NCBI GenBank assembly: GCA_020627965.1 | Contig: JAHDFX010000003.1 | Coordinates: 1-64,000, forward strand | Source: Saprospiraceae bacterium | Lineage (GTDB): Bacteria; Bacteroidota; Bacteroidia; Chitinophagales; Saprospiraceae | DNA: 64,000 nucleotides | Reading direction: 5' to 3' | Shown: in pieces, positions 1 through 64,000 of the stretch | Layout: the number at the start of each line of letters is the position of its first letter | Numbering within the stretch: the first letter of the stretch is position 1 | Made by a program: the position numbers and the translations under genes | Notes under the pieces: model-generated | Told to the model about the DNA's origin: nothing | Database searches by the model: none | The model's input: only the letters and a program-made list of their open reading frames with translations

Positions 1-62
1 TATAACCCCAGAAAAAGAACAAACCGTGTGAATTTGTATTGCTCTCTACATTCTTGGGTTCT

Positions 63-3000
63 TTACTCTCCCAAAGCCCAGACCCAATCACCTTGCACAT
101 TCATATAACCGACCTTATTTCCTTGCTCAATACGCAATAAACCCTCACCGACATAGCGAATCAGCTCATATTCCGGCTCCAGAATAACTTCACCAGAGAT
201 ATTAGCAATGCCTGAAAAACGGCTCACACGCACCTTGGCGTAACCCTCTTCAAAAGGATATATCCTGCTAAATTTTGGCGCTATCAGTGGAATACCTTTG
301 TGATTGAGCAAACCCCAGCGATTGCGGTACTTGACCGGGGCTACTCCGTACTGGAAAGGCATAGCATTCTGGAAATACCCTTTATACAAATTGCCATTTT
401 CCATGATGAAATAATACTTGTGATTACGGGTACGGACTAAGCCACGACCTTCTGTGAAAGCCAGTAAGCTGGCTATTTTAGGCTGAATGAAATATTGACC
501 AGTAGAGTCGATCAAACCTGAATTTCTATAACCCATATATACTACTGCTCTGCCGCCCTGAAAGTCTTTGCATTTAGAATACTTTGCAGGAATAACTTCC
601 TGACCTTTTTTATCAACAAAACCCCATCTGCCTTTTTCTATAAAACGACCACGACCTTCGTGAAACGGCTCTACACGGGTATATTTAGGACTGACGATCT
701 CTTCTCCTGTAGCATTGATATAGCCAAAACGATTGTTCACCCGAACAGCAGCTACACCATCGCTCAATGGGTCGATTTTCTGGTATTTTTGCGAAGTTAT
801 TTTTTCTCCCTGACGGTTAATAAGCCCATAAGCGGCACCATTACTATTCAGTCGGACGATGGCTACACCTTCTTCTGAAAAAGGCTCTATTTTTCGGTAT
901 TTAGGCTTGAGAATATACTGACCTTCCGGGCTAATAAGCGCATATTCATTGCTGATACGAACCCTTGCCGTGCCATTGTCAAAATCGAAACATTCATGAA
1001 AAGCTGGCTCTATGATCGTATCGCCTCGCTTGTCAATATAACCGATAAAACTGCCACTTTCTCGCGCCCAGGCCAGCCCTCCTCTAAAGTTACCAACTTT
1101 GCGGAATTTATGTTCGATAACCTGGTCTCCATTGGTATTGATATAACCCCATTTTCTACCAAAACGAACGGCTGCTACGCCTTCACTAAAAGACTGAACT
1201 TTCTCATATTTAAATGGAGTCACCAGTCGTCCTTTAATATCTGCAAATGCCCATTTTTCTCCCTTTTTTACACCAACTCTGTTCTCTGAGCAAGAGGTTA
1301 CGTCATCATAAATAGCTTCTACAATAACTTTTCCAGTAGAGTCAATAATACCGTATTTTTCCTTATTGGCAACAATGCGCAGAATTCGGTTCTCAGCTTC
1401 TGTAACAAAATCAATATCATCAAATTCAGGCTCTAGTAAAGTGCCGCCCGCTTCATCAATCATCCCCCATTTACCATTTATTTTGACCAATGCAGTACCA
1501 TTTTCATAATCTCTGACAAACTCATAATCAGGAGGAATAACAATTTTGCCCAAAGTGTCAATAAACCCCCAGGCACAGCGCTCACATTCCAGCGTACCCT
1601 GACGAAATAGCTCAAGGTCGTATTTGGTCATACTTTCCATGGTGGTAGTCGCCATCAAAGATTTTATATGTTCACCCAATTCGCCCAGATGATATTTTGC
1701 TTTTGGGGCTTTGGCTGTGATAAAGCCCTTCCAACTGGCTCTGGCACGACCATTCCTGAATTCACCGATCCAACGGCAATTATCTTCAATAACACCTCCC
1801 TTACGGGAAATGAGTCCCTGACGTCCGTCTACAAAAACACAACGTGCAGCAGGCAGGTTTTTCTTCAGAATATCATCCATTCGAATGTCAATAATATTAA
1901 GCTCAGTCGACAACATACCTCGATCATTATTCACGATGCCAAAGATATTGTGGAACTTAAAGCGGGTACGATCAAAAGACTGCTGTGAAACAGCCTGTTT
2001 GGAAACTATGGTAAAACCCTGTTCGTGATAAATTTGAATATTATTGTAAGTCGGCGCAATGACTACTTTCCCTGATGCTCTGTCTCTTAAGCCCCATTTT
2101 CTTTTTTCTACACTATAATACCATTCAAATTTTCTCAGCAATTTATCATTCCAATTTTCATTAAAACTACCATTGCCGGAAAGGCGCTGATTGTTTTTTC
2201 TACGAATTTTAAGTGTACCGTACTTTTTAAAATTATCTTCTTCTTCAAGCTCGCCATCTTCATTGAATGTCAGTACACTAAGTTGCTCGCCAATAAAAGC
2301 CCTGGCTACGCTATTGTTGATATTGATCTTTTCATATTTTACATCAACAACTAAGTCACCTTTAAGATTGACTACACCAAAAAGTCCATTTTTACGAACA
2401 GTTGCTATACTGCCAGATAATGGAGCGATATAATCATATTCTATTGGGATAAGTATGTTGCCCCCAGGTTCGGCTACACCCCATTGAGTACCTTTTTGAA
2501 CCCGAAAAAGATTGGGACCATAATGCTGAATACCATTATAATCAGCTTCAAAAAGTTGTTCTCCATTAGCGTGAATTAATCCGGCTTTACCATTTTTGAT
2601 CGTATAAGCATACAGCGTAGACAATGCATTAAAATGATCGAATCCTTCCTGTGCAATAAGGGTTTTTGCCGCATAGGAATAAAGCCCCTTCGAAGTCGGA
2701 GATGCTAAGAGAACAAAATTATTATTTAATTTTTCAAACTGTGGCCAGGTATTTTCAAGTAATACTTCTCCTATTCTTGAACTTGCTCCCCAATGCCCCG
2801 ATTTTTTGAAAAAGAATAAACTGTCATTATGAATATTGACATCTTCATATTTGCTTTCAAGAATCGTATTGCCTTGTATATCTGTGAGCCCTATACCTTG
2901 AAGGCTGTCATAAGTTAATACGTAATCTTCCTCATACAGCTTTAGTCTGTCGTAAGCAGGGGGACAAACTTTTCGCCCTGATTGGTGTACCATTCCCCAT

Positions 3001-3392
3001 TTATCACCTTTTGTGTAGGCAATAAATTCATCTCCCCGTACTTCCAGCAATTGATATTCTTCATCAAGAATAGTGTTCCCGTCAAGATTAATAACAGTCC
3101 ATTTTTTAGCATTAAATACAGAAAATAGTTGGTCACTTAAAATGTTGATGTCATCATAATCAGTTGGCAGAATGATTTGTCCTTCTTTATTAATTAACCC
3201 AACCTGGTCATTTTGTTGAATGATGGCATACTGCCCGTCAAAATCGCCAATAATGTCATAGGAAGGCGGCACGACTAGCTGTCCCTGTGCATCAATGAGC
3301 CCCCATTTATTCTCTATTTTAACAGGGTAGCGTTGTTGAGATAAGCTGTAAAATGGTAGTAAGATCAGCAGTAAAGTCTGGATAATGCGCAT
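63..3392 (-). CDS. WG (KWG) repeat-containing secreted protein
   Basis: 1109-aa ORF with N-terminal signal peptide (MRIIQTLLLILLPFYSLSQ) and many 'KWGxIDxxGxxVIxPxYD' repeats. Confidence 0.93.
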   Translation of the reverse strand: MRIIQTLLLILLPFYSLSQQRYPVKIENKWGLIDAQGQLVVPPSYDIIGDFDGQYAIIQQNDQVGLINKEGQIILPTDYDDINILSDQLFSVFNAKKWTVINLDGNTILDEEYQLLEVRGDEFIAYTKGDKWGMVHQSGRKVCPPAYDRLKLYEEDYVLTYDSLQGIGLTDIQGNTILESKYEDVNIHNDSLFFFKKSGHWGASSRIGEVLLENTWPQFEKLNNNFVLLASPTSKGLYSYAAKTLIAQEGFDHFNALSTLYAYTIKNGKAGLIHANGEQLFEADYNGIQHYGPNLFRVQKGTQWGVAEPGGNILIPIEYDYIAPLSGSIATVRKNGLFGVVNLKGDLVVDVKYEKININNSVARAFIGEQLSVLTFNEDGELEEEDNFKKYGTLKIRRKNNQRLSGNGSFNENWNDKLLRKFEWYYSVEKRKWGLRDRASGKVVIAPTYNNIQIYHEQGFTIVSKQAVSQQSFDRTRFKFHNIFGIVNNDRGMLSTELNIIDIRMDDILKKNLPAARCVFVDGRQGLISRKGGVIEDNCRWIGEFRNGRARASWKGFITAKAPKAKYHLGELGEHIKSLMATTTMESMTKYDLELFRQGTLECERCAWGFIDTLGKIVIPPDYEFVRDYENGTALVKINGKWGMIDEAGGTLLEPEFDDIDFVTEAENRILRIVANKEKYGIIDSTGKVIVEAIYDDVTSCSENRVGVKKGEKWAFADIKGRLVTPFKYEKVQSFSEGVAAVRFGRKWGYINTNGDQVIEHKFRKVGNFRGGLAWARESGSFIGYIDKRGDTIIEPAFHECFDFDNGTARVRISNEYALISPEGQYILKPKYRKIEPFSEEGVAIVRLNSNGAAYGLINRQGEKITSQKYQKIDPLSDGVAAVRVNNRFGYINATGEEIVSPKYTRVEPFHEGRGRFIEKGRWGFVDKKGQEVIPAKYSKCKDFQGGRAVVYMGYRNSGLIDSTGQYFIQPKIASLLAFTEGRGLVRTRNHKYYFIMENGNLYKGYFQNAMPFQYGVAPVKYRNRWGLLNHKGIPLIAPKFSRIYPFEEGYAKVRVSRFSGIANISGEVILEPEYELIRYVGEGLLRIEQGNKVGYMNVQGDWVWALGE

Positions 3393-3502
3393 AGGTTGAA
3401 TTGGTTGTGTAGATTATTGGGGTACACTCTTAATGCTAAAAACGGAAAAAGATACAGAAGAATTGTAAAATAAGCAATCGCTTTTAAAGTCTAAACGTGT
3501 CC

Positions 3503-5101
3503 TTAGATAAGGTTATATCTGCCTGGGGCTATAATATTATTAGGGTCAAAAGTCTTTTTCATATCTCTGACGGTTTGCCAGAATGTATCATCTTTATCTG
3601 TGATCTGCTCCATGTCATCAATAGAAACACGATAAGGGATATAGCCCTTTTCTCTGTACAGGTAATGAAGTTCATTTAGTTTTGCTTTTACCTCCACCGA
3701 TTTTCCTGGTATTTCTTTGTCAAACAGGACATTAATAACAGCCCCTAATGTATTTGTATTAAAAGTATTTAGGGTGATATAGGCATTTAGGCCGGCTTCA
3801 GATAATTTTTCTTTGGTTATTTCAATTAGCTCGGTTGCATATTTGCCCTTGAGGGGGATTAAAGGAAGAATAAACAGCGTGCCTGTGGCGTGATGCTGTG
3901 GCTGAGCGAAAGTAGGAATATTTTTTTTATTCCAATAAAGTGATTTAAGTGTTTCATTCGTGGGAATTCCTTTAACAATTTTGAAGAGGGGAGTGATAGC
4001 TTGTAAAACGGCATTTTGCTGCGCTACGGAAGGAATAAAAGACAATTTATTTAGCCATTTTTTGGTTCGTTCAATTTTTTTATCGCTGATAAGCATAACC
4101 CTTCCATAGCGTGATAAGCGTTTTTTTATTAGGATAAAATTTGTTTTTACTTGCTCTTTTGTGCCTGAAAGCGCTCCGCCGGCAGTCCATGCATTGTTCA
4201 TGGAACTAAGTACATATTGATGAGCAATTTTATGAGCATTAGAATAGCTTATTTTCTTTTTTTCTTGATAAAAACCAGCCAGTATAGGAACGAATGTACT
4301 TGTTGTACGGGCTTTGTTGGCTATATGTACAATACTGTTCCAGATTTCCTGTCTGCGCAAATAAGCTATATCATCAATAAAGTCGGCTAATTGAGATTGC
4401 TTATTCAGCCCGCATACTACCATTGTATGGAGTTCTTTTTGAGGAATGAGTTGTATAGCTGCTTTTGTAATGATGCCATAATTGGACTGAGAGAAGAGCC
4501 CATTTAGGGATGGGCCAATGCCATGAGGATATAGGTGTTTTGTGTTAGCATTTTTATAATGACCAAAACCTGTTTTAAGGACTTGACCATTACCCAACAT
4601 AATTTCTAATCCAAGTATATCATCAATACGAAGATTAAAATAACCATCTCCTCTGTCCAGTGCGTTCCCCAATACACTGGTATCTCTCCCAGAACCAGTC
4701 ACATTCATGATGAACGGGAGCTGATGTTTTTGAATATAGTCGTAAAGTTGTCCTTGTGTGACGCCTGGCTCTATTAATGTATAACCATATTCCTGGTTAA
4801 TTTCAATTTTGTTCAATAATGATAAATCGACAATAATATTATGGTCTTTTACGGGCAGTTTGGAACCTAGTCCCCAGTTTTTTCCTGTACTAACCGGATA
4901 AAGAGACGCATAGAATTTGTTGGCAATACTTACTAACTGACTAATTTCGGCGACATCTATAGGTTGTACCACAGATGTCACCGTACGATCAAAATTACCT
5001 GTATTGAGGCACTGATAGTCTATTTTTTCCTGCTCATAAATGAATCGCTCACCAAATACACTTTTTAGTTCTTGATGTAATATTTTTGTTTGATTTTTCA
5101 T
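3503..5101 (-). CDS. FAD-binding oxidoreductase, VAO/4-cresol dehydrogenase-like
   Basis: 532 aa; FAD-domain-like N-terminus (VVQPIDVAEISQLVSIAN, YPVSTGKNWGLGSKLP) and C-terminal 'MKKTFDPNNIIAPGRYNLI' typical of VAO-type flavoproteins. Confidence 0.85.
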   Translation of the reverse strand: MKNQTKILHQELKSVFGERFIYEQEKIDYQCLNTGNFDRTVTSVVQPIDVAEISQLVSIANKFYASLYPVSTGKNWGLGSKLPVKDHNIIVDLSLLNKIEINQEYGYTLIEPGVTQGQLYDYIQKHQLPFIMNVTGSGRDTSVLGNALDRGDGYFNLRIDDILGLEIMLGNGQVLKTGFGHYKNANTKHLYPHGIGPSLNGLFSQSNYGIITKAAIQLIPQKELHTMVVCGLNKQSQLADFIDDIAYLRRQEIWNSIVHIANKARTTSTFVPILAGFYQEKKKISYSNAHKIAHQYVLSSMNNAWTAGGALSGTKEQVKTNFILIKKRLSRYGRVMLISDKKIERTKKWLNKLSFIPSVAQQNAVLQAITPLFKIVKGIPTNETLKSLYWNKKNIPTFAQPQHHATGTLFILPLIPLKGKYATELIEITKEKLSEAGLNAYITLNTFNTNTLGAVINVLFDKEIPGKSVEVKAKLNELHYLYREKGYIPYRVSIDDMEQITDKDDTFWQTVRDMKKTFDPNNIIAPGRYNLI

Positions 5102-5736
5102 GCTGCCTTATTGAACTCCATAGGGCTTTCAATAAGTTCATAATGATACTTTTGCGCAGATCTTTTAAATCGTGGATTTACATAAGCTAATTTCATAAAT
5201 AAAGGTACACCCATCTTACCCACTTTATTGTAAAGCTTTGGTATATCGAACATGTCGAAACCTACATATTTCAGGAGCCTTACGAAAGGGCTTCTCTTTA
5301 CAAGGTGTAAGGCATTAAAACGCTCACCTGGATTTGCATTAACAAAGAAAGTATCATACCTATGTATGTCGGCATACAATAATGATATATTGGCTAGTGC
5401 AGCAAAAGTTTCCGTGCTTCTGTATTTTTTTAAAATACAAAATTGTGAAATCTCTGCGGTTTTACCAGCGCATAGACTTTTTATATTCCATTGCTTTTCA
5501 ATGGGTAAGCCTAGTTCTTCATCATAAGGAATAAGTCTACTGGTTCCTACAGGAAAGCCATTCACGAACATAAGGAAATGAATGGCATGTGGATCATATC
5601 TATCCCCACCCTTACAGTAGTTCTTTAGTTTTGAAATCTTCATTTCTTCCACAAATACCTGATGGCGTATTTGTAGGCATAATTGCAAGTCTTGTTGGGA
5701 TAAGACTTGCTTTACTCGCACATTTGTTAGGTTCAT
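5098..5736 (-). CDS. GNAT/LuxI-fold N-acyltransferase-like protein
   Basis: 212 aa; 'QIRHQVFVEEMKI...DPHAIHFLMFVNGFPVGTSRLIPYDEELGLPIEKQ' resembles acyl-homoserine lactone / N-acyl amino acid synthase N-termini. Stop/start overlap (ATGA) with downstream 3503-5101 gene. Confidence 0.65.
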   Translation of the reverse strand: MNLTNVRVKQVLSQQDLQLCLQIRHQVFVEEMKISKLKNYCKGGDRYDPHAIHFLMFVNGFPVGTSRLIPYDEELGLPIEKQWNIKSLCAGKTAEISQFCILKKYRSTETFAALANISLLYADIHRYDTFFVNANPGERFNALHLVKRSPFVRLLKYVGFDMFDIPKLYNKVGKMGVPLFMKLAYVNPRFKRSAQKYHYELIESPMEFNKAA

Positions 5737-6255
5737 AATCCCATTTTTGTAGGCTTGTCACGGCCTATGCATTATTTAATTATGGTTTGTTGGGAAGGAT
5801 TACTTAGGCATTGTTTTCCGGCACAATAATAGTAAATTTAATTTAAATTTATAATAAAAAAGTTAATTTGATTGAAAATAATCTTCTCCTTCAAAACATT
5901 TAGATTGGAAAAATGCAGATAATAGCCAGTTATCATTAACCCCCAATCAGTTTTTTTGATTAAAGGTTATGTACAAAATTTCGCTGATGTTGATGTTTCT
6001 TAAATAAGAATTAAGAGGGATACCAGAATAGTGGAAAAACATACTACCAATATAAAATATATTACTTTAGCATAAAAGTAATATATCTAATGGGAACGTA
6101 AGTTCCCTTGATTGTCTTAGTGTAAGTAGAATAATTTTTCGTAGCATGAGAAAAGATGGAAGGAGAATACTCAGCCACATTTTAGATTAAATCAAATATA
6201 CGAATAAAATTTAATAAAAACTCATTGCCGTAGGAAAAAAATACAAATTTTCATT

Positions 6256-7785
6256 TTATGCAAATATTTTAGGCAGCATATCCATATATTTTTGATTGTT
6301 TAATTTTGCTTGAAGCCAGAAGGCATAATTGATTAATTCATTAGATCCGGGTTCGAATGGTAATGCGTTATTAATAAAGTCGTCAATTTTTGTTTTGAGT
6401 TCAGGTGGGAACTGGGTTCGAACTTTTTTTATTACTTGCGTAAGTAAAGAAAGGAAATTGTTTTCATGGGCATATTCTTTTTTATTCAACATTTTTCCAT
6501 GCTTCCTTTTGATTTCTTTAATTCTATTTTTTGAATACTCATACTCTGTATTATCGAACCTGAGCATAACTTCAAGCAAACGTATTCTAAGTTTCCATTC
6601 TTCTGAAAGGCTGTTGAAAGCAGGGTTAATGATAATAAATGCCAGATTTTGAATAGCTTTATTGAGTTCATTTGTCAGGTAATACAGAGAACTAAGATTG
6701 AGATAAGTAAATATAAGATGATTGATATTGTCCTTGATGAGTCTCTCTTGCTTTATTTTTTCTAATAAATCTATTGCTACTTGATGTTGGTTGGAGAAGG
6801 TATAATAGATAACTTTGTTTTGATATAATAACCAGATATACTTGTCGTGTAATAAGTCGTTATATTCGTTGAGCGCAACTTCTAGTTCTTGTGTATATTG
6901 CCCAAACATAGAAGGTCTTTTCGTTTTGATGATAGCGTTATTTATCCATACGAGCATAAGTATTTTTTCTTCATGATTGGAACGATCAAATATCTTCTCG
7001 CTGAGAAACTCTTGATAAGAACTAACTGAAAAATTTAGTAAGCCCTCAAAGTCTTTCTTTTGTAGCAAAACATTCCGAATACTTTTATTGATCTGAAAAC
7101 GTACTTTTTGAGATTGTAATAGGGCATTTTCCTCTTGTAGCTGACTGATATGCTCATCAAGAAGTTTCGTGATCTCATTTTCTTTACCAGAGAAGTTGGT
7201 ACGTCGTAGTTTTTGTACGAGATTAGCCCTTAACAAATTACTATCTTTAGTTAAGGACGTTAGATGGTCATTCTCTTTATATTTTAATATGATGTTGGGA
7301 AGGTCTGGTAAATGTATGTGATGTGCGATTTGTAGTTGTTTCTCATAAACTACATTCAGAAGCGCATAGTTTTCCTGTTTTGTAGCCAAGGTTTCGGCTT
7401 TTATGAGATAATAATTTGCCTCTTCAAAATTAGATTTAAATGTATTGACTTTGGCTAATTGTAAATACTGATAAATTAGAAATTCGTCATCTTTATGCCT
7501 GTGTAGTTGTGCCAGACTATCTTCAATATCCCTAATAAGTCGATTTTTTAACCTGTAATAACTGTTCTTAGAATTATCTGGAAATAGTTTTTGAATAAGT
7601 ACATTGTCATACTCATCCTTGCCATATTTTCTGATGTGATCAAATAGCTGAATGAGTTTTTTGTTGCCAGTAGGACTAGCAAACCGGGAAGCATATATTT
7701 TAAAATTCCTAGCCTCTTGTTTGTTTAAATTAGCAATAAGTTTTGTCAGTTTATAACTCATATCTTTCTTTGAGTTTGTAAGCAT
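6256..7785 (-). CDS. hypothetical protein, helical/TPR-like, cytoplasmic
   Basis: 509-aa ORF, no signal peptide, helix-rich with TPR-like stretches; no family recognised. Confidence 0.75.
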   Translation of the reverse strand: MLTNSKKDMSYKLTKLIANLNKQEARNFKIYASRFASPTGNKKLIQLFDHIRKYGKDEYDNVLIQKLFPDNSKNSYYRLKNRLIRDIEDSLAQLHRHKDDEFLIYQYLQLAKVNTFKSNFEEANYYLIKAETLATKQENYALLNVVYEKQLQIAHHIHLPDLPNIILKYKENDHLTSLTKDSNLLRANLVQKLRRTNFSGKENEITKLLDEHISQLQEENALLQSQKVRFQINKSIRNVLLQKKDFEGLLNFSVSSYQEFLSEKIFDRSNHEEKILMLVWINNAIIKTKRPSMFGQYTQELEVALNEYNDLLHDKYIWLLYQNKVIYYTFSNQHQVAIDLLEKIKQERLIKDNINHLIFTYLNLSSLYYLTNELNKAIQNLAFIIINPAFNSLSEEWKLRIRLLEVMLRFDNTEYEYSKNRIKEIKRKHGKMLNKKEYAHENNFLSLLTQVIKKVRTQFPPELKTKIDDFINNALPFEPGSNELINYAFWLQAKLNNQKYMDMLPKIFA

Positions 7786-7873
7786 TGGGTCACAAAATAA
7801 ACAAAAAAATGTATCTACTCAAATCTAGAATGTTTATCTTAAGATAAAAGAATAACTTAATCTAAAATAAATT

Positions 7874-8653
7874 ATGATGATACATCACTTTAAAATAAAG
7901 TTAAGGGTATTAATTCTTCTTTTATTTACTGCTTCACTTGTCTACGGACAACCAAATAAAAGAATTGACTTATTGCATTTTAGTATGCCTGATAATGTTG
8001 GTTTGAATGGCTCATTTACAGTAAATGGCTATATAAAAAATACAGGCAATGGCACCATAAAAGAAGGCACGGTCATTCATGGTATGATAGAAACATCTGT
8101 TGTACCAGAGAATACCTCTATAGAAACAGGGGGCGTTAATGTTAACTATCTACCTCAGATGACTTTGGGTAAATTACATGCAGGAGATAGTGTTTATATA
8201 GAACATATCATTCAAGTAGATCCAGGTTTATTTAGCCCAGGTGTCAGTAGTATTGTAATTATTTGGCCAACTTCTCAAATAATTGATATAGAGGATAGTA
8301 TTCGGTTTGAACAATCTATTTATGTCAACACGAATCCAGGAAATACAAGTCTAACCATAGGTGATTCAGACAACATTACTGTGATTGATAATAATAGAAG
8401 AGGTGCTGAGCCTGTATTGGCTGAAGAACTGATCCAGTTCAATCTCCCCAACCCAAAAGTATTCACAACATTTACAGCTAAATTTTATGATGTCAACGGA
8501 CAACTTGTAGCAAAGAGAACTATTACATGCAACCAGAAAGCAGAATTGAAAATAGGAACGGATATGCTGGTGAGCGGACAAAAATATTCTCTTATACTTG
8601 TAGATGAAAACAGACAGAAAATTCTCTTGAAAAAGAAAATTATCAAAAGATGA
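7874..8653 (+). CDS. secreted protein with CARDB-like domain and type A T9SS-like C-terminus
   Basis: 259 aa, signal peptide; 'GSFTVNGYIKNTGNGTIKEGTV' resembles CARDB; C-term 'FTAKFYDVNGQLVAKRTI...KILLKKKIIKR'. Confidence 0.65.
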   Translation: MMIHHFKIKLRVLILLLFTASLVYGQPNKRIDLLHFSMPDNVGLNGSFTVNGYIKNTGNGTIKEGTVIHGMIETSVVPENTSIETGGVNVNYLPQMTLGKLHAGDSVYIEHIIQVDPGLFSPGVSSIVIIWPTSQIIDIEDSIRFEQSIYVNTNPGNTSLTIGDSDNITVIDNNRRGAEPVLAEELIQFNLPNPKVFTTFTAKFYDVNGQLVAKRTITCNQKAELKIGTDMLVSGQKYSLILVDENRQKILLKKKIIKR

Positions 8654-8686
8654 GTTCTTTGATTTTCTTTAGTAAATATTGGAATT

Positions 8687-8720
8687 AATGAGACTCTTAT
8701 TCTTGGTCTCATTCTATATT
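8687..8720 (+). terminator. hairpin terminator after 7874-8653
   Basis: AATGAGAC (8687-8694) / GTCTCATT (8706-8713), then T-rich sequence. Confidence 0.55.
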
Positions 8721-9299
8721 TAGGTTTTTAAATCAAGGAGGTAAATTGTGGTTTCAGCTCAGTTTGTCTTCTTATATTTTGCTTGATTTTTGTCTTTGAA
8801 AATGTAAGAAAAAAATGCGAAATAGAGCCTAATAATAGCATAACAACTTCCTGAAGAGAGTAGTTTTTGTTTGAAAAACGCTGATTTTACCTAAAGAAAT
8901 ACCTTTTTCTTACACACCCAAAACATAGTTTTAGATTGAACCCTGTGTAAAATAATACTTTTAATAAGAACTGTAGTACTTGATCGAATATTGGCGTTGT
9001 TCTTTGTTAGGTGAGGTAAGTGTTTGATTATTAGTTGTTTTGTTTTCGTTCGTTAGTGAATTGTGTGTTTTTATATTAGGTTGTTTTTTGATTTTTTTTA
9101 CGCAAATAAAATAGTCACTAATATTCATTTGCTTCTTTTTGCCTTATGCATCCTTTTTTATTTGATCAGAGTCAATATGAGTGTCTGGTCTAATTGCATA
9201 ATCGAGGTTGTGGTTTTCACAACTTAAGTTATATAGATCAACTTGCATGAAGTTTTACCATTATAAACTAATTAATCATCAAAGTAAAAAAATTAAATC

Positions 9300-9917
9300 A
9301 TGAGAAAATTATTCTTACTAAGTATTTTAGCCCTAACTACAATATTTGTTGCTTGCGAACAGCAAGAACTGATATTTAATGAAACAACTGATGGAGTTAT
9401 TGAAAGTACAGTAGAGAGAACAGGCATGACAGGTGAGGTTGCAGATGCACCTACTACCAGAAATAATGATATTGTTCTTCCTGCAAGCCTGACATTATAT
9501 GCTGGTCAAAATATTGAGGCAGGTCAAGTAAAAATAACTACAGATGGAGTAAGCCTGTTTGTTACTTATGTAACTAATGACGGTTGGGAATTGGGAACTA
9601 CACATTTGTATGCAGGGGCATGTGATAATATGCCACTTACGGGCAAAGGAAATCCGAAGATCGGTCAATTCCCATATGTTATTGATGTTAGAGGAGAAGA
9701 TAGTTATACCTTTGATCTTTCCCTTGAAGAAATTCTTAATAAAGACGAAGACCCTATTTCTGCTGCGACGGGTTGTTTTTGTCTAGCTGCTCATGCAGAA
9801 TTAACAAAAGCCAACTCCGATGATACAGGAGCAGATGAAGAAGAAACTGGTTGGGCAGATTGGGCAACTGAATTTGAGGGTAACAGATGGGGAGGCTATA
9901 CAGAAATTTGTCTGTAG
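9300..9917 (+). CDS. lipoprotein with a widespread unnamed 'VTNDGW..THLYAG..GQFPY..AHAEL..WADW' domain
   Basis: 205 aa, lipobox-like ...FVAC; conserved-looking motifs as listed. Confidence 0.75.
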   Translation: MRKLFLLSILALTTIFVACEQQELIFNETTDGVIESTVERTGMTGEVADAPTTRNNDIVLPASLTLYAGQNIEAGQVKITTDGVSLFVTYVTNDGWELGTTHLYAGACDNMPLTGKGNPKIGQFPYVIDVRGEDSYTFDLSLEEILNKDEDPISAATGCFCLAAHAELTKANSDDTGADEEETGWADWATEFEGNRWGGYTEICL

Positions 9918-10048
9918 TCGACCTTATTTCAACGAAAAATAAACCATGCCTAATACCATTTAAGATATGGTAAAACTTAAGCAAGTGGGGGTGAAAGCGC
10001 ATAAAGATGCACTTTTCATCCCCTTTTATTTATCTTTAAAATGGTTGA

Positions 10049-12145
10049 TTAGTTACACCCATCAATCTCTACCGATAAAGTAGTATTACTGCCCACACTG
10101 AATCCTTGTTCCAAACAAATAATCTGCCCTGCTTTTATTTGAACATTGCCACCATTTGGAACAACTCCATCTGCATTGATATTATTACTTACCTGATATA
10201 TACCACTATTTATATTACCACTTAATGTCTGAGAGAATAGGCAGGAAATACCAGTCGTAAAAGTAAAAGGGCCTGCACATTCCGACAACATAACTGTAGT
10301 GCCGGGGGTAGGAGGGAGGTAGGAGCCACTAGGGAAGGGGGAGTTGGTGGTGGCATTGCTTAGTCCGCCTTCAAGTTGATTAGTACCACTATATAACCAG
10401 TTACTAGAGACAAAAACTCCTCCATTACTGCCCAGCTCATTTTTCCTGTATGCCCAGCCATCAAGATACTCCCATGTAGTATTAGTACCGTCTGTGTTAA
10501 CGTCTCCAAATACATCGACAACTATCCCGTTCTGAAATAATTCAATAGCATCATCACCATTAATGAGTAATGCACTATCAACATAATCGGCATTAAATCC
10601 GAAGAAGTCAGAAAATGAAGTGCCTTCTGATGTGATATATAAATATGTACCCGCTGTGGCGCTAATGGCAGGAAAACTGAACTCTGGTGAACCTGTTGCT
10701 CCGAAACCATTATTAGCCGAACTGACTCCATATACACTAATATCTGAAATATCGTTCAGGACGTATAATTCTATTCCTTTAGGCGTGCCACCTGACAAGG
10801 GACCGTCAAAGGCACCAGTTATAATAAGGTCTGAACTATTGACGACAACGGTGTCTATACATTCTGCGCATACGTAGTAATCATAGGTAGTCAATGGAGA
10901 TAAACCACCAAGTGGATATGAATTACTTATCCCCGAAATACTTGTTCCTGAGCCAGGAGAAAAACCACTTTGTCCCCATTCTATTTGAAAACTATTGGCA
11001 TCAGATGTCCAGACCAATTCAGCAGAGGTGTCGCTTATGTTAGTTGCCAGCACACCAGAAGGAGCCGGACAAGCATCTACAACTTGCTCACAAACAGATA
11101 ATTTCATAATGACAGGATAATGGTCAGACATGATTTTGAGTTCGTTTTCTAATGGAAATATTCCTGCTGTAGCATCACTGTTTAATATACCTGGGCTGCC
11201 ATAGGTTTGATAAGTTCCCAGCACATAAGAAAGCATATTTTGATTATCATTAATCGCTGGGTTGATAAAAATATGGTCAAATCTATCATCCAAACCACCT
11301 GGAATACCATCATTGCCATACAAATCTATAGATTCACCTGCGCCTCTCGTAGATTGGGTAAATTTATAAGCATCACCACTTGTGTTTCTTGTCCAGCCAC
11401 CTAGTTTATCATAGAGTTGTTGTGTATTTGAACCGCTAGTCATAGTAACATATGCAGGTTCGCTATACACAGAACCACTGAGATTGTCACTATAAAAATT
11501 GAAATCTCCTGCAACGACCATGTTGGTATTGGATGCTAAAGTATTAATGAAATTCATAAGGTCTGTCGCACCAAGATCACGAAGTTCTCTGTCTGCAATT
11601 TCATTGCCATTTGCTTCATCTGAACCAGCTTTGAAGTGGGCACTATAAAACTCTACAGGCACATTGATGCCCGAACAGGAATTCGTAATTTCCATTTGAT
11701 AACGACTTGTGGCTCTTGGTGTGATGACTGAACCGTTCGGACCACTAGTGCTGCTTCTTGGTAGTTCCTGCTGAGCGATGAGGTCTAATATGTCATCATT
11801 ATAGATCAACATATTACCCAAAGCAAAGTCGGATGAACCATAAGCAAAAAATGACGGAGCATGATTATAAGTCTTCCCTAATGTGCCATTGGTATTTAAT
11901 TCATTGACCAATAAAGTAGCACCAGAAATATCTTTCATTTCCTGAATAATGATAACGTCAGCATCTGCATCTTCTACAATTTGCCGGAAATAGCTGGCTC
12001 TGGCAGCATCGTCACTTATAGATGAATTATTGGATGGATTAGGAAAATTGAGAAGGTTGTAAGTCATAACAGTCAACTCAGTTGAGGACTGTGCATACAA
12101 AGTCAGGCCACCTATTATGGCAGCTACAGTAAGTAGGTATTTCAT
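10049..12145 (-). CDS. secreted endonuclease/exonuclease/phosphatase family protein with fibronectin III and lamin-tail-like domains
   Basis: 698 aa; 'LTVMTYNLLNFPNP...DVIIIQEMKD...VVAGDFNFYS...SDHYPVIMKL' EEP motifs; FN3 (CPAPSGVLATNISDTSAELVW); LTD-like 'GIELYVLNDISDISVYGV'. Confidence 0.9.
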   Translation of the reverse strand: MKYLLTVAAIIGGLTLYAQSSTELTVMTYNLLNFPNPSNNSSISDDAARASYFRQIVEDADADVIIIQEMKDISGATLLVNELNTNGTLGKTYNHAPSFFAYGSSDFALGNMLIYNDDILDLIAQQELPRSSTSGPNGSVITPRATSRYQMEITNSCSGINVPVEFYSAHFKAGSDEANGNEIADRELRDLGATDLMNFINTLASNTNMVVAGDFNFYSDNLSGSVYSEPAYVTMTSGSNTQQLYDKLGGWTRNTSGDAYKFTQSTRGAGESIDLYGNDGIPGGLDDRFDHIFINPAINDNQNMLSYVLGTYQTYGSPGILNSDATAGIFPLENELKIMSDHYPVIMKLSVCEQVVDACPAPSGVLATNISDTSAELVWTSDANSFQIEWGQSGFSPGSGTSISGISNSYPLGGLSPLTTYDYYVCAECIDTVVVNSSDLIITGAFDGPLSGGTPKGIELYVLNDISDISVYGVSSANNGFGATGSPEFSFPAISATAGTYLYITSEGTSFSDFFGFNADYVDSALLINGDDAIELFQNGIVVDVFGDVNTDGTNTTWEYLDGWAYRKNELGSNGGVFVSSNWLYSGTNQLEGGLSNATTNSPFPSGSYLPPTPGTTVMLSECAGPFTFTTGISCLFSQTLSGNINSGIYQVSNNINADGVVPNGGNVQIKAGQIICLEQGFSVGSNTTLSVEIDGCN

Positions 12146-12403
12146 GTATTCAATTTGTTTGGTTTAGATCAAATATACTCGTATAAAAGTATAAACAGTT
12201 TTATGTATATCAAAGGTTATATTCTTACTTAGAATACATGTGAATAATTTTACACATGTTTAGGGTGTAATTTTTTACTTTACAAATGGATTATATTAGT
12301 GTAGTTTCAATTGTTTTTGTAAATTTTAAGCTGTAATTTTTTTGAATAAAAAAATTGCAGCTATGACAATGTTATGATAAAACATCTGCTTTATTTAAAT
12401 ACA

Positions 12404-12411
12404 TTTGCACC
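12404..12411 (+). promoter_or_regulatory. possible Bacteroidetes -7 promoter element (TACATTTG) for 12456-13922
   Basis: Matches TAnnTTTG about 45 nt upstream of the start codon; -33 element not clear. Confidence 0.35.
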
Positions 12412-12455
12412 TCGAAATAAAATACAATTTTACTAATAATTAAACCTTTAATTAA

Positions 12456-13922
12456 ATGAAACGAAGTCTTGTCTTTTTACTAGCATTAACGCTATTCTTT
12501 TCTTGTAACAAAGAAACAATTATAGAACCATTTGATGGAGATGTTGATGCTGTAATCAATGCCCATTTACATGCAAATAACGAAGTGTTCAACTGGAACA
12601 TGGTGAATAATGATGTGCTTTGGGCTGCTATAGAGCAGGGTGATTATGTAGTGACAGTTGGTTATGGAGATGACTACGAATATGCAATTGCCAACCAACC
12701 CGAATTAGTCAAAGAACAGCTTATCCAAAAAATTTATAACTTGGAAAATGAATTATCTGATGTTGAATTGGATAGATCAAATGTTGTTATAAAAGAAGAT
12801 CGTGACCTGACTTATTTTGATGTATTTATTCGCAACAGAGCAACACTGGATATGCTGACTGAGGAGTCAGGAATCAGATATGTTGAGCCAGGTAATTACA
12901 CATACAACAAACAAACGCCACAAAGCAACCGTTCTGGTTCTGGTTGCGGAACCGATGCACAAAACATCAGTTCAGCCGATTATACCGTAGTAGCGCCTGC
13001 TGCATGGGTACCCTGGAATTTTAATAACCATAATATACCTGCTGCATGGGACTATAGCACAGGTGAAGGCATTAAAGTTGGTGTTATAGATACAGGTATC
13101 TCAGCCGATCAGGACAACTTTTCTTCTGATTTCAATTCAGGATATTCAAGCGGGCGTACCATGGAAAAAACAGGTACTTATGTAAGTTCATGGTTTGGCT
13201 CAACACCTGATGGACCGAATGATGACTGTGGTCACGGAACTTCTATGGCTGGGGCTGTAGCTGCACCAAGAAACGGGGATAATGTAGCAACTGGTGTTGC
13301 TTATAATTGTGACCTTTACACAGTGCGGGGTGCTGCTGATGTTGTTCTTGACGGCTACAGTTCGCAAGATGGTACTACTGATGCGATTAAATTTTTGGCG
13401 AAGAAATCAAGTGTAAAGATTCTTTCTATGTCAATGGGAAATGTCTTTTCTGTTGGTAAAATAGAAGATGCTGTAAAGTTTGCCGTAAATAGAAAAGGAA
13501 AGTTGTTCTTCTGTGCTGGTGGTACTTCTACTAGTGTAACGACTTGGTATGGTGTTATTTTCCCGGCGTCTATGAGCGAGACTGTTGCTGTAACTGGTGT
13601 AACTGATGCCAGCAGCTACGAAGCTTGTGCAGTTTGTCATGACGGTGATGAGATTGACTTTACGGTAATTATGCAACGTGCAAACAATGATGATCGAAAA
13701 TCAGTCACTGTTGGTTTTGCCGGAAATACAGCTAATTATGTAGGTGGTTCTTCTGTGGCAACAGCTACTACGGCAGGTATTGCAGCTCTGGTATGGGCGG
13801 AGCATCCAAACTGGAAAGCAAGTAAAGTATTGAATAAACTAAAAGAATCGGCAGAGTTTTATCCCAATCGCCATAGTGATTTTGGCTGGGGAAATATTGA
13901 TGCTTTACAAGCTGTACAATAA
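12456..13922 (+). CDS. S8 family serine peptidase (subtilase), lipoprotein
   Basis: 488 aa; lipobox FFSCNKE; 'VGVIDTGI' (Asp), 'DDCGHGTSMAGAVAA' (His), 'VGGSSVATATTAGIAALVW' (Ser). Confidence 0.92.
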   Translation: MKRSLVFLLALTLFFSCNKETIIEPFDGDVDAVINAHLHANNEVFNWNMVNNDVLWAAIEQGDYVVTVGYGDDYEYAIANQPELVKEQLIQKIYNLENELSDVELDRSNVVIKEDRDLTYFDVFIRNRATLDMLTEESGIRYVEPGNYTYNKQTPQSNRSGSGCGTDAQNISSADYTVVAPAAWVPWNFNNHNIPAAWDYSTGEGIKVGVIDTGISADQDNFSSDFNSGYSSGRTMEKTGTYVSSWFGSTPDGPNDDCGHGTSMAGAVAAPRNGDNVATGVAYNCDLYTVRGAADVVLDGYSSQDGTTDAIKFLAKKSSVKILSMSMGNVFSVGKIEDAVKFAVNRKGKLFFCAGGTSTSVTTWYGVIFPASMSETVAVTGVTDASSYEACAVCHDGDEIDFTVIMQRANNDDRKSVTVGFAGNTANYVGGSSVATATTAGIAALVWAEHPNWKASKVLNKLKESAEFYPNRHSDFGWGNIDALQAVQ

Positions 13923-13945
13923 GAAATTGATTTTAATTTGTTTAA

Positions 13946-13980
13946 ATGCCAGTTGATAGCAGTCAACTGGCATTTTTTTT
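13946..13980 (+). terminator. Rho-independent terminator
   Basis: ATGCCAGTTGA (13946-13956) / TCAACTGGCAT (13963-13973) followed by a T run. Confidence 0.88.
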
Positions 13981-14176
13981 GTTTTTAATTTTAATTTTTA
14001 TTAACTTAAGTAACTGATTTATAGTTTTTTAGTATGAAAATGTCTATTTTAAGTTGTAATAATTTATTTTTTTTTTACATGAATGTATAAGATTTATCTT
14101 GTATTTTTAATAAATCATAATTATAACTCCATTGTGTATGAAATTTTTATTATTATAACCATTATTCTTTTAATTT

Positions 14177-15400
14177 ATGAAGTTACTAAATTTCAAATTC
14201 CTGTTCTGTTTTGTGCTGGTAGCAGGAGTGTTTATCGGATGTCTCGAAAAAGATAATATTGTTCCTACTTCAACAGCAGACTTTGAGGAAGCGAACTTTA
14301 TCACCTATGCTTCGAATGTTATTTCAGGACAGTACATTGTTGTTTATAAAGAAGAAGCTGCAGGTTCTAAAAGAGCAATGCAGGCACTTAATTATAATGA
14401 ACGTCAGTCTGTAATGAAAGATGAAGCAGTTTCTACATTAAGAACAGCAAGTATTTCAACAGATAAACTTGGGCAGGTTTATGGAACTGCATTACAAGGT
14501 TTCTCCGCAAAACTTACCTTAGATGAAGTTGAAGCCTTAAGAAGAAATAGCGATATTGATTACATCGAACAAGACCAAATCCTTTCTGTTACAATGGGAG
14601 GCCCTCCAGGTGGCGGAGGAGATGGCGGCTCTAGCCCTGCCCAGCAAACACCTTGGGGAATTACTCGTGTAGGTGGAGCTGTTAATGGTGCAAGTGGCAC
14701 TGCCTGGGTACTTGATACTGGTGTAGATCTGGATCATGAAGATTTGAATGTTGATGCGGGACGTTCTTGGTCTGCTTTCACAAAAGGGAAAGATTCTACA
14801 CCGGATGATGGTCAGGGACATGGGACACACGTTGCTGGTACAATTGCGGCTATTGATAATGGCGTTGGCGTTGTCGGTGTAGCTGCAGGGGCTACAGTAG
14901 TAGCTGTAAAAGTATTGGATAGCCGTGGTAGTGGTTCCAACTCTGGTGTAATTGCAGGAGTTAACTATGTTGCCGCTAATGCAAGTTCAAATGATGTTGC
15001 AAATATGAGTTTAGGGGGTGGTGTTTCCACTGCATTAGATAATGCTGTTGTAGCTGCATCTTCTGCTTGTCCGTTTTCATTGGCAGCAGGAAATGAATCT
15101 CAACATGCTAATAACTCTTCCCCGGCTCGCGCCAATGGAAATAATATCTATACGGTATCTTCTATGACTAGTAGTGATTCCTGGTCTTCTTTCTCAAACT
15201 ATGGTAATCCCCCTGTAGATTATGTCGCTCCAGGTTCAAGCATCCTTTCAACATATAAGAGCGGTGGTTATGCTACATTAAGCGGAACTTCTATGGCTGC
15301 TCCTCACGTTGCAGGTATCTTGCTACTGGGAAATGTTTCTTCTGATGGTAATGTAAGTGGCGACCCTGATGGCGATGCTGATCCTATTGCTCATCACTAG
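14177..15400 (+). CDS. S8 family serine peptidase with I9 propeptide, lipoprotein
   Basis: 407 aa; lipobox VFIGCLEKD; I9-like 'GQYIVVYKEE...GFSAKLTLDEVEALRRNSDIDYIEQDQ'; catalytic 'AWVLDTGVDLDH', 'GHGTHVAGTIAA', 'SGTSMAAPHVAG'. Confidence 0.95.
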   Translation: MKLLNFKFLFCFVLVAGVFIGCLEKDNIVPTSTADFEEANFITYASNVISGQYIVVYKEEAAGSKRAMQALNYNERQSVMKDEAVSTLRTASISTDKLGQVYGTALQGFSAKLTLDEVEALRRNSDIDYIEQDQILSVTMGGPPGGGGDGGSSPAQQTPWGITRVGGAVNGASGTAWVLDTGVDLDHEDLNVDAGRSWSAFTKGKDSTPDDGQGHGTHVAGTIAAIDNGVGVVGVAAGATVVAVKVLDSRGSGSNSGVIAGVNYVAANASSNDVANMSLGGGVSTALDNAVVAASSACPFSLAAGNESQHANNSSPARANGNNIYTVSSMTSSDSWSSFSNYGNPPVDYVAPGSSILSTYKSGGYATLSGTSMAAPHVAGILLLGNVSSDGNVSGDPDGDADPIAHH

Positions 15401-15420
15401 AATTCAATTTGAATGTTATA

Positions 15421-15460
15421 AAATAAAAGCGGACTGATTATTCAGTTCGCTTTTATTTTT
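15421..15460 (+). terminator. hairpin terminator
   Basis: AAATAAAAGCGGACTG-attatt-CAGTTCGCTTTTATTT plus T tail. Confidence 0.8.
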
Positions 15461-15500
15461 CGTATAATTGAAAGTTCATTGCTTTATCTTAAAGTTTAGT

Positions 15501-17060
15501 ATGAGTACAACAAATACACGTTATTTTTATTTTCTTTCCTTTTTAGAGGGTGGCTCTGTAATGGCATGTGAATTGGCAGGTGCTAAGGCTTTAGCTCCTT
15601 ATTTTGGAACTTCTCTTTATGTTTGGGCAGCAGCACTTGCACTTACACTGGGAGGATTAATGACCGGATATTTTACAGGCGGTATTTTATCGAAAAAATA
15701 TGTTAATGATGAACGTTTGTTATATTGGGTCTTGATTGCAGCAGGAGCGGCATTAGTACTGATGCCTTTTACCAGTAAATGGATCATGCAGGCAACTATA
15801 GATATGAGCCTGCAAATGGGAGCGATCATATCTTTACTTATTTTCATGTTTCCACCACTTGTCTTCATGGGTATGACTTCTCCGATCATTATCAATTTAT
15901 TGACAGCAGAAGCTAAAAAAGCAGGTAATAGTGCTGGTAATGTATATGCTATATCTACACTTGGAGGAATTCTGTTCACCTTTTTAATGGGCTTTTTCAT
16001 TATTCCTGAATTTGGTATTAATATGCCTGTTATTGTAGTAGGAATTTTGCTGGCATTATTTCCGGCACTCTCTCTTATTCGTGGAAAAACAATGCTGGCT
16101 GCAGGAGTATTAATAGGACTTATAAGCCTGGGAAGCTGGAAAATCATGGCAAAAGAAAAGTACCCTGAAAATTATAAAGTACACTATCATTCTGAAGGTA
16201 TTCTGGGGCAGGTAAAAGTGGTAGATCATCCTGCTTATGAGTTTACAGAGGATAATCGCCTGGGAAGAGGATTAATCGTCAATAATACTTTACAGACTTT
16301 TGTGGGCTTAGACCATGATCTGCAGTATAGTATTTGGAGTTGGTCACACTATTTCCCGGCTGCAGCGAGTATATATCCGGAAGGAAGTGAGGTTTTACTA
16401 CTAGGACTTGGAGGGGGAACGCTAGTCAAACAATTCAATCGACTTGGGTTCAATACAGATGTTGTTGAAATAGATAAACGAATCTATGATGTCTCCGTTG
16501 ATTATTTCAACCTTGACCCTGCTACGAATGTCATTATAGACGACGCCCGGCATTATATAAAAACTACAGATAAAAAATACGACATTGTTATTTTTGATAC
16601 TTTTTTAAGTGAGTCTGTACCTGAGCATTTACTTACCTTAGAAGGCTTTGAAGATGCAAAAAAATGCCTTAAACCAGGCGGTATGATTATGTCGAATTTC
16701 TATGGTTTTACAAACGGAGATAGTGGGAAAGCTGCCCGTTCGGTATATAAGACATTTCTGGCATCAGGCTTGAAAACCAAATTATTGGCAACTCCTGGTG
16801 GTGAAGACTCCCGAAATTTGGTTTTTCTGGCATCAGAAACCGAAAATGATTTTAGTAATACACGATATGATGAACCAGGTGCACCAGAACTCAGCGATTT
16901 GACTGGCTTTTTAATTAGTCCTAAAACATTAGATATTTCTGATGCCATTGTTTTGAGAGACAGCAGTCCGATACTTTCCAAATTATATGCGCAGGCTTCT
17001 ATGCAATGGCGTAGGAGTTATAATGATTATTATCAAAAGCATTTTTTTAATAAAAAGTAG
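15501..17060 (+). CDS. spermidine synthase-like fused membrane protein
   Basis: N-terminal multi-TM region, then 'EVLLLGLGGGTLVKQFNRLGFNTDVVEIDKRIYDVSVDYF' methyltransferase-like fold. ATG at 15501 preferred over the track start at 15468. Confidence 0.85.
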   Translation: MSTTNTRYFYFLSFLEGGSVMACELAGAKALAPYFGTSLYVWAAALALTLGGLMTGYFTGGILSKKYVNDERLLYWVLIAAGAALVLMPFTSKWIMQATIDMSLQMGAIISLLIFMFPPLVFMGMTSPIIINLLTAEAKKAGNSAGNVYAISTLGGILFTFLMGFFIIPEFGINMPVIVVGILLALFPALSLIRGKTMLAAGVLIGLISLGSWKIMAKEKYPENYKVHYHSEGILGQVKVVDHPAYEFTEDNRLGRGLIVNNTLQTFVGLDHDLQYSIWSWSHYFPAAASIYPEGSEVLLLGLGGGTLVKQFNRLGFNTDVVEIDKRIYDVSVDYFNLDPATNVIIDDARHYIKTTDKKYDIVIFDTFLSESVPEHLLTLEGFEDAKKCLKPGGMIMSNFYGFTNGDSGKAARSVYKTFLASGLKTKLLATPGGEDSRNLVFLASETENDFSNTRYDEPGAPELSDLTGFLISPKTLDISDAIVLRDSSPILSKLYAQASMQWRRSYNDYYQKHFFNKK

Positions 17061-17067
17061 GAATAGA

Positions 17068-18003
17068 TCACTTTTTCAAAAACTCAATATTCCTTTTCAG
17101 TCCCACATATTTAGTTCGCTTAACTGCTGATTTTTTAAACACTTTCCTAAATACTTCCTCTGTAATTTCTTCCCAGTCAGAACGATTCATTGCCAACAAA
17201 TCAGGATGAGGGAGGAATTCCTGTTCTTGATGAGGAGTTGAAAAACGATTCCAGGGACAGACTTGCTGACAAATGTCACAACCAAACATCCAATTATCCA
17301 TTTTACCTTTAAACTCTTCCGGTATTGCTTCTTTAAGTTCTATCGTAAGATAGGAAATACATTTACTACCATCCATAAAATATCCTTCAGGGGAAATGGC
17401 TTCAGTAGGGCAGGCATCAATACAACGAGTACAAGTACCACAATGATCCCGTATAGGGTGGTCAGTATCAAGTTCAAGGTCGATAATAAGTTCAGCAAGA
17501 AAGAAAAAAGAGCCTTGCTTGGGATGTATAAGCAGCGTATTCTTACCTACCCAACCAACTCCACTGCGTTTTGCCCAGTCTCGTTCCAATACAGGCGCAC
17601 TGTCTACAAAACATCTCCCATATACTTCGCCTATTTCTTCTTGTATCCAGTTAAGTAGTGTTTTTAGTTTTTGTTTTACAACAAAATGATAGTCTTTACC
17701 ATAAGCATACTGACTGATTTTAGGAGCATTTTCGTCTTCTTGCTTTTCTTCTGTATAATAATTGTATACCAAAGAAATAACAGATTTGGCCCCATCAACT
17801 AATTTTCGCGGATCAATTCTTTTATCGAAATGATTAGCCATATAAGCCATTTTCCCATGATAATTTTTGTTGAGCCAATTCTCTAAACGAAGGGCTTCCT
17901 CATCCAGTTGTTCTGCTTTTGAAATACCAACATACAGAAATCCCAGATCAAGTGCTTTTTGCTTGATTTGTTGGCTGTAGTTTTCTTTGTTTTTATCCTG
18001 CAT
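17068..18003 (-). CDS. queG: epoxyqueuosine reductase
   Basis: 311 aa; two 4Fe-4S motifs '[13 protein letters not shown]' and '[11 protein letters not shown]', family-typical '[19 protein letters not shown]'. Confidence 0.96.
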
Positions 18004-18381
18004 ATGGTCGAAAAATACTTAACACAAAAAAAATAACATACTTTAGAATATATAAATTAAGAAAATTAAAAAGCTGTTTTTCTCACTAATTACACATATG
18101 GTTATTTGGTGCACTTGAAATGAGAGAATTTTCGCTGACACTTTCTTGACATTTTGTTGTAATTCTAGTTAAGAATTCGTTAACTTCACTTACACTTTAC
18201 TCAAATTTGACACAAAAAAATTGGATTATTGGTTTTTGTTTTAATTGAAATAGTTATTTCGATTACCGCTTTTTACCTAAACAAATCATTAAAATCAGTA
18301 TCCATTAACCTCAACTCACACTTTGCATAAAAGCAGGTATTGCGAAAGCATTATATGCACTCTGTTATATAATCGTATAGT

Positions 18382-18426
18382 ATCAATTATGTTTTTAATT
18401 GATGTGTTGTTTGTCTTACAACACAT
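18382..18426 (+). promoter_or_regulatory. two adjacent perfect hairpins upstream of the first giant gene
   Basis: ATCAATTA(18382-18389)/TAATTGAT(18396-18403) and ATGTGTTGT(18402-18410)/ACAACACAT(18418-18426). Confidence 0.45.
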
Positions 18427-18501
18427 TAAATCGTGCTATTGATAAAACGTTTCCAGAGAGAAACTTTGTTACACAAATTGTTAAACCAAACTTCTAACAA
18501 C

Positions 18502-21500
18502 ATGATTCGTAAGTTTACACATTTTATTACGAGTTTTCTAACTATTGTCAGTTTAATGGCAATGGTCGGATGGACCAACAACGCTCATGCTCAGTCATGC
18601 CCAGATGGCGTAAGCTATCAGTGGACTGATATACTCACTATTTTTGATAATGCTGGATGTAACCAAACCTTTGGTTGTCATGGAGGCGGAGCAAGTGGCC
18701 TGGATTTGACTACTTATGCAGGCTTTTCGGCTGGTGGTAACCAATGTGGCGGCACAATTACCAGTGGAACTTTGCTGACAGAGATTATTACAGTAGGAGC
18801 TTCCTGCGGTGTAGATGCTGTACCGGCAATGACTACTTTTGGAGCAACAGTGACTACTGCTGATTTAGATGCTATACAAGCCTGGATCGATTCCGGTGCT
18901 TTGGAAGATTGCCCATCAGCTACTTGTCCTGCTTATGATGCAGCTGCCATTGATACACAGTTACTTTGCGGAGATGGTACAGTAAATATCACAGCTACCG
19001 AAACGACTGGTTGTGCAGGTGGAGATGATGTAACGATTAATTATACCGTTGGTGGTGTAGCCCAAGCTGAAATTAATCAGGCATGTGGTGATATTGCACT
19101 AGCGGTGCCTATTGCACATAGTACGCCCGGCGGATGTACACCGGAAACTATTACAGTAGATTTTACGGCTACCTGTGATGGAGACGGAACAGAAAAAGCT
19201 TCCGGAACTTACGATATAGAAATTTGGCCAGCACTTACAGATGGGATTCATTTTGTACTTCCTGTAGCCGAATGTGATTATAATATTGCTGATCTCTGCG
19301 GCGATCTGGTCATTTTATATGATGACGGAATGGGAGGACCAATTGTGAATACAAGCCCACCCGTAGCAGCAACACCAATGACCATCAATTATACGATCAG
19401 TTTCAATGGAGCGCCTGCCGCTTGTGAATTGAGCGGTTCAATGCTTAAAAATTGTGATGGTTGTCCGGCTTTCGATACTTCTGTTGCTGATGCTACGGCT
19501 GTTTGTGATGGAGATGTAGTAACTGTTTCAGCTACAGAAACTACAGGCTGTTTTGTGATAGAAATCGCCAATGAAAATTTTGATGATGGAGTGTGTGCAG
19601 GCACAGGAGGTACTGCACCTGCAGGATGGGTGATATCGCATACTGGTACTGGAACTTTAGGTTCTTTCTTTTATTTTGATGAACCTGCTATCAATGGTGC
19701 AGCAGGAGGGACAGCTACTGGAACGAATGGCAATTTTTCTGGTTGTGTAATGGCGATGGATGATGATGCACCTGGTTCAGGTTTAATCGGTACAGGGACT
19801 ATTGAATCTCCTGTTTATGATCTTACTCCATACCCCTCAGCAAATCTTACTTTGGATTATGAATATAATTGGATTGGTGCAGATAACTTCGTGATAGAGG
19901 TATTTGACGGAACTGCATGGATTCCTGTACTTGGCCCTCTGGTTGCCGATGAAACAGGGGCATTAGATGTAGATGTTACTCCTTATCTAAATGCTAACTT
20001 CCAAGTACGTTTTGTGTTGAATGATGGTGCTGCCTGGGCTTGGGGAGCAGCTATTGATAATTTTGCAATCACCTCAACTTTAATAGAAGGGGTAACAGTT
20101 GACTGGACAGTGAATGGTGTTACGCAACCTCAGATAATGGCAGCTTGCGGTGATCTGGAATTAATGGCAACTATGACTGGCGACCCTAATGCCTGTGCTG
20201 TAGAAACACAGACAATAACTTACTCGGCAGCTTGTGATACGGATGGCTCAGTAGTGTCTTCAGGTAGTTTTGATATTGATGTATGGCCAACTCCGATAGA
20301 AGGGGTACACTATACATTGCCAACAGCAGATTGCGATGCAACAATCGTAGATGAATGTGCAGGAGCTTTAACGATTATGTATGATGATGGAGCAGGCGGA
20401 ATGACTGCCACGCCTCCAGTATTAAATACAGGCTCTGGACTTTCTGTGAATTATTCAGTTGTGTTTACTGGTGCACCAGCATCCTGTACAGCTACGGGTT
20501 CATATACTGCAATTTGTATCGGAGCTTTTACTTGTCCTACTTTTAATGGTATTACAGCCGACCAGCCTGATGCCTGTAATGGCGCCACAGTTTGTTACAC
20601 TGTCGAAATGGATGGTGCCTCAGACCCTCTCTTATTAAGCGAAGATTTTGAATCAGGTGTACAACCGCCCGGATGGACGGTCACACCAAACGATGGAACG
20701 GAACTTCCTGTTGATTGGGGAGCTGCCTCTAACTCCAATCCCGGTGGTGCAGAACCTGGTTCTTTTGCTGGAACTTCTCCTTTTATTAGTGATGAAGGAG
20801 CGGCTAATTTCACGCAGACATGCATCGTATCTCCTATAGTAGATATGTCTTCTACTATACTACCAACACTTTCCGCTTCCTGGCAACATGAAGGCTTTGC
20901 CGGAGACGGAGATTTTACAATAGAAGTCTGGAATGGTGCAGCATGGGATGTCTTACTATTGGCGATTGATGATTCCGATAGTGGTGAAGAGGATGCGGCT
21001 TTTGTAACGGGTTCTGATTGCGTGGGCGCAACACCTGCTGGTGGTCCTGTTGGCGATCCTGATGTTTTTGATATTTCCTGCTACAATAATGCAGATTTTC
21101 AGGTGAGATTCTGTTATGTTAATGAAGACCCTACCGATGCCGGTGGCAACTGGGGGGCTAGTATTGATAATGTAGTAATAGAACAACAGGCAGCTGCCAA
21201 TTATGGCATCACCTGGAATACACCCGTAGGTGCAACGCTCGTCAGTGGTGGTACTGCTGAAGACCTGACTTCCTGTTATACTTTGGCGACCAATCTTACT
21301 TGTGGAGTTGATATTCAAAATGCACCAATCACTGTAGATTGTGTTAATAATGGTGTTTTTGATTCTAACTTATTTACAGGTAATACGCCGAACGTCAGTG
21401 TTTATGGTATTCCAGCACAAGGTGTGGATTTTGAATTGCCTTCAGAAGAATGTAATTCCGATATTGGAAACTTCTGTGGAGCAGGTTTGACTATTCTTTA

Positions 21501-24500
21501 CGATGATGGTGCCGGTGGGCCAATAAATAGTCCTACACCGCCTATCATTATAGGAGCAACCGCAGTGAATTATATTGTACAGTCAACAGGTGCACCGGCA
21601 GGCTGTGGAGTGACTGGTATACTGAATATCCCTTGTGGTATTCCATGTCCAAGTTACGATGTTGCAGTACCTGATGCTACTAATATATGCGATGGAGAAA
21701 CAGCCGTTATTACTGTACCTGAATTATCAGGTTGCCTTACACAGATACTAGCACAAGAGAATTTTGATGCTTGTGTAGCTCCGCCAGGCTGGGTAACCAC
21801 CCACTCTGTAGGTGATCCTATAGCGAATGGAGATGGTGATCCTTATTTTGTTTTTGATGGAACCGCAGTGCCAGGTGGAGCTGGAGCCAATCCTAATTTT
21901 AGTGGATGTATTGCAGTTTTAGATGATGATCAACCTAGTGCAGCTTTATTGGGTATAGGAACACTAACTGCTCCCGCTGAAGATCTGACGCCATTTAATT
22001 CTGCTTTCTTATCCTTTGACTGGGGATATACTAACATAGGTGCAGATAACTTTGTAGTAGAAGTATTCGATGGTACTGCATGGGTACTTGTACTCGGACC
22101 ACTGGCAGCTTCTGGATCAGGTACTGAAAATATTGATGTATCTCCCTATATAAATGGTAATTTCCAGGTACGTTTCGTATTGGATGATGGAGGCGCTTGG
22201 GCATGGGGCGTAGGTATTGATAATTATATGATCGAAGTTTCCATTGTTTCTGATGTAACAGTAAACTGGAACTTGGATGCAGTAGCGCAGCCTAGTATTA
22301 ATCAATCTTGTGGAGATATTAGCCTTTCTACGCCTCTCACAATGGCTGACCCGACGGGTTGTGTAGCCGAAGAAAGAGTGATCGATTATAGAGCTTTTTG
22401 TGATGACGATGGTTCTGAAATTGCCGCAGGAAATGTTTCTATTTTTGTTTATCCAACACCAGTAGCAGGAACTCATTATACACTGCCTGCTGGCGGTTGT
22501 GATGCTACTATAGCCGACCTTTGTGGTAGCCTTGAAATACTATATGATGATGGTGCAGGCGGACCTGTTACCAATACGACTCCACCTATACTGGTAGATG
22601 GAGACGCACTCACGATTAATTACTCTATTGCTGTCCCAGGCGCACCAGCAAATTGTACAGTGACAGGTTCTTATGAATCTATTTGTATAACGAATTTACC
22701 TTGTGCTGTTTTTAATAACTTAACGGCTGATCTGACAGAAACTTGTGATGGAGCAACCGTATGCTATACAGTTGATCTAACCGACGAAACACAGCCTATT
22801 TTACTAAGTGAAGATTTTGAATCAGGTGTTCAGCCTGCTGGATGGACAGTAACAAGTAATGGAACAGCTTTACCTGTAAACTGGGCATCCACTGGTAATC
22901 CTGCTGGAGCAGGACCCTTAACGGGGAACTCTGTATTAATTGATGATACAGGAGCAGCTAATCCTGATCAAACTTGTATCGTTACCCCAATTGTTGATAT
23001 GTCTTCTACTATTTTACCTACACTTTCCTTGAATTGGCAACATGAAGGATTTGCCGGTTCTGGTGATTTTACTATTGAAGTATTCAATGGAGCTATCTGG
23101 GATGTCTTGCTTTTTGCTCAGGATGATTCAGACAGTAGCGAAGATGATCCTGATGTTTCCGGAGGAGACTGTGCGGGAGCATTCCCTACTGGTGGCCCGG
23201 TTGGCGACCCCGATATATTTGATCTGTCTTGTTACTCTAATGCAGATTTTCAGGTGAGGTTCTGTTATATTGATGAAGATAATGGTGGAGGAAACTGGGG
23301 GGCTAATGTAGATAACGTGCTGATAGAGCAGTCCTTACCACCAAATTATACGATTGCCTGGAGCGCACCAGCAGGCGCTACACTTATTAGTGGTGGTGGT
23401 ACGCAAGATCAGGTAACTTGTTATCAATTGGCAACTACAGCCTGTGGATCAGAAGTACAAAATGCACCTATCGTAGTAGATTGCCTGGATGGAAACGGTG
23501 CTATAAATGGCAATTTATTTACAGGAAATATACCTGATGTAACGGTCTATAGCGCACCTGTTGAAGGAGCAGACTTTACATTGCCTTCAGCAGAGTGTGA
23601 TGCTACCATCATTGATAATTGCGGTGGAGCATTAACTATCCTATATGATGATGGCTTTGGCGGACCAATAACAAATACAAACCCACCATTACTGACTACG
23701 CCCTCCGCTGTAAACTATATTGTTATGGTAACTGGCGCACCAGCTGGGTGCGAAGCAACAGGAGTAATGAATATCCCATGTGGAAGTAATTGCCCGGGAT
23801 ATAATCCGGCAACTATAGATAATCTTATTGTTTGTGATGGAGCAACTGTCAATGTTACAGCAACAGAAACATCGGGTTGTTTGTCTGTTACAGTTGTTGA
23901 TGAAAATTTTGATGATGGCATTTGTGCCGGAACAGGAGGAACAGCACCTGCCGGATGGACTGTCGATTTTAATGCTGTTGCAGGAGCTGAATTAGGTAAT
24001 TTCTTCTACTTTGATGAGCCTGCAGCTAACGGAGCTGCCGGAACTTCTGATACTGGTGATAATCCTAACTTTGCAGGCTGTATCGCAGCACTAGATGATG
24101 ATGCACCAGGCGCTGGCTTAGTAGGAGTAGGAATCATGACTACAGATACTTATAATCTTAGTAATTTCAGTTCGGCTAACATGACCTTTGATTATGAGTA
24201 TAATAATATTGGTGCAGATCAGTTTTATGTAGAAGTATTTGATGGCACAGCCTGGGTACAGGTATTAGGACCGCTAACAGCTGATGCAACAGCTTCTGCA
24301 AATATTGATCTTACGCCTTACCAAAATGCTGCTTTCCAAACTCGATTTGTATTAGATGACGGAGGTGCATGGGCATGGGGTGCTGCTATTGATAACTTTA
24401 TGATAGAAGCTACCTCCATTTCAACAGTAACAGTAGACTGGGATGTTGATGGTACAGCTCAACCGCCAATTACGAGTCAGGCTTGTGGCGATGTAGCCTT

Positions 24501-27500
24501 AGCTTACACTATAGCAATGGCAGACCCGAATGGCTGTGCTGCTGAAACTCAAACTATTTCATATACAATTACCTGTGATGAAGAGGCTACCATATTAGAT
24601 CAAGGTACTTTTGATGTAGAAGTATGGCCAAATCCTGTAGAAGGCGTACACTATACTTTATCAACTACAGCATGTGATGGCACAATTACAGACCTTTGTG
24701 GAGGTGGCGCATTAGCTATCTTCTATGGTGATGGAATGGGAGGCCCGGTTAACAACCCAACACCACCAACCATAACTGCTTCTACATTAGTTGATTATTC
24801 TATTAAATTTACAAATGATGCAAGCGGATGCTCAGGTGTTATAGGAAGCTATCAGGTGAGCTGTAATGCTTGTCCAACCTATGATCCACCAGCGATTGAT
24901 GTTACAGAGATTTGTACAGGAGAAAGTGTAAATATCACAGCAACAGAAAATACGGGTTGCCAAACTACATTTGCAGCTTATACTTTACCCTTGACAGGTA
25001 CAACGAATCAGGTCGCTGATTGGTCACCACTAACAGGAAGACCAAACGTAGGAGGAACTACTCTTAGTGCTAATAACCCGCCTTATACATTGATTCCTTT
25101 ACAGGTAGATGTAACAGGTACATATGTTATCAACTCTGCTTTTGATTTTGATGGATACCTCTTATTATACACAGATCCGCTTGACCTAACACTAAACCCA
25201 CCAACTACTTATGTCGCTGGTGATGATGATGGACCAAATGGTACGGCTGATGCAGAGGTCAGCGTTACTTTAAATGCCTTCCAGAATTATTATATCATTG
25301 TAACTGCTTTCGGAACGGCTTCGGGTAATTATACAGTTACTTTCCCAACTATACCCGCAGGTGCACAAATTGGTCAAGGTGCTATTCTTGGTGATGATGT
25401 AACTGTTAACTGGACTATTGACGGAGTAGCACAAACTCCATTCACGCAAGTTTGTGGAGATATTGACTGGTCGCCAACTTTAGATATGACCGATCCTAAT
25501 GCCTGCATGCCTGAAACACAAACTATAGCATACAGTGCTACTTGCGATGGTGATGGCTCAGAGGTGTCTACGGGCTCCTTTGATGTAACTTTATATCCTA
25601 CTCCTGTGGCAGGCGTACACTTTACATTGCCGACAGCAGATTGTGATGCCACAATAGTAGACGAATGTGCAGGCGCACTAACAATATTGTATGACGATGG
25701 TGCAGGAGGACCAATAACTAATGCTACCCCTCCTGTAGTCGTTCAGGGAACTTCACTTACCATAAACTACACAGTAGTCTATACCGGTGCCCCAGTGGAA
25801 TGTACTACGGCAGGTTCTTATGAAGCGGTTTGCATCGGTAATTTTATGTGTCCAACTTTTAATGGGGTAACAGCAGATGTAACAGAAGCTTGTGACGGCA
25901 CAGTAGTCTGTTATAATGTAGATATGGATGGTGAAGCTCAACCTATTTTACTAAGTGAAGATTTCGAATCAGGCGTACAACCTATTGGTTGGACAGTAAC
26001 ACCTAATGATGGTACAGGCTTGCCTGTAAACTGGGCTTCTACAGCTAATCCTGGTGGAGCAGGACCATTGACGGGTACTTCTGTATTGATCGATGATACA
26101 GGTGCGGCTAACTTTGTACAAACCTGTGTGGTTTCTCCTATCGTAGATCTATCTTCTGCAACTTCTCCGACATTATCACTCAACTGGCAGCATGAAGGTT
26201 TTGTCGCAGATGGTGATTTTACCATTGAGGTTTGGAATGGTGTTTCATGGGATGTATTATTACTTGCATTAGATGATTCAGATAGTAGCGAAGATGATCC
26301 TGATGTTTCAGGTACAGATTGTACAGGGGCACTACCTATAGGTGGCCCTGTTGGTGATCCTGATGTCTTTGATATTTCCTGTTACAGTAATGCCGACTTT
26401 CAGGTAAGATTCTGCTATGTAAATGAAAACATGGCAGATGACGGTGGAAACTGGGGCGCAAGTATTGATAATGTAGTCATCGAACAATTAGCATTGACCA
26501 ACTTTGACGTAGCATGGAGTACACCTCCGGGAGCAACACTCGTCAGTGGTGGCGGAGTAGATGATCTAACCACTTGTTATGCACTATCAACAGCATTGAC
26601 TTGTGGATCAGAAGTCCAAAACGCACCGATTGTAGTAAATTGCTCAAATAATGGTACATTCGATTCTGAACTATTCAATGGTAATGTACCGGATGTAACC
26701 CTATATGGAATTCCTATTGAAGGAACTGATTTCGTATTGCCAACAGCAGAATGTGATGCTACAATAGTAAATAATTGTGGTGCGACTATTCTATATGATG
26801 ATGGAGCAGGCGGACCTATTGTAAATACAACACCTCCAACAATCAATGGACCAACTCAGGTCAATTATATCGTACAATCTGCTGGCGCACCCGCTACTTG
26901 TGGCGCCACTGGCTTACTAAATATACCTTGTGGTATACCATGTCCAAACTATGATGTGCCACTAGCAGGAACAGCGGTTTGTGATGGTGATGCAACGGCA
27001 GTTACTGTAACTGAATTGTCTGGCTGTCTGGAAGTCATTGTAGGAGAAGAAAACTTCGATGCCTGTGCGCTACCAGCAGGTTGGACAGCTACTCACTCCG
27101 CAGGTGATCCACTTGTTGAAGGAGACGGTGATCCTTACTTTAACTTTGCTGCAACTACAGTACCGGGAGGAGCAGGAATAAATCCAAATTTCAGTGGATG
27201 TATAGGCTTACTTGATGAAGATGCGCCAAGTGCAGCGCTAGTAGGTGTAGGAACTCTAACAGCGCCCGCAGCAGACCTGACACCATTTAATTCAGCTTCC
27301 TTGTCATTTGACTGGGGCTACAACAATATCGGTGCAGATAATTTCACTGTCGAAGTATTTGATGGAACAGCCTGGGTACCTGTATTAGGGACACTCATAG
27401 AAGATGGATTCGGCACTGAAAATATTGATGTATCCCCATACATTAATGCTAGTTTCCAGGTGCGTTTTGTATTGGATGATGGCGCTGCATGGGGATGGGG

Positions 27501-30500
27501 AGCAGGTATTGATAATTATCAACTTGTAGGCTCAAGTGTATCCGACGTTACAGTAGATTGGAGCTTAAATGGAGTAGCGCAACCTACTATCAATCAGGGG
27601 TGTGGAGATGTGAATTTTGATGTAACATGGGCACATAGTGATCCAACTGCATGTACTTCTGAAACACAAACCATAGATTATACAATTACCTGCGATGAAG
27701 ACGCTAATGCACAAATAGCTATGGGGTCTTACAGTATTGAGGTTTGGCCAACATTGACTCAGGATGTACATTATACCATACCTACAGGTTGCGATGCAAC
27801 AATCACAGACTTGTGTGCTGGTGCATTAACAATCCTATACGATGACGGAGCAGGTGGATCTATTGTAAATACAACACCTCCTGCATTGGCACCGCCAGCA
27901 ACAATTGCTTACAGTATTAATTTTACAGGAGCACCAGCAGGTTGTGAAGTTACAGGAACTATTACCACAGCAGATATTATTGCGACGGCTACATCTAATA
28001 GCCCAATTTGTGAAGGTGAAGACCTAGTCTTGATGGAAACTGGAGGGGCTGGAACTAACTGGACCTGGAGCAGTGATGGAGCAGCAACTTTTGATGATAA
28101 TACACTACAAAATCCTACAGCATCAGGAGCAGTTGATGGCGAAACTTTCACCGTTGTAGTAACTGATGACACAGGATGTTCAGCGACTTCTACAGTAACA
28201 ATTACAGTGAGTCCATTACCGATTGTTAGTATTAATGCTGCTGGCCCTTTCTGTGCAGAAGATACACCTGTATTGCTAGTGGGCAATCCGGCAGGAGGTA
28301 CATTCGGGGGCGGAGCTTATGTCGATGCCGCTGGAAACTTTGATCCTTCATTGGCAATAATAGGAATGAATCCTGTGACTTATTCAGTTACTCAGAATGG
28401 CTGTACAGTTGAGGATATGATCATGATTGAGGTTAATCAGGTAACAGCCGTTGCTGCATTAGACGGAAACGCTAGTTGTGATGAAGCCAATGGTAGTGCA
28501 ACTGTTGTTCCAGCAGGAGGTACAGTCGCAACAGATTATTCTTACATATGGGATAATGGTGAAACTACAGCTACTGCAGCTATGTTATTAGCAGGTGTAC
28601 ACACCGTAACAGTAACTGATGATGCAGGTTGTTCTGCAACGGCATCCGTAACTATAGGTGGAACACCTGACGTATTAATTGATAATGTTGTTTCTACAGA
28701 CGCAACTTGTGGCGGAAGCGATGGTACAGCAACTGTTACAGCAAGTGGTGGTACAGTTGTGGCCGATTATACTTATCTGTGGAGTGATAACCAGACTACA
28801 GCAACAGCTAGTAATCTAAGTTCGGGCTCATACACAGTTACAGTAACAGATGATAATGGATGTTTTGCAACTGCCTCAATAGGGGTAAGTGATGCAGGAG
28901 CACCAACGGTAGATAACATTACATCTACTGATGCTACCTGCGGAGCCGCGGATGGTACAGCAAGCGTCACAGCTAGTGGTGGTACAGTGGCTGCGGATTA
29001 TGGTTATCAATGGGATGACCCTGCTACGCAAACAACAGCTACTGCAACAGGATTGACCGCAGGAACATATAATGTTACAGTGACTGATGATCTGGGCTGT
29101 ATTGCTATTGATATGGTTGAAGTACTAGACATACCAGGACCTAGTATTGATGGAATTGCAACGACAACTGGAACTTGTGGTGACCCCACAGGAATTGCAG
29201 TGGTAACAGCAAGTGGCGGAACGGTTGCAACTGATTACTCATACGCATGGGATAATGGCGCAACTACAGCGGCAATAACTGACCTCGCAGCAGGTACATA
29301 TACAGTTACAGTGACTGATGACAATGGATGTACAACAACTGGATCAGTAGTAGTAGATAACACTGCAGGTCCTGCGATTGATAATATTTCAGGTACTGAT
29401 ACTGCTTGTGGAGATGCGAGTGGTACAGCAACTGTTACAGCAAGCGGTGGTACACCTGCTTATACATATCAATGGGATGATCCATTAGCGCAGACAACAG
29501 TTACAGCCGTTGGTTTATTGGCTGGTACTTATAATGTTACTGTAACAGATAATATTGGATGTACAGCAACTGCCGAAGTTACACTTACAGATTCACCAGG
29601 ACCGGCTCTTACTACAAGTGCTATGGATGCTACTTGTGGCAATGCTAATGGTACTGCAACTGTATCAGCTACAGGTGGACTTGCACCGTACACTTATCTG
29701 TGGGATGCCGCTACAGGCAACCAAACCACAGCAACAGCTACAGGTTTGGTCGCAGGTACTTATTCTGTTTTAGTATCAGATGACAATGGATGTCAAATAT
29801 CAGAAATGATAACAGTTGGCGATATTGCTGGACCAACAGCAGCAGCAGTTGCAACAGATGCAAACTGTGGTAATGCTGATGGAAGTGCTACGGCAACGGT
29901 TACAGGAGGTACGATCGTAACGGATTATACTTATCAATGGGATGCTAATGCAGGCAACCAGACCACGGCAACAGCTACAGGTTTGGCAGCAGGCACTTAT
30001 AGTGTAACTATTACTGATGATAATAACTGCCCGGCAGAAACCACAGTAACTGTAGGTGATACACCAGGACCAGTTGTAGATAGTGCGACGTCGACAGATG
30101 CAACCTGTGGAGGTAGCGATGGTACTGCAACCGTTGTAGCTAGTGGAGGCACAGCGGCAGTAGATTATACTTATCTCTGGGATGATGCTTCGGCACAAAC
30201 TACAGCAACAGCAACAGGTCTGTCAGCCGGTACCTATAATGTAACGGTGACTGATGATAATGGCTGTACTGTAACAGGTAATGTAGCTGTTAATGATCTT
30301 GGAGCCCCGAGTATTGCAAATACGTCTTCTACGGATGCTATTTGTGGCGGAAGCCAAGGCACAGCAACAGTAGCAGCTACAGGCGGAACAGTTGCTGTAG
30401 ATTACACCTACCTGTGGGATGATGCAGTTGCGCAAACAACAGCGACAGCGACAGGTTTAATTGCCGGAACATATAATGTAACAGTTACCGATGATATCGG

Positions 30501-32676
30501 TTGTTCTGTAATAGGATCAGTAACGGTAGCCGATATCGCAGGCCCTACTGTTAATAATACATTTGCATCTGATGCCAATTGTGGTGCTAGTGATGGCTCT
30601 GCAACGGTTATTGCTAGTGGAGGAACGGTAGCTGGTAGTTATTCTTATCAGTGGGATGATCCTGCTACACAAACAACGGCTACAGCTTCAGGACTTTCTG
30701 CCGGAATATATAATGTTACTGTAACCGATGACAATGGTTGTATAGCTATAGGTTCCGCAACAGTGGGAGGTACTGATGCACCTACTATTGATGAAACTTC
30801 ATCCGTAGATGCTACATGTGGCGATAGCGATGGTTCAGCTTCAGTAGTGGCTATTGGAGGAACACCTGGCTACACCTATCAGTGGGGTGATGCTTCTGCT
30901 CAAACTACGGCAACTGCTACAGGTTTAAGCGCTGGCACATATACAGTTACTGTAACTGATGCAAATGCTTGTGTAGCAACAGCATCTGCGACAGTTAGCG
31001 ATTCAGGCGCACCTTCTATTGATAATGTCAATTTCACAGATGCATCTTGCGGACAAGCGGACGGCAGTGTTACTTTGACAGTTAGTGGAGGAACAGTAGC
31101 AGCAGATTATATTTATCAATGGGATGATCCTGCTGCGCAGACTACAGCGACAGCAACAGGTTTAGCGGCAGGCACATATATAGTGACTGTAACAGATGAT
31201 CTGGGCTGTAATGCAATAACAGCAGTAGTTATTGGGGAAGAGACTTGTATATTCATTGGTGTTTCAAATAGCTTTAGTGCTGATGATCCTTGTACATGTA
31301 ATGGCGATCAATCTGCAAATGGTGCAGGAGATGGCACATTTAATGAAACAATTACAGTTACAGGACCTCCAAACGTAATTGTTCAGGCAAGTGCTGCTTC
31401 CACAGGACTTGATATTCCTGTTCCTGCAGCATTTATTGAAGTAGCTCCAGGACGTTATGAACTAACTTTCAATCATATTGATAGAATAGGTTATAATCTT
31501 GCAGTTGAATTTTCTGGAGATGGTGGACTTACTTTTGATAATGCCTTGAATGGCGCAGGATTACAATTGACGTTCTCTAATGTGTGTGCATATCCAGTGC
31601 TAGATTTTGTACCACTCGATATGGCTTATTGTGGTAATGATGCAGCTGTAGAGGTGAATGTATTGGAAGTTTCAACGGATGTTACCTTTACGGCAGTAGC
31701 TAATGAGCCTACTATAAGCATTGATAACGGTATAGCCGGACCTCCGCCGATTACATTTAATCCTTCTGCTTTGACAACAGGCTTCCATAATGTAGATGCT
31801 ACTTATGACTATGTAGCAGGAACAGGTATGGGAGGCACACTAGCTAGTCCAGCAATTGCGATTAATTCATGTCCGGTAACATATACTGAAATTGTTCAGA
31901 TATATGACCTGCCATCAGCTACAGTAACATGTACTGAAACTGGTATTATCAGTTTGGATAACATAACAGTACCTTCTGGTAATCTGAATGACCTGATGTA
32001 CGCACTAGATGGAGGAGCTTTTGGAACAAGTACTTCTTTTACTGTACCCGATGATGGTACGTATACCGTAAATATTATGGATACGAATACAGGATGTATA
32101 GTCGATGTTACAGCAAACTGTCTGCTTCCGCTTGAATTGACTTCATTTAAAGGAGAGTGTGCAGGTGGAGATTATGCTTTAGCATGGACGACTAATACTG
32201 AATCTAATATTTCACACTTCGTTATTGAACGTTCAGTAGACGCAACTAATTATACACGTATTGGAGAAGTACAGGCTGTTGGCAATTCCAATACAGTCCA
32301 GTATTATACCTTTACAGATCAAACCAGCTTGCTAGCTCGCTACTATTACAGATTGAGAATAGTAGAACTAGATGGTCTGGAAACTTTCTCAGGTGTTGTA
32401 GTTGCTGAATGTTTGAATGGTGAGTTTGGTGTAGTTGATGTATATCCGAATCCAACTGACAGTGAAGTGATTATTACTTATGAAATGACTGATAGAAAAG
32501 ATGTAGTATTCCGTTTGGTTGATGTACTTGGACGTACATTACATGAAGAAGTACTAGCACCAGAGATAGGTGTAAACACGAAAGTAATTGATATGGCTCA
32601 TCTGCCTTCTGCTATGTATTTCATTATACTTGATGATGGAAAACTACAATCTACTAAAAAAGTAGTCAGAAAATAA
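18502..32676 (+). CDS. giant T9SS-secreted surface protein: degenerate cytochrome-c-like domain, MAM/jelly-roll-like modules, Ig-like region, 12 SprB-like repeats, type A T9SS sorting domain
   Basis: Single ORF of about 4.7k aa. Signal peptide MIRKFTHFITSFLTIVSLMAMVGWTNNAHAQ starts at 18502 (track start 18433 is upstream). C-term 'VDVYPNPTDSEVIITYEM...MYFIILDDGKLQSTKKVVRK'. Confidence 0.93.
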   Translation: MIRKFTHFITSFLTIVSLMAMVGWTNNAHAQSCPDGVSYQWTDILTIFDNAGCNQTFGCHGGGASGLDLTTYAGFSAGGNQCGGTITSGTLLTEIITVGASCGVDAVPAMTTFGATVTTADLDAIQAWIDSGALEDCPSATCPAYDAAAIDTQLLCGDGTVNITATETTGCAGGDDVTINYTVGGVAQAEINQACGDIALAVPIAHSTPGGCTPETITVDFTATCDGDGTEKASGTYDIEIWPALTDGIHFVLPVAECDYNIADLCGDLVILYDDGMGGPIVNTSPPVAATPMTINYTISFNGAPAACELSGSMLKNCDGCPAFDTSVADATAVCDGDVVTVSATETTGCFVIEIANENFDDGVCAGTGGTAPAGWVISHTGTGTLGSFFYFDEPAINGAAGGTATGTNGNFSGCVMAMDDDAPGSGLIGTGTIESPVYDLTPYPSANLTLDYEYNWIGADNFVIEVFDGTAWIPVLGPLVADETGALDVDVTPYLNANFQVRFVLNDGAAWAWGAAIDNFAITSTLIEGVTVDWTVNGVTQPQIMAACGDLELMATMTGDPNACAVETQTITYSAACDTDGSVVSSGSFDIDVWPTPIEGVHYTLPTADCDATIVDECAGALTIMYDDGAGGMTATPPVLNTGSGLSVNYSVVFTGAPASCTATGSYTAICIGAFTCPTFNGITADQPDACNGATVCYTVEMDGASDPLLLSEDFESGVQPPGWTVTPNDGTELPVDWGAASNSNPGGAEPGSFAGTSPFISDEGAANFTQTCIVSPIVDMSSTILPTLSASWQHEGFAGDGDFTIEVWNGAAWDVLLLAIDDSDSGEEDAAFVTGSDCVGATPAGGPVGDPDVFDISCYNNADFQVRFCYVNEDPTDAGGNWGASIDNVVIEQQAAANYGITWNTPVGATLVSGGTAEDLTSCYTLATNLTCGVDIQNAPITVDCVNNGVFDSNLFTGNTPNVSVYGIPAQGVDFELPSEECNSDIGNFCGAGLTILYDDGAGGPINSPTPPIIIGATAVNYIVQSTGAPAGCGVTGILNIPCGIPCPSYDVAVPDATNICDGETAVITVPELSGCLTQILAQENFDACVAPPGWVTTHSVGDPIANGDGDPYFVFDGTAVPGGAGANPNFSGCIAVLDDDQPSAALLGIGTLTAPAEDLTPFNSAFLSFDWGYTNIGADNFVVEVFDGTAWVLVLGPLAASGSGTENIDVSPYINGNFQVRFVLDDGGAWAWGVGIDNYMIEVSIVSDVTVNWNLDAVAQPSINQSCGDISLSTPLTMADPTGCVAEERVIDYRAFCDDDGSEIAAGNVSIFVYPTPVAGTHYTLPAGGCDATIADLCGSLEILYDDGAGGPVTNTTPPILVDGDALTINYSIAVPGAPANCTVTGSYESICITNLPCAVFNNLTADLTETCDGATVCYTVDLTDETQPILLSEDFESGVQPAGWTVTSNGTALPVNWASTGNPAGAGPLTGNSVLIDDTGAANPDQTCIVTPIVDMSSTILPTLSLNWQHEGFAGSGDFTIEVFNGAIWDVLLFAQDDSDSSEDDPDVSGGDCAGAFPTGGPVGDPDIFDLSCYSNADFQVRFCYIDEDNGGGNWGANVDNVLIEQSLPPNYTIAWSAPAGATLISGGGTQDQVTCYQLATTACGSEVQNAPIVVDCLDGNGAINGNLFTGNIPDVTVYSAPVEGADFTLPSAECDATIIDNCGGALTILYDDGFGGPITNTNPPLLTTPSAVNYIVMVTGAPAGCEATGVMNIPCGSNCPGYNPATIDNLIVCDGATVNVTATETSGCLSVTVVDENFDDGICAGTGGTAPAGWTVDFNAVAGAELGNFFYFDEPAANGAAGTSDTGDNPNFAGCIAALDDDAPGAGLVGVGIMTTDTYNLSNFSSANMTFDYEYNNIGADQFYVEVFDGTAWVQVLGPLTADATASANIDLTPYQNAAFQTRFVLDDGGAWAWGAAIDNFMIEATSISTVTVDWDVDGTAQPPITSQACGDVALAYTIAMADPNGCAAETQTISYTITCDEEATILDQGTFDVEVWPNPVEGVHYTLSTTACDGTITDLCGGGALAIFYGDGMGGPVNNPTPPTITASTLVDYSIKFTNDASGCSGVIGSYQVSCNACPTYDPPAIDVTEICTGESVNITATENTGCQTTFAAYTLPLTGTTNQVADWSPLTGRPNVGGTTLSANNPPYTLIPLQVDVTGTYVINSAFDFDGYLLLYTDPLDLTLNPPTTYVAGDDDGPNGTADAEVSVTLNAFQNYYIIVTAFGTASGNYTVTFPTIPAGAQIGQGAILGDDVTVNWTIDGVAQTPFTQVCGDIDWSPTLDMTDPNACMPETQTIAYSATCDGDGSEVSTGSFDVTLYPTPVAGVHFTLPTADCDATIVDECAGALTILYDDGAGGPITNATPPVVVQGTSLTINYTVVYTGAPVECTTAGSYEAVCIGNFMCPTFNGVTADVTEACDGTVVCYNVDMDGEAQPILLSEDFESGVQPIGWTVTPNDGTGLPVNWASTANPGGAGPLTGTSVLIDDTGAANFVQTCVVSPIVDLSSATSPTLSLNWQHEGFVADGDFTIEVWNGVSWDVLLLALDDSDSSEDDPDVSGTDCTGALPIGGPVGDPDVFDISCYSNADFQVRFCYVNENMADDGGNWGASIDNVVIEQLALTNFDVAWSTPPGATLVSGGGVDDLTTCYALSTALTCGSEVQNAPIVVNCSNNGTFDSELFNGNVPDVTLYGIPIEGTDFVLPTAECDATIVNNCGATILYDDGAGGPIVNTTPPTINGPTQVNYIVQSAGAPATCGATGLLNIPCGIPCPNYDVPLAGTAVCDGDATAVTVTELSGCLEVIVGEENFDACALPAGWTATHSAGDPLVEGDGDPYFNFAATTVPGGAGINPNFSGCIGLLDEDAPSAALVGVGTLTAPAADLTPFNSASLSFDWGYNNIGADNFTVEVFDGTAWVPVLGTLIEDGFGTENIDVSPYINASFQVRFVLDDGAAWGWGAGIDNYQLVGSSVSDVTVDWSLNGVAQPTINQGCGDVNFDVTWAHSDPTACTSETQTIDYTITCDEDANAQIAMGSYSIEVWPTLTQDVHYTIPTGCDATITDLCAGALTILYDDGAGGSIVNTTPPALAPPATIAYSINFTGAPAGCEVTGTITTADIIATATSNSPICEGEDLVLMETGGAGTNWTWSSDGAATFDDNTLQNPTASGAVDGETFTVVVTDDTGCSATSTVTITVSPLPIVSINAAGPFCAEDTPVLLVGNPAGGTFGGGAYVDAAGNFDPSLAIIGMNPVTYSVTQNGCTVEDMIMIEVNQVTAVAALDGNASCDEANGSATVVPAGGTVATDYSYIWDNGETTATAAMLLAGVHTVTVTDDAGCSATASVTIGGTPDVLIDNVVSTDATCGGSDGTATVTASGGTVVADYTYLWSDNQTTATASNLSSGSYTVTVTDDNGCFATASIGVSDAGAPTVDNITSTDATCGAADGTASVTASGGTVAADYGYQWDDPATQTTATATGLTAGTYNVTVTDDLGCIAIDMVEVLDIPGPSIDGIATTTGTCGDPTGIAVVTASGGTVATDYSYAWDNGATTAAITDLAAGTYTVTVTDDNGCTTTGSVVVDNTAGPAIDNISGTDTACGDASGTATVTASGGTPAYTYQWDDPLAQTTVTAVGLLAGTYNVTVTDNIGCTATAEVTLTDSPGPALTTSAMDATCGNANGTATVSATGGLAPYTYLWDAATGNQTTATATGLVAGTYSVLVSDDNGCQISEMITVGDIAGPTAAAVATDANCGNADGSATATVTGGTIVTDYTYQWDANAGNQTTATATGLAAGTYSVTITDDNNCPAETTVTVGDTPGPVVDSATSTDATCGGSDGTATVVASGGTAAVDYTYLWDDASAQTTATATGLSAGTYNVTVTDDNGCTVTGNVAVNDLGAPSIANTSSTDAICGGSQGTATVAATGGTVAVDYTYLWDDAVAQTTATATGLIAGTYNVTVTDDIGCSVIGSVTVADIAGPTVNNTFASDANCGASDGSATVIASGGTVAGSYSYQWDDPATQTTATASGLSAGIYNVTVTDDNGCIAIGSATVGGTDAPTIDETSSVDATCGDSDGSASVVAIGGTPGYTYQWGDASAQTTATATGLSAGTYTVTVTDANACVATASATVSDSGAPSIDNVNFTDASCGQADGSVTLTVSGGTVAADYIYQWDDPAAQTTATATGLAAGTYIVTVTDDLGCNAITAVVIGEETCIFIGVSNSFSADDPCTCNGDQSANGAGDGTFNETITVTGPPNVIVQASAASTGLDIPVPAAFIEVAPGRYELTFNHIDRIGYNLAVEFSGDGGLTFDNALNGAGLQLTFSNVCAYPVLDFVPLDMAYCGNDAAVEVNVLEVSTDVTFTAVANEPTISIDNGIAGPPPITFNPSALTTGFHNVDATYDYVAGTGMGGTLASPAIAINSCPVTYTEIVQIYDLPSATVTCTETGIISLDNITVPSGNLNDLMYALDGGAFGTSTSFTVPDDGTYTVNIMDTNTGCIVDVTANCLLPLELTSFKGECAGGDYALAWTTNTESNISHFVIERSVDATNYTRIGEVQAVGNSNTVQYYTFTDQTSLLARYYYRLRIVELDGLETFSGVVVAECLNGEFGVVDVYPNPTDSEVIITYEMTDRKDVVFRLVDVLGRTLHEEVLAPEIGVNTKVIDMAHLPSAMYFIILDDGKLQSTKKVVRK
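28441..31235 (+). repeat. SprB-like tandem repeat array, 12 units
   Basis: Twelve 'DATCGGSDGTATVTASGG..YTYLWD...TTATATGLSAGTYNVTVTDDNGC' units counted by eye. Confidence 0.9.
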
Positions 32677-32724
32677 TGAGTTTGTATAAGTATACTAGCC
32701 TTATATAAGGCTTTATAGAACACT

Positions 32725-32766
32725 GGACATCCCGGATTTTTGAACGCTCAAAAATTCGGGATGTCG
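32725..32766 (+). terminator. long terminator-like hairpin after giant 1
   Basis: GACATCCCGGATTTTTGA-acgc-TCAAAAATTCGGGATGTC plus a short T run. Confidence 0.85.
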
Positions 32767-32930
32767 TTTTTATAAGTACTCGGTCTCAAAATAAAATTGG
32801 ATGCAAAACAAAAATAATACGTTAATTAATTTATCTTTATGCCTGCTTCTTCTTGCACTATAAAATTTACGCCGACTAAACAAGTAAGTTCAAATACACA
32901 AAATCTATTTTTAAACTATAACTATAACTT

Positions 32931-33227
32931 ATGAAAAGTTTAATGTACACTGTATTGACATGTTTGTTTTTCATGGTTTGTTTAACCGGAGCAATGGCAC
33001 AAAATGCCGTTAAGCTGGAAAAAGTAAACCATGTAGAACGTGTTCAACTAAAACAACTTAAAGTCGAGACTCCGACTGTTAACAGTCAAAAAGTAGTTAA
33101 AAAATCTACTGTTCAAAAGGCGAAAGTTCAGCCTGCCCAAGAAGCTGTAAAATTGAAGCAAAAACCCGTTTTAAGAACGGCAGAGCCTAAAATTTTAGAG
33201 TTAAAATCTGTTCGCAAACCTTACTAA
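32931..33227 (+). CDS. small secreted Lys/Val-rich protein
   Basis: 98 aa, signal peptide ending ...GAMAQ, Lys/Val-rich mature part; lies between the two giant genes. Confidence 0.7.
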   Translation: MKSLMYTVLTCLFFMVCLTGAMAQNAVKLEKVNHVERVQLKQLKVETPTVNSQKVVKKSTVQKAKVQPAQEAVKLKQKPVLRTAEPKILELKSVRKPY

Positions 33228-33363
33228 ACAAAACCTGAAACCAAACGATTCCTATTCTAATATCTTTATTTGCTAGTAAGTAATTGTTGAAAATTAAGTA
33301 TTGATTTTTAATGATTTATTAGTGGTAAGTAGCGATGACTTTAAGTAATTAAAAAATTTTATA

Positions 33364-36300
33364 ATGAGAATAAGATATGTATTGCTTACACTTTTGTGTG
33401 TAACATACTTCGGACTTAATATGTCAGCACAATCCTGTCCAGATGGTGTTAGTTATCAATGGAGTGATATGTTGACACTTTTTAATGATAATGGTTGTAA
33501 TCAAGCAACCTGTCATGGAGGAACACCGGGTTCTGGTGGGCTCAACCTGACAACTTATGCTAATTTTTCAACTGGTGGTAATAAATGTGGTACTGAAATT
33601 CAAACAGGTAATACGTTGACTAACATTATTGATGTTGGTACTCAAGCTTGTGCTGGAGGTACTATAGGACTTTCCATGAATACCTTTACTGGAGGTACTG
33701 TAGATGCGGCAGAACTGGCAGATATTCAAGCCTGGGTAGATGCCGGTGTTCCTGAATTTTGCCCACCTGCGCTTACGCCAGATTCTTTCTGCGGGGCTAT
33801 TCCATTAACAGTTGATGCTGCTTTTTGTGATGGTACAACTACAAATGGAGACAATACAGGAGCAACTACAGAAACAGGAGAACCCGTTTTATCCTGCGGC
33901 TTTGGTGGTGATGGTATACAAAATACAGTATGGTTTAGTTTTGTAGCACCAGCTAGCGGAGTAGTTACTGTGTCCACAGATTTTGCTGGTGGTACTAATT
34001 TAGATACTCAAATTTCTGTTTATGAATATACTGGTGCAGCTTGCCCAAATCCTGACTTGACTCTTCTTGCAGAAGTTGGGTGTATTGACGATGGAGGAAC
34101 GGTAGCACCTTACCTTTCTTTACTGAGTAATCTTAATGTAACACCAGGTCAAACTTACTATGTACAAGTAGATGGCTATGCTGCTACAGCTGGTACTTTC
34201 TGTTTGGAAGTAACAGGTGGCGCAGCTCCGTGTGACGCTGCACCCGCATATGTAGATGTTGACGCATTGGCGACTTCGGCTACACCTATTCTTTACTGTG
34301 GCTCTGATACAAATATAGGACTAGGTGCCAACGATGACCCCGCCATGATTTATATCGCTTTTGCCCCAACGGGTGGCGGTACTTATGATGTAACAACTAC
34401 AGATGGACAATTATATACTTCAACTAATCCTGTTACGCTTCAAGGAACTACACTTCTTGGACTACCTAATCTGAATATTGCTTATATCGGTATTACCCAG
34501 GCTGAGATTGATGCCTCTGGAGGTACTACTACTTTGACCTTTAATGAAGGTGCAGTAACATGTGATGTAGACTTGGTTATTGATTGGAGCACGGTTACGA
34601 ACTCTAACGATATAGAGCAAATATGCCCGCCACCAGCTTGTGATCTTATAGGTAATGTATCTGCAACAACGACTTGTGTAAGTACAACAGAATTTGAAGT
34701 AAGTGTAACCATTGATGTCGCAGCTACAGGAACTGGTTTTGATATTACAAACGATCAAAATGCAGAAACTTTAACAGTGGCAGGAGCAGGAACATATACT
34801 TTTACAGGCAGTTTTACACAAGGAACGACTGTTAATGTTACTGTAACACAAACTGCCCCAGTTGTTGCTGGTTGTGCGGATACAGTAGTCGCTACAGAAG
34901 CAGATTGTTCTTGTTTCAATAATCCGCCTGCAAATGATGAATGTGCTAATGCACAACCATTGACAATAAATACTGATGGAACTTGTACTGTTGTAAACAC
35001 AACAAATACAGATAATAGCTGTGCAACGGATTCTAGCCCTATATCAGGTGCCCCTGATGCATCTTGTACTGACGCTGATCCTGCACCTTTGGACATTTGG
35101 TTCTCTGTTGTAGCACCAGCTGATGGTGCTTTCGATGTAACCTTGAATGTAGTTCCAGGTGTATCTTCCATAATTGAGTTATATGACAATTGTGCAGGAC
35201 CACCAGTAGCAGGTCAGCTTTGTGATAATTTACAAGTGACCAGCTTTACGGGTTTAGTTGGTGGACAAACTTACTTCTTGAGGCTTTGGGATTTCGGTAG
35301 TAATGATTTTGGAGTACACGAAATTTGTGTGTCTTCTTGTGATGCACCTCCTGCAAATGACGAATGTGCTAATGCTGAAATACTGACTCCAGGTTCTTCT
35401 TGTGTACCAGTTACAGGAACAGTTGCCTGTGCAACAGATTCTGGCGTTCCTGCCTGTACTGATGCTGCAACAGCAGTGCCTGATGATGATGTATGGTATC
35501 AATTTGCCGCAACTACAGATAATCCATTTATTCAGGTTACAGGTAGCGCAGGTTTCGATGCTGTATTAGAAGTATTTGACGCATGTGCTGGTACTTCATT
35601 GGCTTGTGCTGATGCCACTGCCGGTGGAGGTGTAGAAGCTATTGATGGAGGAACTGTAGCTGGTATTACAACAGGAAATACTTATCTTATCCGAGTGTAT
35701 GATTTTGGAACAGGTGCACCTGCAACGCAAACCTTTGATATTTGCGTAACCGAAACGGTAGGTTGTGATGGCTCTACTTGCTCAAATCCATCCTGCTCAA
35801 TTAATACAACAGCTTTAAATGATTTACCAACAGTATATGCTGACTTGGCTGCTAATAGCTTTACACCCGCAACAAGCGGCGGATCAGTGACTGTTTGTGC
35901 ACCATTTGTATATACAGGAACATCCGGTGAAGCGACGATTACTACAGCTCCTATTTTTGGAGAAGTAGGTGATGCAGATGCTATTACAGAATGTACTTCC
36001 ATGGAAACCAGTATTGAGGTGTTTGGTGAAGGAGGCGTTCCTGGCATTATTGATTGCGGAACTCCTATTTCAACTACCGGAGACTTGACTGGACTTACTA
36101 ATGGAAATACGTACCATGTTTGTGTTACTTATGATATTCAGGATGATCTGACAGCAGGTGATGGAACTGTAGAAGGTACCTGTACGCTAACTGAAATTGG
36201 ACTAGCTGTTACACCAACTGAATGTTTTGCTGATGCTGGTACATATGCTACCTCTGCGACTTCTGGTGATGTTGTTTGTTTTGGTGAAACAGTAACGTTT

Positions 36301-39300
36301 ACAACTAATGGAGACTGGGCGAATCCTTCAGGTTCGGCAGCGGGAGACCAAGCTGCACCTGCTGGTATTATTTGGGGAATCTGGAGTGCAGATCCTATGG
36401 GAGCTTACCCAATTGGTGATCCAACTTTCCTTGGAGTGTATGGCTCTGATCCAACTAATGCAAATGGAATTTCAGATTTTACAAACAATGCAGGTGGCGG
36501 ATCTGTCTGGATCGCACCTATAGCATCTACAGATGAAGCAAATCTAATTGTTGGTTCTGCTGATTGCTTTGAGGTAGGTACTGCTACTGAGCTTATACTT
36601 CTGGATGACCTTTCGGTTGAATTAGGTACATTCGGTTGTAATGCCGGTAGCACAGGTTACGATGCTATGTTGACCAACTTTGCTGGAGGTCTTCCTGGCT
36701 TTGATGGTGGAGCTACTTCTTATACCATTACTGCTGATGCAGGTACTTTATCATCAACTACAGCTGCACCAGGTGGCTCTGTTGATATTACAGATATTCC
36801 ACCAGCAACAGCCGTCAATATAACAATTACAGACAATCAGGGATGTTCGCAAGCTTTTACATTGACTACGCCTACTTTGCCAACACCAACATTGACAATT
36901 GGCACTGATTATTGCTCAACAGATGCAGATGATGCAACAGTAACTTACGGACCTGTCCCTACGGATTTTGGTACTATAGTTATCACAATGTTAGGTGATC
37001 TATATGTGGATACTGAAACATCTATTGATGTACTGGATAATGCAGGCAATATTGTCGCTAATTTCCCTGTAGGAACTTTTGCAGCAAGTGTTGCTACAGT
37101 TGTTTCTGCTACAGTAGATGTTTCTGCCGGACCATTCTCAATAGTCGTAGATGATCTTTATGGAGATGGACTACAAGGTGCTACTTGTGGATTTGGTGGT
37201 ACAGATGGTACAATTACTGTCGATGATGGACAAGGTACTAACCTATTAGCGACTTTCTCTGATACAGGAGATGGCGCATGTGGTGGTGCAGGTTCAGCAA
37301 ATACTTATTTAGTTGGTACGCCAGCTATAGATTTCTCAACAACAGGTACACTATCTTCTACAGGTGGTGGATTAACAGATAATGGAGATGGAACAGCTAC
37401 TTTCAGCCCATCAACAGCAGGTGTAGGTACTTATGATGTAACTTATACTTTTACGGATGCAAATGGTTGTACAGGAACAACAACTACTACAGTAACAGTA
37501 GGGGTATCTATAGATAATGTTACTTCTACTACAGAAACTTGTGGTGATATTAATGGTACTGCCACAGCAACAGTAACAACAGGTACAGCACCTTATACTT
37601 ATGCATGGAATAACGGACAAACTGGAGCAACAGCAATAGGCTTGGCAGCGGGTTCATACACCCTTACGGTTACAGATGCAAATGGTTGTACGGCAACAGG
37701 TAGTGCAGTCGTAGTTAATATTGCTGGTCCTACACTGAGTACTTCTTCTACGGATGCTTCTTGTGGAGCTACTGACGGTTCTGCAACAGTTACTCCAGCA
37801 GGAGGAACAATGCCTTATACTTATTTATGGGTTGATGGACAAACTACAGCAACAGCTACTGGCCTGGGAGCTGGTAACTACGGTGTTACCGTAACGGATG
37901 CTAATGGTTGTACAGAAACAGCTACAGCATCCGTAGTAGATCTTGCTGCGCCAACATTAGCAGCAACTTCTCCAGCAGATGCGAGTTGTACAGCTAATGA
38001 CGCAACAGCAACAGCAACACCAACAGGCGGAACAGCACCTTATTCTTATGTATGGAGTGATGGACAAACTATGGCAACAGCTACTGGTTTAGCTTCAGGT
38101 ACATATACAGTTACAGTGACTGACGGTAATGGCTGTTCAGCAGTAGCTTCAGTAGCAGTAACAGATATTGCAGCACCAACACTAGCAGCAACTTCTCCGG
38201 CAGACGCAAGTTGTGCAGCAGGTGATGCAACAGCAACAGCAACACCAACAGGCGGTATGATGCCAATGACTTACTTATGGAGTAATGGACAAACCGCAGC
38301 AACAGCTACTGGTCTGACTTCCGGTATGTATACAGTAACGGTAACGGATGGCAATGGCTGTACAGCTAATGCTGCTGTAATGGTCACTGATCTGATTGGT
38401 CCGTCTATTGATAATACTTCTTCTACAGATGCTTCTTGTGGTGCCACTGATGGCTCAGCAACAGTTACAGCATCAGGTGGAACTGCACCTTATACTTATG
38501 CATGGACAGGTGGGCAGACTGCGGCAACAGCTACTGGCCTGGGAGCTGGTAACTATGATGTTACCGTAACAGATGCTAACGGTTGTACCGCAACATCTAC
38601 AGCATCAGTAGTTGATCTAGCTGCGCCGACATTAGCAGCAACTTCGCCAGCAGATGCGAGTTGTGCAGCGAATGACGCAACAGCAACAGCAACACCTACA
38701 GGCGGAACAGCGCCTTATACTTATGTATGGAGTGATAACCAAACCGCAGCAACAGCTACAGGCTTAGCTTCAGGTACATATACAGTTACAGTGACTGATG
38801 ACAATGGCTGTTCAGCAGTAGCTTCAGTAGCAGTAACAGATATTGTTGCGCCAACATTAGCAGCAGCTTCTCCGACAGATGCCAGTTGTACAGCAGGTGA
38901 TGCAACAGCAACAGCAACACCAACAGGCGGTATGATGCCAATGACTTACTTATGGAGTGATGGACAAACAGCAGCAACGGCTACTGGTCTGACTTCAGGT
39001 ACATACACAGTTACAGTAACAGATGCTAATGGCTGTACAGCTAATGCTTCAGTTGCTGTTACGGATATAGCTAATCCATCAGTCAATGCTTCTTCTACCA
39101 TCGAAACTTGCGGTGATGCTAATGGTACAGTGACTGCAACACCAACAGGTGTAGCACCATTCAGCTATGCATGGAGTAGTGGACAAAGTACAGCAACTGT
39201 AACAGGCTTATCAGTTGGTTCTTATACCGTAACGGTAACAGATGCTAACGGTTGTCAGGCAATAGCTTCAGCGGGTATAGCCAATATCGCTGGACCTTCG

Positions 39301-41625
39301 CTAACAGCAGCTTCTCCAGCAGATGCCAGTTGTGCAGCAGATGATGCAACAGCAACTGCAACAGGAACAGGCGGAACAGCTCCTTTGACTTACTTATGGA
39401 ATGATGGACAAACCACAGCAATGGCTACCGGCCTGGCTTCAGGTACATACACAGTAACTGTAACAGACGCTAATAACTGTACAGAAGTAGCTTCAGTGAC
39501 GGTAACGGATATTGCTGCACCTACAGTAGCAGCAGCTTCTCCTACAGATACGAGTTGTGCAGCAGATGATGCAACAGCGATAGCAACACCTACAGGTGGA
39601 GTAATGCCAATGACTTATCTATGGAGCGATGGACAAACTACAGCTACTGCTATTGATCTGTCTTCCGGCAATTATACAGTAACGATTACAGATGCCAATG
39701 GCTGTACAGCCAATGCTGCTGTAACGGTTAATGATCTGATTGGTCCAGCTATTGATAACATTTCGTCTACAGATGCGTCTTGTGGAGCTAATGATGGTAC
39801 TGCTACAGTAGTAGCCTCAGGTGGAACAGCTCCTTATACTTACTTATGGAGTGATGGACAAACTATGGCGACAGCAACAGGTTTGACTTCAGGAAACTAC
39901 GGTATCACAGTTACAGATGCTAATGGTTGTCCGGCAGTCAGTACAGCTAATGTGAGCGATTCTGGTGCACCTACAGTAGATAATACTTCATCTACCAATG
40001 CTTCTTGTGGAGGCGCTGATGGTACAGCTACAGTAGCAGCTTCAGGAGGTACGCCGCCATATACTTATTTATGGGATGATGCTGGCGCACAAACTGCTGC
40101 AACAGCAACAGGACTTGCTCCTGGAACTTATAATGTTACCGTAAATGACGGACTTGGTTGTTCTGCTTCATCATCTGTAATCGTAGCTGAAGATGCTTGC
40201 GTATTCGTTGATGTAATGAATGACTTTAGTGCTAATGATCCTTGTGCTTGTAATAACGATCAATCTGCCAATGGTGCAGGAGATGGTACTTTCTCAGAAA
40301 CAGTTACAGTTACAGGCCCTCCAGGGTTGATCGTTCAGGCTAGTGTAGCTTCATCTGGAATGGATATTCCTGCTCCGGCAGCATTTACAGAGGTAGCTCC
40401 AGGTCGTTATGTGTTAACTTTTAATCATGTAGATAGATTGGGGTATCAGGTATTTGTTGAATTTTCTTCTGATGGAGGAAACACATTTGATAATGCATTG
40501 AACGCAGCTGGTAATCAATTAACTATTAGTAACGTTTGTGCTTATCCGGTGATAGCATTTACGACTGCTTTGCCAAATCAACTTTGTGCAGATGATGCAG
40601 CTATTAACCTAATACTTGTTGAAACATCAACTGATGTTACATTTTCACCATTAACGACAACAGTGACTGTAGATGGAGGTGGTGCAGCGGCTACACCTTT
40701 CTTGTTTAGTCCGGCAGTAGTAGGTGCTGGAGCTCATACGGTGACTGCTACATACGATTATAGTGTAGGAACAGGTATGGGCGGAACACTAGCTAATCCG
40801 GCCATTCCAATCAATGCTTGTCCAGTCTCTTTTACTCAGAATGTTACAATTAACGCATTGCCAACAGCAACGGCAGCTTGTTCTGAAAATGGATTGATTA
40901 GCTTGTCGAATATTGTTGCGCCATCGGGCGATTTAAACGATTTGACTTACTCTATTGATGGTACAAATTTTGGAACTTCTTCTGACTTTACAGTAACTGC
41001 TGATGGTATGTATATTGTAACGATCCTGGATAATACGACGGGTTGTACAGCAGAAGTGACAGCAGATTGTCTGCTTCCACTTGATCTGATAGCCTTTACA
41101 GGAACTGTTGAAAGTCAAGGTAATTACCTGAAGTGGACGACACTAACGGAAGAAAATTCGGATGCATTTATCGTAGAATATAGTACTGATGCATTGGCAT
41201 TTACGGAAGTAGGAAGAGTAGAAGCAGCAGGTAATTCTACCAATGCATTGAACTATAACTTCCTCGACGAAAATACCACATTTGGTATTCATTATTATCG
41301 TTTGCAAATGTTGGATCTGGATGGTAGCTTCGAGTATTCTGAGATTATTACACTGGAAAGACGCCCTGATTCTGACGTAATTACTTTCTTCCCGAATCCG
41401 GTAGAAGATAAAGCTACAGTCATTATTAGCGCACCAGCTAATGATAATGATGCTAAGATGATTATTGCAGATGTACTTGGACGTACAGTATTGGAGTTCG
41501 ACGTCTCAGTGTTGAATGGAGATAATACATTTGAAATTGATCTGGATAAATTAAGCAGTGGTATGTATGTGATTTACTTTGATAGTAGAAACAAACGTAA
41601 CATGCTGAAATTTATTAAGAAATAA
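33364..41625 (+). CDS. giant T9SS-secreted surface protein: degenerate cytochrome-c-like domain, PPC-like domains, 12 SprB-like repeats, type A T9SS sorting domain
   Basis: 2753 aa. N-term '[30 protein letters not shown]' and C-terminal third homologous to the upstream giant. Tail '[16 protein letters not shown]...[21 protein letters not shown]'. Confidence 0.93.
   Translation: [2753 protein letters not shown]
37500..40195 (+). repeat. SprB-like tandem repeat array, 12 units, with a higher-order 675-bp (3-unit) duplication
   Basis: Twelve '[48 protein letters not shown]' units; matching blocks offset by 675 bp (38.1 kb and 38.8 kb). Confidence 0.9.
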
Positions 41626-41674
41626 TTTGCATGTAGAAAGGATTTGAAATTCAAACAACTTTCTTAATATAGAT

Positions 41675-41710
41675 AAAAGGGGCTTGCAATTGTAGGCCCC
41701 TTTTCTTTTT
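41675..41710 (+). terminator. Rho-independent terminator after giant 2
   Basis: AAAAGGGGC / GCCCCTTTT followed by a T-rich tail. Confidence 0.85.
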
Positions 41711-41785
41711 GATAACTGATTAAGATTATACACACGACACCATTGCAGAGACACTCAATTCTAATCAATTGCTTAAATTTGTCAG

Positions 41786-43153
41786 ATGAATGTACTTAGA
41801 TTACCAGCGATGTTAATGTTATGCTTACTAACTATACAAGCATGTAAAAAAGGGGATGATACAGAAGTGCCTGATCCAAATCCTTGTGAGCAAATCGTTG
41901 CTATCGACAGCCTTATTGCGGAAGAATATGCGAATAATGTATTGCGTTATACCATGTCTTTTCAGACTTCCGAAGTAGTTGATGCCTATATTAATTATTG
42001 GCCAATAAGTGAAACGATTAAAAAAAGATCGGTTACTTCCGCTGGCACAACAAATCATAGCATACGCCTCATTAATATGACAGCTGAAACAGCGTATAAT
42101 TATGAAATTATCAGTATGCTGAATGGATGCTCTTATGTAAGTGATATTTACTCTTTTAATACAGGAGCCTTGCCGGAATCACTGCCCGACCTGATTTTGA
42201 ATAATACCTCACTTGATTTTGAAGGCTATATAATGGTGGGAACATATCTTCCCGGAGTTGTTTTTGCATTGAATGATAATGCTGAATACGTTTGGTATGA
42301 ATTTCATAACTCTACAGTTTTAGTAAGCACAATAACACCCAATCAATCTGTCGTCAATTTACTTGGAGCTCAGGATTATATTGAACAAAATTTTTATGGT
42401 GATACAATTCGTAGTTACGAATATCTGGAGGATTATAATGATATTTTGCATCATGAAATATTTATCAATGATAATAATGAAACATTGTCATTAATTAAAG
42501 ATGTCCGCCTATATGATCTAACGACTGTAGGAGGGGGAAACAGTGAAAATGTAAGTTCAGATGGTATTATTATTTTTAATAAAGATGGAACAGAGCGTTG
42601 GCGGTGGAGCCTTTTTGACGTTGCCAATCCTCTTGATGACCCTTTTATAGCTAGTACAGCAAATGACTGGTCGCATGGTAACGCATTGAGCTATGATAAA
42701 GACGGTAATTTTTTGATTTCACTTCGCAATTTCAACCAGATATGGAAAATAAATAGCACAGATGGTAGTTTGATGTGGAAGCTAGGACAAAATGGCGATT
42801 TTCAAATGGATGTCGATGATTACTTTTTACAACAACATGCCGTTCATCTGACACCTGATGGAGATATGATGTTATACGACAATGGGGATGGCAATAATCC
42901 AAGAAGTCGTGCGCTTGTTTTTGAGATTGATGAAACGAATATGACAGCCTCTACAAAATTGAAAATACAATTACCGGCAGATTACTATTCTGCCCGGCAA
43001 AGCAATTGTAGTATGATAGATGATGACAAAGTTTTATTCGGAAATAGTCTTCAAAATGCAGTGATTATTACTGATCTAAATGGCAATTTTTTATGGGATA
43101 TAGAAACATCGGGAACAACTTTTTACAGGGCTTATTATCTTGAAGAATTTTAA
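41786..43153 (+). CDS. arylsulfotransferase (ASST)-like lipoprotein
   Basis: 455 aa; lipobox IQACKKG; 'ANDWSHGNALSYDKDGNFLISLRNFNQIWKI' and 'QQHAVHLTPDGDMMLYDNGD' typical of ASST family. Confidence 0.85.
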   Translation: MNVLRLPAMLMLCLLTIQACKKGDDTEVPDPNPCEQIVAIDSLIAEEYANNVLRYTMSFQTSEVVDAYINYWPISETIKKRSVTSAGTTNHSIRLINMTAETAYNYEIISMLNGCSYVSDIYSFNTGALPESLPDLILNNTSLDFEGYIMVGTYLPGVVFALNDNAEYVWYEFHNSTVLVSTITPNQSVVNLLGAQDYIEQNFYGDTIRSYEYLEDYNDILHHEIFINDNNETLSLIKDVRLYDLTTVGGGNSENVSSDGIIIFNKDGTERWRWSLFDVANPLDDPFIASTANDWSHGNALSYDKDGNFLISLRNFNQIWKINSTDGSLMWKLGQNGDFQMDVDDYFLQQHAVHLTPDGDMMLYDNGDGNNPRSRALVFEIDETNMTASTKLKIQLPADYYSARQSNCSMIDDDKVLFGNSLQNAVIITDLNGNFLWDIETSGTTFYRAYYLEEF

Positions 43154-43719
43154 TTAAAATGAAATTGAATATTCAAAGCATATTCAAACTCATCGAATAA
43201 CTGCATGCCCCAAAAATCTAGTTGCTGAGTAGTAGAGAAGTCCTCTTTCTTTAAAAAGTAAGCATCCAGATAATCATCATCTTTCAGGGCTGATTGCATT
43301 TGTAATTTATTGATAAAAGGTAGTTTCTCCCAAACTATATGTTGACGGGTCAATTGTTCTAAAGTGTTTTCATCTCGCTCAGTATCTTGCTCTATTAACA
43401 CAGCCAATAAAGCATCAGTAGCACGAGGAATATCTATGGTATCATTAATATAGAACATGTCCTTTTCTTCGCTAAACGGGATGTATTTACTCTGCCATTG
43501 ATCCAGAATAGTAAAGTTCTTATCCAGAAAATAAACAAGTAGTAAAGTCTCGTCATCAATTGTACCGAAGCCCATCATACTTTCGCTCAAATTATGACAC
43601 ATCAGGTTCTTTAAAACAATCAGTTTAGGAGCAGGAGGGGCAACCTCAGATATTGTTGGCTTAGGAGTTATACACTGGAAACACAACAATGCGAGCAGAA
43701 AAAAAAACAGCCATCTCAT
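43150..43719 (-). CDS. hypothetical lipoprotein
   Basis: 189 aa; lipobox LLCFQC; convergent with the upstream gene. Confidence 0.7.
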   Translation of the reverse strand: MRWLFFFLLALLCFQCITPKPTISEVAPPAPKLIVLKNLMCHNLSESMMGFGTIDDETLLLVYFLDKNFTILDQWQSKYIPFSEEKDMFYINDTIDIPRATDALLAVLIEQDTERDENTLEQLTRQHIVWEKLPFINKLQMQSALKDDDYLDAYFLKKEDFSTTQQLDFWGMQLFDEFEYALNIQFHFN

Positions 43720-43763
43720 ATTAGTATTGATATTGAAACTGCCATTGAAATTATAATTTTCTT

Positions 43764-45557
43764 TTATCGCTTCAAACTTCTAGCCAACATTTGTAAGAAT
43801 AGAAGTGCGGATAAAAACAAAGCTATCCGGGCTATCAAATCTCCATAACGTGTATAAAAGGTGATCTGGTTGTTCAAAGTGATCTGACCACGCTGAAAAC
43901 CCTGTTCTCCATACTTTGTCTGTTGCAATCTGTCGCCACGCTGATTGATGAAACCACAGGTGCCCATATTGGCAGAACGGGCTATACTGCGTCGTGTTTC
44001 TATTGCCCGTAAGGAAGCATAATGATTGTGCTGAATATGTCCGGCGGTATTGTCCCACCAACCATCATTCGTAACAATAAACATAGCATTTGCGCCGCCT
44101 TCACTAACATACTTCGAGGCATATCTGCCAAAAATAGATTCATAACAGATTACAGGAGCAATACCTACAGACTGGTCTAAATTGAAAAATGCCTGGCGTT
44201 TTTCCTGAGTTCCCAAACCAGACATACTGCCTCCAAGGGCATCTACAAGTGGTCTAAAGATAGTCAAATTGGCAAAAGGAGGGAATTCTGCACCAGGCAC
44301 CAGCTTACTTTTTAAATAAATCTGTACGCCCGGATTGTCTGCACTTAATTGTACGGCAGAATTATAGCTTTCATAAGTCGCTCCATCTCCCAGTTGGCGT
44401 GGAGCCTTAGCCTGTGAAGCGTCCTCAAATAGTCGATAAGAACTTAAACCAGTAATAAGATTCAGCTTCGGATACTCACTCAATAAAGCCCGAAAAGCAA
44501 TAATAGCCTGATTTTCTTCAAAAGGACGAATACCAGCATGAACGCGGGTGTCGTTATGCCAGATACGCCCAAAACTAGTTTCAGGGAAAACCAAATAATC
44601 GCTGTCCTGAGTCAATCCTTCCCTGGCAATACTGGTAAATTCCCTGATTTGACTAGCCTGAGGAACTGTAAATTTCTTATAGTGAGGCTCATAATTGGGC
44701 TGTACTACAACTACTTCTATCTGCCTGCCTGTTTCCGTATAAGTTGCATAACGAATGAGTGAGGCTATTATAGGCAAAAAGAAAACTGCTGCGATCAATA
44801 GGTCTCTAGAAAAACTGATGGTTTCTTTTTTTATGATTAATCGCTCTAATAAAAAGAAAATCAGCAGATTCAGCACCCATATCCAAAGCGAGCCACCAAA
44901 AGTACCTGTGATCTCGTACCATTGTATAATTTCAGGAAAACGGGCAAAGCTATTTCCCAGATTAAGCCAGGGCCAGGACATATCTTTCCAGTATAAATGA
45001 GTCAATTCAAATGTCATCCAATAAGCAGGAAGTGACCAATACCCCAATCTGTCCGATAATTTAGCTTTAGTTTGATGAAATACTATCCAGGGAATGGTCA
45101 TGAGGAGGGTGTTGGGAAGTAGCGCCATGACACCTGCCATAAAAAGTGTATTTGTCACCCAATAAGTCGTCAATACATTCCAAAGGAATAAGCCCCAGAA
45201 AGCATATTTAAAAACCATCCACTTGGATATTCCTTTTTGCGCTGCAATCATACGTTCTACAAAGAGCAAAGGCACAAAGCCAATAAACATCAATGGAAAT
45301 AGGGGAGAAGGTGTGAAACCGGCTGATAATAACACCCCACTTAGCAGGGAAAGCCCAAGCATCTGCCAGCCTTTTTCTTGTCTGTTGAACTGATAGGCAA
45401 ACAGCATCAAGATAAAACCCATCAAACCCAGATAGAAAAATAAGGGGCGGTGCCCCCATAATTCATCCATCTGGAAACGACTGTACATCTGCCAGCCCAT
45501 CAGAGTCGCTAATCCTCCAAAGGCGAGTAATAACGGGTATCTTATACTTGCTTTCAT
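43764..45557 (-). CDS. lnt: apolipoprotein N-acyltransferase
   Basis: 597 aa; multi-TM N-terminus plus nitrilase-like domain 'YLVFPETSFG', 'VICYESIFGRYASKYV', 'FIVTNDGWW'. Confidence 0.95.
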   Translation of the reverse strand: MKASIRYPLLLAFGGLATLMGWQMYSRFQMDELWGHRPLFFYLGLMGFILMLFAYQFNRQEKGWQMLGLSLLSGVLLSAGFTPSPLFPLMFIGFVPLLFVERMIAAQKGISKWMVFKYAFWGLFLWNVLTTYWVTNTLFMAGVMALLPNTLLMTIPWIVFHQTKAKLSDRLGYWSLPAYWMTFELTHLYWKDMSWPWLNLGNSFARFPEIIQWYEITGTFGGSLWIWVLNLLIFFLLERLIIKKETISFSRDLLIAAVFFLPIIASLIRYATYTETGRQIEVVVVQPNYEPHYKKFTVPQASQIREFTSIAREGLTQDSDYLVFPETSFGRIWHNDTRVHAGIRPFEENQAIIAFRALLSEYPKLNLITGLSSYRLFEDASQAKAPRQLGDGATYESYNSAVQLSADNPGVQIYLKSKLVPGAEFPPFANLTIFRPLVDALGGSMSGLGTQEKRQAFFNLDQSVGIAPVICYESIFGRYASKYVSEGGANAMFIVTNDGWWDNTAGHIQHNHYASLRAIETRRSIARSANMGTCGFINQRGDRLQQTKYGEQGFQRGQITLNNQITFYTRYGDLIARIALFLSALLFLQMLARSLKR

Positions 45558-45633
45558 ATATAAAATTGAATGTCTAAATTACGCATTGATTCGTAATTAA
45601 TGAATTCGTATTTCGTAATTAACACATTCATAA

Positions 45634-47760
45634 TTATCGCACCGTAAAACCATTCCCAAACCCATCCTGCGGACTCACAAAAACCAATTCTCCCTGAGCA
45701 TTTTCAGCCATTAAAATCATGCCTTCCGACATGACACCACGCAGCTTTCTAGGAGCCAAATTTGCTAATAAAACGACTTGCTTACCAATAACTTCTTCAG
45801 CCTTATAAAACTCAGCAATACCAGAAACGACGGTTCTCTGCTCAAAACCAAGATCAACTTTTAGCTTAAGCAATTTCTTGGCTTTAGGCATTTTTTCGGC
45901 TTCCAGAATGGTGCCTGTACGCAAATCCAGCTTGGTAAAATCATCAAATGTGATCTCGTCTTTCAATGGCTCGTAACTAACCTTCTGCACCTTGCTTGCT
46001 TCCAGTTTATCAATTTGCTGTTGGATAACATCATCAGGAATACGGGTAAATAAATGCTCAGGCTTATTAATGCTGCTGCCTTTCGGCAAAACGGCTTTAC
46101 CAGCCTTCAAGTCATCCAGCAAATGTTCTAAATCTCCATTTTCAAGGGCAGATAAATTTAACAAGTCTCTTAATTTAGCTGATATGAATGGCAAAAATGG
46201 CTGACTCACCACACTCAAAGCTCCAACAATCTGCAATGCCAGATTCATCACGACTTTCACAGTCTCAGGATCGGTTTTTACCAATTTCCAGGGCTCATTG
46301 AATTGTAGGAATTGATTACCCATACTGGCTATTTCTATCAATGCTTTCAAGCCTCCACGAAAATCATAAGCCTCTACGAGTTTACCCAACTCTTCCAGTC
46401 TATGGTGTAATCTATTCAATTCTTCCTGATAGCTTGAAGTAGAGCCTTCTTCTTCTGAGCCGGCAATTGATAAACTGGCATCAAAATCAGGTACAACACC
46501 TTCATAGTACTTATTGGTTAGTACCAGCACACGATTGATAAAATTGGCAAACTTACCGACAAGGTCAGTATTGTTCAACTCCTGAAAATTGCCCCAGGTA
46601 AACTCACTGTCCTTGAGTTCAGGCATATTTTTAATCAGTACATAACGCAATACATCCACATGATTGACAATGCTGTCTTTACAATCTTCCAGGTATTCAT
46701 GCCCCCAAACAGCCCAGTTTCGGGAAGTTGAGATTTTATCGCCTTCCAGATTCATAAACTGATTGGCAGGCACATTATCCGGCAATACATAGCCACCCGC
46801 CGCCTTAAGAATAGCCGGGAAAATAATGCAATGGAAAACGATATTATCTTTGCCAATGAAGTGAACAAGTTTACTGTCTTTATCTTTCCAGTAAGGCTCC
46901 CAGTCCTTATTATTATCCAATGCCCACTGCTTCGTAGCAGAGATATAACCAATAGGTGCATCCAGCCAAACGTAAAGTTTTTTGCCTTCTGATCCGGGAA
47001 TATCCTGCGGTACATCTACGCCCCATTCCAAATCACGCGTCATAGCACGAGGCTGAAGATCACCCACCCAGGAACGACATTGCCCCAATACATGGTTTTT
47101 CCATTCCTTCGGGTCATGATGTTGTTTACCGTCCAATTGCCCGGTATTGATCCATTCTCCCAGCCAGTCAGCATGTTTGTCCAGCGATAAATACCAGTGT
47201 GTGGTCTCTTTGAGTACAGGTGTATTACCACTTAGTGTGGAAACAGGATTAATAAGTTCGGTCGGGCTCAAAGCAGAACCACAATTCTCACATTGGTCGC
47301 CATAAGCGGCATCATAACTACATTTCGGACAGGTTCCTTTGATATAACGGTCTGCCAGAAACTGATTTTGCGATTCATCATAATATTGCTCATTCGTCTT
47401 TTGTGTAAACTCGCCTTTTTTTAGCAAATTCGTGAAAAACTCCTGTGCCGTTTCATGGTGAATAGGCTCGCTGGTACGGTGATAAATATCAAAAGAAACC
47501 CCTAAATCCTCAAAAGTCTGCTTGATTTGAGCATTATAGCGATCTACAATTTCTTTGGGTTTTACCCCGTCTTTTTTTGCCCTGATTGTAATAGCTGCCC
47601 CATGTTCATCGGAACCACAGATGTATATTACATCCTTGCCCATCAAACGCAGGTAACGGACGTATATGTCAGAAGAAAGATAAGCACCGGCAAGATGCCC
47701 AATGTGTAATGGACCGTTGGCATAAGGTAGCGCAGCGGTAACTGTATATCGTTTTGTCAT
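45634..47760 (-). CDS. metG: methionyl-tRNA synthetase with C-terminal tRNA-binding domain
   Basis: 708 aa; 'ALPYANGPLHIGHLAGAYLSSDIYVRY', zinc-knuckle Cys pairs, 'KISTSRNWAVW', C-term EMAP-like domain. Confidence 0.98.
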   Translation of the reverse strand: MTKRYTVTAALPYANGPLHIGHLAGAYLSSDIYVRYLRLMGKDVIYICGSDEHGAAITIRAKKDGVKPKEIVDRYNAQIKQTFEDLGVSFDIYHRTSEPIHHETAQEFFTNLLKKGEFTQKTNEQYYDESQNQFLADRYIKGTCPKCSYDAAYGDQCENCGSALSPTELINPVSTLSGNTPVLKETTHWYLSLDKHADWLGEWINTGQLDGKQHHDPKEWKNHVLGQCRSWVGDLQPRAMTRDLEWGVDVPQDIPGSEGKKLYVWLDAPIGYISATKQWALDNNKDWEPYWKDKDSKLVHFIGKDNIVFHCIIFPAILKAAGGYVLPDNVPANQFMNLEGDKISTSRNWAVWGHEYLEDCKDSIVNHVDVLRYVLIKNMPELKDSEFTWGNFQELNNTDLVGKFANFINRVLVLTNKYYEGVVPDFDASLSIAGSEEEGSTSSYQEELNRLHHRLEELGKLVEAYDFRGGLKALIEIASMGNQFLQFNEPWKLVKTDPETVKVVMNLALQIVGALSVVSQPFLPFISAKLRDLLNLSALENGDLEHLLDDLKAGKAVLPKGSSINKPEHLFTRIPDDVIQQQIDKLEASKVQKVSYEPLKDEITFDDFTKLDLRTGTILEAEKMPKAKKLLKLKVDLGFEQRTVVSGIAEFYKAEEVIGKQVVLLANLAPRKLRGVMSEGMILMAENAQGELVFVSPQDGFGNGFTVR

Positions 47761-47971
47761 GTTTTCTTTTTATAAATAGGAGTGCAAATATAAAAATAGA
47801 TAAGGTGGAAAATTGCAAAAAGGCAATTTCAAATTCCAAAAGGGAAAAAATAGATATAGGAAGACTGTTATGCACCACAAGGGCGCATAGTAGGAGAGGT
47901 AGAAATGATATGTTGAGAATGAGTATTCATACCCTCCATAACGAATACTTTGCAGGAATAGTTCATATTGC

Positions 47972-48550
47972 TTATATCGAAGATTCTTCTCTCAGATACT
48001 GAGATAAAGCATCATACACCTTATGCACAGGTAAGCCCATTACATTAGCATAAGAACCATTAAGTCGAGCCACTTTCACATAGCCCAGCCATTCCTGAAT
48101 ACCATAAGCACCCGCTTTATCAAAAGGCTGACAAGTATCTATATAGCGACGAATTTCCTGAGCGCTCATCTCTTTGATGTACACTTCTGTCATATCTGAA
48201 AATACTTCTCTATTGTTTTTAGTCATGATACATACCCCTGTAATCACCTGATGCATTCTACCTGAGATTTCTCCCAAAATGCGCACGGCATCCGCATCGT
48301 CTTTAGGCTTACCATATATCTTATTGTCCATAATAACCACAGTATCCGCAGTAATAATAATTTCATCATTTACAATAAAATCTTTTACTCCGTCAGCTTT
48401 TTTCTCCGCTATAAATGCTGCTACATCGTCCACAGGCATATCCGCCGGAAAGGATTCATCGGTATCGCGAGTGCGAATTTCAAAATCAAAACCGGCCTCT
48501 TTCAGCAGGAAAGAGCGACGTGGAGATTTAGATGCCAGGATAATTTTCAT
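47972..48550 (-). CDS. maf: Maf-like nucleoside triphosphate pyrophosphatase
   Basis: 192 aa; 'MKIILASKSPRRSFLLKEAG', 'IITADTVVIMDNKIYGKPKD', 'DKAGAYGIQEW'. Confidence 0.95.
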   Translation of the reverse strand: MKIILASKSPRRSFLLKEAGFDFEIRTRDTDESFPADMPVDDVAAFIAEKKADGVKDFIVNDEIIITADTVVIMDNKIYGKPKDDADAVRILGEISGRMHQVITGVCIMTKNNREVFSDMTEVYIKEMSAQEIRRYIDTCQPFDKAGAYGIQEWLGYVKVARLNGSYANVMGLPVHKVYDALSQYLREESSI

Positions 48551-48569
48551 AGTGTGATTCGTTGATTCG

Positions 48570-49109
48570 TTAATTTGTGTATCCGTTATTCGTTGATTCG
48601 TGATTTGACGTATGAATGTTATTTAATTCTTCAGTTTTTTCTGTTGCAAATTGCCAAATTGGATTATTTGCGGGAATTATATTGCTTAGAAAGTGCTCTA
48701 GATAATCATTGTTTTGATTGTCTGGCATAACCCAGATACCGATGTATAAGTGGTCAAAAATCTGACAGCCTAATCCATTTTTTGTAAGTGCAATATCTGT
48801 TGGGAAAGAAATATTTAAATTCTCTTCGATCGTTGTTTTTAAACTATTAATTCTTGCATCCACGCCAACTTCATTAGCATCGACGATAATACCGATATTG
48901 GTAACCTCGGTACTTTGTAGTTCCTCAATTAGAACAGCATTTATCTTAGTGATACTTCCTGCCGATTTGACAAATTCTGATTTATATTTTTGAGGATTAC
49001 TGTAGCCCTTTGGTGGTTTTATACCTCGCTTTATTAATAACTCAGAAAGAGCAATAGCATCATTGCCTTCTACAATTAAACGTTGTGCCATTGTTTTATC
49101 GGATTTCAA
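48570..49109 (-). CDS. DUF3226/Toprim-like protein
   Basis: 179 aa; 'RLIVEGNDAIALSELLIKRG' and 'IGIIVDANEVGVDARI' look like Toprim Glu and Asp motifs; overlaps the 3' end of the upstream ATPase gene. Confidence 0.72.
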   Translation of the reverse strand: MKSDKTMAQRLIVEGNDAIALSELLIKRGIKPPKGYSNPQKYKSEFVKSAGSITKINAVLIEELQSTEVTNIGIIVDANEVGVDARINSLKTTIEENLNISFPTDIALTKNGLGCQIFDHLYIGIWVMPDNQNNDYLEHFLSNIIPANNPIWQFATEKTEELNNIHTSNHESTNNGYTN

Positions 49110-50034
49110 GTTGTAGTTCGAGACTGTTTTTTAGGCGCTCTCCATCAAAAATTATCGCTTCATTTTTTCCTTCTCTGCTGTGTTGTAAACGAATATATTC
49201 TGCTTCATTGAGGTATTTTTCATCTGATGCTACATAGTGGAAAGTCCTGATAGCATCTTGACTATGCGTAGTTGCAAAGACTTGAATATCCCATTTTACT
49301 GCGTATTTGAAAATCATTTCCCATAGCTTCTCCATAGCAGAGTAATGTAGACCTAGTTCTAATTCATCTATGAGTAGGACTTTGTTTTGAGCATTGGCGA
49401 GACTTAGCGCAATCAATAAAATTCTATTTACTCCATCTCCTAATGTGCCCAATGGAACTGGCTTATCAGTGTTCTTTAGACGAATACGAACTATTTTACT
49501 GCCTACATCAAAGCGAATTAAGCTAGGTTCTATTGTGTCTCTGACAATTTCGTAAACATCATCTTCTTTTGGTGTTAATACTACATTTTCCCAAAGAAAG
49601 CCTAAAGTGCGGAAGTCGTCAGAGCTAAAAGGAACATAGATAGCCTTGTCATTTGGTAAAGTTGCAACGGAATTTGTGTCTAGTATATGTTCTAAACCCT
49701 TATCGATAAAGAAAAAACTATAGTCGTTGACAGAACTGAGAGGGTTATTTGGAGAAATTAAATGGCAGTCATTGATATACAATTCATCTTCATTGGTATA
49801 CCTGTTGAATAATGATTCATATGGTTCTTTAAGACCTTTTCTAAAAGAATTTCTTTTATCAAGAATATGATTAACAACTGTACTATCCCCATTAGCCTCC
49901 AAAATCCGAATCGCATCCAGCAAGCAAGTCTTCCCAGAATTATTCTTCCCGGCAATCAGATTCACCCTTTTGAGTACCGGAATATCCAATTCCTCAAAAG
50001 CCATAAAATTACTGATCTTTAAATGTTCAATCAT
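49096..50034 (-). CDS. AAA15/OLD-like ATPase
   Basis: 312 aa; Walker A 'GKNNSGKT', 'LGDGVNRILLIAL', Walker B 'VLLIDELELGLHY', 'ATTHSQD'. Confidence 0.9.
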   Translation of the reverse strand: MIEHLKISNFMAFEELDIPVLKRVNLIAGKNNSGKTCLLDAIRILEANGDSTVVNHILDKRNSFRKGLKEPYESLFNRYTNEDELYINDCHLISPNNPLSSVNDYSFFFIDKGLEHILDTNSVATLPNDKAIYVPFSSDDFRTLGFLWENVVLTPKEDDVYEIVRDTIEPSLIRFDVGSKIVRIRLKNTDKPVPLGTLGDGVNRILLIALSLANAQNKVLLIDELELGLHYSAMEKLWEMIFKYAVKWDIQVFATTHSQDAIRTFHYVASDEKYLNEAEYIRLQHSREGKNEAIIFDGERLKNSLELQLEIR

Positions 50035-50134
50035 AAGATTCCTTTAGCTAACAAAAATACGGATTTATCAGTGTATTTCAATGCCCAGAAAAACATTAAC
50101 ACAGGCGTATGCAATACGCCCCAACGATAACACG

Positions 50135-51085
50135 TCAAAAAAAGATCAAAAACAATAAGCTAAAAAGTGGCAAATAGAGCAGCCCTGTCAGCATAATAAG
50201 CTTGGTAAAACTGCTTAGACGGTGAAAGTCTTGCTTAGTCTGCGCAAATACCAGTAACAACATTGCCAGTAATATTGGGATAAAAATAAAGATCAGGGTA
50301 TAGAAAAATCCAGCCCATTGCCAGTGGAAGTTTTCCCATTGCCAGTTGAGCAAATAAATAACAGTGCATAATAAAGCCACGATAAAAAGTCCGGCAATTA
50401 TTTTGGCGGTCTTGATACCGAGTACAACAGGAAGCGTTCTACAGCCTTGTTTCTGATCGCCCTCTACATCTTCAATATCCTTCACAATTTCCCTGAACAT
50501 AGTGGAGAAATAGGCAAAAACAGCATAGCCCCAGAAAAGATAAAAAACATACCAGCCATACTCTTTATGCTGATCGAATAAAATACTAAAGGTTTTTCGC
50601 TCTGCAAAGAGTACCAGGATGGTCACCATAGCACAAAAAGTAGCAACTACTATGTTGCCAATTAAAGGCATTTTTTTCAATTTCCAGGAATACAACCACA
50701 AGGGTAGGGCAGCAGCAGGAAAAAGCCACATCAGTCGAAGGTCGCCCACATGCCAGGCAACATAAATAGCTAAAATAAAGCCTGCCAGATGTAAAGCAGC
50801 ATAAATATACCAGGCAATTTCAACAGAAAATACACGCCCGAGCATGATCTGTCCGGGCTTGTTAATCTTATCGATCTCATAATCGTAAATATCATTAATA
50901 ACATAACCGCCAGCAGCGATCAGCATAGTCGTCAGAACCAGTAAAAAGAATTGAAAATGAGAAAGTATGGGAATGAGGTCAAGCTTAGAATAGAAAGGCT
51001 GGAGAATACAATAGCGCAGTAAATACTGTGTCAGTCCGACAATCAGCAAATTGGGGAAGCGAATAAATCGTAGGAATGGTTTCAT
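50135..51085 (-). CDS. UbiA-family prenyltransferase
   Basis: 'AAGGYVINDIYDYEIDKINKPGQIMLGR' and 'EIVKDIEDVEGDQKQGCRTLPVVLG'. ATG at 51085 preferred because the track ORF (to 51295) overlaps the upstream gene. Confidence 0.9.
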   Translation of the reverse strand: MKPFLRFIRFPNLLIVGLTQYLLRYCILQPFYSKLDLIPILSHFQFFLLVLTTMLIAAGGYVINDIYDYEIDKINKPGQIMLGRVFSVEIAWYIYAALHLAGFILAIYVAWHVGDLRLMWLFPAAALPLWLYSWKLKKMPLIGNIVVATFCAMVTILVLFAERKTFSILFDQHKEYGWYVFYLFWGYAVFAYFSTMFREIVKDIEDVEGDQKQGCRTLPVVLGIKTAKIIAGLFIVALLCTVIYLLNWQWENFHWQWAGFFYTLIFIFIPILLAMLLLVFAQTKQDFHRLSSFTKLIMLTGLLYLPLFSLLFLIFF

Positions 51086-51176
51086 CTTGACAATACTTCG
51101 TATTGGTTTTAGGCTATGTCTGTAAATGTTCTGGAAATCCTGTTTACTAATTTCCAAAATCGAATACAAAGTATTC

Positions 51177-51677
51177 TCAAACAGACCATTTATCGTGCAA
51201 TGCCAGTACTTTTTCGATGACATCTCTGGCGCAGCCGTGTCCACCTGCAAAGGGAGAAATATATCTCGAAATAGCCTTGATTTCCTGAGTAGCATCGCAT
51301 GGACAAGCAGGCATAGCTACTTTTCTCATTACTTCATAATCAGGAAGGTCGTCACCCATATATAGAATATTCTCCGAATTGAGTTCATAAGTATAAATAA
51401 ACTCTTCGTATGCTTCCATCTTATTTCTTACACCTGCATACACTTCTTTCACGCCTAACTCGCGTAGGCGATCAATAACGCCTTTGGAATTGCCACCTGT
51501 AATGATACCTACATTATACTCTAACTCCACCGCCATTCTGATGGCAAAGGCATCTCTTGTATTCATTCTGCGAACCAGATGACCGTTTTCCATGACCATT
51601 ACGCCATTTTCTGCCAGCACGCCATCTACATCAAAGATGAAAGTCTGAATATTATTAAAAGCTTCCAGATAATTCAT
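51177..51677 (-). CDS. KdsC-like HAD phosphatase (YrbI family)
   Basis: 166 aa; 'FIFDVDGVLAENGVM', 'IITGGNSKGV', 'YMGDDLPDYEVM'. Confidence 0.92.
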   Translation of the reverse strand: MNYLEAFNNIQTFIFDVDGVLAENGVMVMENGHLVRRMNTRDAFAIRMAVELEYNVGIITGGNSKGVIDRLRELGVKEVYAGVRNKMEAYEEFIYTYELNSENILYMGDDLPDYEVMRKVAMPACPCDATQEIKAISRYISPFAGGHGCARDVIEKVLALHDKWSV

Positions 51678-51688
51678 TCAGGACAGAT

Positions 51689-51931
51689 TTATTGATTATC
51701 TCTCCATTCATACACCCATTTTGCCTGAATTTGCTCCAGGTGTCCTTCGGTAGAACCTTCTCTTTTTCCTTCAAAATTGGGAATTTCTAATATCCAGGTT
51801 AAAAGCTCAGTAAAGCGGATACGGTATATCTTCGACTCTGTGAAATCATCGCCAAACCTGTCGTACAGCTTCATGGCAATATCTTCATGGTCATTCCAGT
51901 TGATTGGTAAATCTTCTATATCAAAACCCAT
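51689..51931 (-). CDS. iscX: IscX family Fe-S cluster assembly protein
   Basis: 80 aa; 'LPINWNDHEDIAMKLYDRFG...FTELLTWILEIPNFEG...EGHLEQIQAKW'. Confidence 0.85.
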   Translation of the reverse strand: MGFDIEDLPINWNDHEDIAMKLYDRFGDDFTESKIYRIRFTELLTWILEIPNFEGKREGSTEGHLEQIQAKWVYEWRDNQ

Positions 51932-51945
51932 ATTCAGGTTGTTTT

Positions 51946-52284
51946 TTAATGTTCGTGACCAATAATGTCAGACTGGTCGGGAATAGTGATTTCTATTTCT
52001 GCATCTTCTTCCAGGATAATACATTGACATGCCAGACGAGATTCCAGACGTGGATTAACAGCCCGATCAATGAAGTCTTCTTCCTTGTCGGATATTTCCT
52101 CCAATTTATCATCTCCTTTTTCTACATAAATATGGCAGGTACTGCAAGCACAAACACCACCACAGTTATGATTCAGATGAATATCGTGCATTTCAGTTAC
52201 TTCCAAAATAGACACATCAACCTCTGCTTCTACGGTTTTAGAGGGGATGTTTTTATCTTCAAAATTAAATTTTATAGTCGCCAT
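51946..52284 (-). CDS. fdx: 2Fe-2S ferredoxin
   Basis: 112 aa; 'CGGVCACSTCHIYVE' plus distal 'LACQC'. Confidence 0.92.
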   Translation of the reverse strand: MATIKFNFEDKNIPSKTVEAEVDVSILEVTEMHDIHLNHNCGGVCACSTCHIYVEKGDDKLEEISDKEEDFIDRAVNPRLESRLACQCIILEEDAEIEITIPDQSDIIGHEH

Positions 52285-52313
52285 TCAGACTTATTGTTTG
52301 GTAGTTGATCTAA

Positions 52314-52745
52314 CTAGCGCAGTCTATTCATAGACTTGACCAGTTTTTCATCTTTTTTGATAAAACGATTTGCCAATACGGCAAAAATGAATGCTCCAAG
52401 TGGAGCTATTAAACCAAGCCCTGCCTGTATACCAGAAGGAATGGCATTGTACTGTAGGTACAATAAGACAACTCCAAGTATCGGTAATAATAAACTCAAT
52501 AAAATGAGCAAGTAGCCAAAACGAAGTTGTAGAATTCTATTTTTAAATAGGAAAATATTCAAAATAGCCAGAATACCTCCAAGTGCCGTTACAACAAGTA
52601 ATGCTGTATGGTCTTGAATGTCAAAAGCTTTATCGGCAAGATAGCCATCAGCGGCTGTACTACTTGAAGCAAAGTCTAATCCGAAAAGAGAAAAGAAGGC
52701 AGCAGCTACTACTAATAAGAATATAGTTTGAATTCTTTGTATCAT
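52314..52745 (-). CDS. DUF4293-like membrane protein
   Basis: 143 aa; 'MIQRIQTIFLLVVAAAFFSLF', four TM segments, 'LANRFIKKDEKLVKSMNRLR'. Confidence 0.8.
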   Translation of the reverse strand: MIQRIQTIFLLVVAAAFFSLFGLDFASSSTAADGYLADKAFDIQDHTALLVVTALGGILAILNIFLFKNRILQLRFGYLLILLSLLLPILGVVLLYLQYNAIPSGIQAGLGLIAPLGAFIFAVLANRFIKKDEKLVKSMNRLR

Positions 52746-53020
52746 GGTATTAACGAAAATTTAAACATGCTCTAATACAATTTGGTTCACACCTTTTGCG
52801 CAAAGGTAGTTTATTATCAAATCTTTGCAAAAAAACAATTAGATTCTATTTACAATACTTCGTATTGGTTTTTGTTTTATCAGCAGTTAAGGAGATTGGT
52901 ATAAAGCTTATAAATTCAGAGTGTTGATTGTCACGACGTTCGTTTAGACGTTAATTGACTGAGGTTGATTTTTTTCTGTGATAATCTGTGTACATCTGTG
53001 GTGGATAATATTTACCTTAC

Positions 53021-53647
53021 ATAACTGCTTATCGAAAAAATGGTATTGTACAAAAAGTATCTTTTCTTAATGTGCCTTCATTTGTGTATAAACTCGATCA
53101 GAAAATCCATGTCGATGGAATTGGAGAAGTAGAGTATGACATAGCTTTTGGCGGTGCATTTTACGCTTATTGCAATGCCGATAAACTTGATATAAGACTG
53201 AAAGGAAAAGACCATGACCAGTTAGTCGATTGGGGACGTAAGATCAAATATGCTGTGATGGACAGTCTGGAAATCAGGCATCCATACGAGGAAGACCTGA
53301 GTTTCTTATACGGTACTATCTTTATTGGAGAGGCAGAACAGCCGGAACATCACAGCCGTAATGTCTGTATATTCGCAGAAGGCGAAGTAGATCGTTGTCC
53401 GACGGGAACAGGAGTGAGTGCGAGAGCAGCGCTACATTATGCCCGGCAGGAACTAAAACTCCATCAGTCTATTAGAATAGAAAGTATACTAGGAACTACT
53501 TTCGATGTAGAAATTGCTGAATTGACAGAATTTGGTGACTATGAAGCCATTATTCCAAAAGTAACAGGTACGGCGTCCATTATTGGCAAGCATGAGTTTT
53601 ATTTCGATCCTGATGATGCCTTGAAACAAGGCTTTATTTTTAGATAA
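53021..53647 (+). pseudogene. 5'-truncated proline racemase / hydroxyproline epimerase family remnant
   Basis: Open frame 'RKNGIVQKVSFLNVPSFVYKLDQKIHVDGIGEVEYDIAFGGAFYAYCNA...VDRCPTGTGVSARAALHYARQEL' is only the middle and C-terminal part of an about 330-aa family. The listed start is an internal GTG (53072); an in-frame stop lies at 53006. Confidence 0.75.
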
Positions 53648-53686
53648 AAATTTAAACAAAGACGGTCTTTTTACATTTAGCATATT

Positions 53687-54904
53687 ATGAATAAGAATAA
53701 AGAATTCGATATTATAATCTGGGGAGCATCTGGCTTTACAGGCAGGCTTGTTGCTGAATATTTGTTCAAAAAATACGGTATCAATGATACTATAAAATGG
53801 GCAATGGGCGGCAGAAATCAAGCAAAGCTGGAACAAGTCAGAGCGGAAGTAGCTGACGATTCCGTTCCTTTAGTCATCGCTGATAGCAAGGATGAAGCTT
53901 CGCTCGATCAAATGGTACAGCGCACTAAAGTTATCTGTACCACTGTAGGTCCTTATGCGAAATACGGTTCAAAACTAGTAGCTGCCTGTGTCGCTCATCA
54001 AACTGATTATTGCGACCTTACAGGGGAAGTACAATGGATGCGCCGTATGATAGATCAGCATCATGTTAGTGCTAAAGCCAATGGAACCAAGATCGTCCAT
54101 ACCTGTGGCTTTGATTCTATTCCTTCGGATATGGGAGTATATTTTATGCAAAAAGAAGCTTTGGCGCAGACTGGTCAGCCTGCCAAACAGATTAAAATGC
54201 GGGTTAAAGCCATGAAAGGTGGAATGAGTGGAGGAACTTACGCTTCTTTGAGTAATGTGTTGGCAGAAGCCAGAGAAGACAAAAGTATTTACGGTGTATT
54301 GATTAATCCTTATAGCTTGAATCCAAAAGGAGAAGACAATGGACCTGATAAAAGAGACCTGCAAAGTATTGTTTATGATAAGGAGGCTAAAAGCTGGATA
54401 TTCCCATTTATTATGGCCGGCATAAACACTAAAGTAGTAAGAAGAAGCAATGCACTGGCAGGCTATCCTTACGGTAAAAACTTTCGGTATGATGAGGCAA
54501 TGATGAGTGGCGATGGCTTCAAAGGCAGACTGAAAGGTACTTTGACAGCGCTTCCAATTGGCTTAGTAATGTCTGCAAAACCAGGTACTTTCCTGAAAAA
54601 AATGATAGACAAAAGGTTACCAAAACCCGGAGAAGGACCAAGTAAAACTACACGTGAATCAGGATTTTATAATTTTAAATTTTTTACAAGATTAGAAGAT
54701 AACTCTCTGGTTGTAGGTAAAGTTACAGGCGATATGGACCCGGGCTATGGCTCTACTTCCAAAATGCTTGCTGAAAGCGCTATTTGTCTGGCAAAAGATA
54801 ATATTCCTGATGTAAGTGGTGTTCTGACACCTTCCGTAGCGATGGGAGATGCTCTCCTAAAAAGACTTCAGGATAATGCAGGGCTTACTTTTTCTTTTGG
54901 TTGA
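53687..54904 (+). CDS. saccharopine dehydrogenase family protein
   Basis: 405 aa; 'FDIIIWGASGFTGRLVAEYL', 'AMGGRNQAKLEQV', 'TTVGPYAKYG'. Confidence 0.92.
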   Translation: MNKNKEFDIIIWGASGFTGRLVAEYLFKKYGINDTIKWAMGGRNQAKLEQVRAEVADDSVPLVIADSKDEASLDQMVQRTKVICTTVGPYAKYGSKLVAACVAHQTDYCDLTGEVQWMRRMIDQHHVSAKANGTKIVHTCGFDSIPSDMGVYFMQKEALAQTGQPAKQIKMRVKAMKGGMSGGTYASLSNVLAEAREDKSIYGVLINPYSLNPKGEDNGPDKRDLQSIVYDKEAKSWIFPFIMAGINTKVVRRSNALAGYPYGKNFRYDEAMMSGDGFKGRLKGTLTALPIGLVMSAKPGTFLKKMIDKRLPKPGEGPSKTTRESGFYNFKFFTRLEDNSLVVGKVTGDMDPGYGSTSKMLAESAICLAKDNIPDVSGVLTPSVAMGDALLKRLQDNAGLTFSFG

Positions 54905-54949
54905 AAACCATCTAACTGATTCCTTAATCAGATTCAAAAGTGAGAATTA

Positions 54950-56023
54950 TTACATATTCCCATAACAAGTTTTCAAGGTGTTTTCAGCCTTTTTGTTTTG
55001 TGGCGTATAATCAGATGGATCATAACCTTCTCCGCCTGCGCCATTGGGAAACCATTTCCAAAGAAAACCACCCGCCCACCAGTCTTGTAATTTTAGCTCT
55101 TCCAATAATGCTTCAATAGCATTTGCCTGAGCCTGTTCATTAATGGGCAAACTTTTTACCTTGGACTCCAATTCCCAAGTTTTATGGGCGCAGCCATCGA
55201 CACTCAGATAACCATACTCCGTAAAAAGAACTGGCTTATTAGTAGTACAGGCAAATTGTTCGATCTGTTTGATATAGGGCTTCCAGGCTTTTCTAAGTTC
55301 ATTTACAGATGGTGTGGCAGCCGTACTTAATGGAAAATAGGCGCTAATGCCTATATAGTCCAACCTTTCCCAGAAAGGCACTTTTTGATAATCATCCCAA
55401 TTAGCACTATAGGTCAGTTTGCCATTATATACTTTTTGAATTTTATCAATGAGCTGATCCCAAAATTCAGGACGTTTTACAACTGATTTGCTGAATTCTG
55501 TACCGATACAGAGCATTTCTACTCGCATAGAATCGGCAATTTTTGCCATAGTCAATAAATAATACTCATAGTCTGTTTCCCATTTTCCCCATTTGTCATC
55601 CTGCTTAAAATCTAAATCACCTGGCCAACTACCAGGAATATAAACCTGCGGCTTGAGCATAACACTCAAACCTGCTTCTTTGGCGAGTTGTATGCTGGTT
55701 TTTACGCCTTCTGTCTTTTCGCCCCACCATTGCCAGTCGATATTAAAACTAACATGTGCCTTGCCCGGACGAGTGAAGCCATAAGGAATTACAGCTATCC
55801 AGTCGGCATTAACAGCTTGTATAGGAGGCATAGGATTTTCAGGAAAAGGCCTGGCAGGAGCGGTCATGGTGATACCTTTCAGACGCTTTTCAACCTTTAT
55901 TTCGCAGTTAGTGGAACCTGGAAGGCTAGAACACGTATACCCAAATAACAGAAAAGAAGAAGCAAATAAGAGTAAGCACCAAATATTTGGTGAAGTTTTG
56001 TTTTGGCAAATTTTTCGCATCAT
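54950..56023 (-). CDS. GH113-like (TIM-barrel) lipoprotein
   Basis: 357 aa; lipobox LFGYTC; 'LCIGTEFSKSV', 'YIGISAYFPLS', 'PVLFTEYGYLS', 'AGGFLWKWFPNG'. Confidence 0.82.
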   Translation of the reverse strand: MMRKICQNKTSPNIWCLLLFASSFLLFGYTCSSLPGSTNCEIKVEKRLKGITMTAPARPFPENPMPPIQAVNADWIAVIPYGFTRPGKAHVSFNIDWQWWGEKTEGVKTSIQLAKEAGLSVMLKPQVYIPGSWPGDLDFKQDDKWGKWETDYEYYLLTMAKIADSMRVEMLCIGTEFSKSVVKRPEFWDQLIDKIQKVYNGKLTYSANWDDYQKVPFWERLDYIGISAYFPLSTAATPSVNELRKAWKPYIKQIEQFACTTNKPVLFTEYGYLSVDGCAHKTWELESKVKSLPINEQAQANAIEALLEELKLQDWWAGGFLWKWFPNGAGGEGYDPSDYTPQNKKAENTLKTCYGNM

Positions 56024-56176
56024 TTTTCAAATTACGAAAGGTCTTTGTATTTGACAAGATAGCTGTTAAGAAATTTTTAATCTTGAGCTAAATATTTTAT
56101 GTTTAATTATTAAAATGGTAACTTATTTGGTTTAAAAATGAAAAAAATCTAAAAAATAATTTATTTAATTGTAAAA

Positions 56177-56209
56177 TTTGCATTTTAAATCAATTTTGTT
56201 GTAAATTTG
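56177..56209 (+). promoter_or_regulatory. Bacteroidetes-type promoter TTTG-N21-TAAATTTG
   Basis: TTTG 56177-56180 and TAAATTTG 56202-56209, matching the TTTG/TAnnTTTG architecture, about 42 nt upstream of the first tRNA-like RNA. Confidence 0.6.
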
Positions 56210-56250
56210 TAATAACAAATCAAGCGAAAGGCTTGATGAAATTAAAATAC

Positions 56251-56393
56251 TGTGAGGTGATGAAATTGGCAGACATGCCCTCTTGTCTCGAGGGTGAGGA
56301 TAATAGGATAAACGTAGTATATCGGGTTGACCACTAAAGTTGATTTGTACTATAGCTAACTACCTCGTGAAGGTTCGACCCCTTCTCTCACAG
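56251..56393 (+). ncRNA. tRNA-like RNA, copy 1, with expanded (about 74 nt) variable domain
   Basis: Acceptor TGTGAGG/TCTCACA; D-arm ATG-AAATTGGCAGA-CAT; anticodon arm CCCTC-TTGTCTC-GAGGG; T-arm GAAGG-TTCGACC-CCTTC; G73; no encoded CCA. Confidence 0.75.
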
Positions 56394-56431
56394 CTACGAA
56401 CTCAAATGAGAGTTCTCTATGACAAAAATAC

Positions 56432-56574
56432 TGTGAGGTGATGAAATTGGCAGACATGCCCTCTTGTCTCGAGGGTGAAGATAACGGGATAAACGTAGTA
56501 TATCGGGTTGACCACTAAAGTTAATTTGTGCTATGGCTAACCACTTCGTGAAGGTTCGACCCCTTCTCTCACAG
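56432..56574 (+). ncRNA. tRNA-like RNA, copy 2, with expanded variable domain
   Basis: Tandem copy at +181 bp. Acceptor, D-, anticodon and T-arms are identical to copy 1; 8 transitions in the variable domain. Confidence 0.75.
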
Positions 56575-56593
56575 CGATACCAGGCGAATTTTA

Positions 56594-56634
56594 AAAAGCG
56601 GAAATGACTGATGTTGTTTCCGCTTTTGCTTTTT
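56594..56634 (+). terminator. Rho-independent terminator after the tRNA-like pair
   Basis: AAAAGCGGAAA (56594-56604) / TTTCCGCTTTT (56617-56627) then GCTTTTT. Confidence 0.88.
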
Positions 56635-56707
56635 CTATCTGTATCTTTATTTTTCTGATTCGTTATGATAATGTTTTGTTTGTAAACTCCTATTTTAAAG
56701 AAAAAAA

Positions 56708-57640
56708 ATGAAATATATCCATTTAACGACATTTCTGATCCTTGTCCTGATAATGGCTTGTCAAAATAAAAAAGATACTGTCAGTCAGGAAAATAGTCGC
56801 ATCGAACTCGTTCCTGAGCCTGATAAGCAAATAAGACTTGAACAGGAAAAAAATCAAGAATCGAATTTGACTTCTTTCGACAGGGCTGCTATAAAAAAAA
56901 GACTTAAGGCTAAGAACGGAAATGGAGAACCCTATTTTGTACATATTTTTGTACCGCTTTGCGATAATGAAAACCAGGGTATAGTCCCTACTTCAAAATC
57001 TTTAGGTGATGGATTAAGCCTGAGAACAAACTTATATTGGGCGACGAAGGGAGGGATGAAAAGACATTTTAACGACAGTAAAGACTGGAAACTAGTTTAT
57101 TCGGCTAAAGATGTATCATCGTCTGTATTGGAAAGAGTGATTTTTGAAAGAGACTTTTCCGGCACACAGGTATATGTGATTGCCGATGCTTACAGAGGGG
57201 ACAGAATGGAAGAAACGGTCAATGATTTCCTGGCATCATTGGCTTATGAAAAGAAAGGAGAAGTAGAATTAGAGTCCGGTAAAACAGTCAAATTCGGCGG
57301 GCATTCAGACTTGATGGTTTTTAATGGACATAATGGGATGATGGATAATATTGACGTCAGGAATTGGAAGAATAAAACTGAAAAGAAGACCGATGCTGTT
57401 ATAAATGCCTGTGTATCATATAACTATTTTGAAGAGGAACTAATGCTTGCCCAAGCTTATCCATTGATCCGAACAAATACATTATTATACCCGGCAGCTT
57501 ATTCAATAGAACAGGTAATTATTGATTGGATTAATGATACTACAGAAAAGCAGATTGCTTTGAATGCGGGGAGAGTCTACTGTGAAAAACACGATTGTGG
57601 AAGAGGTACAAAAGTATTTAAAACAGGGTGGCGAGAATAG
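56708..57640 (+). CDS. hypothetical conserved lipoprotein
   Basis: 310 aa; lipobox ILVLIMACQNK; 'YFVHIFVPLCDNENQGIVPTSKSLGDG...DLMVFNGHNGMMD'. Confidence 0.75.
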   Translation: MKYIHLTTFLILVLIMACQNKKDTVSQENSRIELVPEPDKQIRLEQEKNQESNLTSFDRAAIKKRLKAKNGNGEPYFVHIFVPLCDNENQGIVPTSKSLGDGLSLRTNLYWATKGGMKRHFNDSKDWKLVYSAKDVSSSVLERVIFERDFSGTQVYVIADAYRGDRMEETVNDFLASLAYEKKGEVELESGKTVKFGGHSDLMVFNGHNGMMDNIDVRNWKNKTEKKTDAVINACVSYNYFEEELMLAQAYPLIRTNTLLYPAAYSIEQVIIDWINDTTEKQIALNAGRVYCEKHDCGRGTKVFKTGWRE

Positions 57641-57651
57641 GCTGATAAAAA

Positions 57652-57681
57652 GAAATCCCAAATTTTCATTGTGAAAATTCG
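57652..57681. terminator. bidirectional hairpin between convergent genes
   Basis: ATCCCAAATTTTC-attgt-GAAAATTCGGGAT (one mismatch). Confidence 0.7.
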
Positions 57682-57710
57682 GGATACTTCGTGTTTATAT
57701 GACCGGAGAT

Positions 57711-58436
57711 TTATTCTATAATTTTATCCAGTTTTTTGAGTATCTCTTTAGCATCCTCTGTATAATCGGATTTTTCTGGGATTTTGCTGAGCAACTTTTC
57801 GGCTCCAGTTTTATCAGATAATTGTAAATGACATAGAGCCTGATAAAACTGACTTTTAGCTTTTAGAAGAGCATTATTTACTTTTTTAGCATATCTGAAG
57901 GCTTTCAGGGCTTTTTTATATTCTTCTTTCTGCCAGTATTGTTCACCGATGTTCATCAGATCATTAAAACTTAATTTATCTATTCGTGTCTCCCAATCTT
58001 CGGTATCGGTAGATTCTCCCATAGTAGTTGAGATAGATTGATAATATTGATCTGCCAGAGCGGGCATAGTAAGACTTTGTTGGTCATTATTTTGGAAAAA
58101 CCATAACCCTAAACCTAATAATAACAAAATAGAGGCTGCATAAGCCAGATAGCGAAGCGGAAAGACTTTACGAGTCTTATTCTCTTTGCTTGTAAAGGAG
58201 GGGCCTTCATTGTCGGTTGAGATAGTATTGTTTGTATGAAAATCTTGTTTGACTTCATTGATTAAAGTCATGAAATCCAGGTCTTTTTTACTGATATTGC
58301 TTTTCAGTTCTCTGTAAAGTTGGACTTCTTTAGCAAATTCAGTATCTGATTTGAGTTTTTCTTCAAATGTTTTTAATTGTTCCCCTGTCAAACGTCCTGT
58401 TAGGTATTCTTCTATTTGTGAGTACAAATCCTGCAT
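57711..58436 (-). CDS. single-TM protein with TPR-like C-terminus, probable anti-sigma factor
   Basis: 241 aa; 'MQDLYSQIEEYLTGRLTGEQLKTFEEKL', central TM 'YLAYAASILLLLGLGLWFF', TPR-like C-term; directly downstream of an ECF sigma gene. Confidence 0.75.
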   Translation of the reverse strand: MQDLYSQIEEYLTGRLTGEQLKTFEEKLKSDTEFAKEVQLYRELKSNISKKDLDFMTLINEVKQDFHTNNTISTDNEGPSFTSKENKTRKVFPLRYLAYAASILLLLGLGLWFFQNNDQQSLTMPALADQYYQSISTTMGESTDTEDWETRIDKLSFNDLMNIGEQYWQKEEYKKALKAFRYAKKVNNALLKAKSQFYQALCHLQLSDKTGAEKLLSKIPEKSDYTEDAKEILKKLDKIIE

Positions 58437-58448
58437 TATGTTTAGTTT

Positions 58449-59018
58449 TTAGCTATCCCCCAATTCTTTGAATAGCCTGTCCTGCTGAATACTTTTTAAT
58501 AATTTCTTTTTGCAACGAGCACGCTTAGTTCTTGCAAATTCATAGGTGTATCCCATGATTTCTGCAATACGTTCGTGTGGCAGATCATCAAAATAATGAC
58601 CAAGTAACTCCCTGCATTTTTCATCTAAACGAGCCAAATGTTCCCAGAAAAGGCTCAATTTAGTTTGTTCGTTGATAGCTTCTATAATATTTTTGTTGTC
58701 TGTATATTCCAAAACATCAGCAGGTGTGTCCACCTTGAGGCTTTTTTTTCTTCTTCGGAGCTCTTTTAGCCACTGTTTTGTGGATATTCCCCAGAGAAGG
58801 GCTTTAAAATTAGTGCAGATATAATCTGGTTTATTGGCGAGTTTATAAAGTGTGACCATGGTTTCCTGAAAAATATCCTTTGCATCTTCTTTATTACCAC
58901 CATTATTGCATATCCATTTATCAATACCTGAATAATACTTCTCATACACTTCCACCAATGCTTTTCGATCCTGTCTGCGAAAAGCATTTATGTAGTATTC
59001 ATCCTTCTGTTCACTCAT
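58449..59018 (-). CDS. ECF-type RNA polymerase sigma-70 factor
   Basis: 189 aa; 'GNKEDAKDIFQETMVTLYKLA' region 2 and 'LDEKCRELLGHYFDDLPHERIAEIMGYTYEFARTKRARCKKKL' region 4. Confidence 0.9.
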   Translation of the reverse strand: MSEQKDEYYINAFRRQDRKALVEVYEKYYSGIDKWICNNGGNKEDAKDIFQETMVTLYKLANKPDYICTNFKALLWGISTKQWLKELRRRKKSLKVDTPADVLEYTDNKNIIEAINEQTKLSLFWEHLARLDEKCRELLGHYFDDLPHERIAEIMGYTYEFARTKRARCKKKLLKSIQQDRLFKELGDS

Positions 59019-59442
59019 TGTGCTTTTATTTCAATAGATATTAAAACGGCTTAAAAATACATTTTATATCTGAAGTTGTTTTAAAAAAATCCCTTATTTA
59101 AATAGGCTTCTTGCTTATCTAGCCATAAATAATTTTAAAAAAATCAATTTATCTGGTCACAGATATGGTTTTTCTGGTATTTATGATTGAGGTAACTAAT
59201 TATGCAGAACACCATGACAGGTCAAAACGCTGCAACTTTATAGATCTCGACCACACACGCTTACTCCGTAAATAGATTACAAACTTTTGGAATAGTCTGT
59301 AGATTGAAACACTATACAGGCTAAACAATACAGGTATGCGCATACCGGGGCGATTGCTGAAAACCCTTTAAAAGAGTAGGCATTCATGAAGTGTTTGTTC
59401 AATGAAAAAAATCATCGGACAAAATCTGACAAACAAAAGATT

Positions 59443-59781
59443 ATGTTATACAAAAAACACAACTACAGAGTTTACGGAGCTGTACTATGTAGCCTGATGT
59501 TACTGGTGAGTATATCACTTAGCGCCCAGGCAAAACTGGCAAAAGGAAAAATCAGCATAGCGACCAATTGTCCAATAAGTAAAGTTAATGCTGATAAACG
59601 AACAGTTAATACTGTAGAATTTAGAGAGTATTCATTGAAAAATGAGAACAATGTTGCTTTATCGATTGAAGAAGTAGATAAAGTCATCGAATTAAAAATG
59701 CTTCAGACTGCCTTGCCCAAACCCGCAATAGTATTCTCAAAAAGAAGATATGCGGTTAGTAGTGAACAAACAAAACTTTAA
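59443..59781 (+). CDS. small secreted protein
   Basis: Internal ATG at 59443 gives a signal peptide (MLYKKHNYRVYGAVLCSLMLLVSISLSAQA); upstream track start 59386 is less likely. Confidence 0.65.
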   Translation: MLYKKHNYRVYGAVLCSLMLLVSISLSAQAKLAKGKISIATNCPISKVNADKRTVNTVEFREYSLKNENNVALSIEEVDKVIELKMLQTALPKPAIVFSKRRYAVSSEQTKL

Positions 59782-59879
59782 AAAACAATTTTATCACTCT
59801 CTAATACATTGTAAACTAAATTTCTTTAGGTTTTTAAGCGTTTATTTTGAAATTAATCGAGTCAAAAACGACGCACATT

Positions 59880-59895
59880 CCCGATAGCTATCGGG
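59880..59895. repeat. perfect 16-bp palindrome CCCGATAGCTATCGGG
   Basis: Self-complementary sequence in the intergenic region upstream of giant 3. Confidence 0.8.
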
Positions 59896-59991
59896 AGAGC
59901 TACGTAAGAAGTTTTTGAGGAAGAGTAATTTTAAAAGAAGCACCTGAAAAAGTATAGAAATTTAATTTACAATGTACTAAAACAAGTACAC

Positions 59992-62900
59992 ATGAAAAAG
60001 ACAATACTATCATCATTTATATTGCTGACTGCACTTTTTATTAATTTCAATAATACAACCCAAGCAGAATCCGTCCCGGGAATGGATGGAATATTTACAA
60101 TTGAAACACTGACCGTTTGTGAAAATATTTACAGCTTTACAACGACCGAGGAAGTTTGTAGTGGCACATTACCAGTATTTACAATTGGACCAGATTGTAG
60201 CGCAGTCCCTGATCCTTTCGGTACAGAACTAGACCTTGATTTTTTCATATATGCACCAGGTGGTGTACAACAACAAGCACCTGCTGGCTATGATCCAATG
60301 GGCGGTTTGTTAGTCGATAATAACTTTCCGCCATCCAATACAGACCTACTACTTGATGGGGGAGTTGGTGAAACCTGGAACGGGACAATTTGTGCAGATC
60401 ATATGGGAAATAATGCATTGACTAACAATTCTTGTGAACCTATTGTAATCACATACTTTGTACTACCCTGGGATCGAAGTTTTGACTCAGATGGAGATGG
60501 TTCTTTCGGCGAATATAACCAAACGGCTCCTGATGCATGCCCGATTTTACGCTATGATATAACAGTATACCCAAGTTTTAATACAATTGTAACAGATAAC
60601 GGTTGTGAAATTTTTGTAGAGCTGGTTACTGGAGATGGCACAGCCTGTTCAACAGAAACTTATACTTGTTCGGTAGCGGGAGATTCTTTCAGCTACGATT
60701 TTTCTAATGGGATAAACACGCCTTTAGATTGTTTTAGCCTGTATGGAACAGTTACCTGCACAGGTTGTAATACTTGTGAGGACCTATCCGCTGCAATAAC
60801 TACAACGCCCCCAGAATGTTCAGATAATACTCAGGCATATTTGGATTCATTAACTTACGAGTTCTTACCTGTTCCTAACAATAATGGTACTGCTACAGTA
60901 GCTGTTGATGGTGGAGAAGGAGCCTATGAATATCTATGGAGCAATGGAGATACAAGCCCTACAGCAACGAATCTGAATTCAGGACCAGTAAGTATTACCG
61001 TAACTGATGTAACAACAGGCTGCGTAGTAATAAGCAGTTCAGTTGTAGACACTATCCCACCTTTGGAGCTTAATATTATTTCTGTTATAGATGCTACCTG
61101 TGGACAATCTAATGGCTCGGTCACTGTAGAATATAGCGGAGGAAATGGAGCACCTTATGCTATATTTTTAGGTGAAAATGGTATATCCGACACTCTATCT
61201 GGTCCAGGAACATTTACTATTGACAATTTATCACCGGGAAGCCATGTTGTTTCAGTTTGTGATGGCGGATGGTGCTTTGTAGGTACTATCGTTGAAATAG
61301 GAGATGTTGCCCCTTTTACAGCACAGATGTTTACGGAATCACCGACATGTTCCAATAATACGGATGGTTATTTTAATACAGGAAACCCACCGCCTACAGA
61401 AGATGGTAGTGCTATGCTTGTTATTTCTGGCGGGACTGCTCCGTTTTCCTACCAATGGAGTAATGGCAGCACTCAGTCATCCTCAGATAATTTACCCAGT
61501 GGCCCGATTAGCGTAACGATCACAGATGCTACAGGTTGCCCTATTCTAGTTGAAGGTATGGTTGAGGAAGTTCCTCCAATAGAAGTAGTTTATACAGTTA
61601 CGGATGTAAGTTGTAATGGTCTTGCCGATGGAGCTATCGCAATTGATTTCAGTGGTGGAAATGGTGGAGGTTATGTCCTGTTTTTGGATGGGGCAATTAT
61701 TCCAGGATCATACACTGCTGGTACTTATGTCTTTGACGGACTCGAAGCCGGTATTTATGAGGTAGTGGTATGTGATGAAGCTGGTTGTTGGATAGTCGTC
61801 ACTATTGAGGTGATTGAAAGCCCTGAGCTGGATATCGAGATCATAACAACTCCGCCTACCTGTTCTTCAAATTCAGAAGGCTATGGAGATGTTAATAATC
61901 CAGCTCCTGCTCTAGTGTCAGATGGTACTGCCGAAGTATCAGTAGTCGGTGGAACACCTCCTTATCTGTATTTCTGGAACACTGCTGATACGACTTCTTT
62001 AATAGGTGGACTTAGTCCAGGAACTGTAACAGTGACCGTAACCGATGCTAATGGCTGTACTGCAACAGCAGAAGCAGAAGTTGAAGATCTGCCACCACTT
62101 TATGCCACGCTTTTGGAAGCTAATAATCCTTCTTGCCCTGGCGAATCCGATGGTTCTATTACTATCGAATATGGTGGTGGAAATGGTCCTGTCTTTACAA
62201 TATGGCTCAATGGAACATTAGTTACAGGTTTGCTAAATACTGATGGAACTTACACTTTTGACAATTTACCGGCAGGTACCTATGAAATAGCTGTTTGTGA
62301 TAATAATCTTTGTATTATTTACCTTACGGTAACATTAGAAGACCCGCAAGGGTTATCTATTGTAACAGTGACTAATTCACCAACGTGCCCTGATAATGCA
62401 GATGCGCAGTGGGATATAAACACACCTCCGCCTACCGATGATGGTTCTGCTATAGTTACTGTTTCAGGTGGGATGCCTCCTTATAATTATCAATGGAGTA
62501 ATGGTGACACACTCGCTACAACTGAAGGACTAAGTGCTGGAGTATATACTGTTACTGTTACGGATGCCAACGACTGTATTGCTACTGCAGAGGTAGAGGT
62601 AGAGGAAGTTGAACCACTTTATGGAACTATAACAGCTACAGACCTAAGCTGTAATGGGTATTCAGATGGAACAATAACAATTGATTACGGTGGTGGAAAT
62701 GGCGGTGGATTTATCCTTATTGTAAATGGAAATAGCTATCCAGTAGGAGGAGCTGGTACTTACACGATTGAAGATTTGCCTGCGGGGACTTATGAAATTA
62801 TAGTATGCGATATTGCAGGATGTATTTTAGTGCTGACTGCCGAAATTGAGGAGGCGCCCGTACTGGAAGTTGAGATCGTAACAACCAGACCTACCTGTTC

Positions 62901-64000
62901 TTCAAATTCAGATGGCTACGGAAGTGTGAACAATCCTGATCCTGCTCCAGTGTCAGATGGTACTGCCGAAGCATTAGTAGTCGGTGGAACACCTCCTTAT
63001 GCGTATTACTGGAACACTGCTGATACGACTTCTTTAATAGGTGGACTTAGTCCAGGAACCGTAACAGTGACCGTAACCGATGCTAATGGCTGTACTGCAA
63101 CAGCAGAAGCAGAAGTCGAAGATTTACCACCACTTTACATAACACCCGTAGATATTGTTGATCCTTTCTGTAATGGTGATTCGACGGGTTCTATTACTGT
63201 AGAATATGGCGGAGGAAATGGTTTTGGTTTTGTTTTCTGGCTGAACGGAGCCCTCGGAGGAGGTATGTTCAACAATGACGGAACCTACACCTTTGATAAT
63301 TTGCCGGCTGGTGAATATGAGATAGCGCTTTGCGATATTAGATTCTGTATTATCTACCTTACGGTAACATTGGAAGAACCTGAAGGCCTGTATATAGAAG
63401 CTACTGCGGATTCTCCAACTTGCCCTGATAATGCTATTGGATTATTAGATGTAAATACACCTGCTCCTTCTGATGATGGTTCTGTCAGTGTGGATAGTAT
63501 CTCAGGAGGTACAGCGCCTTATACTATCTTGTGGAGTACAGGTGATACAACTGCAACTGTCACTGATTTAAGTCCGGGAATTTATACTGTTACTGTAACA
63601 GATGATAACGACTGTACAGTCACATCAGAAGTAGAAGTAGAAGAACTCGAAGATATTTACGGAACGGTATCAAGTACAGATGCAAGCTGCGGTAGCACTG
63701 CCGATGGCACGATCACTGTAGAATATGGCGGTGGAAATGGAGGAGGATTTATCATTATTGTAAATGGGACGCCTTATTCAGACGCCGCAGGAGCAGGTAC
63801 TTACAGTTTTGAAGACTTAGCTGCCGGAACCTATGAAATCATTGTATGTGATATTAATGGTTGTATTATAGTTTTAACAGCTGAAATTGGTGAATCTTCA
63901 ACTCTGGAGCAAGAAGCAACATTATATCAGCCAGCATGTCCGGGAGACGAAGGTATCATTGATCTGACCGTATGGGGAGGAGAGGCACCTTATTCTTTTG
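59992..64000 (+). CDS. third giant secreted repeat protein, 3'-incomplete at window edge
   Basis: ATG at 59992 with signal peptide MKKTILSSFILLTALFINFNNTTQA; SprB-like repeats ('YLWSNGDTSPTATNLNSGPVSITVTD') follow in frame to the window end. Absent from the ORF track, presumably because it has no stop inside the window. Confidence 0.88.
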   Translation, partial: MKKTILSSFILLTALFINFNNTTQAESVPGMDGIFTIETLTVCENIYSFTTTEEVCSGTLPVFTIGPDCSAVPDPFGTELDLDFFIYAPGGVQQQAPAGYDPMGGLLVDNNFPPSNTDLLLDGGVGETWNGTICADHMGNNALTNNSCEPIVITYFVLPWDRSFDSDGDGSFGEYNQTAPDACPILRYDITVYPSFNTIVTDNGCEIFVELVTGDGTACSTETYTCSVAGDSFSYDFSNGINTPLDCFSLYGTVTCTGCNTCEDLSAAITTTPPECSDNTQAYLDSLTYEFLPVPNNNGTATVAVDGGEGAYEYLWSNGDTSPTATNLNSGPVSITVTDVTTGCVVISSSVVDTIPPLELNIISVIDATCGQSNGSVTVEYSGGNGAPYAIFLGENGISDTLSGPGTFTIDNLSPGSHVVSVCDGGWCFVGTIVEIGDVAPFTAQMFTESPTCSNNTDGYFNTGNPPPTEDGSAMLVISGGTAPFSYQWSNGSTQSSSDNLPSGPISVTITDATGCPILVEGMVEEVPPIEVVYTVTDVSCNGLADGAIAIDFSGGNGGGYVLFLDGAIIPGSYTAGTYVFDGLEAGIYEVVVCDEAGCWIVVTIEVIESPELDIEIITTPPTCSSNSEGYGDVNNPAPALVSDGTAEVSVVGGTPPYLYFWNTADTTSLIGGLSPGTVTVTVTDANGCTATAEAEVEDLPPLYATLLEANNPSCPGESDGSITIEYGGGNGPVFTIWLNGTLVTGLLNTDGTYTFDNLPAGTYEIAVCDNNLCIIYLTVTLEDPQGLSIVTVTNSPTCPDNADAQWDINTPPPTDDGSAIVTVSGGMPPYNYQWSNGDTLATTEGLSAGVYTVTVTDANDCIATAEVEVEEVEPLYGTITATDLSCNGYSDGTITIDYGGGNGGGFILIVNGNSYPVGGAGTYTIEDLPAGTYEIIVCDIAGCILVLTAEIEEAPVLEVEIVTTRPTCSSNSDGYGSVNNPDPAPVSDGTAEALVVGGTPPYAYYWNTADTTSLIGGLSPGTVTVTVTDANGCTATAEAEVEDLPPLYITPVDIVDPFCNGDSTGSITVEYGGGNGFGFVFWLNGALGGGMFNNDGTYTFDNLPAGEYEIALCDIRFCIIYLTVTLEEPEGLYIEATADSPTCPDNAIGLLDVNTPAPSDDGSVSVDSISGGTAPYTILWSTGDTTATVTDLSPGIYTVTVTDDNDCTVTSEVEVEELEDIYGTVSSTDASCGSTADGTITVEYGGGNGGGFIIIVNGTPYSDAAGAGTYSFEDLAAGTYEIIVCDINGCIIVLTAEIGESSTLEQEATLYQPACPGDEGIIDLTVWGGEAPYSF
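60780..64000 (+). repeat. alternating two-module repeat array with 1035-bp higher-order period
   Basis: A module (SprB-like '..WSNGDT..VTVTDANGC') alternates with B module ('EYGGGNGGGF..GTYTFDNLPAGTYEIIVCD..GC'); 'tgttcttcaaattcaga' recurs at 61861 and 62896. Confidence 0.85.

Follow-up and report, generated by a model that had tools for sequence, protein, structure and literature searches.

A tRNA-like RNA family of Bacteroidota as a putative carrier for tRNA-dependent asparagine synthesis

In the indirect pathway of AspRS and GatCAB, tRNA-Asn is charged with Asp and then amidated, and this pathway is used where the asparagine synthetases AsnA and AsnB are missing. As for the elements read by these enzymes, the Asp identity set comprises G73, G34, U35, C36, and C38, and GatCAB picks tRNA-Asn by the U1-A72 pair, with G1-C72 and U20a as antideterminants; G73 is, furthermore, an antideterminant against LeuRS on E. 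coli tRNA-Ser (PMC9976931). In 18 genera, including Bacteroidetes, AsnRS, GlnRS, and GatCAB are found together with a tRNA-Asn carrying U1-A72 and with no AsnA/AsnB, and the synthesis of asparagine on tRNA-Asn has been proposed for such genera (PMC4206432). AsnC of E. coli activates asnA, and asparagine abolishes this activation (PMC4482635).

The tRNA-like RNA described here resembles several known systems but coincides with none. Like tRNA-Asn of the indirect pathway, it has U1-A72 and G73, is expected to be charged with Asp and then amidated, and would be used where AsnA/AsnB are missing; unlike tRNA-Asn, it has GUC instead of GUU, a pyrimidine at position 37, a class II body, and often a giant variable domain, is encoded in its own operon, is not expected to decode, and would not need a non-discriminating AspRS. 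Its proposed role is that of AsnA and AsnB, the former of which is AsnC-regulated in E. coli, but these are protein enzymes, whereas here an RNA would act together with AspRS and GatCAB. In its body, the RNA is similar to the class II tRNA-Leu, with which it shares the D-loop AATTGG-AG, U44, and two unpaired bases between the V-arm and the T-stem; tRNA-Leu is likely to be its ancestor. The RNA differs in the UCUC loop, U1-A72, the extended variable domain, and also position 73, where G73 instead of A73, the discriminator for LeuRS, was found in all of the 223 host copies. With tmRNA, it shares tRNA-like ends and an insert before the T-arm; unlike tmRNA, it has a D-stem and an anticodon arm, lacks a tag ORF, is half the size, and carries Asp-type rather than Ala-type elements. 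The RNA also shares with tRNA-Sec and allo-tRNAs (PMC7609411) a non-canonical class II body and a long variable arm, but it differs from them in its 7-bp acceptor, a far larger variable domain, and having no UCA anticodon.

Two genes of this RNA lie in tandem on the + strand, 181 bp apart and 94% identical, in the window analysed here, namely positions 1 to 64,000 (64,000 nucleotides) of contig JAHDFX010000003.1 from a Saprospiraceae bacterium. A reading made from the sequence only had proposed two such elements in a transcription unit of their own, and both were confirmed, at 56251-56394 (copy 1) and 56432-56575 (copy 2), each with a length of exactly 142 nt between U1 and A72 inclusive, followed by the encoded G73 and C74. 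The tRNA fold that it drew is present in each copy: a 7-bp acceptor (TGTGAGG/TCTCACA), a Leu-type D-arm, a 5-bp anticodon arm, and a T-arm with the loop TTCGACC, followed by G73-C74. In copy 1, the anticodon arm (56278-56294) carries the loop TTGTCTC (56283-56289; U33, G34, U35, C36, U37, and C38), and the T-arm occupies 56369-56385; the anticodon arm of copy 2 is at 56459-56475, with its loop at 56464-56470. The giant variable domain also stood up to inspection, being 74 nt in both copies (56295-56368 and 56476-56549). In copy 1, it is composed of the helices GAGG/CCTC and TAG/CTA, an internal loop of GATAAA/CTAA, and, at the apex, a hairpin with the GGGTTGACCAC motif (56323-56337), which is conserved among long-type homologs. 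At the base of this domain, GAGG/CCTC of copy 1 is replaced by GAAG/CTTC in copy 2, which is a compensatory change. The unit is preceded by a Bacteroidota-type promoter, TTTG-N21-TAAATTTG (56177-56209, + strand), and followed by an intrinsic terminator (56594-56636, + strand) composed of an 11-bp hairpin, AAAAGCGGAAA/TTTCCGCTTTT, and a T tract. Indeed, the promoter motif was found within 200 nt upstream in 113 of the 180 homologous loci, compared with 3.3 in shuffled sequences and 3 on the antisense strand.

The sequence-only reading, which assigned no function, had also held that the RNA belongs to no known class, and our searches agree. ARAGORN found 0 genes in the window, neither tRNA nor tmRNA, and Rfam 15 gave nothing above the gathering threshold in the window and no tRNA match even at an E-value of 10; in 12 homologous loci, including those of Pedobacter, Chitinophaga, and Dyadobacter, the only Rfam match was one ordinary tRNA. 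That the RNA is not a tmRNA, as claimed, is borne out by this result and also by the insert, which has no conserved tag reading frame among the homologs. In the literature searched, which lay mostly outside subscription journals, we found no earlier description of the RNA; the RNA class and its proposed role are new, while the chemistry of GatCAB is already known. The genome of this bacterium (6.4 Mb, 409 contigs) has only these two copies and otherwise a normal set of tRNAs, including two tRNA-Asp(GTC) genes. We also noticed in this genome seven closely packed, divergent tRNAs (Asp, Pro, Arg, Gly, Val, Thr, and Ile; contig C386:14525-15419, locus L063), which differ from the other tRNA genes of the genome and are perhaps a tRNA array of a provirus or mobile element.

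The structure is strongly supported by comparison of homologs, in which the evidence is covariation and not folding energy; the energy from single-sequence folding was unremarkable (z of about -0.3) and uninformative for the structure. A DNA similarity search yielded 59 distinct elements 111-198 nt long, and 47 of them were examined for covariation with the apical loop trimmed. As many as 99.4% of the pair cells were standard, and 17 of the 28 pairs were changed on both sides, which none of 500 shuffles equalled. The architecture of the variable domain covaries as well, with a 4-bp helix, a 3-bp helix (alternating among CAG/CTG, TAC/GTA, AGC/GCT, and others), the conserved internal loop GATAAA/CTAA, and an apical hairpin that varies freely in length. 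The insert between the arms ranges from 38 to over 100 nt across the homologs, and the GGGTTGACCAC motif marks the long subtype in both hosts and viral contigs but is missing from short copies. The giant domain does not define the family: the same acceptor, loop, and G73-C74 are found in several viral copies with short variable regions and in a single host copy (L365 of the Hymenobacter-like genome G169, positions 58-134), whose variable region is only a few bases, and the large domain is thus optional. In another homolog (L014, minus strand, 1247-1441), which has the usual core and the loop CTGTCAC, an unrelated insert of ~127 nt replaces the variable domain.

The constant core of the family is therefore the acceptor, the UCUC loop, and G73-C74. 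U1, G2, C71, A72, G34, U35, C36, and C38 were invariant in 59/59 homologs, which were extracted by a rule that ignored the loop and U1, and GC (= G73-C74) directly followed the element in all of them; A10 was found in 53/59. Among 223 non-redundant host copies, for which positions 35, 36, and 38 belonged to the selection criteria, U1-A72 was present in 222, G2-C71, G73, and C74 in 223 each, and G34 in 202, and position 20a was A in almost all. Position 37 was U or C in 222 of the 223, position 33 was not U in 26, and position 34 was C, A, or U in 21, mainly in Hymenobacter-like genomes (changed to C or A in loci L123-L125, L132, L140, L148, L171, L174, and L196). The tRNAs listed for the genome of the window all encode C74, mostly without a full CCA, so that the 3' end of the RNA matches the convention of the host tRNAs.

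This core combines Asp charging identity with Asn-type amidation identity. The determinants for AspRS, G73, G34, U35, C36, C38, and G2-C71, are present, with position 34 differing in 21/223; such a change would weaken the recognition by AspRS. Of further elements of E. coli tRNA-Asp, G10 is mostly replaced by A10, and G1-C72 by U1-A72. For GatCAB, U1-A72 is present, and the antideterminants G1-C72 and U20a are absent. As in a decoding tRNA, there are a 7-bp acceptor, D, anticodon, and T arms, and C74 encoded as in the host tRNAs, but the combination of U33 and a purine at 37 is not kept, the variable region (74 nt) is not of ordinary length, and neither ARAGORN nor Rfam detected a tRNA in the window (0 matches). 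With a pyrimidine at position 37 and no constant U33, ordinary decoding is unlikely. A decoding RNA with both identities would, moreover, place Asn at Asp codons. Serylation by SerRS, which G73 and the long arm might suggest, was considered and set aside; it leaves the UCUC loop unexplained, and the base of the V-arm is Leu-like, with the two unpaired nucleotides known from tRNA-Leu.

The family is widespread in Bacteroidota. Of 101 related genomes, 53 gave a match in a DNA search, frequently with copies in tandem, and a covariance model applied to 397 genomes of the phylum recovered homologs of conserved structure (at least 80 bits, ~110-175 nt) and separated them from ordinary Leu-type tRNAs, which scored no more than 63 bits. 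By a pattern scan, the matches listed included Saprospiraceae, Chitinophaga, Hymenobacter, Dyadobacter, Cyclobacterium, Belliella, Fulvivirga, Marivirga, Pedobacter, and Ignavibacteria, and the covariance model confirmed the family in 80/80 fetched loci. In total, the 223 non-redundant copies come from Bacteroidota and Ignavibacteria, and 79 copies are on viral contigs; nearly all of 80 contigs fetched from IMG/VR scored at least 74 bits. Some viral copies have short variable regions and are called tRNA-Asp by ARAGORN, and some sit inside tRNA arrays. For example, L286 (IMGVR_UViG_3300042314_000891) has a tmRNA and 25 tRNA genes at 1363-9775, and the tRNA-like RNA closes the array. Comparable arrays are found in L302 and L300, and all three contigs also have a normal tRNA-Asp. 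Among the IMG/VR contigs, some could be host DNA assigned to viruses in error, but this is unlikely for those bearing arrays, because the arrays lie on contigs of 85-290 kb. No GatB, AsnB, or AsnC-type gene was found beside the viral copies. A plasmid collection had no match to the RNA, and annotated phages had none to the long form; when annotated phages were searched for the short form, the single match was an ordinary tRNA-Leu, and 24-bp matches in Streptococcus phages were judged to be chance.

From the core, a link to GatCAB had been predicted beforehand, and we then looked for GatB in 80 genomes that had been selected for either having or lacking the RNA. Scored by the GatB subunit, GatCAB was present in 40/40 RNA-bearing genomes and absent from 15/17 RNA-less genomes of the class. 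AsnRS was full length in every genome of the class; GlnRS was missing from a few, including one of the RNA-less exceptions (G138), which explains GatB without the RNA there. The other exception, G188, has GatB but not the RNA even with a relaxed pattern, which speaks against the link. Among genomes with both AsnRS and GlnRS, in which GatCAB is therefore redundant for decoding, GatB was found in 33/33 RNA-bearing versus 1/16 RNA-less genomes (Fisher, 1e-11), although this value and the one given below overstate independence, since the genomes are related and not independent trials. The contrast recurs inside two families (f23 and f21). GlnRS is missing from the RNA-bearing Hymenobacter-like family (f29), genome G371, and Ignavibacteria, which thus need GatCAB for Gln anyway; among the three Hymenobacter-like genomes tested, all lack GlnRS, and two have AsnA.

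A second prediction, likewise made beforehand, was that asparagine synthetases would be missing from RNA-bearing genomes, and they do show a pattern opposite to that of GatB. AsnA was absent in 36/40 RNA-bearing genomes, the other four having AsnA beside the RNA, and E. coli-type AsnB was found in 0/40; of the RNA-less genomes of the class, 10/17 had a full-length E. coli-type AsnB of at least 65% identity, and one more had it at 40%. AsnA or E. coli-type AsnB was present in 4/37 RNA-bearing versus 12/17 RNA-less genomes of the class (Fisher, 2e-5), and five RNA-less genomes had neither, with no obvious source of asparagine. This count required a protein query, as TIGR01536 alone merges true AsnB with polysaccharide-type paralogs; the AsnB-like hits in the genome of the window adjoin glycosyltransferases. 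The polysaccharide-type paralogs of RNA-bearing genomes could in principle make Asn.

Clustering of flanking genes revealed a single strongly conserved neighbour, a divergent gene of ~155 aa in 87/180 loci, which encodes an Lrp/AsnC regulator (best NCBIfam model AsnC, with a score below the cut-off). The AsnC-type gene is divergent from the RNA in 81 of the 154 loci with enough upstream sequence, at a median distance of 161 bp; in E. coli, asnC and asnA are also divergent. When the region between the regulator and the RNA was scanned for an AsnC operator by a simple search for dyads, the yield was mostly AT-rich noise. Most Saprospiraceae loci, including the window, have no adjacent AsnC-type gene, and the upstream gene in such loci is often a GH113-like lipoprotein. 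In the window, this GH113-like glycosidase lipoprotein (54950-56023, minus strand) adjoins the RNA, and it is kept in ~15 Saprospiraceae loci.

Taken together, we consider it probable, though by no means assured, that the RNA, a tRNA derivative that probably does not decode, is the dedicated carrier on which tRNA-dependent asparagine synthesis proceeds via AspRS and GatCAB. The RNA would be transcribed from its own promoter and, judging from its structure and encoded C74, processed like a tRNA. The single AspRS of the cell would then charge it with Asp through G34-U35-C36, C38, G73, and G2-C71, and GatCAB, reading U1-A72, would amidate Asp-RNA to Asn-RNA, as the co-occurrence of GatB suggests. 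Asparagine would be set free for AsnRS and metabolism, and the pyrimidine at 37, the unfixed position 33, and the often large variable domain may block the reading of Asp codons as Asn. The AsnC-type regulator would turn the RNA on at low asparagine, as AsnC does asnA in E. coli; the RNA would thereby replace AsnA/AsnB, and phages may carry it to keep asparagine supplied. We know of no enzyme that releases Asn from such an RNA, which counts against the model because bulk synthesis needs fast release of Asn.

The lack of a known route for quick release would be of no concern if the charged and amidated RNA sensed or regulated Asp/Asn, or AspRS and GatCAB, rather than being a bulk source of Asn. 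The adjoining AsnC-type gene and the large conserved variable domain with its GATAAA/CTAA and GGGTTGACCAC motifs fit such a role, but it alone explains neither the loss of true asparagine synthetases in RNA-bearing genomes nor the viral copies that drop the large domain, and we regard it as unlikely. The main rival is that ordinary tRNA-Asn is the site of Asn synthesis, through a non-discriminating AspRS and GatCAB, with the RNA only a scaffold or regulator of that complex; this route has precedent in the proposals for Bdellovibrio and some Bacteroidetes and in the 18 genera with U1-A72 in tRNA-Asn (PMC4206432). Nonetheless, the RNA has the Asp anticodon GUC and not GUU, GatCAB is lost together with the RNA, and the AspRS in the genome of the window is single and of bacterial type, all of which make this route decidedly unlikely. 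At two positions that we take to be markers of non-discriminating enzymes, F and K stand in this AspRS in place of H and G, a weak indication.

It is very improbable that the RNA is an unusual decoding tRNA for Asp codons, or acidic codons generally, on the ribosome, even though its tRNA-like architecture is complete and some viral contigs have it in tRNA arrays, with short copies called tRNA-Asp. Position 37 is against it, as is the replacement of U33; ordinary tRNA-Asp genes are already present in the genome of the window and in the viral arrays, and U1-A72 would be unexplained. A role in Asp decoding only was ruled out by position 37, the variable positions 33 and 34, and these normal tRNA-Asp genes alongside. 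The multiple copies and the carriage by viral contigs could also point to a decoy or sponge that is not aminoacylated and targets, for example, tRNA-processing enzymes or anticodon nucleases; such a decoy, however, predicts neither the joint determinants for AspRS and GatCAB, nor the co-occurrence with GatCAB, nor the complementarity with asparagine synthetases, and we hold it to be the most remote of the readings considered.

Returning to the carrier for asparagine synthesis, whether an RNA-dependent asparagine synthetase has replaced AsnA/AsnB in much of Bacteroidota, with AsnC-type control in many lineages and as an auxiliary metabolic RNA of phages, appears to us evenly balanced. Several hundred copies of an RNA with no Rfam family are, in any case, present in common soil, freshwater, and marine Bacteroidota and in viral contigs. 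If the proposal is true, an amino acid would be synthesized apart from translation, on an RNA carrier dedicated to it, and phages would possess an auxiliary metabolic gene that is RNA only. It would also correct auxotrophy predictions based on genomes and account for the bacteria that have AsnRS, GlnRS, and GatCAB without an asparagine synthetase (PMC4206432).

Follow-up and report, generated by a model that had tools for sequence, protein, structure and literature searches.

tRNA-dependent asparagine synthesis is among the closest described systems to the RNA reported here. In Deinococcus, Thermus and Bdellovibrio, AspRS and GatCAB act on tRNA-Asn; AspRS and GatCAB determinants, U1-A72 among them, are shared with the RNA described below. 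Bacteria that have AsnRS, GlnRS and GatCAB classically rely on tRNA-Asn charged by a relaxed AspRS (PMC4206432). The Asp identity set comprises G73, G34, U35, C36 and C38; U1-A72 is the amidotransferase determinant that confers amidation of Asp-tRNA(Asn), and amidation of tRNA-Asp is blocked by G1-C72 and U20a (PMC9976931). H31/G83 are the determinants of a non-discriminating AspRS, and tRNA-Sec is a long-arm tRNA whose amino acid is converted after charging. To our knowledge, no tRNA-like RNA has been described whose dedicated task is the synthesis of an amino acid instead of decoding.

Here we analyse a tandem pair of tRNA-like RNAs on the + strand of a 64,000-nucleotide stretch of DNA (the window). 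As in the described route, the RNA occurs in genomes that have both AsnRS and GlnRS and lack canonical AsnB; the carrier we propose differs in being a separate RNA with an Asp anticodon and an unusual loop, and in occurring beside just one AspRS, which lacks the signature of non-discriminating enzymes. The RNA shares G34-U35-C36, C38 and G73 with tRNA-Asp but has a Leu-like D arm, a type II arm of up to ~150 nt, U1-A72, no U20a and a pyrimidine at 37. tRNA-Leu and other type II tRNAs, the best background matches to our model, share its 3-bp D stem, G18-G19-N20-A21 loop and type II arm, but not its Asp anticodon, its G73 or its score (at least 86 bits, against at most 64 for background tRNAs). 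tRNA-Sec decodes UGA and is charged by SerRS, whereas this RNA has a 7-bp acceptor stem and GUC. Its anticodon arm is intact where tmRNA has a tag reading frame and pseudoknots, and some phages that bear it carry a separate tmRNA. Like the phage RNAs GOLLD and ROOL, it is phage-borne and found near tRNA arrays (PMC12286853), and like the HIV-1 DIS it can present the purine-flanked palindromic loops GCGCGC and GUGCAC, a hint of possible homodimers (PMC5874298). Unlike these RNAs it is far smaller, tRNA-shaped and chromosomal in bacteria, and its palindromes are clear in just the phage copies and certain bacterial clades. The open-access literature we searched contained no description of it.

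A type II tRNA core with a covarying variable domain

The core is a type II tRNA with a long, structured and covarying variable domain (Table 1). The acceptor stem has 7 bp, the D arm 3 bp (as in tRNA-Leu) and the anticodon stem, which bears a GUC loop, 5 bp; a type II variable arm and a 5-bp T arm follow, and the RNA ends with G73 and an encoded C74. The cloverleaf of an elongator tRNA is complete: all four arms (acceptor, D, anticodon and T) are there, as are G18-G19 and the T-loop. Across the family, helix V3 bears a short hairpin in some members and a larger part with GGGUUGACCAC in others.

Table 1. Positions of the two RNA copies, their parts (numbered in copy 1) and flanking signals in the window
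Feature	Position	Strand	Details and basis
Bacteroidota-type promoter, TTTG-N21-TAAATTTG	56177..56209	+	Sequence motif upstream of the pair
tRNA-like RNA, copy 1	56251..56394	+	U1 to G73 (56251-56393) plus encoded C74; covariance model R1, 111.7 bits; BLAST relatives
Acceptor 5' strand	56251..56257	+	Pairs with 56386-56392; U1-A72 (227/228), G2-C71; G73 (228/228) at 56393
D arm	56260..56276	+	3 bp; loop G18 G19 N20 A21, no 20a nucleotide
Anticodon arm	56278..56294	+	GUC 56285-56287, U37 at 56288, C38 at 56289
Variable domain	56296..56366	+	Structured; covariation
Helix V1	56296-56299/56363-56366	+	4 bp; covariation
Helix V2	56304-56306/56360-56362	+	3 bp; covariation; asymmetric bulge between V1 and V2
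Internal loop, 6x4	56307-56312/56356-56359	+	GAUAAA/CUAA; covariation-based structure
V3 closing pair	56313/56355	+	Covariation; switches among C-G, U-A and G-C across the family
Helix V3	56314-56319/56348-56353	+	Covariation
Conserved element GGGUUGACCAC	56324..56334	+	Same or near-identical form in 129/228 unique copies
Apical stretch AAGUUGAUUU	56337..56346	+	Self-complementary if G.U pairs are counted; corresponds to the palindromic loop in phage copies
T arm	56369..56385	+	Copy comparison and covariation alignment
tRNA-like RNA, copy 2	56432..56575	+	R1, 108.2 bits; 8 transitions from copy 1; 56432-56574 without C74
Hairpin terminator with T run	56594..56635	+	Stem 56594-56604/56617-56627

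The two copies differ in a manner that preserves structure. Over 151 aligned bases (56244-56394 against 56425-56575) there are exactly 8 differences, at 56298, 56304, 56305, 56342, 56349, 56354, 56361 and 56364; all are transitions and all fall inside the variable domain. When 8 random changes were placed over the whole RNA, such confinement arose in 0.4% of trials. G56298:C56364 becomes A:T and A56305:T56361 becomes G:C, and two or more double-changed pairs of this kind arose in only 0.5% of simulations that put all 8 random changes inside the variable domain. T56318-A56349 becomes T.G, which keeps the pairing, and T56304-A56362 becomes C-A in copy 2, which breaks it. The change at 56342 sits in the loop stretch AAGUU[G/A]AUUU, self-complementary when G.U pairs are counted.

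Homologs confirm the helices. On 139 distinct sequences and 31 pairs, 96.7% of cells are paired, against 83.9% after shuffling and 48–61% when partners are slid. Changes on both sides occur at 25 of the 31 pairs (14.7 in shuffles), and the covariation score of 0.430 (0.177 shuffled) was reached by none of 500 shuffles. This alignment was fitted to a covariance model; two independent results agree with it. RNAalifold returned the same structure without being given it, and when pairs were counted with hand-set anchors in 60 clusters (identity below 85%), V1, V2 and the V3 closing pair were 95–100% paired, whereas shuffles gave 57–75% at the pairs that vary. All 60 clusters have A at four of the six 5'-side positions of the internal loop. 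Single-sequence folding energy is uninformative (z -0.62); the structure is visible through covariation only. On the covariation over the 139 sequences, decay or a pseudogene is rejected.

These results bear out a first-pass annotation made from the sequence alone. It had reported that the copies differ by 8 transitions, none outside the variable domain, with two compensatory pairs, one T.G wobble and one broken pair, and each of these claims proved exact. The pairs it proposed are real and correspond to V1, V2 and V3, as two alignments (29 and 139 distinct sequences) confirm, with a small correction to V3: the closing pair is C56313-G56355, and A56354 (G in copy 2) is bulged. The change at 56342 had not been discussed. 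Its reading, that an extended helix of the variable arm is under selection and not decaying, is supported by covariation among homologs; this was the check it had named, and the outcome was strongly positive. The wide distribution of the RNA, its Asp and GatCAB identity elements and its probable function lay beyond its view.

The RNA belongs to a widespread family that Rfam does not match. BLAST found it in 43 of 101 related genomes. An IUPAC pattern scan of GTDB returned at least 120 contigs; all records named to phylum were Bacteroidota, plus one Ignavibacteriales MAG. The same pattern matched 95 viral contigs, three of which have their viral nature backed by terminase, portal, DNA polymerase and GroEL genes. 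Removing duplicates left 228 unique sequences from Bacteroidota genomes and viral contigs. The pattern forced the anticodon and C38, and the BLAST-derived set was free of this constraint. INPHARED phages and PLSDB plasmids gave no match. A covariance model built from 29 compact members and run on 393 genomes of the phylum separated family members (at least 86 bits) from background tRNAs (at most 64 bits). One genome, G188, scored 60.7 bits under the strict filter and 99.4 bits when its locus was searched alone. In the window's own genome the family is represented by these two copies only; the best other match reached 47 bits and has the size of ordinary type II tRNAs. Within the window, ARAGORN made no calls, tmRNA included, and Rfam release 15 gave no tRNA, tmRNA or other known RNA at the gathering cut-off or at E<=10. 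Rfam also missed the family at eight further loci. Compact phage relatives, unlike the window copies, are called tRNA-Asp by ARAGORN.

The window copies are free-standing genes with their own promoter and terminator, as judged from sequence alone. TANNTTTG lies within 100 nt upstream of 98 of 126 bacterial loci (9.7 expected), and a terminator follows 110 of 136 bacterial copies (20.4 expected); phage copies show little of either signal. In these bacteria and phages, many genes for ordinary tRNAs also seem to encode C74 without the full CCA, so the conserved C74 of the tRNA-like RNA is normal here.

Identity elements and genomic co-occurrence

The identity elements point to AspRS and GatCAB. 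G34, U35, C36, C38 and G73 are present in all 228 copies, and in every BLAST-derived copy as well. U1-A72 occurs in 227 of 228, in place of the G1-C72 of bacterial tRNA-Asp, and a 20a nucleotide in none. The family thereby meets the sequence rule for a GatCAB substrate, U1-A72 present and U20a absent, and the host tRNA-Asp carries both amidation blocks. The anticodon loop is atypical of a decoding tRNA, for which U33 and a purine at 37 are expected. A purine at 37 is found in 3 of 228 copies (pyrimidine in 225), compared with 205 of 210 ordinary tRNAs from the fetched contigs. U33 is kept in 202 of 228 (89%) and lost in 26, compared with 207 of 210 ordinary tRNAs keeping it, and G33 is fixed in whole clades. 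With the Asp set, U1-A72 without 20a and atypical positions 33 and 37, the RNA looks suited to AspRS and GatCAB and not to the ribosome. Charging by AspRS and amidation by GatCAB are inferred from sequence alone, without biochemistry. The absence of G1-C72, which helps AspRS place the acceptor end, counts against Asp charging.

GatB co-occurs with the RNA almost perfectly. From the covariance-model scan we picked 50 genomes with the RNA (35, G188 counted among them) or without it (15). Absence rests on the strict filter that missed G188, an RNA-bearing genome. GatB, the only GatCAB subunit covered (GatA and GatC were not), is present in 35/35 genomes with the RNA and 2/15 without. Both exceptions lack GlnRS and so need GatCAB for Gln-tRNA. 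Among the 43 genomes with both GlnRS and AsnRS there is no exception: GatB is present in all 30 with the RNA and in none of the 13 without. The co-occurrence was not corrected for phylogeny, which the Fisher value for the association ignores; the relation is nonetheless not a single event, because it is repeated inside two families (f21 and f23).

Genomes with the RNA lack canonical AsnB. Its two-segment alignment pattern was found solely in genomes without the RNA (9 of 15). Under the curated model NF006949 (cutoff 499), five of five proteins from genomes without the RNA pass at 609–637 bits, against none of five AsnB-like proteins from genomes with it (275–307 bits). Two RNA-bearing genomes have no AsnB-like protein at all, three more have only sub-cutoff paralogs, and AsnA occurs in 3 of 35. 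Most RNA-bearing genomes do have AsnB-like paralogs above the broad TIGR01536 cutoff; these might make Asn, a possibility that counts against the carrier reading below. AspRS and AsnRS are present in all 50 genomes. A dedicated second AspRS is rejected, every genome having a single one; this enzyme is alike in genomes with and without the RNA and does not show the H31/G83 type.

A putative carrier for asparagine synthesis and its rivals

By a modest margin, we favour the view that the RNA is a dedicated carrier, probably without a part in decoding: AspRS would load it with Asp, and GatCAB would amidate this Asp to Asn. Charging, amidation and release of Asn are all inferred, with no biochemistry or expression data. 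The RNA would be processed by RNase P and completed to CCA from the encoded C74. The single housekeeping AspRS would then charge it with Asp, and GatCAB would convert Asp-RNA to Asn-RNA. Asn would be freed by an unknown route for AsnRS and metabolism. The unusual loop and bulky variable domain are predicted to bar Asn-RNA from the decoding of Asp codons. That domain may in addition serve as a docking site for partners or let two RNAs pair, and phage copies in tRNA arrays would perhaps sustain Asn supply during infection. Because the AspRS is not of the relaxed H31/G83 type, a separate RNA with an Asp anticodon would be a simple way to load Asp for amidation. Two further points count against this reading: a tRNA-Asn with U1-A72 is itself a possible carrier, and U33 is kept in 89% of copies. 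We lean against a bolder version, in which the RNA defines a new class, a non-decoding tRNA derivative with amino-acid metabolism as its sole task, acting as a dedicated RNA cofactor for the synthesis of free asparagine by AspRS and GatCAB; the neighbouring asparagine-type regulator would control it, a palindrome-linked dimer would scaffold AspRS and GatCAB, and phages would carry it to keep up Asn supply.

Ordinary tRNA-Asn offers one rival. As in Bdellovibrio, a non-discriminating AspRS could charge tRNA-Asn and GatCAB could act on the product, leaving the RNA an unrelated role. In a published survey, genera that combine GatCAB with both AsnRS and GlnRS, Bacteroidetes among them, do have a U1-A72 tRNA-Asn (PMC4206432), and RNA-bearing genomes, like Bdellovibrio, have one AspRS. 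We nevertheless think this unlikely: it leaves unexplained both the combination of an Asp anticodon with U1-A72 and the exact co-occurrence with GatB, and the AspRS is not of the H31/G83 type whether or not the RNA is present.

Decoding and decoy functions are also improbable. A decoding isoacceptor, tRNA-Asp or Asn-for-Asp, with an unusual variable arm, serving some growth stage or phages, would fit GUC in all copies, U33 in 89% and phage copies in tRNA arrays. Against it stand pyrimidine 37 in 225/228, G33 throughout whole clades, U1-A72 in place of the bacterial G1-C72, and a canonical tRNA-Asp in the same genome and the same phages; the last also rejects replacement of tRNA-Asp. Alternatively, an uncharged mimic could titrate AspRS or an AsnC/Lrp protein, or bait anticodon nucleases during phage infection. 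Carriage by phages with full tRNA sets, the structured variable domain and the adjacent regulator gene speak for such a decoy. We doubt it: a mere binder would not need G73, C74 and U1-A72, which are kept essentially without exception, and the GatB and AsnB pattern is not predicted.

If true, the carrier reading would account for Asn supply in bacteria without the usual asparagine-making enzyme. It would also explain the recorded puzzle of why bacteria with AsnRS and GlnRS retain GatCAB (PMC4206432). The RNA would be the first case known to us of its kind; in it, what a tRNA is charged with would be uncoupled from what it decodes, and phages would be shown to carry a metabolic RNA.

Phage copies, palindromes and genomic neighbourhood

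Phage copies can sit among other tRNA genes. On several viral contigs the RNA is embedded in tRNA arrays, together with canonical tRNA-Asp and in some cases tmRNA. Four (L200, L224, L232 and L235) combine large tRNA sets, tmRNA and the tRNA-like RNA, most of them with canonical tRNA-Asp. Three viral loci (L172:1229, L203:7348 and L252:2567) carry a compact relative that has the same core but with A1-U72, and a short variable arm without GAUAAA/CUAA; ARAGORN calls it tRNA-Asp. The carrier model predicts that these A1-U72 relatives should escape amidation. The window's own genome has a second odd GUC tRNA (L280, G000:C386:14686-14759) with the loop TTGTCTA (U37, A38) and a tRNA-Asp-like body ending G73-C74; it scores 27 bits with the family model.

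Palindromes are strong in phage loops and weak in bacterial ones. Of 30 distinct phage loops after GGGUUGACCAC, 24 are perfect palindromes of 6–12 nt (6.5 expected), and many of them are unrelated in sequence; viral examples are L177, L186, L206, L208, L225 and L232. With a perfect palindrome taken as 6 nt or more, bacterial loops have one in 19 of 61 cases (12.3 expected), and the window copies are self-complementary only via G.U. Cyclobacteriaceae copies (e.g. L057, L060, L076) have the apical loop CGAGCTCG. The palindrome is rejected as a universal feature, since beyond the phage copies it is strong in no more than some clades of bacteria. The phage set includes GCGCGC and GUGCAC flanked by purines, the two sequences that prevail in the HIV-1 dimerisation loop (PMC5874298). 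By analogy, and with no dimerisation data, phage loops may possibly mediate RNA homodimers.

An AsnC/Lrp-type regulator is a recurrent neighbour. It lies divergently 122–262 bp from the RNA in 49 of 120 bacterial contigs spanning many genera. All 34 RNA-bearing genomes listed at that stage have an ortholog, adjacent to the RNA in 24 as counted from positions; in the window's genome it is on a different contig. A regulator existing solely for the RNA is rejected: four genomes without the RNA keep a close ortholog, and no RNA remnant was found beside it there. A search for a shared dyad motif between regulator and RNA gave only AT-rich repeats and no clear operator, and a conserved downstream partner gene is rejected, none recurring across genera. 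In one genome without the RNA (L297, G150:C1:175056-176673), the best AsnC/Lrp match is divergent from an asparagine-synthase-like gene 119 bp away; in another (L296, G434:C54), the end of an AsnC/Lrp-type regulator gene lies ~90 bp from the end of a convergent AsnRS gene. The window also holds giant open frames at 18433-32676 (4747 aa), 33364-41625 (2753 aa) and 59992-64000 (>1336 aa), the last encoding a repeat-rich, probably secreted protein.
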